Of a DNA stretch of 45,900 nt, positions 1 to 45,900 are shown in pieces. The DNA is from a virus: the IMG/VR virus record IMGVR_UViG_3300042868_007302, positions 1 to 45,900 of that record. One strand, given 5' to 3'. The position numbers and the translations under genes were made by a program. A model generated the notes under the pieces. That model saw nothing but the letters and a program-made list of their open reading frames with translations. It made no database searches and had not been told where the DNA came from. Position 1 is the stretch's first letter, and every line of letters starts with the position of its first letter.

Positions 1-86
1 CTTACGTATACTCTTCTTTAACAGATTTTATTGTAAAAATTGTTGACAATAATAATTGTATAAAAACTAATACCATTACCGTATAA
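1..86 (+). CDS. C-terminal end of an SprB-repeat tail protein (partial)
   Basis: The frame is open from position 3 to a TAA at 84-86 and gives 27 residues, cut by the window edge. The segment DFIVKIVDNNNCIKTNTITV matches the closing strand pattern of SprB-type repeats (hydrophobic-x-V-x-D-x-x-x-C followed by alternating Thr/Val/Ile). This is the same pattern seen in the seven-repeat protein at 12068-15196. The stop is one base before the ATG of the next + strand gene, so the two are probably co-transcribed. It is likely the end of a longer fibre or adhesin protein. The frame and stop are seen directly; the family call rests on a short pattern. Confidence 0.6.
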   Translation, partial: YVYSSLTDFIVKIVDNNNCIKTNTITV

Positions 87-87
87 T

Positions 88-1722
88 ATGGCTTGTGTTT
101 TACTTGGAACGTTTTCCTACTCATCAACTAGTCCTGAATTACTTTGTGACGAAATTAAAACTATATCAATTTATGGTGATGATTTAAACTTGGGATCCTT
201 AATCTATTCAGATTCCTTATGTACAGTGTTGGTAAATAATGGATTTTATTCTGACGGGATTAATACATATACAGTTGGTGAAACAAGTGACAGGGGAACC
301 ATAGAAACCATAGAACCTTGTGCCGAATGTAATACAGAATACTGTATCTCAGGTACAGACACGTATGACGATAACTATACGTTTAATGGATCTTATAACG
401 GTTTCCCATATTATACAGGACAAAGTGGGAGTTATGTGATTTACTATTCGACAGGCGAGACTTGTTGGTGCGTTTCTTCCGTATTAGACGGTCCCTGTGA
501 ACTTTTTGGTAAATCACCTTGTCTTAGTAATTGTCCTGACTTATGTGAAACATTTTTTACTGAAGGATATTGTGTGGTAAGTACAACAACAACATATAAT
601 AGTTGTGACATAATTGATTTTGAGGCATTATTTAATTGTGATGTTACTCCAACTCCAACTGTTACTCCAACATCAACACCAACACCAACCCCTACAGTAA
701 CTCCAACACCATCTAATGTGTGTAATAGTTTAAATTTTGTCGCAACAGGTATAACATATACCCCAACACCCACACCAACACCTAGCGACACACCAAGTCC
801 AACTCCAACGCCAACAATAGATTGTTTGGTTTCAGGTTTAGTTACATTTAATATTATTGATGATTACATAAGATGTTCAAATAGTAAGAAATTTAGAGAT
901 TGTTTTACAGGAACTGAATATTTTAGTGCCGATCTAATTCTTATAAATGGTGAAATCCCTATACAAGGTTATGTTTATAAAACAATAATTAATGATGAAT
1001 CTATTTGTGCGACTTTCTTAGGTTTAGTGGATAACATAAGTGGTGTTGATAAAATAGAATTAGTGTCAGAACTTGGTCCTGAAAATGAAGGTAAGTGTTT
1101 GGATTGTATTCCGATCCCTTCAAATACCCCAACACCTACACCAACATCAACCCCAACACCTACACCAACAACTCCTGCTGGTTGTGTTGATTGTTCATTA
1201 ATAACCAACTTACCTCAAGTTGGTAATTCAATTACGGTTAATGGTATAACAATTACAGGTAACGGAACAGGTGCAATAGAAGAAGGGATATTTGGTGGTT
1301 TCTTAGGTTGGTGCCTTACAGGTCCTTTGGTCCAAGACGGGTTTTTATATTTAGGTAATGGTGTTTTACCTGTGGATTATCCATTCTCATATACTTTAAC
1401 ATTTAGTCAACCCGTAAATAACATAAGTTTAAGAATAAATAATTATGATTATTTAAGTCCAACAAACTATGAAACCTTTACGTTTACAACAAATTCATCT
1501 AACCCATCTATTTCAAGTTGTATTTATTGTTGTGCTAAAATTAATGGTAATATTATAGAGGCATCTCCTTGTCCTCAAACATCCCCTCAAGGTAATGTTG
1601 GTTCAGGTATATTCACATTTACAACTTTGGCACCGTACACAACTCTTACAATAACAGGTAATGGAGCGGCAAATTGTGCAGGTACTGTTTTTGATTTATG
1701 TGATTCTTCACTTTTAGGATAA
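88..1722 (+). CDS. Fibre/adhesin-like virion protein with three Thr-Pro linkers
   Basis: A 544-residue Cys-rich protein, and the only complete + strand gene. Three low-complexity Thr-Pro linkers (about residues 187-209, 224-242 and 344-365) separate four compact regions. The N-terminal region contains a GFYSDG motif and ends in a CAEC-type cysteine cluster. The second folded region carries a FRDCFTGTEYF-like stretch. The C-terminal region is rich in beta-strand-like Thr/Asn sequence. This architecture, folded units joined by PT linkers, matches the - strand proteins at 2424-5129, 6164-7219 and 12068-15196. I infer a tail fibre or decoration protein exposed on the virion. No catalytic motif or signal peptide was recognised. 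It starts one base after the preceding stop, and a hairpin follows its own stop. No named domain is certain. Confidence 0.75.
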   Translation: MACVLLGTFSYSSTSPELLCDEIKTISIYGDDLNLGSLIYSDSLCTVLVNNGFYSDGINTYTVGETSDRGTIETIEPCAECNTEYCISGTDTYDDNYTFNGSYNGFPYYTGQSGSYVIYYSTGETCWCVSSVLDGPCELFGKSPCLSNCPDLCETFFTEGYCVVSTTTTYNSCDIIDFEALFNCDVTPTPTVTPTSTPTPTPTVTPTPSNVCNSLNFVATGITYTPTPTPTPSDTPSPTPTPTIDCLVSGLVTFNIIDDYIRCSNSKKFRDCFTGTEYFSADLILINGEIPIQGYVYKTIINDESICATFLGLVDNISGVDKIELVSELGPENEGKCLDCIPIPSNTPTPTPTSTPTPTPTTPAGCVDCSLITNLPQVGNSITVNGITITGNGTGAIEEGIFGGFLGWCLTGPLVQDGFLYLGNGVLPVDYPFSYTLTFSQPVNNISLRINNYDYLSPTNYETFTFTTNSSNPSISSCIYCCAKINGNIIEASPCPQTSPQGNVGSGIFTFTTLAPYTTLTITGNGAANCAGTVFDLCDSSLLG

Positions 1723-1752
1723 AAAAAAATACCATCTAAAAAGATGATATTT
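1721..1752 (-). terminator. Terminator between convergent genes
   Basis: Arms 1727-1737 and 1742-1752 pair over 11 positions with one mismatch around a four-base A loop. On the - strand the stem is followed by a run of nine U (complement of the A run 1721-1729), which suits termination of the resolvase transcript. In the + direction the downstream T-tract is weaker, so it may act partly in both directions. Confidence 0.7.
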
Positions 1753-1777
1753 AAAATTATTGGTATTTTAATAGATA

Positions 1778-2377
1778 TTATTTCCAAATTTCTTTTGATT
1801 TCATATATCCAAGAACACAAGCATATGCGTCAGTTTGATCAAAGTTTTCTTTTTTGAGGGTATTGTTTCTTGTATATTGCCATTTTATTTGTGGTTCTCT
1901 TTTTGCAACTTTTTCCCATATCAACATCTTCTTATCAACGTCTTTTGGTAATCCTCCAAATAACACATATTTACCTTTATCATTTTCTTTAACCAACTCA
2001 GGAAAAGCAAATTTCCTTGAGTTGTATGTCGATATAAATTCGGGTACTATGTTTAGAGTTTCATATATTTCTTTAAATATGAAACTATTAAATCTTAATA
2101 AAGTTTGTACTGTATACACATTATTAGAGTTCATTAACGGTTCTTCGATAATAACACTAACAACCCCTAAATTTTTATATTCTATTAACTTTTCTCTAAA
2201 AATCTCACACTTAAGTAATAATTCTTTTAGTTTTTCGTCCTCCTTTATTTTTGGTCTTGGCGACACATGTGTTAACTCCAACAATTGTTGTGATTGAATG
2301 TCAAATAACGCCCATCCTATTGTCTTAGTTGATATATCTAAACCAAGGACCTTTGGTGAATTTTTTATTTTTGCCAT
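1778..2377 (-). CDS. RuvC-like Holliday junction resolvase (RNase H fold)
   Basis: A 199-residue protein with the RuvC-type acidic layout. Asp14 lies in the opening strand (LGLDIS). Glu78 and Glu79 follow a hydrophobic strand (VIIEEP). The C-terminal motif has Asp180 and Asp183 (DQTDAYACVLGY), equivalent to the DxxDA helix of RuvC. Family members cleave four-way DNA junctions using two metal ions. In a phage this fits removal of branched replication or recombination intermediates before packaging, the job done in T4 by the unrelated endonuclease VII. It is the last gene of the - strand block and converges on the + strand fibre gene. The fold and catalytic acids are clear; the exact substrate is inferred. 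Confidence 0.85.
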   Translation of the reverse strand: MAKIKNSPKVLGLDISTKTIGWALFDIQSQQLLELTHVSPRPKIKEDEKLKELLLKCEIFREKLIEYKNLGVVSVIIEEPLMNSNNVYTVQTLLRFNSFIFKEIYETLNIVPEFISTYNSRKFAFPELVKENDKGKYVLFGGLPKDVDKKMLIWEKVAKREPQIKWQYTRNNTLKKENFDQTDAYACVLGYMKSKEIWK

Positions 2378-2401
2378 AAAGTGTTTTTATTATAAAATAA
2401 A

Positions 2402-2427
2402 TTAAACTTTAAAAAATTAAAGTTTAA
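2402..2427 (-). terminator. A+T-rich hairpin at the end of the 901-residue protein gene
   Basis: An 11-bp perfect inverted repeat (arms 2402-2412 and 2417-2427, loop of four A) overlaps the TAA stop at 2424-2426. On the - strand it is followed by a T-rich but interrupted tract. The stem is almost all A:T, so it may be only a weak terminator. Confidence 0.35.
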
Positions 2428-5129
2428 AAATCTATTTTAACTAAGTACTGTTGGATTCCCTGTCTTAAAACAGGTGATTGTAATTTAGACATAACTAATA
2501 TATCTTTATCTTCATCTAACAATGCAATTTCGGTTATATAAGATTTTGTCCCTTGTTTCCAAGTTGGGTTTGTTGTATTTTGGAACTCGGTAAAATTTAA
2601 ATTAATTTTATATTTCATCTCATATATTGTTGCCATAATATCAGACTCAAAAGACCCATAAAAATAGTATTCATCACCAAAATTTAAATCAGGTACATCA
2701 TTACCAATTTTTGTTAAATTAATGTAATTACCTAAATCATAATATGGTGCTTTATCATATTGATCTTTAGTTATAACAAATGTATTATTTGTTAATGTGT
2801 CTTGGGTTACTATACCCCCTAAATCACTCGTATAATCAATTACTCTCCAATTTGATGGGTCAGGTCTTTGACCTGTTACCACTTTTTGACAAATTATTTG
2901 GAAGTATTCCGCAAAATAACCTTTTGTGATGTCACAAGTTTGTGGACATATTGTTGTTGTGGTGGTGATTGGGTAATAAGTAGTAGTTGTACTTGTGATT
3001 GGATAATAAGTGGTACTTGTAGTTGTGATTGGATAATAAGTTGTAGTTGTTGTTGTTATTGGATTTTCCCCCAAACAATTAAACTCTCTTCCAAATCTTA
3101 CCGCCACGTTTTGTGAAACATTAGGACTACAATCATTATTATTACCAACTAATTTAACATAGTAATTACAATGTAGTGAATTAGTACTACATGTTTTATT
3201 TGTAAATCTATAAGTTACATACATAGTTTCTCCATTACCTGTAAGAACCCCATCAGCATTTAAAGATGCTTGTCCACAAGTGTTTGGGGTTATTAACGAT
3301 AGTTGTGGTGCTGGTAATGTAAAGTTTCTATTTGACTTGTAAGACATTGAGGCAATTACCTCTTCATCATCAATAATAATTAATTTACTATCAGGGAATA
3401 CTTTACCAATTCTATTAGGTAGTCCATTTTTATTTTTATTGTTATCCCAAAGATGATAATATCTAATTCCAGGATTATTCATATCATCATTTTTAGTTGT
3501 TTGTACATATCTCACTTGGAATAGTCCCTTACCTTCAAATTCTGGAGGATCTACCCAAAACGTTTGTCCAAAACAACAATCGGGATTTTTATGCCACATT
3601 AACCATGGTATATGTAGTCTAAAATTTCTTGCTTGACCTGTAGTATCATCAAGATTTGACGGATCATAAGGTTCTAACGCAAATTTTTCACCATAGAAGA
3701 AATCTATAGTTTGATTAGTGTAGTGTATAATTGCAATCGCTTTTTGTTCTTCAGGTTCAACATCAACAACTTCACCTAAAGAGTTATAATAGAATGTATC
3801 TGTTGTCTCAGCACTTAAAGTGTTATTAATAAAAAATGTCTGACCTGAATTTGAATTGTACCCAAAGTATTCTTTAGACCCGATATAATCTACAGATCCA
3901 AAATATTCATACCCTTCATATTTTGTTGGTACTAAACCAGCAGGATTTTCAGTCCATGGAATGTTCATATTCCAAATTTTTACATCAAACTGATCGGTAT
4001 CACATATTGATTCAAAATCAATAACTTGTTCACCCCAATGTGGGTTTGGTGTTAGACTATCATATATAGATGTCATGTTTGGTGGATAAATTAAAGTTCT
4101 CGCATAACAATGACTAATAACGGTACCGCAAAAATCAGGTGTATTTCTATCTAATGTTATTATATCTTCACAAACATCAACAATTCTATATGTTAATATC
4201 TGATAACAAGAGTTCATAGAGACCACACAATTAGGTGGTGGTGGTGCCGGACACAATCTACTAGGTGTAGGCGTCAAACATGGTGTTTTAGTTGGCGTAG
4301 GTGTAGGTGTTGGCGACTCACAAGGATTATAATTTTTAGTAACACTTGGTGTCGGTGTCGGTGTTGGTGTTTGAGATGATGTCGGTGTAGGTGTTAATGC
4401 CGGAACTTCTTGACAATCTCCCCATACCAAGAAATCTCCATCTTCTGTTGTTAAAAATTCAGATAATTCTGTCATTAATATACATGTCTCTGAAATTGGC
4501 ATTTGAGATGATGTGGGTGTTGGTGTGAGTGTTGGGGTTACGCTTGGGGTTGGTGTTGGTAAATTAATACAACTACAGTCATACTCTCCAAAACCATCAT
4601 AATAAATTGTTATAATATCGCCTATAGATGGTTTATTTAAATTCGTATAGTTACATCCAGAATATATTATTTGTACTTTATTTGACCCACTTAATGTGGA
4701 CATATCTATAACATAATTAGAACTAACAACATACTGATCATTAGTTAATGCACTCCAAACTATTGTGTCGGCGGTGGTATTACCCGTAAAAAAACCTCTT
4801 AATGGGGCTCTATTATAAACAGGTTCAACAACAGAGTCCATATATGGTATACCATATGTTGATCCACTAGATCCATCAACATAATAAGGATATTTAATAC
4901 TTTGTCTATTTGATTCAGGTACTCCCGCAGAGTTTTGTGTATTGAACGCAGGTTCTAACACAAATAAATTATTGTAATTATAATTTGATGGTAATTTATC
5001 GTACGACACTTCACTATCCCCTACTTGGAAATACGCAATCTTAAAACTACCCTGTGATAATTTTTTTCTACCTGTGTCAGTAACTCTAGTGTTAACTAAC
5101 CCTGATGTATTTTTAATTATATATGCCAT
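2424..5129 (-). CDS. Large tail/fibre protein with PT linkers and Thr-Tyr repeats
   Basis: A 901-residue protein. The N-terminal 50 residues (MAYIIKNTSG, then TDTGRKKLSQG and a YFQVGDSEVSY stretch) look like a compact virion-attachment domain. Pro-Thr linkers follow at about residues 190-211, 244-268 and 271-298, the last rich in Cys and ending in a PPPP run. A large middle region has no recognised domain. A 10-residue Thr/Tyr/Pro/Ile unit repeats three times at about residues 692-721, and a C-terminal domain of about 170 residues follows. The overall design is of a modular tail fibre or adhesin. It is preceded by a TATTTATA box six bases before the ATG and ends in a hairpin. No enzyme motif seen. 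The role is inferred from context and composition. Confidence 0.75.
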   Translation of the reverse strand: MAYIIKNTSGLVNTRVTDTGRKKLSQGSFKIAYFQVGDSEVSYDKLPSNYNYNNLFVLEPAFNTQNSAGVPESNRQSIKYPYYVDGSSGSTYGIPYMDSVVEPVYNRAPLRGFFTGNTTADTIVWSALTNDQYVVSSNYVIDMSTLSGSNKVQIIYSGCNYTNLNKPSIGDIITIYYDGFGEYDCSCINLPTPTPSVTPTLTPTPTSSQMPISETCILMTELSEFLTTEDGDFLVWGDCQEVPALTPTPTSSQTPTPTPTPSVTKNYNPCESPTPTPTPTKTPCLTPTPSRLCPAPPPPNCVVSMNSCYQILTYRIVDVCEDIITLDRNTPDFCGTVISHCYARTLIYPPNMTSIYDSLTPNPHWGEQVIDFESICDTDQFDVKIWNMNIPWTENPAGLVPTKYEGYEYFGSVDYIGSKEYFGYNSNSGQTFFINNTLSAETTDTFYYNSLGEVVDVEPEEQKAIAIIHYTNQTIDFFYGEKFALEPYDPSNLDDTTGQARNFRLHIPWLMWHKNPDCCFGQTFWVDPPEFEGKGLFQVRYVQTTKNDDMNNPGIRYYHLWDNNKNKNGLPNRIGKVFPDSKLIIIDDEEVIASMSYKSNRNFTLPAPQLSLITPNTCGQASLNADGVLTGNGETMYVTYRFTNKTCSTNSLHCNYYVKLVGNNNDCSPNVSQNVAVRFGREFNCLGENPITTTTTTYYPITTTSTTYYPITSTTTTYYPITTTTTICPQTCDITKGYFAEYFQIICQKVVTGQRPDPSNWRVIDYTSDLGGIVTQDTLTNNTFVITKDQYDKAPYYDLGNYINLTKIGNDVPDLNFGDEYYFYGSFESDIMATIYEMKYKINLNFTEFQNTTNPTWKQGTKSYITEIALLDEDKDILVMSKLQSPVLRQGIQQYLVKIDF
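2967..3056 (-). repeat. Three tandem 30-bp repeats inside the 901-residue protein gene
   Basis: Units at 2967-2996, 2997-3026 and 3027-3056 are near-identical and encode a Thr-rich 10-residue repeat with a YYPIT core. Because the unit is a multiple of three, copy-number change would keep the reading frame. Confidence 0.85.
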
Positions 5130-5135
5130 TTAAAT

Positions 5136-5143
5136 TATAAATA
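5136..5143 (-). promoter_or_regulatory. TATTTATA box upstream of the 901-residue protein gene
   Basis: The - strand reads TATTTATA six bases before the ATG at 5129. It is one of a set of similar boxes before genes that follow an intergenic gap. The promoter role is inferred, and the short distance to the ATG makes this copy weaker evidence. Confidence 0.25.
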
Positions 5144-5157
5144 TTAAATAACTTTTT

Positions 5158-6162
5158 TTATTTGTTAAAAACTACCTTCGTAACATTACAACAATTGCAA
5201 TTAATTACTTGTAAATTTTTTAAAGTTAATGTCAAATCTTGACTACCATTATAACATAAAGTTTTAACGTCAATATTTGGACTAATACTACTCATAATAT
5301 ATCCTATTAACGTGTCCCCACTTTCAATGGTTAAATTTTGCCATTCTTTTATTTTAATTATTCTATAATTACTACCAATACATGGTCTTTGTAAGTTAGT
5401 AACTTGGGTGTTTTCACTAAAATTTGTGTATTCACTTATATCTCTATTATTAATATAGACTTGTTCGGTATAATTTTGTATAACAGAATTTACTTCTGGT
5501 CCATAATTTAAAACATTTTGATAAACAAGATCAAATTTTAATTTTATATTATTTGTTAATTCAGGATTACAAACAACACTAAATTCTCCATTAGTTTTAT
5601 TATAATTTAATGTAACAAAATATTGTGTAGATTTATTTTTTGGTATTATAACTTCCTTAATTGTTTCCGATTCTTTACTATCAACAACTTTAACAACATA
5701 TTTACCTTCACATAGATTTTCAATTATGTTTCCAAGTTGTTTTTTATCATTTAAAAAATATTTAAAAGGTCCTATCCCACTAAAAGTATCAATGATTAAA
5801 GATCCGTCACATTTACAAGAACTGTTTTTTATGTTAACACTATAATCAACTATCACATTATTAACGCAATCTCCTGTTGTAATTCTAATATTTTTTATTT
5901 GTTTAGGTGGTCTTGATCCCAAAATCTGCCACCCAGATAATGGAACATCATTTGTGGTATATGTGAAAATAAAGGTATTTTCAACCCCACTTAATACCCA
6001 TTGGTTTGTATCTCCCGTATACCAAAATATGGTATATCCATTAGAATTAACCCAACTATTTTTTCCATTAACTTCATTTGATGGTTCAAAAGCGTAAGTC
6101 TCAACTTTTCTAACGTTATTCTCCAATACTTCAGATAAAAGACATAATTCCATACTATTCAT
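5158..6162 (-). CDS. Tail-associated protein with an SprB-like repeat
   Basis: A 334-residue protein. The middle part (about residues 95-175) has the SprB-type outline: a NSSCKCDGSLIIDTFSGIGPF segment, then a GKYVVKVVDSK strand. The first 90 residues include a YTIFWYTGDTNQWVLSG stretch that resembles a small beta domain. The C-terminus is rich in Asn and ends with a CNCC cysteine cluster. Its ATG is one base from the stop of the upstream gene (6164-7219), so the two are probably translated together. Likely a minor tail adhesin or fibre-accessory protein; this rests on neighbours and the repeat, not on a specific family match. Confidence 0.65.
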   Translation of the reverse strand: MNSMELCLLSEVLENNVRKVETYAFEPSNEVNGKNSWVNSNGYTIFWYTGDTNQWVLSGVENTFIFTYTTNDVPLSGWQILGSRPPKQIKNIRITTGDCVNNVIVDYSVNIKNSSCKCDGSLIIDTFSGIGPFKYFLNDKKQLGNIIENLCEGKYVVKVVDSKESETIKEVIIPKNKSTQYFVTLNYNKTNGEFSVVCNPELTNNIKLKFDLVYQNVLNYGPEVNSVIQNYTEQVYINNRDISEYTNFSENTQVTNLQRPCIGSNYRIIKIKEWQNLTIESGDTLIGYIMSSISPNIDVKTLCYNGSQDLTLTLKNLQVINCNCCNVTKVVFNK

Positions 6163-6163
6163 A

Positions 6164-7219
6164 TTATACGCAATGACCTAAAGTAGATTCGTTTATTCCG
6201 TATATTACAGATGGATTATTAATCCAATTTTCGGTGATAGTACTATTCGGATAATCAGAAGAATTACTCAAATATGAATAATAAGACCCTGAAGGTCCTG
6301 CCGTTGGGTTAAATATTTGCCAAAACTCCCATCTATTATCAACATCATCCCAAAATACGTATCCAATTAATGATGGTGGTGAGGTTAAAGGATTATATAC
6401 CCCATAATAAAACTTATTATTATACGTTCCTGCAACATAAGCATTACTTGTAATTATTATAGGTGTTGTCCCATTTTTAACCACAGTAAAACACATATCT
6501 GTTGGCGGATAACTACATAAACCATATGATGTTAACATATATGTAACTCTTTCACTAACCCAATCAACTGTGTTATCAACAGGGAAACTATTTGTTGATG
6601 GTAAATACGCAAGTAGTAACCCTCCACCTAAAACTAAAGTCATTTCCCATCTATTTAACGTTGAGTTCCACCAAACGTAAGCATTTCCTCCAACACCAAC
6701 TAAAGTATAATAGTACTTACCATTATAAAGTCCTGTTGATGGTATTGTTGTATATATTGGGCCCAAAAATTCATATTCAGTTGTAAAACAAATGATTGGT
6801 TCTGGAGTTGCCGATGGTGTTAGACTAGGTATCGGTGTTGCCGTTGGTGTTAAAGTAGGTGTAGGCGTAATGGTAGGTGTCGGTGTAGGTGTTGGTGTTC
6901 CTGTTGGTGTGGGCGTTGGTAATGCCGTAGCACTTAAAATACATGTTGTATTAACAATAAAATCACCATAAGAATCTGTTATTGTAACAGGGTATTCTCC
7001 AACCCCTAAATTTGTAATTGCGGGAGCCACATTTCCATTTTCCCAAGAAATTGTATATGGTGGTGTTCCTCCCGTAACTCCAACCGCAATAGATCCATTA
7101 AAAGTTGTAACATTTGTTGGTTCTTTACTGAAGCATTTGGCCCCCATAGGAAATATTGTGAGAACGTCACATTCATTTCTTGGTTCAATACTTGGTTTTG
7201 GTCTATCAGGTGATGCCAC
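6164..7219 (-). CDS. SprB-repeat / PT-linker tail protein with two copies of an unnamed domain
   Basis: A 351-residue protein with a GTG start (an ATG start would lose 24 residues). One SprB-type repeat (about residues 38-95; GGTPPYTISW then GEYPVTITDSYG) is followed by a long Thr-Pro linker (about 100-141). Two copies of a domain of about 100 residues follow, at 142-236 and 241-351. Each copy opens with CFT and carries an N-(G/N)-K-(Y/F)-YY motif, an aromatic V-x-W strand and an invariant NRWE. A third copy is in the protein at 12068-15196. The modular build suggests a receptor-binding or decoration tail protein. I do not recognise the repeated domain. A palindromic TATTTATAAATA lies just upstream. 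Confidence 0.7.
   Translation of the reverse strand: MASPDRPKPSIEPRNECDVLTIFPMGAKCFSKEPTNVTTFNGSIAVGVTGGTPPYTISWENGNVAPAITNLGVGEYPVTITDSYGDFIVNTTCILSATALPTPTPTGTPTPTPTPTITPTPTLTPTATPIPSLTPSATPEPIICFTTEYEFLGPIYTTIPSTGLYNGKYYYTLVGVGGNAYVWWNSTLNRWEMTLVLGGGLLLAYLPSTNSFPVDNTVDWVSERVTYMLTSYGLCSYPPTDMCFTVVKNGTTPIIITSNAYVAGTYNNKFYYGVYNPLTSPPSLIGYVFWDDVDNRWEFWQIFNPTAGPSGSYYSYLSNSSDYPNSTITENWINNPSVIYGINESTLGHCV
6167..6796 (-). repeat. Two tandem copies of the CFT...NRWE domain
   Basis: Protein-level repeat: copy 1 is encoded at about 6512-6796 and copy 2 at about 6167-6499. Shared positions are the opening CFT, the N-(G/N)-K-(Y/F)-YY motif, a V-x-W strand, NRWE, a P-x-(S/D)-(N/S) turn, a Trp and a closing Cys. 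The copies have diverged strongly at DNA level, so the duplication is old. Confidence 0.7.
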
Positions 7220-7232
7220 TTTCTTTTTTATT

Positions 7233-7240
7233 TATAAATA
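7233..7240 (-). promoter_or_regulatory. TATTTATA box upstream of the 351-residue protein gene
   Basis: The - strand reads TATTTATA 13 bases before the GTG start. The box is part of a 12-base palindrome (7229-7240), so the T4 late-promoter sequence TATAAATA is present in both orientations here. Promoter function is inferred. Confidence 0.35.
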
Positions 7241-7243
7241 CAA

Positions 7244-8221
7244 TTATTTGTCGTTTTCAATGAAAGATTTCATAACTTCTATATATTTGATCGTTGAATT
7301 ATTAACTTCAACATAATCAAAATGATTAGGGTTATTCCTTAATTTTTCAATTGGGTCTACATTTATATACTCGCCCTTGTAAAACTTAATTCTTTTAAGA
7401 TTGTCAGTTACTCCGGCCATGTGTAGTATTGGTTTTTTTTCGTACACTTGTATTGGGTCTGTTGCCCAAGAAAAATCCAACTCTTTTGTTATTTTTGTTT
7501 CATTACCATTTAACCAAAGATTCCAAAGTAATGACCACATTTCTGCAGTCCAAAATTGGATCTCTCCTGGATTTATTGGGAATCTTTTTTGATAATCTAA
7601 CATTTGGTTATACAAAGGAGTACAATCGTCATATATTTTTTTCCACAGATTATGATCTGTATTTTTGATTAGGTATTGACCCCCACCCGAATTTTCTTGA
7701 TTACATTTAACACAATCAACACTAACTCCAATAACATCAACCATTTCTTGTAATAATTGGCTTTTTTCAGATGTTGGGTGGTTTTTTTCATATCTATTAC
7801 AACAATCCATAATATAATTGTAACCTATATAACCAATTGTGTCTGAAAGATATGTCATATCATCATCCAATAATAGATTAAAATTAGGTAAATAATTAAA
7901 TATAATATCGGCATCGTGTAGAAAAAATAACTCACCAAATTCAGGATATTCCTCTAACCATTTAGAGATTAGGTAAGGTTTAACGCTTGGTATATAAGTT
8001 TTTACGTCTCTATTATCTTCATAAAAATGAATGTTTATTCCAAAATCTTTTAATTTTAAGGCATCTTCAGTCGGGGTTTTAGCTCCGTGTACCATGGCAA
8101 AAATTACGTGAATTTGGTTTGGGTCAATTCCTTTTTCTATAAAATTGTGAACATAAAGTTTAATTTGCCAATGAAAATATGGAACATCGGGTTGTGCGGT
8201 TACAAATACAATATCTTTCAT
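7244..8221 (-). CDS. GT-A-type glycosyltransferase
   Basis: A 325-residue protein. It starts with a Rossmann-like strand (DIVFVTAQPD). A DxD-type motif, His102-Asp103-Ala104-Asp105, sits at the end of a hydrophobic strand (ELFFLHDADIIF), the expected nucleotide-sugar and metal site of GT-A enzymes. A SGGGQYLIK loop (178-186), an acceptor-side Trp-rich segment (about 223-237) and a late ILHMAG histidine (267) fit the same fold. No signal peptide or membrane segment is visible, so it probably acts in the host cytoplasm. Its place among Thr-rich tail protein genes suggests that it glycosylates virion proteins; DNA or host surface sugars are alternatives. Fold confidence is good; sugar and acceptor are unknown. 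Confidence 0.75.
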   Translation of the reverse strand: MKDIVFVTAQPDVPYFHWQIKLYVHNFIEKGIDPNQIHVIFAMVHGAKTPTEDALKLKDFGINIHFYEDNRDVKTYIPSVKPYLISKWLEEYPEFGELFFLHDADIIFNYLPNFNLLLDDDMTYLSDTIGYIGYNYIMDCCNRYEKNHPTSEKSQLLQEMVDVIGVSVDCVKCNQENSGGGQYLIKNTDHNLWKKIYDDCTPLYNQMLDYQKRFPINPGEIQFWTAEMWSLLWNLWLNGNETKITKELDFSWATDPIQVYEKKPILHMAGVTDNLKRIKFYKGEYINVDPIEKLRNNPNHFDYVEVNNSTIKYIEVMKSFIENDK

Positions 8222-8256
8222 ATTGAAAATATATTCGTAAAAGTAAAAAAGTGAAT

Positions 8257-9492
8257 TTAATAAATTTTGTTTAACGTGAATATCTCTGAATATATTGAGT
8301 TTCCTGCGTTATTAGTATTCCATTCAGCAGTGACAAGAAGTGTATTAGATATTGTAGTATCAAAAGTTGTGTTGTTTACAATACTGAAATTTACTCCTTC
8401 AAAGTTAAGTCCTCCATTTTTAGTGTATGAAAACAATCCCCCTGATGCTATAGAAGCAACTGTTGATAATCCTACTTGTCTTATAGTAAAATTAACGTCT
8501 AGTTTCCAATGTTTATTAGTGGTGGCATTCATTGCCATTACCCCTGTTTCTGCTAACAATATACCTGAAACAGTTTTAATTCTAATATGTAAAGTGGCAG
8601 AACCCACACAAGATAGATGTCCTATTAACACTCCATGAAAGCTATCACCCACACTAAACCCATTTGCAGGAATTATAATAGATCCTACTCCCCCACTTAT
8701 TAATGTAGTCTCAACAGTTGTTGCACTTACTGCAACGCTGGTTCCTGTTTGACTAAATAACCCATAAACTGTTGGTCCAGGTATTGTTTTAACTTTAATC
8801 TCACCTGTTGATCCATCTCTTGTTAAATAATTTGCGGTTGTTCCTGTATCTGTTGTTGGTGTTGATGATATATTTAATGTGGATGCGGTTGTTGATTGTA
8901 AGGAAGTATTTCCTGTTACATTTAAATCACCATTAACAGTCCATCCAGTCACACTATTTATTGTTGCATCGTGCGTGCTACCATCTGTTTCGTATATTGT
9001 AAAAGTATTTGAATTGTATGTATAGGCGGTTACTTTAACATCAGTATAACCCGTTGTAAACCCCGACACATCAAAAGTTCCTCCAGTATTATTTGTAAAA
9101 ACAACAACCCCTGTAGTTGGATTATAAGTTCCTCCTGTTATTGTAACTTCCGACGCTAATATTGATAAATCATCAGTAAATGAAACACCATCATTACGGA
9201 AAATTGTTAAGTCATAGTTAGAATTATTAAATGTCATTCCTGTAACATAGATGTCTTGTGGTAAATTATAATAAGTTGTTGCCGAAACCGAAGGAACAAC
9301 CAAAGGACCCGTCATAGTGTCTCCACTTTGATTAACAAACAAACTTGAGAAGATATTCCCCACTTGACCAACTGTCGCTTTATAAGAAGACCCCGCTGGG
9401 TTTCCTTGTGATATGTCACTTGGTATAACAATATGAATTAAATCATTTAATGTTACTCCTGTTGATAAAGATCTGTCTGTTAAAAATGCCAT
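8257..9492 (-). CDS. Tail fibre protein
   Basis: A 411-residue protein. The motif NQSGDTMTGPL (residues 54-64) is the classic short repeat of phage tail fibres and marks a trimeric shaft. A Thr/Asn/Gly-rich shaft follows, including the DLNVTGNTSLQS segment. A link NYLTRDGSTGEIKVKTIPG (about 225-244) then leads to a C-terminal domain of about 165 residues made of alternating beta strands, similar in style to jelly-roll receptor-binding heads. The N-terminal region is probably the attachment end. A TATTTATT box lies 13 bases upstream of the ATG. No chaperone gene is obvious next to it. The fibre assignment is firm; which fibre it is remains open. Confidence 0.8.
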   Translation of the reverse strand: MAFLTDRSLSTGVTLNDLIHIVIPSDISQGNPAGSSYKATVGQVGNIFSSLFVNQSGDTMTGPLVVPSVSATTYYNLPQDIYVTGMTFNNSNYDLTIFRNDGVSFTDDLSILASEVTITGGTYNPTTGVVVFTNNTGGTFDVSGFTTGYTDVKVTAYTYNSNTFTIYETDGSTHDATINSVTGWTVNGDLNVTGNTSLQSTTASTLNISSTPTTDTGTTANYLTRDGSTGEIKVKTIPGPTVYGLFSQTGTSVAVSATTVETTLISGGVGSIIIPANGFSVGDSFHGVLIGHLSCVGSATLHIRIKTVSGILLAETGVMAMNATTNKHWKLDVNFTIRQVGLSTVASIASGGLFSYTKNGGLNFEGVNFSIVNNTTFDTTISNTLLVTAEWNTNNAGNSIYSEIFTLNKIY

Positions 9493-9505
9493 TTAAGTTT
9501 TTTTT

Positions 9506-9513
9506 AATAAATA
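9506..9513 (-). promoter_or_regulatory. TATTTATT box upstream of the tail fibre gene
   Basis: The - strand reads TATTTATT 13 bases before the ATG at 9492. It belongs to the recurring set of such boxes; function inferred. Confidence 0.3.
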
Positions 9514-9515
9514 TT

Positions 9516-9824
9516 TTAAGTTTGGAAATCATATTCCTCATTATCCATAAAATAAAAGTCGTCTCCGTCTTGGAATTGTTTTATTGTAAGGTATTGTTGT
9601 GTACAATCAACTATTTTAAATATTTCACAACCTAACGAGTCAATTAGTTTTATACCAACCGCAGGTGCGGTATTAAATTGTGATGGTATCGTTATTACTA
9701 TTGTTGGTGGTTGTGGTGGTAACACATTTGCAACCAAAACACATTGATTACCATACACATCACAAACAAACACATTATATGATGTAAAAATAAAACTTGT
9801 AGTTTGTATCTGTATCTGTGCCAT
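9516..9824 (-). CDS. Small tail-associated protein, paralogue of the next protein's N-terminus
   Basis: A 102-residue protein. Residues 5-75 align by eye with residues 5-71 of the 736-residue protein encoded immediately upstream. Both have an N-terminal beta stretch, a V(F/Y)VC motif, an Asn/Gln-Cys pair, a PPTIVITIP / PTTITIP strand, then GIKLIDSLGCE / GVKIIDEANCE. It therefore looks like a single-domain duplicate of the domain that begins the larger protein. The C-terminal 25 residues are acidic and aromatic. Its ATG overlaps the upstream stop by one base (TAATG), so translation is probably coupled. It may be an adaptor or plug that occupies the same binding site as the larger protein; this is inference. 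Confidence 0.7.
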   Translation of the reverse strand: MAQIQIQTTSFIFTSYNVFVCDVYGNQCVLVANVLPPQPPTIVITIPSQFNTAPAVGIKLIDSLGCEIFKIVDCTQQYLTIKQFQDGDDFYFMDNEEYDFQT

Positions 9825-12034
9825 TATATAAAGTAACTTGGGTCTATTACGTTAGGGACTCCTCCAATGTTTTCATAAATTTTAAAAAACGGAGGTGTTA
9901 TGGTTGGGTTATTTGCAATATCAAATGTCCATATTTCAAAATCACCACTTAGACTTACAATCCTAAAATCATAATAATAAACCCCCCTTGAGAAATTACC
10001 GTAGTTACGAGTAGGGTTAGGATTATTATAGTTCCAAGATGATAAATCACATGTTTGAGCACTTAAACTTGGTATTAATGTTAATGGAGATCCTGAGTAT
10101 GGTATTGTTGTGTTTACGTATTCAGGTATAATAAATTCAGCATATTTTGTGGCTCCTGTTTTAACAAATGTATTATCCTGTAATGTATAATATGAATTAA
10201 ATGGATATTCTAATTTAGATCCTGTGTTTGAGATTATGGATATGTTATTTGTTATTCCTGTTGATGCCTGATTAATAGTATCAACAATAGTCATTGTATT
10301 ACCAGTACACCCAATATCACAACTACCCCATGTTAATGCGTTTGATATTGTTGGCATAGTAACCGTCATAGTCCAAGGACCTGTACCACCTGTAGTGACA
10401 ACCGAAGATGGGTGTATAATGTAAGTTTGATAACCTGTTAAATCACCACATTGTTGTGCCCCACTAGCCAAAGGTATTGTTAATACAAACCATCTATAAT
10501 AGTCAATATCCAACGGATTTAAGGGGTTTCCGGCATAATTAGTATAAAAGAAATCCCAATTAGTATAATAATCATCTAAATCTGAATACGTGTCAAAGGT
10601 CATTGTAATTAACCCTTCCCCAAAAATAACTGATTTATTATATGTAATTGTAGAAATAGAGGGGGTATCACATATTTTACTATAAGGGAGGAACCCACCT
10701 ATTCCGCATTCTGTTACTGGGTTATAGTATATTGCTTGTACTTTAGCGAGATTGTAATCTATTTCATTTGTTGGGTCATATATAAAACCGTTTATGCTAC
10801 CATTATAATTTATCTCACCTATAGAATTATATGGTCCACCCGGATTTAAATATCTATAAATATTACTATCAGAACATGCCGATAATTTAAAAGGATATTT
10901 ATAACCATCACACCCTACAGATGTTTTATTAATTGTAGATTCTATTATTTTATAAGGTATTGTATAATTAGTATCGTAACATAACTCACAATCAAACGTT
11001 TCTAAACATTCACATAGTAATTCCCATTTAGTATTATTATTAATTGGGTTTGGTGTTACTTCTATTTCCAGATAATCCCCAACATTAACTGTTAAAGCCG
11101 TTAAACATAATACTTTTGGGAAAGTCACATTTTGAGTTCCCGACCTTACATTTTTAGGATTTAAACTTAAACTAAAATTTGTGAAAGGAACATTTTGTCC
11201 CATACTTATGTATTCTAAAACTATAGGATCTGAATAATTACCACCAAAAAATGTTATTTTTAGATCATCGTATATTTGCTCTCCTTTAAAAGAATACGCA
11301 AAATAAGGTTTTAACGGATCTAAAACAAAAGTTGTTGTAACTGGTTGTGGGGTTATGCTTGTTGTTGCGGTAAAACTAATTCCATGACTATAATATGGGC
11401 TTGTTGAACCTGGTCCATTATCACAAGTTAGGGCATCAACGTCAACAGTGGAAGAATTAAAACAATTAAGATCAGTATATTCGGTCCCATTTATTTTAAT
11501 TTTTTGTATTATTGGGGTATAAACCCCCGCCACCACAGGAACCGCCGAAGAACCTGTTAATGGATGAACATAAAGATAATCACCCGTATAATCGGTTCCG
11601 TAACCTGAAGTGAAAGCAACTGTCGTACTACCAATTCCAGGCCCATACCAATCTATAACATAGTCAGTCACACTAGGATCACAACTTGCGGTTATTAAAC
11701 CTACCGAAATTTCGGCAATTGGGTTTGTGTCATAAAAATCAAATCCGATATCACAACTAACACATAATGGATTAATGGTTGTTGTTGATGTTGTCGATGT
11801 TGATGTTGTGGTAGTTCCTTGGAACGTTTGACAATATTCACAATTTGCCTCGTCTATAATTTTAACACCAAATGAGGAATAACCACTGTATGGTCCTGGA
11901 ATTGTTATTGTTGTGGGTACAGAATTAATTGTATCAACTAAAGTACAATTAATATCAGGACAATCTATACAAACATATACATCAACAGGATATGTGACTG
12001 AGTTTATATTTGTTATGTTAACTTGTAATGCCAT
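9824..12034 (-). CDS. Large tail/adhesin protein with N-terminal attachment-like domain
   Basis: A 736-residue protein. Residues 1-73 form the domain shared with the 102-residue downstream protein. A pure Thr/Ser linker follows (74-86). The remainder is a long, Cys-containing, beta-rich chain with repeated Tyr/Asn/Gly segments and no domain I can name. Two CELCYD/CECL-type cysteine clusters occur near the middle. The likely role is a fibre or receptor-binding protein, with the N-terminal domain anchoring it to the tail. The leader upstream of its ATG is purely A/T with a short tandem repeat and lacks a Shine-Dalgarno sequence. It overlaps the start of the 102-residue gene by one base. Confidence 0.7.
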   Translation of the reverse strand: MALQVNITNINSVTYPVDVYVCIDCPDINCTLVDTINSVPTTITIPGPYSGYSSFGVKIIDEANCEYCQTFQGTTTTSTSTTSTTTINPLCVSCDIGFDFYDTNPIAEISVGLITASCDPSVTDYVIDWYGPGIGSTTVAFTSGYGTDYTGDYLYVHPLTGSSAVPVVAGVYTPIIQKIKINGTEYTDLNCFNSSTVDVDALTCDNGPGSTSPYYSHGISFTATTSITPQPVTTTFVLDPLKPYFAYSFKGEQIYDDLKITFFGGNYSDPIVLEYISMGQNVPFTNFSLSLNPKNVRSGTQNVTFPKVLCLTALTVNVGDYLEIEVTPNPINNNTKWELLCECLETFDCELCYDTNYTIPYKIIESTINKTSVGCDGYKYPFKLSACSDSNIYRYLNPGGPYNSIGEINYNGSINGFIYDPTNEIDYNLAKVQAIYYNPVTECGIGGFLPYSKICDTPSISTITYNKSVIFGEGLITMTFDTYSDLDDYYTNWDFFYTNYAGNPLNPLDIDYYRWFVLTIPLASGAQQCGDLTGYQTYIIHPSSVVTTGGTGPWTMTVTMPTISNALTWGSCDIGCTGNTMTIVDTINQASTGITNNISIISNTGSKLEYPFNSYYTLQDNTFVKTGATKYAEFIIPEYVNTTIPYSGSPLTLIPSLSAQTCDLSSWNYNNPNPTRNYGNFSRGVYYYDFRIVSLSGDFEIWTFDIANNPTITPPFFKIYENIGGVPNVIDPSYFI

Positions 12035-12067
12035 ATTTCATATATATTATTTTTTATTTTTTATTTT

Positions 12068-15000
12068 TTAAGGACAAATTCCAAGGTTTACTGCCGACAC
12101 AAAATTAGGTGATGAACTTGTCGGTGTTATTGTTGAACAATCAGTGAACGTTCCTCCACTTAAAAATGTAGTTTCATTTGATGAACCACAACTATATGTG
12201 GTGTATGAACCTCCGCCACTAAACGTAATTTCCCACAGATAACTTATACATGACCCAGATGAACCTACTACTGAACCCATACCACTTAGTAAAATAGGTG
12301 TGGTTAATGAACAAGTGGATCCCGTTCCAACAAAAACTGTTATAGTATCTGATGAAAAAGAATCACAACTTGTATACTCAAAAATTGCTAAATCTGCAGT
12401 CGCTTCTAAAATATAACATGTACAACCAGTATCCGGTATAGTTGGTGTGGGGGTTGGTGTTGGTGTTACCGTTGGTGTTGGAGTTGGATTTAAACAGTTA
12501 CCCAAGATTGAGTCTTCTATTACACATCCAAATGCAATCATAAGATCAGTAACCCATGGATACGTTACATTACTTTCTGGAAAATATGATGGATTATCAT
12601 TATGTTGTAAAATTATTGTTGGTGACGAAAGGTTAATATGTTCCCATCTGTTTGTTATATTATTCCAATATACAACACTGTTACAACTTGTTGTACAGTC
12701 TGATAGATAAATTATATAGAATGGTTTACCGTTTATTATACCGGCAGGATTTAAACTACAATCCCAAGAAGGTAATACCAGTAAGTTAGTATTTACGGTA
12801 AAACACATAATTGTCGCAGGAGTTGCGGTTGGGGTTAGTGTTGGTGTGGGTGTAACGGTTGGTGTGGGTGTTACAGTCGGTGTAGGGGTGATGGTAGGAG
12901 TTGGTCCAACTAATGACATATTAGCATTAAATGTTTCACAATTATTATTTAAAACCATTGTCGCGTTAAACCCTAAACATTCGGGGGCCTTACCACAATC
13001 TTTACAAGAAATTAAATATTCAATTAGTAAATTGATTTTAACGTTTGTATCCCCTAAATCATTAAAATTTGTTAACTGACAATCCTTAATTTTCTCATTA
13101 CAGTTATTTGTGATTGTTATCTTATTTTTTCCAAGATCAATTATAACATCACCAATTTCAGGATATTCTTGTATTGTGTCTTTAAGACTTTGTATCCATA
13201 TTGTGTCCGCATATTGAGCAAAACTACCACCTGTATATGTATAAAATAAATCTTCTTTTATAACCCCATCGATTTCTACTTGAGTTCTGAATGTCGCATT
13301 TACAATATAACAACCAATATCACCTGAAGTTAAATCAAAAAACCCTTCATTCATCATTTGTAAGATTCCTCTCTTACCATATATTCCGGTATTAACAAAA
13401 TCATCAGAACACACTGTATATGAAGCATAACTAGTTGTTAATTCAGTACCGTTTAATATTATTATATCACTTTTTAAACAACCTTCACTATCTGTTACTA
13501 ATACAGAGTAATTTCCATTTGATAACCCCGTTAAATGTAGTCCTGTTTGAGCCCCAACATTTGAACTCCAAACAATTGTGAAAGGTGGTACTCCACTTGT
13601 TATATTTAAATAAATTTCACCGTCATTACCGATAGTTGGTTGTACCCCAACTAAAGTAAAATCAACAGGTTGGGAATCTGCAATATAGAAATTTTCAGTT
13701 TGTGTACAGGTAGGTGATCCCGAATCTGTTACTGTTGCAACATAAAACCCAGAACTTAAATTGTTAAATACATTTGTTAATTGGGTTGTTGTTGTAACGG
13801 GTGTTCCTCCTGATAAATTATATGATAACGGTAATGTTCCTCCTGAAGTAGCGGTTATTATTGCGGTACCATTATTTAAACCACATGTTGTATCTGAATA
13901 ACTTACTGATATTTCATATTTATTTACATTTACAACAGTAAAATGTCCAGTATATATACATCCCGAATTATTAGGGACATCTTGTATTAATATTGTGTAA
14001 CTTCCACTTTCTAAACCAACAAAATCACAAATTGAATTTGTGGTAATTACGGTAGAATTTCCGTTGAAGTCATATAAAGTGTATTGGTAGTTTCCAGGAG
14101 ATAGTCCATTATTTAATTCTATGTGAACAGACCCATCACTTGAATTACAATTAGAGTTTGTTACTGACATTGTCGTAACAATAAAACCATTTGGTGTTAA
14201 TAACGAAACGGAACTTATCACATTACAAAGTCCTGCATCTGTTACTGACACTGTAAATACTCCCGAAGATAAACCTGTAAAAGTATAGATATTACTATAC
14301 TGTATTATTATTTCACCGTTTGATCCTGAAAAATAATAAGGTGCGGTTCCTCCTGAAACAATAACCACAACCTCTCCGTCATTTGAAAAACAAGAGGGTT
14401 GTATTGTTGTCAACATTGCCGCCACCCCCAAATCAGGAACCTCAGATAGTACTACACTTTTAGTTAGTGTACATCCTTCAAAGTCGGTTATTGTAAGTGT
14501 GTAGGTCCCCAAAGTTAGTCCTGTAACTTCAGGACCTGTTTGCGTTCCAACGTTAGGACTCCAACTATACGTATAAGGCGGATTTCCTGTTAAACCTGTT
14601 ACAAATATTTTTCCTGTACCATCAATAGGTACACAACTTGCATCATTTACAACATATAGACCAAAGTCCAAAGGACTTGTTTCTTTAATTAAACAAACTT
14701 CACTTCTTCCTGTACATCCCCCACCATCATCACCGATCACATAATATAGTCCTGGTGAAAGATTTGTAAAAACATTACTTGTACTGTCACCACTTGTTAT
14801 ATACCCTAAAGTGTTTTCGTATAAATAAAACGAACCAACACCATAATAATTTGTTGTTGATGCAGTAATCGTACCATTATTTAATCCACAAGTAGTCCCA
14901 CTACTTTCTATAGACACACAAGTTCCTGAAGATACTGTAAATTCAACATATCTAGGAATAAAAGGTGGTTCTAAACAACTATCTATAATCTCTAAAATAT

Positions 15001-15196
15001 AAGTATCAGGAGTTAGACCTGTAACAAAATAAGTTGTTGTATTTGATGATAGCGGTAATAAACCTGATGTTGATATCTCACTTACAGTGTAGTTTGGGGA
15101 TCCTCCTGTAATAGAAAAGGAAACCCCTCCAAATCCTGAGTTTGTGCAGTCTCCACTTACACTATAATTATATATATTTATTGACCCACAACTCAT
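12068..15196 (-). CDS. Seven-repeat SprB-like adhesin protein with PT linkers
   Basis: A 1042-residue protein. Residues 1 to about 600 hold seven consecutive SprB-type repeats of about 70-85 residues. Each has the outline: C-x-x-x-x-G, a strand, GG-x-x-P-Y, a turn, then G-x-Y-x-(V/L)-x-(V/I)-x-D-x-x-x-C. A Cys-containing region follows (about 605-764), then a Thr-Pro linker (765-792), one copy of the CFT...NRWE domain (about 796-901), a second PT linker (903-920) and a C-terminal Ser/Thr/Gly-rich domain. SprB repeats are known from the type IX-secreted gliding adhesin of Flavobacterium. Here they probably form the stalk of a long fibre. The ATG overlaps the upstream stop by four bases. No signal peptide, as expected for a virion protein. 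Confidence 0.8.
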   Translation of the reverse strand: MSCGSINIYNYSVSGDCTNSGFGGVSFSITGGSPNYTVSEISTSGLLPLSSNTTTYFVTGLTPDTYILEIIDSCLEPPFIPRYVEFTVSSGTCVSIESSGTTCGLNNGTITASTTNYYGVGSFYLYENTLGYITSGDSTSNVFTNLSPGLYYVIGDDGGGCTGRSEVCLIKETSPLDFGLYVVNDASCVPIDGTGKIFVTGLTGNPPYTYSWSPNVGTQTGPEVTGLTLGTYTLTITDFEGCTLTKSVVLSEVPDLGVAAMLTTIQPSCFSNDGEVVVIVSGGTAPYYFSGSNGEIIIQYSNIYTFTGLSSGVFTVSVTDAGLCNVISSVSLLTPNGFIVTTMSVTNSNCNSSDGSVHIELNNGLSPGNYQYTLYDFNGNSTVITTNSICDFVGLESGSYTILIQDVPNNSGCIYTGHFTVVNVNKYEISVSYSDTTCGLNNGTAIITATSGGTLPLSYNLSGGTPVTTTTQLTNVFNNLSSGFYVATVTDSGSPTCTQTENFYIADSQPVDFTLVGVQPTIGNDGEIYLNITSGVPPFTIVWSSNVGAQTGLHLTGLSNGNYSVLVTDSEGCLKSDIIILNGTELTTSYASYTVCSDDFVNTGIYGKRGILQMMNEGFFDLTSGDIGCYIVNATFRTQVEIDGVIKEDLFYTYTGGSFAQYADTIWIQSLKDTIQEYPEIGDVIIDLGKNKITITNNCNEKIKDCQLTNFNDLGDTNVKINLLIEYLISCKDCGKAPECLGFNATMVLNNNCETFNANMSLVGPTPTITPTPTVTPTPTVTPTPTLTPTATPATIMCFTVNTNLLVLPSWDCSLNPAGIINGKPFYIIYLSDCTTSCNSVVYWNNITNRWEHINLSSPTIILQHNDNPSYFPESNVTYPWVTDLMIAFGCVIEDSILGNCLNPTPTPTVTPTPTPTPTIPDTGCTCYILEATADLAIFEYTSCDSFSSDTITVFVGTGSTCSLTTPILLSGMGSVVGSSGSCISYLWEITFSGGGSYTTYSCGSSNETTFLSGGTFTDCSTITPTSSSPNFVSAVNLGICP
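12493..12811 (-). repeat. Third copy of the CFT...NRWE domain
   Basis: Residues of about 796-901 repeat the domain found twice in the protein at 6164-7219: MCFTV opening, INGKPFY, VVYWNN, TNRWEH, a P-E-S turn, a Trp and a closing CV/LGNC. It is flanked on both sides by Thr-Pro linkers, as expected for a movable module. Confidence 0.7.
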
Positions 15197-18195
15197 TGGT
15201 TACAAAGTAGATTAAAGTTTATTCCAACATTTATTTTAAAATCTTGAGTAACACTTAATGGAATACAATTACCATTATATACAGTAACAGTATCATCAGT
15301 ATTAATAACATAATTTAAACCTTCTGATTGTAAATTACTTAAACTCGATTCAAGTGCGGTTATCCAATCGTTTTGAGATGGGTAACTAGCAATAGGACTT
15401 GTATTACCATATCCCGTAAAAAATTCATCATGAACTAAAGTATTACCATTTAAAACTAAATCAATATACCAAGTACTTTCTAATGAATTAAGATCACAAC
15501 CAGTCAAAACATATCCTTGAGATTGTAATAAACTATTTAACACAACCGCAAATGAGGTCACTGTTGGATTAGACCCCCAAGGATAGATAGGACAAGTAAC
15601 TTCTTGTATAGGACAATCAACCGCAAATAATTGACCAACCAACGCACAAGGTTTACATGGTATTGGAACTATTTGACAACCCATTTGTCTTCTCCAAACA
15701 AATTTTTGTCTATGAAATATAGAATTTTCCAATCTTACTCCTGATGTTACCAATGTTGTTGCTGGTATCATTTGTCCAACTAATTTTATCCAATAATCTC
15801 CGATTCCATTAACATAGTCGATCATTGTTTTATATGTAAAGTTATCGTTAGGGATATTAATCGCCTGTTCAGATTCTAAGTATTTCCAATATATAGACTG
15901 TAATGTTGGGTATCCTCCTGTTTTACCATCGGTAATAAATTGTCTATTTCTAACATTGATCATGTTATGCCAAAATGTTTGAGCAAACTCAAAGAATGTT
16001 TTTTGTTTTGGTTTTGGGTTAATTTCAGTCCAATCTATACCCCCCCTATTTGGGTATGGTCCGTTTGGATTAGGGTTACAATATGTTGGTTCAACATAGT
16101 CTAATCCCTCGTTTGGTATTGGGTAATTATACTGTCTTGACATTGACCAAACATCATAAACCAACCCTTGAGCCGGATTTAAAAATACGTCAACATTTTT
16201 AACGTTTACAACAAATCTTTCATCATAAACCCTATAGTATGCGGTAAATCCACCATCAGACGTATTTCTTAAACCAACATTATCAATAGTCCAACTTTTT
16301 TTATTATCAATTACTTTAACTAAATCATAACCTAAAGACATAAATGGAAATTTACGATACCTATCAAGGTATGTTTGACCATAATTAAATGGTAATAGAA
16401 CAGTTTGGTAATTAGGATTTTGACCAACAAATACTTGATTTGTCTCTACAACTTGTTCAGGCATGTGATGATCAGGTGTTGATTCATACCAACCTCCTCC
16501 TATTTGGAAGAAATACCCTTCGCTTTCTTGTGCTGCGGTTGGGTAACCTAAACTATCCATTGGATAATCTAACCTTGTTGTTGTTACTCCGCTAATAGTC
16601 GTTTGTAATGTAAAACCATTATATAGGACTCCCATTATTGAAAACGTATCTGTAGGGTCTGAAACAGGAAGTTGTTGTACATACAGACCACCTGAAATAT
16701 TTAAATATTGATTTTCAAACTGAGAAAGGTTTATTCTTTCATCTGCAATGTATATGTATTCATTAAAATCAATTAAAGCCTCAGGTGCTCCAATCAATCT
16801 TAATAAAATTTCAATAGATCTTCTTGTTCCCTTTGATTTAAACAAATAGGCGGCATTTAAAATTAAATTTTTATAGAATTGGTAATTAATTTCATCAGGA
16901 GTTAACGCTCTTGAGTATCCAGGAAAATTACTTTCTTGATTGGTACCAAAAATTGAATCTAAAAGCGATTCATTACTTATTGGTGAAATGTTTGTTTTCC
17001 ACCCTAATGTTTCTGCAAGATTTTTTAATAATTGTGATGGTATGTCATTACCTGTATTGTAATTAACGGATGTCATATTTGCCAATGACATAACAAATTT
17101 TCTCACCTCATCAAAACTTCTTCCGTATATCTGTAATACCTTTTCTAATTTTCTATCACCAGTATCAAATTCTTTTAATGCTCCTGTGGTTAAAAACCTT
17201 GATATTAAATTAGTATTATATGAGTCTAAGTTTTCACATAAGTCATTTAAAGTTGTTAAATATTTATCAAAATCGTTAGTTCTAATATCTAAATTCCACA
17301 ATCCATCCAAAGGCCATGTAATGTTTTGACTTGTTGTTGTGTAAGTACCATCATTGTTTTCTTGTGGAACTTGGAAAGTTGCGGTATAAATTGGTTGTAT
17401 TAATCTATTTAAAAGAAATTTTTCTACCTCATCAAAAAAATCATTAAACGATTTTTCCGTATAAGTAGTGTTGGGTCTTAATATGATATTATCTGTTGTT
17501 GCGGACATCCCTGAAAAAGGATTTCCATTTACATAGAGTTTTAAATAATTATCAGTTTCATCAGTAGGATCTAAAAATACTACGTTATATTCGGAATTAT
17601 TAACAAATATTGAATAGTTCTTATATTGAACTGTTAAATTTCTTAAAGGTGATTGCTCAACCTCACTTAATTCAAAGTTTCTTGTTGCGTTTGTTGTAAA
17701 ATCAATATCGAATGGATTTCTTATCCAATTTAAAGGTATCTCTAAATATGTTTCATTTAAAATTTTGTTATATAAAATATTAACTGCCGTTAGTCCTGTT
17801 TGAAAATTAAGGTTATTCTTTAAACATTCTACGGATGCCGGAAAATAATTAATTATTCTTGTTATAGACGTTGAAATTCTTTTTGTTAGTGATCCAAATA
17901 ATGTAAAGTTGGTTATTTCACTTAAATCAAAATTTGGGTAAACTTGTAAATTTTTAGCAATTAAGACTTTTGACTCTTCGATACTTTTTAAATCTAAATC
18001 AGATAAACTTATCGGATCTGAAAAAGCACCAATATTAAATGTTCTGTTTTGTTTTTCAGTAATTCCTGTTGTGAACTCAAAATTAGCGTTAGTTAATCCC
18101 CCACCGGCAACTAATTGAACCCCAACTAAATCGTCAGAAAATGTACTATCTCCTGTATCAGTTTGTGGAGGCCATTTATATTTTATTACTGCCAT
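15193..18195 (-). CDS. Baseplate/tail protein with tail-protein-I-like region
   Basis: A 1000-residue protein. The centre (about 350-480) contains the segments TGDRKLEKVLQIYGRSFDEV, LAETLGWK and FKSKGTRRSIEILLRLIGA. This layout is characteristic of the P2 gpI/tail-protein-I type of baseplate component, in which a helical bundle ends in a 'KGT...I..LL...G' motif. The N-terminal 340 residues and the C-terminal half, with Cys-rich segments near CKPCALVG, are specific to this phage lineage. It is likely a wedge or wedge-periphery component linking baseplate and fibres. The gene overlaps its upstream neighbour by one base and its downstream neighbour by four. The exact T4 counterpart is uncertain. 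Confidence 0.7.
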   Translation of the reverse strand: MAVIKYKWPPQTDTGDSTFSDDLVGVQLVAGGGLTNANFEFTTGITEKQNRTFNIGAFSDPISLSDLDLKSIEESKVLIAKNLQVYPNFDLSEITNFTLFGSLTKRISTSITRIINYFPASVECLKNNLNFQTGLTAVNILYNKILNETYLEIPLNWIRNPFDIDFTTNATRNFELSEVEQSPLRNLTVQYKNYSIFVNNSEYNVVFLDPTDETDNYLKLYVNGNPFSGMSATTDNIILRPNTTYTEKSFNDFFDEVEKFLLNRLIQPIYTATFQVPQENNDGTYTTTSQNITWPLDGLWNLDIRTNDFDKYLTTLNDLCENLDSYNTNLISRFLTTGALKEFDTGDRKLEKVLQIYGRSFDEVRKFVMSLANMTSVNYNTGNDIPSQLLKNLAETLGWKTNISPISNESLLDSIFGTNQESNFPGYSRALTPDEINYQFYKNLILNAAYLFKSKGTRRSIEILLRLIGAPEALIDFNEYIYIADERINLSQFENQYLNISGGLYVQQLPVSDPTDTFSIMGVLYNGFTLQTTISGVTTTRLDYPMDSLGYPTAAQESEGYFFQIGGGWYESTPDHHMPEQVVETNQVFVGQNPNYQTVLLPFNYGQTYLDRYRKFPFMSLGYDLVKVIDNKKSWTIDNVGLRNTSDGGFTAYYRVYDERFVVNVKNVDVFLNPAQGLVYDVWSMSRQYNYPIPNEGLDYVEPTYCNPNPNGPYPNRGGIDWTEINPKPKQKTFFEFAQTFWHNMINVRNRQFITDGKTGGYPTLQSIYWKYLESEQAINIPNDNFTYKTMIDYVNGIGDYWIKLVGQMIPATTLVTSGVRLENSIFHRQKFVWRRQMGCQIVPIPCKPCALVGQLFAVDCPIQEVTCPIYPWGSNPTVTSFAVVLNSLLQSQGYVLTGCDLNSLESTWYIDLVLNGNTLVHDEFFTGYGNTSPIASYPSQNDWITALESSLSNLQSEGLNYVINTDDTVTVYNGNCIPLSVTQDFKINVGINFNLLCNQ

Positions 18196-19103
18196 TATTG
18201 TGTTATATTTGCAAAGTTTTTACTAAAATCTATGTTATCACCTCTATCTTGTTTTACTTCATATAAAAGTTCGTTATATTGATCTCTAATTTCAAATAAA
18301 TTGTATTGTTTGTAAATGTTATTCTGAGTATCGTAAAGTGTATAAATTCCATCATTAAGAGACTTAGTCTGATTACCAAACAAGGAAATTGCCAATGTGG
18401 AAATGTCGTGTTCAACCATTTCAATCTCCATAGTAACAGGATTAAAGAATGTATTACTTATTATTATTTCTTGATCTGGTTGACCAATAAATGGTGTTGC
18501 GTTTGGTTTGTTAGATGGTGATGAAGAAGGTGATAATGTACAAAATATTAAATTTGTAACCCCATTCACATATTGATATCTAACAGTGCTTGTTGAGGTG
18601 TTTGTGGTATTTTGGACCACGGGTTCGCAGTAAAAAGATGAGGTAACTATTCTGAAAAAATTTGGTATTTTAGCCCCACTTGTCTGTAAGTATTCAACCC
18701 TATAACCAATTAAACCTTGATTAACAAATTTATCTCTGAATGAAACGGGAACGTTACTTATATCTATCACTATCCCTTTTATGTTTGGTAGTGCTGCTAA
18801 TATACCACAATCAGTTATTCTAGTTCTAATTTCTGCGGGTCTTATATATAATGTATAAATCCCTAATTGATTAAAAATATTTGATGGTAGTCTTAAATTA
18901 TATAGTCCACCTAAGATTTCTACACCTGAATTACCTCCAGTATTTGTGTTGTGAAAATAAGGGGTCAAAACCGCAGAAGAATTTAATTTTGTCAACTGAA
19001 AGTTGTTTGTAACGTCTCTTGACTCCGTATAATTTAATATAATATCAACGTCAGTTGGACTTACGTCCGCCGGTCTTATTGTTCCATATGTTCCTGTTGC
19101 CAT
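18195..19103 (-). CDS. Tail structural protein of unknown type
   Basis: A 302-residue protein beginning MATGTYGTIRPADVSPTDVD. No named domain recognised. The N-terminal half is beta-rich, the centre has a Ser/Thr/Pro stretch (SPSSSPSNKPNATP) and the C-terminal part is acidic-aromatic. It is stop-to-start overlapped by the 1000-residue baseplate gene and follows the PKD-domain gene after 35 bases. A structural or assembly role in the baseplate is inferred from the unbroken row of tail genes. A TATTTATA box lies 20 bases upstream of the ATG, the best-spaced copy of this motif. Confidence 0.6.
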   Translation of the reverse strand: MATGTYGTIRPADVSPTDVDIILNYTESRDVTNNFQLTKLNSSAVLTPYFHNTNTGGNSGVEILGGLYNLRLPSNIFNQLGIYTLYIRPAEIRTRITDCGILAALPNIKGIVIDISNVPVSFRDKFVNQGLIGYRVEYLQTSGAKIPNFFRIVTSSFYCEPVVQNTTNTSTSTVRYQYVNGVTNLIFCTLSPSSSPSNKPNATPFIGQPDQEIIISNTFFNPVTMEIEMVEHDISTLAISLFGNQTKSLNDGIYTLYDTQNNIYKQYNLFEIRDQYNELLYEVKQDRGDNIDFSKNFANITQ

Positions 19104-19123
19104 GTAATTTTACTTTGTTATTT

Positions 19124-19131
19124 TATAAATA
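19124..19131 (-). promoter_or_regulatory. TATTTATA box upstream of the 302-residue tail gene
   Basis: The - strand reads TATTTATA 20 bases before the ATG at 19103, leaving room for a short leader. One of the recurring boxes; promoter role inferred. Confidence 0.4.
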
Positions 19132-19138
19132 TTAATAA

Positions 19139-20281
19139 TTAAGTTTCCACGTTAAAAAAACCATAACCATATTTGACTAAATCTCCTATGTTATCAACTT
19201 CTCCTAATCTTTCGATAGATTCTAACGCCGAATTTTTCCCCCTTTCAATAAATAAATCAGATCTTATTTCAGGTTCATAAGCCACCCCAATTAATGCTTC
19301 TTCTTTTGTCATCGCAGATAAAACCAAATCATTTTGTGTTAATCCCGAAGATTGAACAAAATATAATGTTGTACCTCCACTTAGGTCCCAATAATCCACA
19401 CCATTTATTGTATACGCAGAATACGATCCATTTGGTACTGATCCGTAATAGATACCAACAACTCCTGTTTCTCCTGTTACTTGTATTCCTAATGGGTATG
19501 GTACTGGGCCATACTGTTCTAAGTCAGATAATGTAGAATTTGTTGTTCCTGTTACCAAGAATGGTACTCCAACATAACTTGAACTTATATAATCTATAAT
19601 ATTTGGGTTCGAGTCTCCTGTAAATAAGAAATCATAACTTACAGGAATGTTTGCCCAATTACCCCCTTGTTGGTAAAATACTACCGTTCCATTTGGATTA
19701 ATTGGTACTATATTTTGGTAAGGTACGTTTATGGTTTTTGTAACTTCAGTTATCCCCCAAGGTGTAGTTCCTTTAATTTTTATTGTATAAATACCATTAG
19801 ATGCGGGGTACGTATGGTTTAATGATGAGGGTGAAAAAATATTAATAGGGACTATCGGCGATCCATCCCCCCAATCTATTTCAAATACCGATTGAGTTAC
19901 ATTATTTGATGTATTAAAAACATAAAATGTATATGGATTAATAGTGTCAGATGAAAAAATAAAGTTATTTAAAGTTTCTTTTTGGTAAATTAAACCATCA
20001 AACACAGAATACCATCCCATATCGTATGTTGTCTGTGTTAACATGATTGGAATAGTTAACCCTGTTAAGGTTGAGTCTCCGTTTGTTCCCCCTGATAATA
20101 ATTGGGTCATGGAAGAATAAACATATGTTGTCCCTGTTTCACAATTAACGTAAGTTACCCCTGTAGGACAACAAGGATCTTCCACATATATTTCTTCACA
20201 ATCTCCTGTCCAATTAATAGGAAATATTTTATTCTTTATATCTTCAAGACCAATCTGTATATAATATCTTTGTTCTTCCAT
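19139..20281 (-). CDS. Tail protein with a PKD domain
   Basis: A 380-residue protein. Residues of about 115-188 match the PKD fold: VFEIDWGDGSP is the signature WGDG strand, LNHTYPASNGIYTIKIKG is the H-x-Y...G-x-Y-x-(I/V) strand, and TEVTKTINVPY is the closing strand. PKD domains are beta-sandwich modules common on bacterial surface proteins and phage tails, usually serving as spacers or binding modules. The N-terminal 60 residues are Cys-rich (CCPTGVTYVNCETG). The C-terminus has a helical, charged end. The ATG overlaps the upstream stop by one base. A tail or baseplate-decoration role is inferred. Confidence 0.7.
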   Translation of the reverse strand: MEEQRYYIQIGLEDIKNKIFPINWTGDCEEIYVEDPCCPTGVTYVNCETGTTYVYSSMTQLLSGGTNGDSTLTGLTIPIMLTQTTYDMGWYSVFDGLIYQKETLNNFIFSSDTINPYTFYVFNTSNNVTQSVFEIDWGDGSPIVPINIFSPSSLNHTYPASNGIYTIKIKGTTPWGITEVTKTINVPYQNIVPINPNGTVVFYQQGGNWANIPVSYDFLFTGDSNPNIIDYISSSYVGVPFLVTGTTNSTLSDLEQYGPVPYPLGIQVTGETGVVGIYYGSVPNGSYSAYTINGVDYWDLSGGTTLYFVQSSGLTQNDLVLSAMTKEEALIGVAYEPEIRSDLFIERGKNSALESIERLGEVDNIGDLVKYGYGFFNVET

Positions 20282-21063
20282 TATGGGTTCATATATTCAT
20301 ACCAGTTTATTGGTGTTGTTGTTCCAACTCTATTATTATTGTTGTCTTTAATAGTATATGTAAAATCACTGTAATCTAAATTAACTTCATAATAAAAATA
20401 CTCAGCGGGATCAAAATTATATTGTGTAGGTAAAATACTTGTTTGTGGAGTGTTTGTCATAATAACATAACTTCCCGTTTTACCGTTAAAGAATTTGGCC
20501 CTCATATAAAAAGTATCTATATCAATAAAATCTCTACTTCTAACCCAATAAATAAAAAACCCTTCTTTATCTCCAACAAAGTCTAACTTAAATTCAGGTT
20601 TTTTTATGTTAACAGTAGGGATGGACGGACTTAAAACTAAACCGTTTTCTATTCCCCCTTGTTGTACTGGTAAAATTATTGTTAAATAATTTCTTTGTGT
20701 TGCAGAATCTTTAGTATCATATAGGTCTAACTTGAAGAAACTTTTTGTGAATGGTTTTGTGTAATAATAGACTTCATTAACGGAAAATCCTTCGGTTAAA
20801 TAAGAAGAGTTCCATAAATTAAGAGATTGATCAAAAAATCCAAAATCGTAATTTATATCGGTCTTATCGGTATTATCATGTTTTTTATGTGAGAATCTTG
20901 CAACCTCAAAATCATTTTCTTTACCAATAACCTCATCAATAGTTTTAAGAACAAATTCATCAATGGCATCATCATTACCATCTATGTCCCACTTAACTTC
21001 AACAGGTATATTAATATAAACGTCTGTTGGTTTTTTCAATATTTTATAATTATTCACAATCAT
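20281..21063 (-). CDS. Tail structural protein, unknown family
   Basis: A 260-residue protein with no recognised domain. Sequence is beta-rich and acidic, with many aromatic residues (for example YFYYEVNLDYSDFTYTI near the C-terminus). It overlaps the upstream 577-residue gene by 14 bases and the downstream PKD gene by one base. It is therefore embedded in a tightly coupled block of baseplate-region genes, and a virion structural role is the simplest inference. No signal peptide, membrane segment or catalytic motif. Confidence 0.6.
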   Translation of the reverse strand: MIVNNYKILKKPTDVYINIPVEVKWDIDGNDDAIDEFVLKTIDEVIGKENDFEVARFSHKKHDNTDKTDINYDFGFFDQSLNLWNSSYLTEGFSVNEVYYYTKPFTKSFFKLDLYDTKDSATQRNYLTIILPVQQGGIENGLVLSPSIPTVNIKKPEFKLDFVGDKEGFFIYWVRSRDFIDIDTFYMRAKFFNGKTGSYVIMTNTPQTSILPTQYNFDPAEYFYYEVNLDYSDFTYTIKDNNNNRVGTTTPINWYEYMNP

Positions 21064-22783
21064 CTATAATAGGTTCTGCAATTACGTTTGGATTATTTAT
21101 ATTACTTCCGTCTCCAATTAATCTGAATATAATTTGATCGTAAGGGTAATGACTACCATTTAAAAATGGGTAATCAACTCCGAATCCTTCACTATCTTTG
21201 TACCCATATGGGTAAATATCTCTCCATCTAAAAGTTTGACTTGTTATTGAGAAATATGAGTAGTCAGGAACTAAATCTATATTTTGATATCCTTCTTCAT
21301 TTACAGATGTTGAGAAAACTTTAATTGTCATTGGGTGGTGTACTTTATAGTAATACCCTAATTGATTTGATGGTGTTAACAAACTTGTTGATGTAAAGTA
21401 GTTAGGATTAAATGTGAATTTTTGATAGGTACTTGATATAACTCGTTCTTTTTGTTCATAAGGATTAAATTCACAAAAGTCTCCATTTATGTTATCTCCA
21501 ATATTTAAATTATCGACATAATAAAAAACATTACCATTAGATGTGTAATTGTTTGTTAAAAACCCTGTATCCGATTGTGTATTTGTTTGATCCCACCAAA
21601 CACTAGGTTGGTTATTCTCTAAAGGTAAATTAAATTCGTAACCCTCTTTAAGATTTGTATTCGGACCTAATGTCCATCCAAAATATCCTTTCCAAATAAA
21701 ACTAAAAAATAACTCGCTTACAGGTCTGTTAAGGTTATCCCTTAAACCGTCAATATCAATGTTATTATTAAACATTAAATTGTAACTGTCATTACCTTCT
21801 TTAATGGAAGATCTATCAACCCCATTTGGTGTTAAGACCGCTTTTTCAAATTTAACGGCTTTACTAAAAATATTTTTTTCAAATCCGGCATTAACTAAAA
21901 CAGAATCTTCAATACTAGTTAATATTTTGTGAACCCTAACATAATAGTTTGAGGTTGTGTCTATTTCATTAGTTGCGTTTATAATTCTTTTAAATGTCCC
22001 TGTTGTGTTCACACTGAAAGTGGTACCTAAATACCCTATATTTTGTATGTTAAAAATGTAATCTTCAGAATCATAATTTTCATTACCCAAAGAAGTCACT
22101 TGAAAGGTGTCTGTTCCATTATAATTAAAGTTAAGTTTAACTGATTCTCCAACAGATAAACCATGATTCATAGGACATCTAAATGATATTACATCGTCAC
22201 CATATAAAGTGTTGTTTTCAATAATAAACGGTATTCCATCAAAAGCCTGCCAAGACCATGTGTTTGTTGTATCTTGATCATCAGCATATAATTGTCGATC
22301 AACATTTAAATGTGGGTACGTTAAATAATACATCCAATTATATGTTGTTGCACTTTTATTAATAAAACTCACATGATTACCCACACCTGTTGTGTATCCA
22401 TTTACGTTATTATCTGTTCTAATAAGATCAAATTCATAATATTGTGGAAATCCATCCCAAGGTGCCGATGGATTACCTATTGATGTAACCGCATTTGATA
22501 TAGCGTTTGTGTAATATAAATTATTTCTATATGGAACATAAGACGTTCCTCCACTGTATTGGTTTTTAAATAAAAATACTATCTTTGTTGTTGGTCTAAA
22601 TATTGTAGATTCTCCTCTTTCTTTTTGAAACAACTCAGCCAAATTTATTTCTTCGGTTCTATCATATTCAACTTGTTGTTTAAACGTTTGATTTAGAGGA
22701 ACTCTTACCGCTTCATCAACATTTGAGGATATTTTATTCTTTTTAGATCCTAATAATATTTGTATAGTTTCATTATTACCCAT
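21050..22783 (-). CDS. Baseplate-region structural protein, unknown family
   Basis: A 577-residue protein lying directly after the 1826-residue gene, whose end it overlaps by eight bases; its own end overlaps the next gene by 14. The chain is rich in Asn, Tyr and Phe with an acidic stretch near the N-terminus (VEYDRTEEINLAELFQKERG). No named domain or enzyme signature was seen. By position, two genes after gp6, it could be the counterpart of T4 gp8, but I see no sequence evidence for that. Structural role inferred from context only. Confidence 0.6.
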   Translation of the reverse strand: MGNNETIQILLGSKKNKISSNVDEAVRVPLNQTFKQQVEYDRTEEINLAELFQKERGESTIFRPTTKIVFLFKNQYSGGTSYVPYRNNLYYTNAISNAVTSIGNPSAPWDGFPQYYEFDLIRTDNNVNGYTTGVGNHVSFINKSATTYNWMYYLTYPHLNVDRQLYADDQDTTNTWSWQAFDGIPFIIENNTLYGDDVISFRCPMNHGLSVGESVKLNFNYNGTDTFQVTSLGNENYDSEDYIFNIQNIGYLGTTFSVNTTGTFKRIINATNEIDTTSNYYVRVHKILTSIEDSVLVNAGFEKNIFSKAVKFEKAVLTPNGVDRSSIKEGNDSYNLMFNNNIDIDGLRDNLNRPVSELFFSFIWKGYFGWTLGPNTNLKEGYEFNLPLENNQPSVWWDQTNTQSDTGFLTNNYTSNGNVFYYVDNLNIGDNINGDFCEFNPYEQKERVISSTYQKFTFNPNYFTSTSLLTPSNQLGYYYKVHHPMTIKVFSTSVNEEGYQNIDLVPDYSYFSITSQTFRWRDIYPYGYKDSEGFGVDYPFLNGSHYPYDQIIFRLIGDGSNINNPNVIAEPIIDDCE

Positions 22784-25700
22784 TTGTCTCTGCGTTATTT
22801 ACATAAAGTTTAATAAATCTATCAAGTGCGGTAAAACCGTTATTCAATCCAAAATAAAAATGGAACGGTGCCCCAACAAGAACAGGGTCTAAACCAGGTG
22901 TGTTTGGTGCTCCATAAGTAACGTTAACTGTTGTTGGGTTAGGTCCTGGGGTAAAGTTTGCAATATGACCTTCTTGTGTTGTTGTGGTTTTAAAATAATC
23001 TGAGGTTTGGAAATCTAAACTTTGGTATTTGTTTTTATAGAACCCTCCACTTGTTATAAATGGGGATGTATACCAATTATTATTCTCCGTTCCAAAAATG
23101 TAATTTGATGGGGAAGTAATTTGCCATTTATAGAATGGAACTTCTTGTGTGGATGGGTACCCATAATTATAACCAACAAATGGTGAAATGTTATATGTTT
23201 GTATTCCAGGTGTTAATTTTTTTCTTGTTATTTTTTCCTCGTTATTGTCTTGAAAGAAAATACCAAAAATAGGTCTTGATGGTGATTGGGTGTCGTCTCC
23301 AATGAATAAGTAGTTATTTGGGTAGTTCTGTTCTAAATAAGGATTTACTTTAAATTCACTATTTGTTGAGATTGCTTGTGCAAAATCTCCGTCAATTCTA
23401 TCACCACCTCTCGTACTATTAAAGAACTGAACAACACCTATACCTTCCCCTTGATTTCCGTTTGTAGATACCGGAAACATTTGTTGTATTATAGTTTGAT
23501 TCAGTAATCTAGAAATGAATCCCATTTGCATAATATCAGAGTCATCACTATATGAAGTTGATTTTAATTGGTTTGCAAAATAACCCTCTAAATTTTCATT
23601 ATTACATATTTGATTAATGAATTCATCTCTTGGTCCTAAATCTACAATTGTTGTTGGACTTTGTATTTGTTTGTCGTTATACCCTGGATTATTGATAAAT
23701 AATGCCGCCAAGTTATTTGGTGGTGTTGGTGATGGTTTACCAATGAATTGGTTAACAAATCTATCCCAAGGAGATGATCTATAATAGAAAGTATTTTGTG
23801 CGTCATCAAAAACTACAGTGTCTTTACAGTAATTGTATGTTGGGTCAGTAACTGAATTATTTGCATATGTGGATGTCTTATTAAATGAAGGCATATATAA
23901 AAATCCATTTATCCAATTGTTTTGGAATACTCTTGCAAATACTCCTCTACATGCCGCTAACATTAACAAGTATCTAACTTTCCATTCTAAAAATAATTTT
24001 ACATCTTCATCGTATTGTGAAATATATTTTTTATTTAGAAGACAATAACATCCTTTAACAACTCTATCACTTGGTACATCACAATTTGGGTTTACGGTAA
24101 TTCCTGTTCCTGTTCCTGAGTAACATTGTAACGAAACCAAACCTTCACAAGTTAATGTTGATGTTAATCCCGTAACTAACCCTGTCGAATCAGCATAATT
24201 ACCTGTTGGTAGTGTTCCTGGCCCACCAATACTAGGGTTTGACTGAACCCCACTACCCTTAAAGAAATAAAAGTTATTATTTTGATGTAGACCATACCCT
24301 GTTTGAGTATCGTTACCATCTTGAGTTCTTGTTGATGTTGGTATCCTATCACTTCTCATTACTAACCTTGTTTCATCACTAAAGTTAACGGAAGATGAAA
24401 GATATCTATAATATGATCTTGAGTACAGTGCATTATATCCACTTGGTGGTGTTCCATAACTAGTTTCATCATACGCAGCACCTGAATCAAAAAATGTATA
24501 CACGGTTGGGTTAGTTGACGGCCCATCTTGAGACTGTGACCCAATAAAGGTACCCCCAACAAAATAATCTTGTACGTATTTTGGAATGACCCAATTATAT
24601 GGAGAGGTTGTAAATAAATTGTACGGTGATGAAGATATTACAGAAACTTGTTGTAATGTACCATTTGGGGTATATGTTCCTGAATTATCGTCTGTAGATA
24701 AATAATAATACGGTAATGTTGAGGTATAACCTGTGTATTGTCCTGGTGTTAGGTCAAAAGTTAATGACGGGAAATATAAATTATTTGTAGTATTATCAAC
24801 CGTATCGTGAGATAATGGTTTAATATTGTTTGTTAATAATGGTTGTATAGGATAATTTAAATAATAGTTACCAGTAATTATAGGTCCAACTCCATATGAA
24901 GAATTACCAAATATTATTGATAAATCGTATTCAATCTCTTGTTTTGGGGTAAATGGGTCTACCCCTCTTGTCAATATTATAATTTCCAAAGAATTCCTAA
25001 CACTAGATTCAATTGCGTCTATTGCGGCACCTGAAGAGTACAATAAAGGAGAAGTATTTGTATATGGATTACATTGGTCTTCATAAACAAAACCAATTTC
25101 ATGTAATAAGTATTTTTTAGGAAATTTATTTAAATCAGTAATACTAAAATTTGTATTTCCCGTGAATGAGTTAACCGTATATCCTGTTACTACTTGAAAA
25201 TACTCAATGTCTGTAGGATATTCTAAATAATAATCAGTTTGACCTGTGTTAATCACATAAATTGTTGAGTTAGCTAAAACATCCCCGTTGGATGCTGGAT
25301 CGGCGTATTCTATTGTCCTTACTATTGGTGTAACAGAATCCCCCGTAACTGTTGTACCCGTTATTGCGGTATTATTAAATTGATTTTCAGTGGCCCCTGT
25401 TAAGTTAACCCACCCTCCAGATAATTTAGGGTCTTGGAATGATATAACTTCCCCAATCCCTAATTGTTGTATCATTCCTGCCTTTGCAATAACAACCAAA
25501 ACTTGATCCTCATATGGTTGACTAACCAATGGTGCGGTTGTGGTTGGGTTTACCGTAATACGAACTTTATTAACCCCTGAGTTTGCACCTCCAGAAGGCG
25601 AGTTTTTAAAGTATTTATCTCTTGTATTAAATTCATTTAACTTTTGTGGGTATGTTTCTTTAGTGGGATACGCAAACCATCTTTCATCACTACCGACACT

Positions 25701-28256
25701 TTTTTCGGCAGCAAATAGAAATGGTTGTGGGGCATGTAACTTATAAAGATTAACAGAATCTATTAAATCATAACCTGAAAATATTCTTTGATAATCTAAT
25801 AAAGCTTGGGTTAAGACATCTCCAACAATTTCTTGATCACTAACCCTATTTATTAAAGATTTATATTGTAATGATCCACCACAATAAAAATTACCTTTAT
25901 CATTTTCACCAATATCGTCGTTTTCACTTATTTGTGGGTAGTTAGGGTGTTCCGATAACGAATAAGTTGCGGGACTACTTAATGGTGCTAAAAATGTATT
26001 ATCTGTTGTTGTTGTTGCGGGATTACCGGCTTCTGACTGTTGGTTATTATATTCATTATTTACTTGTTGGGTTACGGAACTAATATCAAAATCATCATCA
26101 ATTTCCGCACTTCCACAGTCACATGAACAGGCATTACATTCAGGGTAAGATAACATAGGTAATCCAATTCTAGGAAAACCTTTTAATCTTATTATGAACA
26201 CAATTACAAAAGCAAAGAAAACTAAATATAAGGCTAATTTAAATACCGCCTGTAATATTTGCCAAGCGGTTCTAAGTATTACCCCAATATTAAATACGGG
26301 ACCTCCTGGAATTGCCGTTGCCGCACTTTCAAGTGCTGATTGTATCGCGTCTATTGTTTCTCTAACTTGTATGTATAAAAAATACAAACATAATATAATT
26401 AAAACCCATTTTAAAACAGGCCAAGCCCAAGCGACAAAGTGAGCCACAAATAATACCACTAATATTGGGAATGTTAATATGTTTAATAGTAACATCGCCA
26501 AGAAATATATAAAATCAAATTTTTGTACTGCATCATTAACAGGGAATGGATTATTTTTAGAAATACACTCCCTATCATCAATCTCTTTAATCCCTAAATG
26601 TCTTGCTCTAGATATACCGTTCTTATAACGGTCTAAAAACATTGCGGTAGTATAAACCTTATTATAATTAAGTTCAAAAAATCTATCCTCACAATTGATT
26701 GCCTCTTGAATCATTGTGGAATCCCCATAATCGTCCCAATCTAAACTAAATGCGTATGATCTAAAAGAATCGTACGCCGCTTGATCGTAGAATGTAAATT
26801 CAAAATTTTGTGTTTGAGTTGTGTCTACCGCATTTGAGTTTATTCCTATGTTGGCCCCAGGTGTGTTAATTGGTATACTACTTAAACTTCCTGTATATGG
26901 TACACCGTTTATTGTTATAGTAACGTCCTGAGAGTTAACATAAGATTGTAAAATTAATCCACCTGTTTGTGCGGGTAATACTATTGCCGGGTTTAAACTT
27001 GTTGTGGTACCAGGAACTGAAACCGAATAATTTAAAGGAACTCCTAATGTTGGATCCGCAGTTGGTGTTGTTGATGCCCAACCATATTCTTTAATATTTG
27101 GAACTAAGAAATTTGCTCTCAATATTTCGCTTTGGATTCCTCCGTCATTTTGCCAACTAACTTTAAATCTGTATTTGCCTTTTGTTGGAATCCCTACCGT
27201 AGGGTCCAAAGAAATAACTTGATTACCAAACTCATCGGTAACAATATAATCTAAGTTCATTGGGACTTTTAATAGGTACGTTCCGTCACCGTCAATTATT
27301 TTACCCCCTTGTTCTATTTCATACTCTTCGAGTACTGGGTATCCATTTCCATCAATATTTATTGTTTGTCTTATTGCCGATACTCTACCTTGTCCTGCGT
27401 TTAACGAACAGAATGTACCTGCCGCCAATGGGACTCTACAATTTGTTTTTAATGCCTGTTCGTCTTGAGTAGTTGCGATTGACCCCATAAATACCGCAGT
27501 TGGTTTTATGGTTAAATTTATCTCTTCAGACAAGTCAAAATCTTGTCTTGTAATTCCAATGAAACAAATATCAGGTTCTCCCCATAATGGTTCAACATTA
27601 ACTTGTTTAACTAATGTTATAATTTGTGGTAACTCACTTAAATTGTTTGATGATTTAAACTTAGAACCGTTAAATTGACTTTCAACCGCAAATCCACTAT
27701 CTATTAAATCTTGTGGTGTTAATGAAAAACATCCTATGTTTGAAAGGTCAAGGTTCATGACAAGGGTTTGTTGTCCTGTCGGTACCCCAAAAATCATAAA
27801 GTCACCACTATCGTTTGTTGTTACTGTGTACTTATAATATTTGTCATAAACTTCTATTACCGATCTTTCAAGAATTGCTTCGTCTCTATCAAAGAAACTA
27901 CCCGTTGGTACGTGACCTAAATACTCAGGAGATTTAGGTAATAAATTATATTTATACCCATCTTCATTTTTATTATTTAATGTTTTGTAAGGATATAATT
28001 CACTTATAATTGGGTTTAACTCATCCTCATTTGTTAACGGTATAAAAACAGATAACTTTGCGTTTGCAAGTCCGAATCCTCCATTAACTGAAACTCTACC
28101 TGCAATAACACCATAATCGGCACATCTTCTTTCGTATATTTCTGCTTGTGTTAATTTAAGTGATAGTATTTCTATAAAGTCAAAATCTTGATCAAACTTT
28201 AAATTTACAGATTTATCTACACCTATATTAGTTCGTATTCTATATGAATGTGGCAT
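22776..28256 (-). CDS. Giant baseplate-region protein with membrane segments
   Basis: An 1826-residue protein encoded immediately after gp6, where T4 has gp7. Residues of about 45-170 look like a carboxypeptidase-regulatory-like beta-sandwich (GRVSVNGGFGLANAKLSVFIP ... TTNDSGDFMIFGVP). At about 581-690 lie at least three long hydrophobic stretches, about 581-605, 612-630 and 660-690, long enough to cross a membrane. A Cys cluster (CNACSCDCG, about 706-714) follows. The remaining 1100 residues are Asn/Tyr/Gly-rich and lack a named domain. Membrane segments are unusual for a wedge component and may take part in envelope penetration or assembly at a membrane. The gene is continuous with no frameshift. 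Structural role likely; mechanism unknown. Confidence 0.65.
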   Translation of the reverse strand: MPHSYRIRTNIGVDKSVNLKFDQDFDFIEILSLKLTQAEIYERRCADYGVIAGRVSVNGGFGLANAKLSVFIPLTNEDELNPIISELYPYKTLNNKNEDGYKYNLLPKSPEYLGHVPTGSFFDRDEAILERSVIEVYDKYYKYTVTTNDSGDFMIFGVPTGQQTLVMNLDLSNIGCFSLTPQDLIDSGFAVESQFNGSKFKSSNNLSELPQIITLVKQVNVEPLWGEPDICFIGITRQDFDLSEEINLTIKPTAVFMGSIATTQDEQALKTNCRVPLAAGTFCSLNAGQGRVSAIRQTINIDGNGYPVLEEYEIEQGGKIIDGDGTYLLKVPMNLDYIVTDEFGNQVISLDPTVGIPTKGKYRFKVSWQNDGGIQSEILRANFLVPNIKEYGWASTTPTADPTLGVPLNYSVSVPGTTTSLNPAIVLPAQTGGLILQSYVNSQDVTITINGVPYTGSLSSIPINTPGANIGINSNAVDTTQTQNFEFTFYDQAAYDSFRSYAFSLDWDDYGDSTMIQEAINCEDRFFELNYNKVYTTAMFLDRYKNGISRARHLGIKEIDDRECISKNNPFPVNDAVQKFDFIYFLAMLLLNILTFPILVVLFVAHFVAWAWPVLKWVLIILCLYFLYIQVRETIDAIQSALESAATAIPGGPVFNIGVILRTAWQILQAVFKLALYLVFFAFVIVFIIRLKGFPRIGLPMLSYPECNACSCDCGSAEIDDDFDISSVTQQVNNEYNNQQSEAGNPATTTTDNTFLAPLSSPATYSLSEHPNYPQISENDDIGENDKGNFYCGGSLQYKSLINRVSDQEIVGDVLTQALLDYQRIFSGYDLIDSVNLYKLHAPQPFLFAAEKSVGSDERWFAYPTKETYPQKLNEFNTRDKYFKNSPSGGANSGVNKVRITVNPTTTAPLVSQPYEDQVLVVIAKAGMIQQLGIGEVISFQDPKLSGGWVNLTGATENQFNNTAITGTTVTGDSVTPIVRTIEYADPASNGDVLANSTIYVINTGQTDYYLEYPTDIEYFQVVTGYTVNSFTGNTNFSITDLNKFPKKYLLHEIGFVYEDQCNPYTNTSPLLYSSGAAIDAIESSVRNSLEIIILTRGVDPFTPKQEIEYDLSIIFGNSSYGVGPIITGNYYLNYPIQPLLTNNIKPLSHDTVDNTTNNLYFPSLTFDLTPGQYTGYTSTLPYYYLSTDDNSGTYTPNGTLQQVSVISSSPYNLFTTSPYNWVIPKYVQDYFVGGTFIGSQSQDGPSTNPTVYTFFDSGAAYDETSYGTPPSGYNALYSRSYYRYLSSSVNFSDETRLVMRSDRIPTSTRTQDGNDTQTGYGLHQNNNFYFFKGSGVQSNPSIGGPGTLPTGNYADSTGLVTGLTSTLTCEGLVSLQCYSGTGTGITVNPNCDVPSDRVVKGCYCLLNKKYISQYDEDVKLFLEWKVRYLLMLAACRGVFARVFQNNWINGFLYMPSFNKTSTYANNSVTDPTYNYCKDTVVFDDAQNTFYYRSSPWDRFVNQFIGKPSPTPPNNLAALFINNPGYNDKQIQSPTTIVDLGPRDEFINQICNNENLEGYFANQLKSTSYSDDSDIMQMGFISRLLNQTIIQQMFPVSTNGNQGEGIGVVQFFNSTRGGDRIDGDFAQAISTNSEFKVNPYLEQNYPNNYLFIGDDTQSPSRPIFGIFFQDNNEEKITRKKLTPGIQTYNISPFVGYNYGYPSTQEVPFYKWQITSPSNYIFGTENNNWYTSPFITSGGFYKNKYQSLDFQTSDYFKTTTTQEGHIANFTPGPNPTTVNVTYGAPNTPGLDPVLVGAPFHFYFGLNNGFTALDRFIKLYVNNAETNG

Positions 28257-28267
28257 TAATTTCTTTT

Positions 28268-28333
28268 CTTGATAAATAGTTTATTTCCTATTTTAAAAGG
28301 ATAACCCTTTTATAAAAAAAGGAAATTATCAAG
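28268..28333 (-). other. Layered inverted repeat between gp6 and the 1826-residue gene
   Basis: Three nested pairings fill the gap: an outer 8-bp perfect repeat (28268-28275 with 28326-28333), a middle 6-bp pair (28284-28289 with 28320-28325) and an inner 6-bp hairpin (28295-28300 with 28306-28311). The outer arm overlaps the TGA stop of gp6. It could terminate part of the transcripts or protect mRNA ends. Confidence 0.45.
28271..28278 (-). promoter_or_regulatory. TATTTATC box upstream of the 1826-residue gene
   Basis: The - strand reads TATTTATC 14 bases before the ATG at 28256, inside the layered inverted repeat. Part of the recurring set; function inferred. Confidence 0.3.
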
Positions 28334-30170
28334 AATATGTTACTGAAGATAAATTAACAACACTTACTCTAATATCTTTGTTTCCAAATCTAACTTGGTA
28401 TATTTGTGTTGGGTCGGCAAAAATAGTGTCAGATATCAACTGAATTTCTTTTGTTGATTGATTAGAATATGGTTGTGATGTTTGTGATGAAGAATACTGC
28501 CCCCCAACTTTGTTAAAGACCTGTATATCCGATATTGACAATACTCCGTTTTCCGCTTGTATTAGTCTTCTTAATTCAGAAATATTAACATTTTGACCTA
28601 ATTGTCTTGACGTTGGTGACATATATGTAGATACAATATCTATGATTTTTGCAATTATAGATCCCTGGCTTTGTGAAGAATCTAAAACCACCGCAATATC
28701 AAACCCTAAGTCAATAACATTAGCACTTTCTACAGATATGTAATCATTTATCATTCTATAGTTTGATAAATAATTTGCAATATTAGTTTTTAATGCGTTT
28801 GGAACTACTGATGTAAGTGTTCCACTTGAGTCATAAGAAAGTAATTTTATTTTTATTTTGTTATTTTCCTCTACTATCGATACTTTAGATGGTGCCCCAA
28901 ATTGTGAAGGCATATTTCTTAATAATGAATCATAGTCATTAACCGTTACCGCTCTATTTTGTGATGAGAAATTGAAAGAAACAAAATTTCTAATCTCCTC
29001 TAATGTTGGTGCCGCCGCTCCACCAACCGCAGCAATCGGGTTTGTACAACTTAATGAGTTTGACGTACTTGTATTAAGACTCTCAGAAGGACCGTTAACA
29101 AAGAAATTACTTTTCTGTACTTGAGTAATAACCCCAACACCGACATTACTTGATATTCCCCCACCAATTCTATACTGAATAAACAATGTTGAGTTTGATT
29201 TAAGTGTACTTCCTAAACCTAAATTATTAACGTATTTGTTTATGTTAATTGATTGTCCATTCCTTGCAAATTCCCTTAATTGTTCTTCCGCAGAATTATT
29301 ACCACCACCAAAAGTTAATTTCATAAAACCTTGTGGGGTATATTCTGTAATAAATTTATCACTTGTTGTAATGTATCTACCGATTTTAATGCCAGGAGCA
29401 TCCGAAGGTTTTGTTGGATCTTCAACAAAAACTCTGTCTTCAACTAAGGCCCTTACTTCATAAAATCTGTTATTAGGGGATAAAAAATCTTGATCTGAAG
29501 GTACGTTACTATATTGTGATCCGTCTTTTACAATGACACTAGTTACTCCCAACACATTTCTTTCAGGTAAAAATAACTCAAAAAATGGTTTAACATCGTT
29601 AGGTGTTATAACTCTTTTAAAAACTTTAGTTAAACCATTAAGAACTACTTCTCTTTTGGTTACTGTGTAATTTTGTATTGTACCATTTGAATCTATATTT
29701 GGCCTTACTATTCTTGAATTTGGTTGTCCTTCTCCATTATATTGAGATGAAAAATCTATATCATACACAGTTTCATATGATTGTCCTGCACCATTTACTT
29801 GAGTACCTCTTCTTAATATACCACAATATCTTATATCTTCCTTATCTCCAAACGCAGGTACAACAATAGAAAAATCAACTAATGATATTGATGGTCTTTG
29901 TCCAGGTATTTTTAAACCGTATGTTCTTGCAATGTTAAATAATGAAGTCTTTTGTTGTGCGTATTGTAATACAGTCTCTTGTATACTTCTATCAATTTGA
30001 AAATTAAGGTTGTCGGCAACTGCGGCATTTAAATCCATTAAAACGGAAAATACCGAAGCATCATTAAAATTTTGTATTAATTCAGGATAATAAGTTTTTA
30101 CGTAATTAACTAATTCTGTTCTAACTCCTTGAAAATCCCTTGTTGTATATGATATTTTTTTATCTGCCAT
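28329..30170 (-). CDS. 6: Baseplate wedge protein gp6 (baseplate J-like)
   Basis: A 613-residue protein, near the length of T4 gp6 (660). It starts with the typical helical opening (TTRDFQGVRTELVNYVKTYY, then an LMDLNAAVADNLNFQIDRS helix). The C-terminal half has the baseplate-J type segments (AVTVNDYDSLLRNMPSQFGA, then a segment ending in VESANVIDLGFDIAVVL). gp6 dimers form the continuous inner ring of the T4 baseplate and hold the wedges together with gp25 and gp53. It follows gp25 by four bases, an order that supports the call, and is followed by the 1826-residue gene. Well supported. Confidence 0.9.
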   Translation of the reverse strand: MADKKISYTTRDFQGVRTELVNYVKTYYPELIQNFNDASVFSVLMDLNAAVADNLNFQIDRSIQETVLQYAQQKTSLFNIARTYGLKIPGQRPSISLVDFSIVVPAFGDKEDIRYCGILRRGTQVNGAGQSYETVYDIDFSSQYNGEGQPNSRIVRPNIDSNGTIQNYTVTKREVVLNGLTKVFKRVITPNDVKPFFELFLPERNVLGVTSVIVKDGSQYSNVPSDQDFLSPNNRFYEVRALVEDRVFVEDPTKPSDAPGIKIGRYITTSDKFITEYTPQGFMKLTFGGGNNSAEEQLREFARNGQSININKYVNNLGLGSTLKSNSTLFIQYRIGGGISSNVGVGVITQVQKSNFFVNGPSESLNTSTSNSLSCTNPIAAVGGAAAPTLEEIRNFVSFNFSSQNRAVTVNDYDSLLRNMPSQFGAPSKVSIVEENNKIKIKLLSYDSSGTLTSVVPNALKTNIANYLSNYRMINDYISVESANVIDLGFDIAVVLDSSQSQGSIIAKIIDIVSTYMSPTSRQLGQNVNISELRRLIQAENGVLSISDIQVFNKVGGQYSSSQTSQPYSNQSTKEIQLISDTIFADPTQIYQVRFGNKDIRVSVVNLSSVTYS

Positions 30171-30174
30171 ACTA

Positions 30175-30633
30175 TTAAATATTTAAAATAATGAAATCAC
30201 TACTGTTAAATGCGTCGGAAGTTATTTTATAATCAATCCTAACTCTTGCAGTATGTTCTTTTTGTGAAATGTTTGGTACGGTAAACTCTCTTTGATCCTC
30301 ACCGTTTATAAAAGTACCTTTGTCTTCATACTCTGTTGAGGCGTCTGTAATTAACACATTAGTAATTAAAACCCCAGGCATGAATTCCTCAACGGAATCT
30401 CTAATTTCAGCCTCTATTTCGGCAAATGTTGGTCCGTCTAATGGTTCAAAAATATATTCATATAATCTTGATCCAAAATCAGGTAAATAATATCTACTTC
30501 CTTTTCTTGTTAATAATAAATGTATAAGATTAGTTCTAACTTCTTCAGAAGCGTAATCTGTTAAATCTAAATATTTACCGTTAAAGGAATCCCTAAAAGG
30601 GAAAGTAATCCCGTAAGTTATACCATTTGCCAT
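30175..30633 (-). CDS. 25: Baseplate wedge protein gp25
   Basis: A 152-residue protein of the GPW/gp25 family (T4 gp25 has 132 residues). The family core is clear: NLIHLLLTRKGSRYYLPDFG (35-54), then SRLYEYIFEPLD, then a helix with EIEAEIRDSVEEFMPG. In T4-type baseplates gp25 joins gp6 and gp53 at the centre of each wedge and starts sheath assembly. It was once thought to be a lysozyme, but it is a structural protein. Four bases separate its stop from the gp6 ATG, so the two are co-translated. A terminator lies between it and the DUF5522-like gene, so it probably begins a new transcription unit; a TATTTATT box lies four bases before the ATG. Confidence 0.92.
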   Translation of the reverse strand: MANGITYGITFPFRDSFNGKYLDLTDYASEEVRTNLIHLLLTRKGSRYYLPDFGSRLYEYIFEPLDGPTFAEIEAEIRDSVEEFMPGVLITNVLITDASTEYEDKGTFINGEDQREFTVPNISQKEHTARVRIDYKITSDAFNSSDFIILNI

Positions 30634-30637
30634 ATCT

Positions 30638-30645
30638 AATAAATA
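30638..30645 (-). promoter_or_regulatory. TATTTATT box upstream of gp25
   Basis: The - strand reads TATTTATT only four bases before the gp25 ATG, directly after a strong terminator. As a -10-like element it would give a very short or leaderless message, so this copy is doubtful. Confidence 0.2.
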
Positions 30646-30670
30646 TAGTATTCGGATATTTTATATAAAT

Positions 30671-30697
30671 AAAAAAATCACTGATTTCTCAGTGATT
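30671..30697 (-). terminator. Intrinsic terminator ending the replication cassette
   Basis: A perfect 9-bp stem (30676-30684 with 30689-30697, loop of four) is followed on the - strand by a run of seven U. The stem overlaps the last three codons of the DUF5522-like gene. It separates that gene from gp25. Confidence 0.85.
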
Positions 30698-30907
30698 CTT
30701 TAATCTTGTGTTTCCTCTTTCAGACATAGGTTCATAGGGACAATGTAAACATCCGTTTCCACAACATCTACCCCTTTTCATATGAAAAGATTCTGTCATT
30801 ACTATATTACCGTTTTTATCCTTATAAAAGTCAGGTTCAGGAGATTTTTTTGTTATCTCCCGAACATATAACTGTTGTATCCAATCTTTAGATGCACTTA
30901 CTGTCAT
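30689..30907 (-). CDS. DUF5522-like small Cys-rich protein
   Basis: A 72-residue protein. The signature is RCCGNGCLHCPY (residues 47-58) with Cys48, Cys49, Cys53 and Cys56, preceded by the strand GNIVMTESFHMKRG. This matches my recollection of the DUF5522 family of short proteins in Bacteroidota, whose function is unknown; four closely spaced Cys suggest metal or redox chemistry. It is the last gene before the terminator that closes the replication cassette and lies 10 bases after the ribonucleotide reductase gene. Co-expression with the reductase is therefore likely and a redox link possible. Probably acquired from a host. Confidence 0.75.
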   Translation of the reverse strand: MTVSASKDWIQQLYVREITKKSPEPDFYKDKNGNIVMTESFHMKRGRCCGNGCLHCPYEPMSERGNTRLKNH

Positions 30908-30917
30908 TTTAATTTTA

Positions 30918-32777
30918 TTATACTATTTCACAAGCCCCACCAGCACAAGCGGCTTCCCCTCTAAGGTCGGTATTATCTTGTAACTCAATAACTTTTGTAA
31001 GATCCACATCTTTTAATGTGTTTAATAATCTATCAAAATCTTCTTTTGTACAATCTTCAAAAGGTGCTTGGGTATAAGTTCCTCCGTTATAAGGTAATAC
31101 AGATAGTCCATTATAAAACTTACGGTTATCCCACATCCATTCACCAACTAATTCCCATTCGTCTTCTTTAATTGAAACTGTTGCCGATACGTTATGGGTA
31201 TTTTGTCCTGTTCTATGACCTGGTTTAATCCATTCTTGTGCAACTTTTTTAACTCTTTCCAACATTTGGAATACTGACTCGTGTCTTATGATAGCACCTT
31301 CAGGAGCTTTTTGTGGTATACCAATAACTGCAGTATCGTGAGGACGGAAAAACTCATCTTCAATCAACTCAGGGTGATTAATCGCCAAGTAATTATAGAT
31401 TGATTCATTTTTACCTACACGGATTCTTCTTAGGTAATAATCGTTATGCCAAGCGTGGATTCCTGACGATGTACCCAATACCAATGATGAGGTTCCGGAT
31501 GGTTTAACTGTCGTTGATCTTGCAGATTTGTTAATTCCAATAAGACCTGCAACCCTTTCATTTTCTTCTTTAACGGCTTGAGCCGCCGCTTTCATATCAT
31601 ATCCTAAAACAACACCCGAACCGATTCCTGTCATTCCAACACCAATAAGTGCGTCTTTTTCAGTTGTTCTTTTCCAAACGTCTCTTAGGTAATGGAAGTC
31701 AGTATAACCTGCTTGTAATGTTCCAATGAATGCGGCCCCTTTAACTCTTTGTTCAAAATCTTCTTGTGATTCAATATCAGACGCATTTACTTCACATAAG
31801 TTACAAAACTGGTTAGGACGAAGTGCAATCTCACAACAAGGATTAGTTCCCCAATCTTTATCGTTTGACAAATAGATTCCTGGTTCTCCTGCTCCTGATA
31901 ACTCAATACGTTTCCAAAGACCCATAAAGAATTCTTTTGTAATTTTGTGACGAAGAAGTACTGCCGAGTTATTTGCTCTACCTCTTTGTGCATTTTGTTC
32001 CCACCAATTACCTGACTTACAAGAAATCATTTCTTCATCATCAGCCGAGAATAATGAGATAAGTGCCGCTCTTCTAATACCACCTGCAAGTACTGCGTCT
32101 GCAATATGACATATAATATCGTGAGTTTCAATTGATGTTAATTTTTCACCATCTTTTTTGTTATTTAAAACTTTTGTTATGTGGTGGATACAATCTTTTA
32201 ACGGTTGAGGTCCTGGTGCTTTTCCTCCAGAAGTAACCAATAAGGCTCCTTTATGTCGGATATCCGAAAAATCAAACACAGGGGTTGACGCTTTTGTACC
32301 CATATATGACTCAATAAGTACTTTAATTGCGTCTGCCCATCCTTCAATTGAATCTCCAATTAAGTACCTTCTTGTTCTTGTTGGATTTGGTTTTTTAATT
32401 TCTGGTAGTTTATCTACGTGGTGTCTTTGTACCGAGAATCCTACACCTGTACCTCCTAAAAGTAAGAACATTGTCTCCGAAAATGCATCCGTATGGTCAA
32501 TAGGTAGGTAAGCACAGTTATAAACTCTATTTGGTGAAATCTCAATCGGTTTACCTCCAAATTGTAATGATCTCATTGATGGAAGAATTTTTTTATCATA
32601 TACCATTTTGTATACGTTTTCAATTTCTTCTTTAATTTGTGGGTATTTTTTTTGGTGCATTTCTTTGTTTCTTGTTACCAATTCTTCCCACGATTCCCTT
32701 CTATTTAATTCAGGAACAAATTTAGCGTATTTCATATACACTGTAATATCACTCAATATTTTTTGTGAAATATCCAT
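30918..32777 (-). CDS. nrdJ: Class II (cobalamin-dependent) ribonucleotide reductase
   Basis: A 619-residue enzyme that reduces ribonucleotides to deoxyribonucleotides for phage DNA synthesis. All key residues of the monomeric adenosylcobalamin-dependent type are in place. Cys88 (NCAYLPI) and Cys325 (FCNLCEVN) form the reducing pair. Asn312, Cys314 and Glu316 (NPCCEIALRP) form the radical site, with the same 11-residue spacing between Cys314 and Cys325 as in the Lactobacillus enzyme. The C-terminal pair Cys611/Cys616 (CAGGAC) is the swinging relay to thioredoxin or a similar reductant. It is about 120 residues shorter than the Lactobacillus enzyme (739). Being class II, it needs vitamin B12 but no oxygen or small subunit. 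Placed after the helicase in the replication cassette. Confidence 0.92.
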   Translation of the reverse strand: MDISQKILSDITVYMKYAKFVPELNRRESWEELVTRNKEMHQKKYPQIKEEIENVYKMVYDKKILPSMRSLQFGGKPIEISPNRVYNCAYLPIDHTDAFSETMFLLLGGTGVGFSVQRHHVDKLPEIKKPNPTRTRRYLIGDSIEGWADAIKVLIESYMGTKASTPVFDFSDIRHKGALLVTSGGKAPGPQPLKDCIHHITKVLNNKKDGEKLTSIETHDIICHIADAVLAGGIRRAALISLFSADDEEMISCKSGNWWEQNAQRGRANNSAVLLRHKITKEFFMGLWKRIELSGAGEPGIYLSNDKDWGTNPCCEIALRPNQFCNLCEVNASDIESQEDFEQRVKGAAFIGTLQAGYTDFHYLRDVWKRTTEKDALIGVGMTGIGSGVVLGYDMKAAAQAVKEENERVAGLIGINKSARSTTVKPSGTSSLVLGTSSGIHAWHNDYYLRRIRVGKNESIYNYLAINHPELIEDEFFRPHDTAVIGIPQKAPEGAIIRHESVFQMLERVKKVAQEWIKPGHRTGQNTHNVSATVSIKEDEWELVGEWMWDNRKFYNGLSVLPYNGGTYTQAPFEDCTKEDFDRLLNTLKDVDLTKVIELQDNTDLRGEAACAGGACEIV

Positions 32778-32803
32778 ATTATTTAAATTTAATTATTTTA
32801 TTT

Positions 32804-34189
32804 TTATTCAGTTTTTTGATTCTCTCGTTCTTTTCTTTTTTCTAACAATTCTTTAACCCTTTGTCTTTGTCTTTCTTCTTTTTGTTCTTCAAGACCTAAG
32901 AATGTGGTTGTAGATTCGGTATCAATGTCAATCATAGCGTTATCAAATTTACAATTTTCAAAAACCACACCGTCATCTCCGACACGAGACTTGGTAATTG
33001 CAATTGTGGCTAATTTCATTTCTTTTTGTTGTAACGTTTTTGCTACTGTAATAATAACGTGACCTACTTGAGCCTTTTTGATTGATCCTCCCATTTGATC
33101 GGTTGTAACAACTTGAGAAGATATAGATGCTCTATTACCTTGTGTTGCGGTCCAACCAACAAGATTTAATTCATGACACATAGCCTCAAATCCTCTCATA
33201 ACCGAACCTTCACTTTTCCATTCGTCACCCAAATTTTTATCAGGAACGATACAGTCAATATAATCCAAAACAATCATGTCTATCTTAATTCCGTCCGCAA
33301 TCATTTTTCTGATTTCGTTCTTTATTTGTGTCATTGTTTTAGTATCTGAAGGTAGTTTTTTCAAATCTAATGTGTTTGGCATTTTTTCTTTGATTTCTTT
33401 TACCTTATTCATCACCTCTTCTTTTTTTTCTGATAATTCATCAGGGTGAATCTTTGTCCAAAGGGTAAAATGTTTCCTTTGTATCACTTTTGGGTTGTCT
33501 TCAAAAAATATTTGAAGAACGTTAAATCCTAAGTTAAATGCGTGATTTGAAATCTTTGTGAGGATGGTAGACTTACCTACTCCTGTTGGTGCCAATATAA
33601 CACCGATCTCACCTTTTGCTAATCCTCCTTTTAACAACCTATCAATTCCTGGAATTCCCATTGGGATAGGGTGTCTGTAATCCTCGTCCAAGACTTGGTC
33701 TAAATTTGAGAAGACATCCATTGTTGTAGTGTCTTTTGACCCAACAAGTAGGGCTTCTCTAACCAGTTCTTCTAGTGTGTCATAGTTTTCAAACTCACCA
33801 CCGTCTATGATTTTTTGTGCCTTTTTCATTACTTTCTGTAACTCTTGTTGTTTACAGAATTTAAGTGCCTTTTCTTGTACGAAATCTACACCATCGATAG
33901 GTGCGTCCTTGATTTTTTTAATTGTGTCAAGAACTACTTTAACTGCGGTTTCTTGTTGTAATTCGGATTTTGCGACTTGTTCTAAGGTATCAAACGATGG
34001 TGTATGCTCGTATTTTGTATAATACTCTTTTACCATCTGAATGATAATCTTAAAGTACTTATTCTCAAAATAATTATTTTCAATAACGTCAATAATTGAG
34101 TGAGAAAATTCTTTATCTAAAATGATTTGATTAAGTAATTGTATCTGAAAATTGTTACCGAGATATTCAAAATTTTTATTAGTCGCCAT
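32804..34189 (-). CDS. DnaB/gp41-like replicative helicase
   Basis: A 461-residue protein, close to T4 gp41 (475). Residues of about 12-110 form the helical N-terminal domain. The RecA-like motor has Walker A APTGVGKST (200-208), a downstream Glu (FFEDNP, 230), Walker B MIVLDYID (305-312) and a TATQGNR sensor-type Gln350. The final 50 residues are charged and helical. The hexamer unwinds DNA 5' to 3' at the fork and recruits primase; no primase gene lies in this window. It shares the cassette with the single-strand binding protein, recombinase and flap exonuclease. A TATTTATC box 22 bases upstream of the ATG suggests it can also start its own transcript. Confidence 0.9.
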   Translation of the reverse strand: MATNKNFEYLGNNFQIQLLNQIILDKEFSHSIIDVIENNYFENKYFKIIIQMVKEYYTKYEHTPSFDTLEQVAKSELQQETAVKVVLDTIKKIKDAPIDGVDFVQEKALKFCKQQELQKVMKKAQKIIDGGEFENYDTLEELVREALLVGSKDTTTMDVFSNLDQVLDEDYRHPIPMGIPGIDRLLKGGLAKGEIGVILAPTGVGKSTILTKISNHAFNLGFNVLQIFFEDNPKVIQRKHFTLWTKIHPDELSEKKEEVMNKVKEIKEKMPNTLDLKKLPSDTKTMTQIKNEIRKMIADGIKIDMIVLDYIDCIVPDKNLGDEWKSEGSVMRGFEAMCHELNLVGWTATQGNRASISSQVVTTDQMGGSIKKAQVGHVIITVAKTLQQKEMKLATIAITKSRVGDDGVVFENCKFDNAMIDIDTESTTTFLGLEEQKEERQRQRVKELLEKRKERENQKTE

Positions 34190-34211
34190 AGTTTTTCTTT
34201 CTGTTAGTAAT

Positions 34212-34219
34212 GATAAATA
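34212..34219 (-). promoter_or_regulatory. TATTTATC box upstream of the helicase gene
   Basis: The - strand reads TATTTATC 22 bases before the ATG at 34189, in the longest gap within the second half of the replication cassette. Function inferred from recurrence. Confidence 0.35.
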
Positions 34220-34222
34220 CTC

Positions 34223-34672
34223 TTACTTTTGAATAAATTGTGGGTAGAAATAATTAAATTTTTTGCCTGAAAAAATGTCAGTTAGGTCTGTAAGTACCTG
34301 TTTTAACTTTGGCCGTAGATCTACGGTATATCTTACCTTTGGTGGGTACACTTTAGCGTCAAATGATCTCTGACAAATTATCATGTTATCAACTTTAACA
34401 TAAAGGTTAAAGTTTTCAAGTCCTTCTGTAATTGAAGTGTTCAATACATCTGGATTTTCAGTAATCTCATATCTGTTTTCCAACATATAAACTACCGATC
34501 TCATTTTTAAATCATACTTAAGGTCATTACAAAATGTCCTTATATACTCATAAAACTCTTCCGATTTGTGGGCGTGTTTATTAAACCCTTTTACATTAAA
34601 AAATCTTTGTACTACGATGTTGTCATTACACATCAACAAAAATTCTAACTTAGTTACGTCTTGTTCTTTCAT
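34223..34672 (-). CDS. Unknown protein in the replication cassette
   Basis: A 149-residue protein with no recognised domain. It has alternating short strands and helices, a basic C-terminus (FSGKKFNYFYPQF) and three scattered Cys. It lies two bases after the FEN-type exonuclease gene and 33 bases before the helicase gene, so it is co-transcribed with replication genes. A helicase loader or another fork accessory protein would be expected somewhere near, but the sequence does not show that this is one. Confidence 0.6.
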   Translation of the reverse strand: MKEQDVTKLEFLLMCNDNIVVQRFFNVKGFNKHAHKSEEFYEYIRTFCNDLKYDLKMRSVVYMLENRYEITENPDVLNTSITEGLENFNLYVKVDNMIICQRSFDAKVYPPKVRYTVDLRPKLKQVLTDLTDIFSGKKFNYFYPQFIQK

Positions 34673-34674
34673 TT

Positions 34675-35691
34675 TTACTTTTTTGTTCTGTTTCTAAAAT
34701 TTGTTTTTTCTTTTCTTGATAGTTTTAAAAATGGCTTTAAAAAATTAACCCAAGCATCATCACCCTTTGGTAAATATTTAAAGAATCCGTCATCCATCAT
34801 CATTCTAATTAAGTTCCTGTGACCCCTTCCATCAGGATCCAATGACTCTGAGTAATACGACTGAACTAATTCTTTTCCTTCTTCGGAAATTAAAGGTTTT
34901 GATAAATCAATTAATTTTTCGTTTATTACAAAAAACTCATCTCCAAATATCCCTTCCTTTGTTTTTCCACTTAAAAGATTTTTTAAAACCATATTATCTT
35001 TTTGTTCTTTAAGTAACTCTTCACCCTTTGTTAAAATATCGGTAAAACTAATTTCCTTTTCAAGTATTTCAGGAAATAATTTTATAAAAGTTTTTTCACC
35101 AAGATAAAAGATACCATCAATATTATCCGAACTATCACCGGTTAATATCTTATAAGTTTTAACATTATAATGTGGGATCTCTGTTTGATCAATTTTGATT
35201 GTATCCCCATTTTTAAAGTACTTCTTTGCTTGTGGCGAATAGATACTTACCTTTTCAGAAATAAGTTGTGTGAGGTCTCTATCTGACGAAAAAATTGTTT
35301 TATCCTCGTCTTCAGAAATCTGACAATAATAAGCAATTAGATCATCGGCTTCCGAATTCTCAACATCTAATTGTCTTACAAACATTTCTTCAAGATATTG
35401 TTTAACCCTTTGTTTTTGGTTTGAGAAGGACTCTTCTCTAAATTCTTCGGGTTTAACGGATTTACGGTTTAATTTATATTTTGGGTATAACAATCTTCTT
35501 TGTGAAGAACTTGTTTCTCCGTCCCAAAATACAACCACTTTATTGTAGTTATTTTCTTCAAGGAAACGTCTTACGGTATTTAGAAAGTGCCAAATACCGC
35601 CAACGTGTTCTCCTTTATTAAAGAAATCTTTTACTCCGTGAAATCCAATTTTTAATAGGTTGTTTCCGTCAACCAATAACGTTTTTGTCAT
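34675..35691 (-). CDS. 5'-3' exonuclease / RNase H of the FEN family
   Basis: A 338-residue protein similar in plan to T4 RNase H (305). Metal-binding acids appear in family order: Asp8 (LLVDGNNLL), Asp57 (VVFWDGE), Glu111/Glu114/Asp116/Asp117 (DVENSEADDLIAYY), Asp137/Asp139 (SSDRDL) and Asp186/Asp189 (TGDSSDNIDG). The last begins the helix-hairpin-helix DNA-binding region. The enzyme removes RNA primers and 5' flaps from lagging-strand fragments. It follows the recombinase gene by 23 bases. A segment (SSSQRRLLYPKYK, 61-73) corresponds to the arch that threads the 5' end. High confidence. Confidence 0.9.
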   Translation of the reverse strand: MTKTLLVDGNNLLKIGFHGVKDFFNKGEHVGGIWHFLNTVRRFLEENNYNKVVVFWDGETSSSQRRLLYPKYKLNRKSVKPEEFREESFSNQKQRVKQYLEEMFVRQLDVENSEADDLIAYYCQISEDEDKTIFSSDRDLTQLISEKVSIYSPQAKKYFKNGDTIKIDQTEIPHYNVKTYKILTGDSSDNIDGIFYLGEKTFIKLFPEILEKEISFTDILTKGEELLKEQKDNMVLKNLLSGKTKEGIFGDEFFVINEKLIDLSKPLISEEGKELVQSYYSESLDPDGRGHRNLIRMMMDDGFFKYLPKGDDAWVNFLKPFLKLSRKEKTNFRNRTKK

Positions 35692-35714
35692 TTCTGTTAA
35701 TTACAGGGTTCTTA

Positions 35715-36719
35715 CTATGATTCTTCTTTTTCTGTTTTCAAATCAAAATCACCATCAACTCCGATAATTTCTTTCCAATACTCAGCGTATTCTTTTTTGT
35801 ATTGTTCAATTGAAGCCTTCTCTTCAGAAGCCTCTTTTCCAGGTAAAAATCCATGTGGTGTTATAATTATTTTCCCATCTTCAAACCCAAGTCCGTTGAT
35901 GTGGTTTTTCATAACAGATACCTTTGTTCTCGACGCAAATTTAATTGTTCGTTTGTCTTTGGTTGCCGTGATTTTAGTTGTTCCAGCCCCTTTTTGATTT
36001 CCAAATAAGAATACCAATGATGAGTTTAACCAAATTGCTTCACCACCTTTTGCTTTAATTTTTGGTTGTCCAAAAGGATTATCAGGTAATTCAACCCAAG
36101 GTTGGTTTACAATGATTAATGTATTTTCGAATTTAGAATCAGATTTACGTGATCCTGAAATACGTTGGTTAATACCCATACCAATTTTGTCAGCTAAAGT
36201 AGACGCATTATGTTGTTTACCTCCTTTACCTTCAAAAGTCATTTTACAAGGAACAGAACCAACTGAATCCCACATAAAACATAAACTATAATCTAATTCT
36301 CCTTTTTCTTGTGCATCTAATAAAGAATTTATGTAATCGGTAATTTGTTCTATATAACTAAAGTTATTATTGAATATGTAAAACCCGTCCCAATCTAATT
36401 CTCCTGTCTCTTCATCAACAACTTCTTCACATTCAAATCCCATAAGTTTTGCGTGTTCAAAACTCCATTTTTGTTCTGTAATAATAAACACAGGAAGAAT
36501 ACCTTTCTTTTGTGCATCTACTGCGGTTTTAACTAAGGCAGTTGTCTTACCAGTATCAGAATGTCCCAAGAACATATTAATATGTCCCATCGCCGGACCT
36601 GGTAATCCAACTGCGTCTAAAAATGACTCTCCAAGATCAAAAAATCTTTGTGGTTTATATTTTGCAGACGTGGAAAATTTCTTCTTTAATAAACCGAAAT
36701 CTGTTTTTTTAATTGCCAT
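35715..36719 (-). CDS. uvsX: UvsX/RecA-like recombinase
   Basis: A 334-residue RecA-fold protein. Walker A GHSDTGKT is at 52-59, a catalytic-type Glu at 82 (IITEQKWSFEHAKLMGF), Walker B LCFMWDS at 146-152 and a QPW-containing loop (IIVNQPWVELPDNPFG) after DNA-binding loop 1. This pattern fits UvsX of T4-like phages better than bacterial RecA; it has the short N-terminal region and lacks RecA's long C-terminal domain. It forms filaments on single-stranded DNA and drives strand exchange for recombination-dependent replication, usually with the gp32-type protein encoded two genes upstream. The gene ends in TAG and overlaps the preceding small gene by 11 bases. Confidence 0.88.
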   Translation of the reverse strand: MAIKKTDFGLLKKKFSTSAKYKPQRFFDLGESFLDAVGLPGPAMGHINMFLGHSDTGKTTALVKTAVDAQKKGILPVFIITEQKWSFEHAKLMGFECEEVVDEETGELDWDGFYIFNNNFSYIEQITDYINSLLDAQEKGELDYSLCFMWDSVGSVPCKMTFEGKGGKQHNASTLADKIGMGINQRISGSRKSDSKFENTLIIVNQPWVELPDNPFGQPKIKAKGGEAIWLNSSLVFLFGNQKGAGTTKITATKDKRTIKFASRTKVSVMKNHINGLGFEDGKIIITPHGFLPGKEASEEKASIEQYKKEYAEYWKEIIGVDGDFDLKTEKEES

Positions 36720-36999
36720 CTTTGTTTTGTTCTTTTAATACGTTTAACATTTCCTCAGTTATTTCAAACTTTTCTTCCCTTTTAATGTTGTACTTGTAAA
36801 TAATTTCCAACATTTCAAGTTTACCTTTAGCATTTGACATTTTTTCTATCACTTTATCTATTTCTTCTAAATGTTGTGGGTGTTCTCCAATAGCAACGGG
36901 ATTGTTGAAATAGATTAAAATAGTCGCTTCGGCTTCCGCCATTTCAGACCTATACTTTAAGCATAGTGCCTCATACATTTTTTCAATTATTTTATTCAT
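36709..36999 (-). CDS. Small helical protein before UvsX
   Basis: A 96-residue protein predicted by eye to be mostly helical, with alternating charged residues and no Cys cluster or known motif. It lies between the gp32-like gene and uvsX and overlaps uvsX by 11 bases, so it is probably translated with it. A recombination mediator such as UvsY would be expected in this setting, and T4 UvsY is small and helical (137 residues), but I cannot show homology. Confidence 0.6.
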   Translation of the reverse strand: MNKIIEKMYEALCLKYRSEMAEAEATILIYFNNPVAIGEHPQHLEEIDKVIEKMSNAKGKLEMLEIIYKYNIKREEKFEITEEMLNVLKEQNKDGN

Positions 37000-37022
37000 A
37001 TATTTTTGATTTTAAAAAGTAA

Positions 37023-37059
37023 GAACTTGGACACCTTGTCTAAGTAGATGTCCAAGTTC
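37023..37059 (-). terminator. Hairpin after the gp32-like gene
   Basis: A perfect 11-bp stem (37023-37033 with 37049-37059) encloses a 15-base loop just after the stop of the single-strand binding protein gene. On the - strand it is followed by a T-rich stretch interrupted by AC. It probably gives partial termination, allowing more gp32-like mRNA than downstream mRNA. Confidence 0.65.
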
Positions 37060-37065
37060 AATAAA

Positions 37066-37929
37066 TTAGAATGGTAATTCTTCATCCACTTGGTCGTTAG
37101 ACTGTGGATCCTTTACATCATTAATTGATTTTTTACCTCCACCCATTGTAACATTTGATACTTCGTTATTTGAGTAAGCGTATTTTCCCGCATCAGAATC
37201 CCATCTTGGTGTTTCTCCTCTTGCGATTGACTCAAGGTATTCGATAGGTTTTTTAGAATAAACATCCTCCCAAGTAAGTTTGTCAGAAACCCACTCATTC
37301 ATAGTGTTTTCATCTTCATGAACAGATGTAGGATCATCATACATAACCGTTTGAATTACGGTATAGAATGCTCCTTTTGGAGTTTTTGCCTTTGTCAACT
37401 CAAGGATAAGGTCTCTTCCTTTTTCGGAATCAGCAACGTCTCCTTTTGCCTTATAGATAGGAATAATTTTATCAAAAATACCTTCTTGTTTGTAGTTGTG
37501 CTTAAATCTCCAAAATTTAACTCCATCTTCTTCTCTGTCTCGGTCAATAACTTTAACAATATAAAACTTACGAGGTTTGTATTGTTTTGCAAGTTCTTTA
37601 TCAGAATCCTTACCTGTTGACATTAGTTCGTCATAAACTTCACTTAATGGTGAACGCTCATTGTCATTCTTGGCAGGATCATAAAACTTTTGCCATTTTC
37701 CGTCGATAAAAATTTCATGGAACCATACTTCTTTAAATGGTGAAGAACCATCTGGTGTAGGTAAGATACGGACTCTTTTTTGTCCTTGTTTTTCGTTATC
37801 CTTAAGGATTGCCGCGAAATACTTTTTCATTCTCTCTTCTTGTGTAAATTTTGAGGTGGAAGAAGAACCACCTTGTTTTGAGGTCTCGTATTGAGCCAAA
37901 ACTGCATCTAAAACATTGTTTGTCGCCAT
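37066..37929 (-). CDS. 32: gp32-like single-stranded DNA-binding protein
   Basis: A 287-residue protein (T4 gp32 has 301). The N-terminal arm and the segment KRVRILPTPDGSSPFKEVWFHEI match the start of the gp32 OB fold; FYIVKVIDRDREEDGVKFWRFKH and DLILELTKAKTPKGAFYTVIQT are later core strands. It coats single-stranded DNA at the fork and co-operates with UvsX and the helicase. The whole protein lacks Cys, so the zinc site of T4 gp32 is absent. The C-terminus ends in DEELPF, similar to the acidic interaction tip of bacterial SSB. It is the first gene of the replication cassette, after a strong terminator, so it should have its own promoter. Confidence 0.85.
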   Translation of the reverse strand: MATNNVLDAVLAQYETSKQGGSSSTSKFTQEERMKKYFAAILKDNEKQGQKRVRILPTPDGSSPFKEVWFHEIFIDGKWQKFYDPAKNDNERSPLSEVYDELMSTGKDSDKELAKQYKPRKFYIVKVIDRDREEDGVKFWRFKHNYKQEGIFDKIIPIYKAKGDVADSEKGRDLILELTKAKTPKGAFYTVIQTVMYDDPTSVHEDENTMNEWVSDKLTWEDVYSKKPIEYLESIARGETPRWDSDAGKYAYSNNEVSNVTMGGGKKSINDVKDPQSNDQVDEELPF

Positions 37930-38000
37930 TGTGTATATATTTATTAAAGGTTTACGTAGAAAATATAGTTATAAAAAATAGGGTAGTCAATAAAGTATTT

Positions 38001-38036
38001 AAAAAAATTTGAGAGAGACACTGATGTCCCTCTCAA
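38001..38036 (-). terminator. Strong intrinsic terminator before the replication cassette
   Basis: A 12-bp stem with one G:U pair (38009-38020 with 38025-38036, loop of four) is followed on the - strand by AAA and seven U. It ends the transcript carrying the Ala/Pro/Gly-repeat gene and insulates the gp32-like gene. Confidence 0.88.
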
Positions 38037-38041
38037 AAATG

Positions 38042-38743
38042 TTACATCATATCATCTTCATCTTGGCCGTACTGATTAAACGTGTCCTCGATTTGATTTG
38101 GTGAATATTGTTTTACTTCATCTGTAGTTAAAATATATTCATTTTTTCCTGATTGTTCCATTTCTTGTTGTTTATCAACAAAGAAATCAGATAGTTTTTG
38201 TTTGAATGGTCCTGAATCTAAACTTCTTAATTCTAATTTTTCTTGTGGAGTTTTAGGTCTGTACTTTTCAATTTTATCTTCAATAGATGTTAATCTATTT
38301 GTTAGTCCATCCATTTCTTTAAGTTTAGAGTCCATACCCTCTAATTGTTTAAACAAGTTTTGGAAATATTCTTCTTGTTTATCCTCAATATTTTTTTGTG
38401 CGGTAACTAAATCAGTAATATCTAATTCTTCTCCTTCTTCTTCTCCTTCTTTACCAACTTCTTCAACGTCAGGATCTGTCGCAACATCAATAGGTGCCGG
38501 TGCTCCTCCTGCGTCAGGTGCCGGTGCTCCTCCTGCGTCAGGTGCCGGTGCTCCTGCGTCAGGTGTGGGTAATCCTCCTGCGTCAGGTGCAGGTGCTCCA
38601 CCTAAACCCGCCAAAGGATCTTCAGGTTCCGGTGCTCCACCTAAACCCGCCAAAGGATCTTCAGGTGCCCCTTGTTCTGTTATATAATTAGTGATAAAAT
38701 TCACCCTTCTAATTTCTTCTAAAATTTTTCTGTCTATACTCAT
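38042..38743 (-). CDS. Ala/Pro/Gly-repeat protein with coiled-coil-like region
   Basis: A 233-residue protein. After a short N-terminal helix, residues of about 27-84 consist of two 13-residue units (PEDPLAGLGGAP) and several PAPDAGG units. A strongly acidic stretch follows (GKEGEEEGEELD, about 95-107). Residues of about 110-170 are predicted to be helical, with heptad-like spacing. The C-terminus is acidic and ends in DEDDMM. No family was recognised. A flexible, acidic, coiled-coil protein between structural and replication genes could be a virion or prohead-core protein; this is a guess. The repeats make its base composition richer in G+C than its surroundings. A terminator follows within six bases of its stop. 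Confidence 0.65.
   Translation of the reverse strand: MSIDRKILEEIRRVNFITNYITEQGAPEDPLAGLGGAPEPEDPLAGLGGAPAPDAGGLPTPDAGAPAPDAGGAPAPDAGGAPAPIDVATDPDVEEVGKEGEEEGEELDITDLVTAQKNIEDKQEEYFQNLFKQLEGMDSKLKEMDGLTNRLTSIEDKIEKYRPKTPQEKLELRSLDSGPFKQKLSDFFVDKQQEMEQSGKNEYILTTDEVKQYSPNQIEDTFNQYGQDEDDMM
38493..38591 (-). repeat. Tandem 24-bp repeats (PAPDAGGA units)
   Basis: Two exact 24-bp units (38493-38516 and 38517-38540) are followed by a 21-bp variant lacking one codon (38541-38561) and a diverged 24-bp unit (38562-38585). All stay in frame, consistent with slippage or unequal recombination. Confidence 0.85.
38592..38666 (-). repeat. Exact 36-bp direct repeat, period 39 bp
   Basis: The 36 bases at 38592-38627 recur without change at 38631-38666. 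They encode the repeated EDPLAGLGGAP unit. The lack of even silent changes points to a recent duplication. Confidence 0.9.
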
Positions 38744-38744
38744 T

Positions 38745-38969
38745 TTATCCGTTTAATAATGTTTTTATACCAGTTTTAGTTTCTACCTGGATTTTTTTAA
38801 ATTTATTCATAGTATTGTCTACTCTTTCTATAAGACCATCTTTCATTCTTACAACATAACATTCGTTTGTCTCTAAATCACAAACTTGTTTGGTTCCGTC
38901 ACCCATATCTTTTTCAGAAATCTTGGTGTTTTTACCCAAATAATTGTCTAAAATTAATTTTGTATTCAT
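38745..38969 (-). CDS. Small unknown protein
   Basis: A 74-residue protein, charged, with a central CDLETNECYVVRMKDGLIER segment in which two Cys are seven residues apart. No known domain. It lies one base before the Ala/Pro/Gly-repeat gene, so the two are co-translated, and is preceded by a TATTTATA box 14 bases before its ATG. It probably starts the short transcript that ends at the terminator near 38001-38036. Confidence 0.6.
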   Translation of the reverse strand: MNTKLILDNYLGKNTKISEKDMGDGTKQVCDLETNECYVVRMKDGLIERVDNTMNKFKKIQVETKTGIKTLLNG

Positions 38970-38983
38970 AGTTATTATTTTAT

Positions 38984-38991
38984 TATAAATA
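38984..38991 (-). promoter_or_regulatory. TATTTATA box upstream of the 74-residue protein gene
   Basis: The - strand reads TATTTATA 14 bases before the ATG at 38969, in the 47-base gap after the 2131-residue gene. One of the recurring boxes; promoter role inferred. Confidence 0.4.
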
Positions 38992-39016
38992 TATCGTTAG
39001 GTGTAAATGTTTTAAA

Positions 39017-42000
39017 TTATGCACCTAATCCTAATCCATTAGCCCTATTAATCGCACTTATTATTTTATTGTTTAATGATGTTTGATCAGATGGTTGTAA
39101 TTGTAAGTACACATTATCATCAACAAGATTAGGCCATGTGGTAATATATAATTTACCAAACCCTTGGGCGATTGGTAATAATGCTGGATTTGTGGTTAAT
39201 TGGGCGGTAGTTAAATTAGAAAGGAAAGTATCTCCATTAGGATTTTTAGCCAAACTTAAAAATTTATTAACTAAAACTGTAATTGGATTTGTTACCGAGC
39301 TAAACGCCGCGGTTGGTATTATTTGCCCATTACCACTACTTTGACAATAGTAACTATTTGTTACTCCTGATATATATAAATCATTATCACCTAAATGTGA
39401 TTGATTTAAAGGTATATTTCCAAAATTATTTGAGTTCACTTTAAATGTGGTTCCATCATAATTAGCAATATATCCGATTATGAATATATAATATCTTAAT
39501 GCAGTATTTTGGTTACCTAATGGTAATTTACTATTTACGGTTGTTTTAATTGTGTCAACAATACTTGCTTCAGAAATTACTGTTTGGGTTGATGCGGAGT
39601 AGTTAAATACATCAAACGGAGAAACTAAGAATTGACCACATTGATTTGAACTTGGGGTATTAGGTCCGTTAACAGTATTCATTTTACTATTTTGTTGTCC
39701 AATTATGTTTGTTGTTATATTTGCACTTGTTGTATTTTTAACTTTATTTAAAAGTGGTGTAACAAAATTCTTATATATTGTTTGTAGATATGAATCTTGA
39801 GCCGATATCTCATAAACGGGTTGTCTTGTTCCTGAAAAAGATGTTGTAAAACTTCCAGGTCCAATAGAGTGTGAAACACTTTGTATTTGGTATGGTCCTG
39901 AGAACATGGGGACATTTCTTAGGTTAAAATACATTTTTGGTTGTATTAAAGCATTACCTAACATTGAGACATCACAAGTATATACTCTATATTTGTAAAA
40001 ATTATACATTGATTGACTTTGTGGAGTAACATTAATACCTCCCGCCTGATTTGCGGTATATTCTAACATTCTTATTTCTTCTGCGGTTTTTTGACCTGAA
40101 TTCATATTAATGTCAAAACTTGTAAATATACCTTGATTAAATCTACCAACATCCATATTAAAAGCAACTAATTTATTAGACTGACCCCAATCTTGTTTTT
40201 TACTTTGATTTTCCAATAATGGGTTTTCGGATTGTCTATTAATTTGGAATACGTCGTTTCTAAAGTCACTATTAGGGATATCTAAATTCTTACTTGATTC
40301 ATTTGCAAAAGTACAAACCATTTTACTTTTAGAATTTCTAAAATCAACATTTAAGAATGTACCAAAAATATCATTAGCAATTGACGTTGATCCTTGATTA
40401 GATGGGTTTGGTCTTACTGATATATCATTTACATCATAATAATTAACATATCCGGCGTAATCCAAAACGGTAAATCCACTCGCCTCTATTAGTTCTCTTA
40501 ATATTTGCCAAAGTGGTCTATCAGGGGTTTTTAAAATAGATTCTTCAAGTTTATCTTTCCAAGCAACTACATCACAATAAACTTCACCTGCAATATTTCT
40601 TGATGCCCTATCTATAAATAAAAAGTCTTCAAAAAGAGAATTTTCTTTATAATCATTTCCCGCAATCCATTTATCGTTAAATGCCTTCATTTTTTCCCAA
40701 GTCTCAATTCTACCAATATTTCCAGTATAATTCGCCCTATTTGGTTGTGGGGTAATAACCTGTGAAGGTAAGTTTTTAAGGACTTCAGGCATTAATGTGT
40801 TTATAATATCATTCTTAAACAAATTACAACTTTCAAAATGACTATTTAATAATTCTCTAAATTTAAACTCATTAAACGTATTATCATTTAATTTTTGTGT
40901 TGCGTATATTTTAATTAATGGGGCAAAATCTCTAATGTTATCAACAGAAAATGATATATCAAGATCAATAAAGAAATCGGTGATAAATGATCCTATATTT
41001 GTATATTCTAACTGAGGTATTGTTGAGAACCCAACATAGGTCTCTAAAGCTCTCCACTCATCAGGATAGGCATTCTGTGATTGGGCTAAAGTAGTCGTAC
41101 CGTTTAATGACGGTAAAGAATATGGGGTATCTAAATTATAGGATTTAGGTACTATCTTGTCCACCAAAGGTAAACTAGTTAAACTATAAAATACTCTTTT
41201 ATTGTAAAAAGAAGGATTACCATTATCAAACAATAGATCGTAATTTATAAATTTATTAAGTAAATCATAAACTAATTCTAATTGTTTATCTTTAATTGCG
41301 GTAATTGCGTTGTCACTTATATTTTCACTTATAAAAACCGATTCAGGTACTTTAAATAATTCAGTTGCTAATAATTGAAAGTTCCTATACTTTATTAAAA
41401 CCGAATCTTCAGCTGATGGGGTTCCCTGTGGTGTTTTTATTATGTTGGTATAGTCATATTTTGATTTAGAAAAATTTAAAAAGTGTTCTTCGAATAAATC
41501 TAAAACTCTCTTTTCAAAAATAGAAAATATTTCGTCTATTTTTGTATATTTTGTAACGTCTCCGTCTATTAAAAAGTTTTGTTGTTTTGACTCATCAAGA
41601 ATAATACTTTTTAGGTACTCATCTGGTGAATTAATTCCTAATCTATTATTATCAAAATACCCGTAATTTGGTAACGCCCAAAACATTCTAACAGATCCGT
41701 TAAAAACCGCAGGATTATTTTTTACCTCAACTTTTAATTTTTCTTGACCTTGTGGACCACTAAAACATTCATATTTTGTTTGATTAAAACTAGATCCAAA
41801 TGATGGGGTAATAAAATAATTTGATCCTGAATCCTCCTTAATCATTGTTGATAACGTAGAAATCTTTAAAGCTCTATTAGGGTCCGCATCATCAAACCCA
41901 AAATCATAATTCATTAATGAGTTATCGGATAAATTTAAATACAATTTTTTACTGTCAATATTTTCTTGTATTTCTAAATCAGTATAGTTTTCAAATAGGG

Positions 42001-45000
42001 TTAACCCATTATAAAAAACATTCAAATCATTAATAAGTTTTGGGTAAAACCCTACATTCATTTGAGTTGCAGTTAAAAATCCTGATGTAATATCTCTTTG
42101 TAACGATACTTCGGTATTAGCGGTTGTAACTGTGGTGTATCCAGATAAGTTATATATCTTTGATACGTTTTGAGTTATTGGGTCAAAATTTGTTGTGTAG
42201 TCAAAATTATCCCAAGGGGTTGTCATAAAATCAAATCCATTATCAATCCAACTTTTATATCTGTGCCATATTGATCCGTACTTTAAAACCCAAGCGTATG
42301 GTAATCTATGTACTGACCCAAATTTTTTAAAAGTGGCAAACATATAATCCAAATCAGTTGTTGCGGTACCGTCAAGTTTTTTATATTTTTCCCTTAAAGT
42401 TGTTAGTGGTAATGAATTTAAAAACAAATATGCCGCTTCTTTATAAGGATATAAATTATTATTTCTAAAATTTTCAACCCCTTTTGAAATTGAGTTAACA
42501 AAATATGGGGTATTTAACATTGATGTTGTTTGGTTATATAACAATTCGTTATCATACTCAACATAATTTACTGTTCCTTCCGTTAAAAATTGTTTTTCAT
42601 ATTTTTTACTTCTTTCTTCATAAAAATTATATAAACTTTGTTTTGTGGTTAAATTTATTGTTGGGTCTGTAACTCCATTATTGTTAAAATATGTAAATGG
42701 TCTAACAAAATTAGAATCGCTATTATCTTTAAAGTTGGCAGTTTGGACTATTGTCGTATTATAAAAAATTGATTTATTAGTATTAAATGCTAATTTAGTG
42801 TCTCCACTAACACTAAGTGAGTTTGCTAAATTTTTATTTACCCAATCAACGTTAACATACGGATAAATGTCTGTTCTATCAAACTCATTATTTTTTGTTG
42901 AGTTTAGAAAGTTACCAACGTCTGTTGAATTTCCAAGAACAGGTTGTGATGGTGGTTCATATGAAGATAAATAGAATGGGGTTTCAGTTACACTTTTAAG
43001 ATATGAAGTATTATAAATCCCTCTTCTAAAATTTTGCCAACTTTCCCCATTACCCTCATTTGAGATGTGTTTTAATATTAATTCAAAGTTTCTTGCATTA
43101 AAATTATAGTTCTTTAAAAGTTCAATTAAAAATGGATTGTCTGTACCTAAAGAATTTTTTATATTCTCGGCTTCCATATCTATTATAACTTTATAGATAC
43201 TATTTTCATTACTACCACCCCTATTTAATTTAGAATAAAAGGCGTAGGTTAAAACTCTTTCATATATTTCATATATAAATTTAACATCTTCAGTACTTGA
43301 GAATATTTCAAAAGTTATCGGATACTCAATAGAGTTTAAAGTTGTGTATGGTAAATTAACTTTTTGGTTCTGTGTTGTTATAAAATTAGTTTGAGCATTC
43401 CTTTGTGTGAACCCATAAAGGTACTCTTCCACAAATTCAACTTCGGGCCAAATATTATAATCGTTTGATCCTGTTTCTGCGGGATAGTCTCCGGGGTATT
43501 TTAATTGATAAGTTGTTTTACTCGGATTAGAATTGTCTTCCACGATAAATTGTGGCCAAGGAAAAACAGGGGAGTTAGATCTTGCAATCTTAGGTCTATC
43601 AACTGAAGTACTGTTAGATACACTATCTATTATCGCCCTTCTCCTTGTTGGGTCGTCTCTTTTGTTCCAAGCACTTTTATGGACCTCATCCAAAATTCTT
43701 AAAAACGCTTCTGAATTGGCTAACAAAACTCCGGCCATGTTTTTTATGGTCGGTTTAAACCCAAGATTTAATTCTAAAGTATCTTTAAGTGCGTTTGTTA
43801 ATTCTTGTTCTATTTCAGTTTTTTTAGTTTTTAACTGTTTTTCTAAATCATTAATTTTTTCAATAAAACTTTTATCTCCCTCACTTATACCATCAAAAAT
43901 AAAATAATTTTCTGTCGGTAATTGAGCCGCGATTTCTGTCTTATATTTAACAAAATTAGGATCGGTATCTCCTGTTGGTGAGGTATTATAGATAAATTGG
44001 TAGGATTGTTTATAATCTATAGGATCACTAGTTGTTAATATACTATCGTTTTTGTCATAATAAAAATCTTCTAATTTAATATTAAGTGGTATTGTCGATA
44101 CTGTTGTTTTTCCCGCAATAGTATAATTTGCGGTAGCACTAGAACCAAAGGTGGGGTTATCTCCTAATTTTTTTAAATTATCGGATATTATACTTTGTAA
44201 TTTATTTAAAGTCGTGGCCGTTAATCCACCTGTCACTATTTCTTTCTTAAATTTATAATTTTTTACAAAACTAACAGTGTTATTAGAAGTATAAGATGTT
44301 AATACTAACGGTCCTTGTATATATAAATTTTGATTATACCAAGAATCTTTGTTATAATATATTTCATTTTTAAACTCTGTTAATTGGTTAAGATATAATT
44401 CAGAATTAGTTAAAGCACTTAAAGATTCTTGATTTTGATAGTTATTTAATATGTCCGTAATAAACGTTTTAAGTTTTTCTTTAAACTCATAAACAGTATA
44501 TTCAGGCATATTTTCATCCATCAATTTTTTCTTTTTATACTCTTTGTAAACCTCCCTTATCTTTTGATATCCTCTTGTTAATTTTGCACTTGATGCAACA
44601 CTATTTTGGGTAGCAACATTTGGTGTTGAGGTTACAGTTGCATTTGCCTCATACATGTGAGGTAATGCTAATGTATCGGAAAGTTTAATCTCATTTAATA
44701 CTGTAAATTGATATGGTTGAAATTTTAGGTCTATATTAAAACTTCCTGATTCGGCATCAAATCTACTTTTAAAATCGGATAACTGTAATTTATATCTAAT
44801 TGCCTTTCCATACCACCCTTTTAAAGTTAAGGTAAATGGTGGGTATGGAAATTGGAAAAAGACCGCATAGGGCGAATTATCTGCTAATTCAAATAATGCT
44901 CTTCCTCTAACATCAATTAGTGAAATTGACACTTCAGTTCTTAAACTTGTTTCAGTACTAACTTTAATACTTCTAATCCCTAATAAACCAGTGTCTGTTG

Positions 45001-45412
45001 TTTGATTTTTACCTTCACTTAAAAAAGTTTGATTTAAATAAAACTCATTTGAGTTTTTAGGGTTTTTTACCGCAGTTTGATTTGCTTGGTTAACTCCTTG
45101 TCCTTGTAAAGCCCCTTTACCTGTAATTTGATCTGTATATGAATTATCTAAAAATTTTTTATTTCCAGGGTTTAAAAAATTAATAGTTGCTATTGATAAG
45201 TTTTGTAAGTCTGTTGTGTCAGGTGTTGTCCCAATAATTAATTTTGTTCTTGGTAAAACCTTACACTCTAAATTTGCATACATTACCAAATTTTCATGTT
45301 TAACTGCACGTTCTTTTACATTACCGTCGTTATCTATAATTTTATTGGGATCTATAATTATTATATTCTGGTAATCAAAGTCTACTAAAATATTTTCATT
45401 TTCAATCGCCAT
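39017..45412 (-). CDS. Giant baseplate hub-like protein
   Basis: A 2131-residue protein, the longest gene here. Residues of about 135-245 have a hub-like beta domain (TGLLGIRSIKVSTETSLRTE ... PYPPFTLTLKGWYGKAIRY). Residues of about 1625-1870 resemble the late-control-D/gp27 hub type: a PLWQILRELIEASGFTVLDY helix-strand, and near the end FSGPYQIQSVSHSIGPGSF, the usual 'G-x-Y-x-(V/I)-x-x-V-x-H' close. The long middle is Asn/Tyr-rich with no named domain. The last 200 residues form a further unit with a SNNFGNIPL motif (about 1990) faintly recalling peptidoglycan hydrolases. The start overlaps gp53 by 11 bases, and a hub beside gp53 fits baseplate gene order. Hub role is probable; the size far exceeds T4 gp27 (391). 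Confidence 0.65.
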   Translation of the reverse strand: MAIENENILVDFDYQNIIIIDPNKIIDNDGNVKERAVKHENLVMYANLECKVLPRTKLIIGTTPDTTDLQNLSIATINFLNPGNKKFLDNSYTDQITGKGALQGQGVNQANQTAVKNPKNSNEFYLNQTFLSEGKNQTTDTGLLGIRSIKVSTETSLRTEVSISLIDVRGRALFELADNSPYAVFFQFPYPPFTLTLKGWYGKAIRYKLQLSDFKSRFDAESGSFNIDLKFQPYQFTVLNEIKLSDTLALPHMYEANATVTSTPNVATQNSVASSAKLTRGYQKIREVYKEYKKKKLMDENMPEYTVYEFKEKLKTFITDILNNYQNQESLSALTNSELYLNQLTEFKNEIYYNKDSWYNQNLYIQGPLVLTSYTSNNTVSFVKNYKFKKEIVTGGLTATTLNKLQSIISDNLKKLGDNPTFGSSATANYTIAGKTTVSTIPLNIKLEDFYYDKNDSILTTSDPIDYKQSYQFIYNTSPTGDTDPNFVKYKTEIAAQLPTENYFIFDGISEGDKSFIEKINDLEKQLKTKKTEIEQELTNALKDTLELNLGFKPTIKNMAGVLLANSEAFLRILDEVHKSAWNKRDDPTRRRAIIDSVSNSTSVDRPKIARSNSPVFPWPQFIVEDNSNPSKTTYQLKYPGDYPAETGSNDYNIWPEVEFVEEYLYGFTQRNAQTNFITTQNQKVNLPYTTLNSIEYPITFEIFSSTEDVKFIYEIYERVLTYAFYSKLNRGGSNENSIYKVIIDMEAENIKNSLGTDNPFLIELLKNYNFNARNFELILKHISNEGNGESWQNFRRGIYNTSYLKSVTETPFYLSSYEPPSQPVLGNSTDVGNFLNSTKNNEFDRTDIYPYVNVDWVNKNLANSLSVSGDTKLAFNTNKSIFYNTTIVQTANFKDNSDSNFVRPFTYFNNNGVTDPTINLTTKQSLYNFYEERSKKYEKQFLTEGTVNYVEYDNELLYNQTTSMLNTPYFVNSISKGVENFRNNNLYPYKEAAYLFLNSLPLTTLREKYKKLDGTATTDLDYMFATFKKFGSVHRLPYAWVLKYGSIWHRYKSWIDNGFDFMTTPWDNFDYTTNFDPITQNVSKIYNLSGYTTVTTANTEVSLQRDITSGFLTATQMNVGFYPKLINDLNVFYNGLTLFENYTDLEIQENIDSKKLYLNLSDNSLMNYDFGFDDADPNRALKISTLSTMIKEDSGSNYFITPSFGSSFNQTKYECFSGPQGQEKLKVEVKNNPAVFNGSVRMFWALPNYGYFDNNRLGINSPDEYLKSIILDESKQQNFLIDGDVTKYTKIDEIFSIFEKRVLDLFEEHFLNFSKSKYDYTNIIKTPQGTPSAEDSVLIKYRNFQLLATELFKVPESVFISENISDNAITAIKDKQLELVYDLLNKFINYDLLFDNGNPSFYNKRVFYSLTSLPLVDKIVPKSYNLDTPYSLPSLNGTTTLAQSQNAYPDEWRALETYVGFSTIPQLEYTNIGSFITDFFIDLDISFSVDNIRDFAPLIKIYATQKLNDNTFNEFKFRELLNSHFESCNLFKNDIINTLMPEVLKNLPSQVITPQPNRANYTGNIGRIETWEKMKAFNDKWIAGNDYKENSLFEDFLFIDRASRNIAGEVYCDVVAWKDKLEESILKTPDRPLWQILRELIEASGFTVLDYAGYVNYYDVNDISVRPNPSNQGSTSIANDIFGTFLNVDFRNSKSKMVCTFANESSKNLDIPNSDFRNDVFQINRQSENPLLENQSKKQDWGQSNKLVAFNMDVGRFNQGIFTSFDINMNSGQKTAEEIRMLEYTANQAGGINVTPQSQSMYNFYKYRVYTCDVSMLGNALIQPKMYFNLRNVPMFSGPYQIQSVSHSIGPGSFTTSFSGTRQPVYEISAQDSYLQTIYKNFVTPLLNKVKNTTSANITTNIIGQQNSKMNTVNGPNTPSSNQCGQFLVSPFDVFNYSASTQTVISEASIVDTIKTTVNSKLPLGNQNTALRYYIFIIGYIANYDGTTFKVNSNNFGNIPLNQSHLGDNDLYISGVTNSYYCQSSGNGQIIPTAAFSSVTNPITVLVNKFLSLAKNPNGDTFLSNLTTAQLTTNPALLPIAQGFGKLYITTWPNLVDDNVYLQLQPSDQTSLNNKIISAINRANGLGLGA

Positions 45413-45725
45413 AATAAAAGTAATAATTTTCTATCGTATTTTTATAATCTTGTAGTGAACCAACTAAAGGGAAAGGTACACGTAAAATTGATCCGTCAGG
45501 AATATTCCATTCTTCACCCCCAAACTGAGGATTTGCTGCTAATACCAACCAACCAAAAAATGGTGTTCCATAATATTGTTGTGATATCTTGTCAAGTCTA
45601 GATTGTCCGACTTTATAAATATAGTTCTTATCTGACGGTTTTGTATCTAATTTTACAAAAGGAACAATATTTTGTTCTCCATTAATTAAAAATTGGTTAT
45701 ACCTATTATAATATTGTAATCCCAT
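45402..45725 (-). CDS. 53: Baseplate wedge protein gp53 (LysM-like)
   Basis: A 107-residue protein. The core at 36-86 (IYKVGQSRLDKISQQYYG, FFGWLVLAANP, then WNIPDGSILRVP) is the LysM-like fold typical of gp53-family wedge proteins, where it serves protein contacts rather than glycan binding. It is shorter than T4 gp53 (196), retaining mainly this core. In the T4 baseplate gp53 clamps neighbouring wedges to each other around the hub. Its end overlaps the start of the giant hub-like gene by 11 bases, and its ATG is one base from the stop of the partial gene upstream, so all three are co-translated. Confidence 0.88.
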   Translation of the reverse strand: MGLQYYNRYNQFLINGEQNIVPFVKLDTKPSDKNYIYKVGQSRLDKISQQYYGTPFFGWLVLAANPQFGGEEWNIPDGSILRVPFPLVGSLQDYKNTIENYYFYYGD

Positions 45726-45726
45726 A

Positions 45727-45900
45727 TTAATTTAATTTAACTTTACCATCAAAGGTATCTTTTTTATTGTCCCAATTTGTTTGACCATATATTTGAGTGA
45801 TTTGAGTTTTCTTATCTTTAGATAAACTATCATTACTATCTAATGGTTGTGTTTCATATTTTAATCTTCTATTCACATTATCCTCAAATTTAAAAGTTTT
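45727..45900 (-). CDS. C-terminal end of an unknown protein (partial)
   Basis: The frame is open from the window edge at 45900 to a TAA at 45727-45729 and gives 57 residues, rich in Lys, Asp, Asn and Thr (for example RRLKYETQPLDSNDS and WDNKKDTFDGKVKLN). No domain recognisable. It ends one base before the gp53 ATG, so it belongs to the same baseplate operon and is probably a virion or assembly protein. Confidence 0.65.
   Translation of the reverse strand, partial: KTFKFEDNVNRRLKYETQPLDSNDSLSKDKKTQITQIYGQTNWDNKKDTFDGKVKLN

Follow-up and report, generated by a model that had tools for sequence, protein, structure and literature searches.

A Cys-bounded exchangeable domain in tail-region proteins of uncultured phages

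In phage receptor-binding and tail proteins, mosaic domains have been described in which one and the same domain occurs at variable places on otherwise unrelated tail proteins, with recent gain and loss (PMC10684548). A second relevant system is the Ig-like modular adhesins of phages, small all-beta modules of surface proteins proposed to hold surfaces (PMC13370021). Adhesins of this type have been proposed to stick to the environment rather than to a host receptor. The domain described here, found in proteins of large phages, is carried by otherwise unrelated proteins and is gained and lost between orthologues, and its family would be an instance of the known class of mosaic tail modules. Compared with those mosaic domains, it lies outside the Pfam and PHROG libraries searched, and its binding role is putative. 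It resembles the Ig-like adhesins in being a small, by prediction all-beta module of probable surface proteins, but it has no Ig-type sequence or fold match, is bounded by Cys residues, and carries an NG turn and two conserved Trp residues. Our leading reading, to which we give about an even chance, is that large phages use the domain as a replaceable outer part of several baseplate or fibre proteins, most likely as an accessory adhesion head.

Domain copies and their gene setting

The window, meaning the whole stretch of 45,900 bases of a viral record that was analysed (31.9% G+C), contains five copies of the domain in four proteins (Table 1). A sequence-only reading had reported three copies in two proteins, at 6167-6796 and 12493-12811; re-translation places copies A, B and C there on the minus strand, and the divergent copies D and E add the remaining two proteins.

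Table 1. Domain copies, their carrier proteins and the baseplate-like genes of the window
Feature	Position	Strand	Basis or remark
Copy A, main type, in ORF 6164-7219	6515..6790	(-)	shuffle alignments, leave-out profiles, AlphaFold2 model
Copy B, main type, in tandem with A, C-terminal in ORF 6164-7219	6170..6493	(-)	shuffle alignments, leave-out profiles
Copy C, main type, in ORF 12068-15196, Thr-Pro linker on each side	12494..12805	(-)	shuffle alignments, leave-out profiles
Copy D, divergent D type, N-terminus of ORF 5158-6162	5866..6144	(-)	D-type profile, profile-profile comparison
Copy E, divergent E type, in ORF 88-1722	343..573	(+)	E-type profile, profile-profile comparison, model
Carrier of A and B: SprB/Ig-like stretch, Thr-Pro linker, then A, B	6164..7219	(-)	SprB E 1.4e-7
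Carrier of D	5158..6162	(-)	fused to the protein before it in L126 and loci like it
Carrier of C: SprB repeats, exchangeable C-terminus	12068..15196	(-)	SprB E 7.7e-18, 5 stretches
Carrier of E	88..1722	(+)	homologue in L126, 44% over 258 residues
Baseplate-wedge-like gene	28329..30170	(-)	PHROG baseplate wedge subunit, E 1.3e-17
Baseplate-wedge-like gene	30175..30633	(-)	PHROG baseplate wedge subunit, E 1.3e-15

The large ORFs lie on the minus strand from the baseplate genes down to 1778, and ORF 88-1722 is on the plus strand. The first genes of the minus-strand block are gp25- and gp6-like baseplate genes, and because these two baseplate-wedge-like genes stand at the head of the block that also holds the minus-strand carriers, we refer to it as the tail region. 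Other ORFs of the window match a DnaB-like helicase, a UvsX-like recombinase, an exonuclease, an ssDNA-binding protein and a ribonucleotide reductase, and no tRNA genes were found in the 45,900 bases. The contigs that hold related loci reach 290,887 bases. The SprB repeats in the carriers suggest a Bacteroidota host, and the large phages that carry the domain probably infect Bacteroidota. For a lineage of large aquatic phages, the published description gives mostly Bacteroidota as predicted hosts and includes gp25 and gp6 among the shared genes (PMC12619734).

The SprB repeat (PF13573) shares its proteins with the domain and occupies different residues, its matches falling outside the domain copies. 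In ORF 6164-7219 the SprB match covers residues 39-63, while A starts at about residue 144 and B at about residue 243. The carriers have no tail-family match of their own in PHROGs and are tentatively assigned to the tail by gene order after the gp25- and gp6-like genes. A single weak head-decoration match occurs among them, to Hoc-like proteins (E 0.0088), at residues 43-100 of ORF 6164-7219, over the SprB/Ig-like part. This match would suit a different outer decoration, with carriers on the head or tail surface that stick to particles or extracellular polymers and not to a host receptor, as would the epithelium-binding Ig-like adhesins of gut phages (PMC13370021). We consider such a role unlikely, given that the gene block opens with baseplate wedge genes and that in a related phage (L047) a copy is fused near the end of a homologue (33% over 858 aa) of ORF 15193-18195, a large protein of this baseplate-led block. 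The Hoc-like match nevertheless lowers our confidence in an adhesion head.

Homology, conserved positions and predicted fold

Copies A, B and C are homologous and thus true repeats. Their local alignment scores (AB 90, AC 90, BC 121) compare with shuffle means of 28-33, giving z values of 9.1, 12.0 and 15.8, and none of the 2,000 shuffles reaches the score in any pair. Leave-out profiles, from which each copy and its aligned orthologues were removed before the search, recover A at iE 1.3e-16, B at 1.1e-12 and C at 2.8e-15 among 419 ORFs; the E-values from our scripts refer throughout to small ORF sets (419 to 3,250). The alignment and profile check proposed by the earlier reading bears out homology of the three copies. 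Neither result that would have spoken against that reading appeared, since no named domain matched clearly and the sequences of A-C are related. Among the 15 rows of the leave-out test, 13 scored at 4e-8 or better, the others being the second copy of L034 (0.034) and D (0.54).

The relation of D and E to these repeats is more distant. A score of 2e-15 for D was obtained with D itself as an alignment row, and the main profile without that row gives only 0.54. Profiles of their own types reach 1.5e-33 on an L043 copy identical to D and 3.5e-35 on copy E, where the main profile gives only 0.012. These main-only values could mean that D and E are unrelated to A-C, being short aromatic beta hairpins that came to look alike through convergence. 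The D and E profiles also compare at just 37%, and of 48 E-type copies the main profile scores only three below 0.001 (L190, L165 and L160), with 13 below 0.01 and 25 below 0.05. We nevertheless judge convergence quite improbable. Profile-profile comparison gives 95.6% for main against D and 80% for main against E, whereas the main profile against reversed D and reversed E gives 0.2% each. The main profile, built without D or E rows, detects later-fetched D-type copies in L228 (3.2e-5) and L226 (1.4e-4), the E profile detects three D-type copies at 3e-5 to 1.6e-4, and the models of A and E agree in strand order.

The three-copy profile also finds further copies in other viral contigs. Peptide-pattern searches, a DNA-pattern scan (50 stretches, a minority with a member) and iterated profiles had gathered 42 distinct main-type domains at that stage. 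The collection from viral contigs amounts to 107 distinct domains (44 main, 17 D and 46 E), a count that predates a later DNA-pattern scan with 28 stretches. Both DNA-pattern scans fix NGKP(Y/F)Y...W(N/D), which biases the set to this motif, and most of their stretches hold no member. E-type relatives are common, with 62 loci among 104 candidate stretches. In one profile check all 18 records had a match, these records having been chosen for matching.

The domain is about 77-110 residues long with a cysteine at each end. An alignment of 33 members (30 main, 3 D-type) shows no variation at C1, W48, W77 and C92 and hardly any at F2, N23, P70 and G90. The NRWE motif, earlier described as invariant, is common to A-C only; the family as a whole keeps the terminal Cys residues, two Trp and, almost always, one Pro. 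Its core constants, which comprise Trp, Pro and Cys residues and the NG turn, appear structural, and the terminal Cys pair would form a disulfide. The order of the motifs may resemble that of repeats in cellular surface proteins.

Domains that resemble the family but have no terminal Cys pair occur in L235 7577-11125 (-), L213 9307-11490 (+), L101 2745-3437 (+) and L127 10427-11620 (-), with main-profile iE values of 2.3e-5, 1.5e-5, 0.003 and 0.0055, respectively. Two of them lie in contig stretches of higher G+C content (L235, 58%; L213, 44%). These versions hint at a still wider superfamily; searches with the L101-type and L235-type domains gave no match in phage records or plasmids.

The domain family is undescribed and has no entry in the libraries searched, in agreement with the sequence-only reading, which had recognised no known family. 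Pfam, PHROGs and NCBIfam were run on 15 members (NCBIfam on these only), Pfam on a further set of 32 E-type members, and Pfam and PHROGs on the carriers. No named family at or near its curated cut-off was found for the domain in Pfam-A, PHROGs or NCBIfam. The best E-values of isolated domains were 0.023 in Pfam, 0.012 in PHROGs and 0.004 in NCBIfam, each for one or two members and with no family recurring. Weak Pfam matches (DUF6007, DUF3242 and others) did not recur across members or in profile searches, and the NCBIfam matches FhuF (E 0.004) and IbpA (E 0.009) involved one member each and did not recur. Sequence searches of the PDB with the domain gave no convincing match. Dextran dextrinase 9ju0 (E 0.0068) appeared with a hand-typed consensus only and was absent from the profile searches. 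We took as noise the E-type PDB profile matches, such as GH17 and HasA (E 0.14-0.85), and those of alignment A7 (33 members including three D-type rows; E 0.31-0.69).

Searches of other genomes were narrow. Two narrow peptide-pattern scans of genome contigs gave 11 and 45 candidate stretches, none of which was confirmed. In phage records, tblastn with ORF 6164-7219 found no match, the typed consensus gave nothing better than E 5 and 7, in two records, and ORF 12068-15196 found one record, LR756502.1, over residues 54-581, with copy C outside the matched part. A consensus search of plasmids found none. The literature, searched by titles and abstract openings, contained no description of the domain, and a motif search gave unrelated work only.

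Structure prediction, which had been proposed for each of the three copies, was made for A and for the divergent E. The AlphaFold2 model of A, from alignment A7 with its three D-type rows among 33, has a pLDDT of 80.8, a pTM of 0.75, seven strands and no helix; its mean pLDDT is 66-68 in the first two and the second-last blocks and 53 in the last. The AlphaFold model of E (32 rows) has a pLDDT of 81.2, a pTM of 0.69, and four strands with isolated bridges. In both, a two-residue turn (NG in each) lies between the first two long strands and is followed by a strand with Tyr/Trp and then a strand with the conserved Trp. The two models were compared by strand lists, without superposition, and on this basis A and E share, at moderate model confidence, the strand order around the conserved turn. 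The domain is accordingly predicted to be a small antiparallel beta-sheet unit.

Comparison with solved structures in the PDB yielded nothing convincing; the best Foldseek E-values were 0.5 (A model) and 2.0 (E model). VIA-align gave a best Z of 3.7 for A, with no chain at Z of 5 or more, and for E none of 138 chains reached Z 2. The PDB profile, Foldseek and VIA-align searches matched the domain to neither a lectin nor any other binding domain. For E, Foldseek rows of olfactomedin, Kelch and Pizza (E 2-10) suggest at most a four-stranded antiparallel meander resembling one propeller blade. Among BFVD models of unnamed, uncharacterised phage proteins, A0A516MNE9, A0A6J5L4L9 and A0A6J5N1T5 have Foldseek probabilities of 0.98, 0.98 and 0.87 over 80-86 columns, but E-values of only 0.12, 0.25 and 0.84, and they may be further members of the family. 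The baseplate plug gp18 of cyanophage Pam3 (7yfz) shows a short WY-N...RW strand pair like that of the domain profile, although the profile match (E 0.1) extends over 34 positions only and Foldseek gives E 1.9 with a probability of 0.07.

Gain, loss and transfer in related phages

That the domain is a swappable module of tail-region proteins, as the earlier reading proposed, is well supported by the homologues of ORF 12068-15196, in which it may occur once, twice or not at all, or be followed by a different C-terminus. In the L144 orthologue (75% identity over 765 residues, 79% across the final 120), the stretch of copy C is missing together with one linker. The L146 orthologue retains C, with 93 of 104 residues identical (89%), and continues into a different and longer C-terminus (1,224 versus 1,043 residues); that of L145 lacks C and also has a different end. 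Among more distant homologues, that of L026 (39% over 739 aa) has two copies and that of L224 (33% over 755 aa) a single one.

The domain is also found on other tail-region proteins, and seven gene families of this region bear it in one phage or another. Besides the L047 fusion, a copy follows an N-terminus like ORF 9516-9824 in L116 and L139 (about 40% over about 80 aa), and an E-type region is joined to a homologue of ORF 9824-12034 in L152 (51% over 659 aa). The window versions of these proteins, ORFs 15193-18195, 9516-9824 and 9824-12034, contain no copy by the main, D or E profiles. In L126 a single protein unites the counterparts of ORFs 6164-7219 and 5158-6162 and carries one copy each of the main and D types.

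Two carriers of related loci have a particular composition. The phage protein L034 3524-6181 (+) combines two domain copies with TSP1_spondin domains and a DUF5122 beta-propeller. The copy-bearing L028 3152-6172 (+) ends in an intein-splicing-like stretch (residues 979-1006; PF14890, E 3e-4, under the cut-off).

Each of the three copies first reported had been said to sit beside Thr-Pro linkers; among all five this holds for A (upstream) and C (both sides) but not for B, D or E. Seven residues separate B from A, and the protein ends with B. No linker adjoins D, and for E a Thr-rich stretch and a TP linker come only farther downstream. Across the collection, at least 40% Thr+Pro is found in the 30-residue upstream flank of 12/44 main, 0/17 D and 7/46 E domains, and in the downstream flank of 16/44, 0/17 and 28/46. 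Of 87 domain proteins, 52 have a T/P-rich stretch, compared with 84 among 409 other long ORFs, a background that includes chance frames.

The linker-free tandem of A and B, the frequent mid-protein position and the core-like nature of the conserved residues would also fit a structural module, that is, a unit for folding, docking or capping that keeps fibre proteins joined and is reused for stability rather than for host binding. Its absence from an orthologue that is otherwise 75-79% identical means, however, that this protein does not need it, and its number and place vary among homologues, which makes a structural role rather unlikely in our estimate.

Proposed function

We prefer an adhesion head to a structural piece or another decoration because the domain is dispensable in one orthologue, is often C-terminal or adjacent to a linker, and is exchanged. 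The homology of the copies and types, the baseplate-led block, the gain, loss and transfer, the company of the domain in L034 and the all-beta models count for an adhesion head; the missing lectin or binding-domain match, the lack of a tail-family match for the carriers, the Hoc-like match, the structural look of the core constants and the many copies without a linker count against it. Receptor or glycan binding would be the likeliest function, with the domain displayed on the virion tail. Linkers or tandem copies may present it there, and its variable loops would touch host-surface glycans or proteins. By recombining at linkers and C-termini, phages could shift it between tail genes and alter what they can hold.

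In a broader and more tentative version, the main, D and E types may belong to a single undescribed superfamily that has a small beta fold of its own. It would serve as a standard clip-on head for host recognition, moved by large phages across at least seven tail-region gene families, with several different heads per virion. The domain profile allows part of the unannotated tail-region genes in large uncultured phages to be named. The domain also marks the most exchangeable segments of the tail region, which are first candidates for host-range determinants in phages known from metagenomes only.

Among the other genes of the window, the fibre-like ORF 8257-9492 (-) is about 90% identical over its last 228 residues to the fibre-like L146 4454-6409, which has repeated shaft-like segments, and differs before them. 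The contig L143 (G003 8000-26000) matches the window at 94-100% identity across the four ORFs from 7244-8221 through 2424-5129, but different genes stand in place of the remaining fibre block, reflecting a rearrangement or an assembly join. ORF 2424-5129 (-) contains four near-identical ITTTTTTYYP-type units in a row, a Thr-rich linker unlike the Thr-Pro ones. The protein of ORF 7244-8221 (-), between the variable fibre-like ORF and the carrier of A and B, gave no convincing match in Pfam and is 78-99% identical across the four relatives compared. Its DAD-type acidic motif may point to a glycosyltransferase, and the protein could be a modifier of the Thr-rich linkers.
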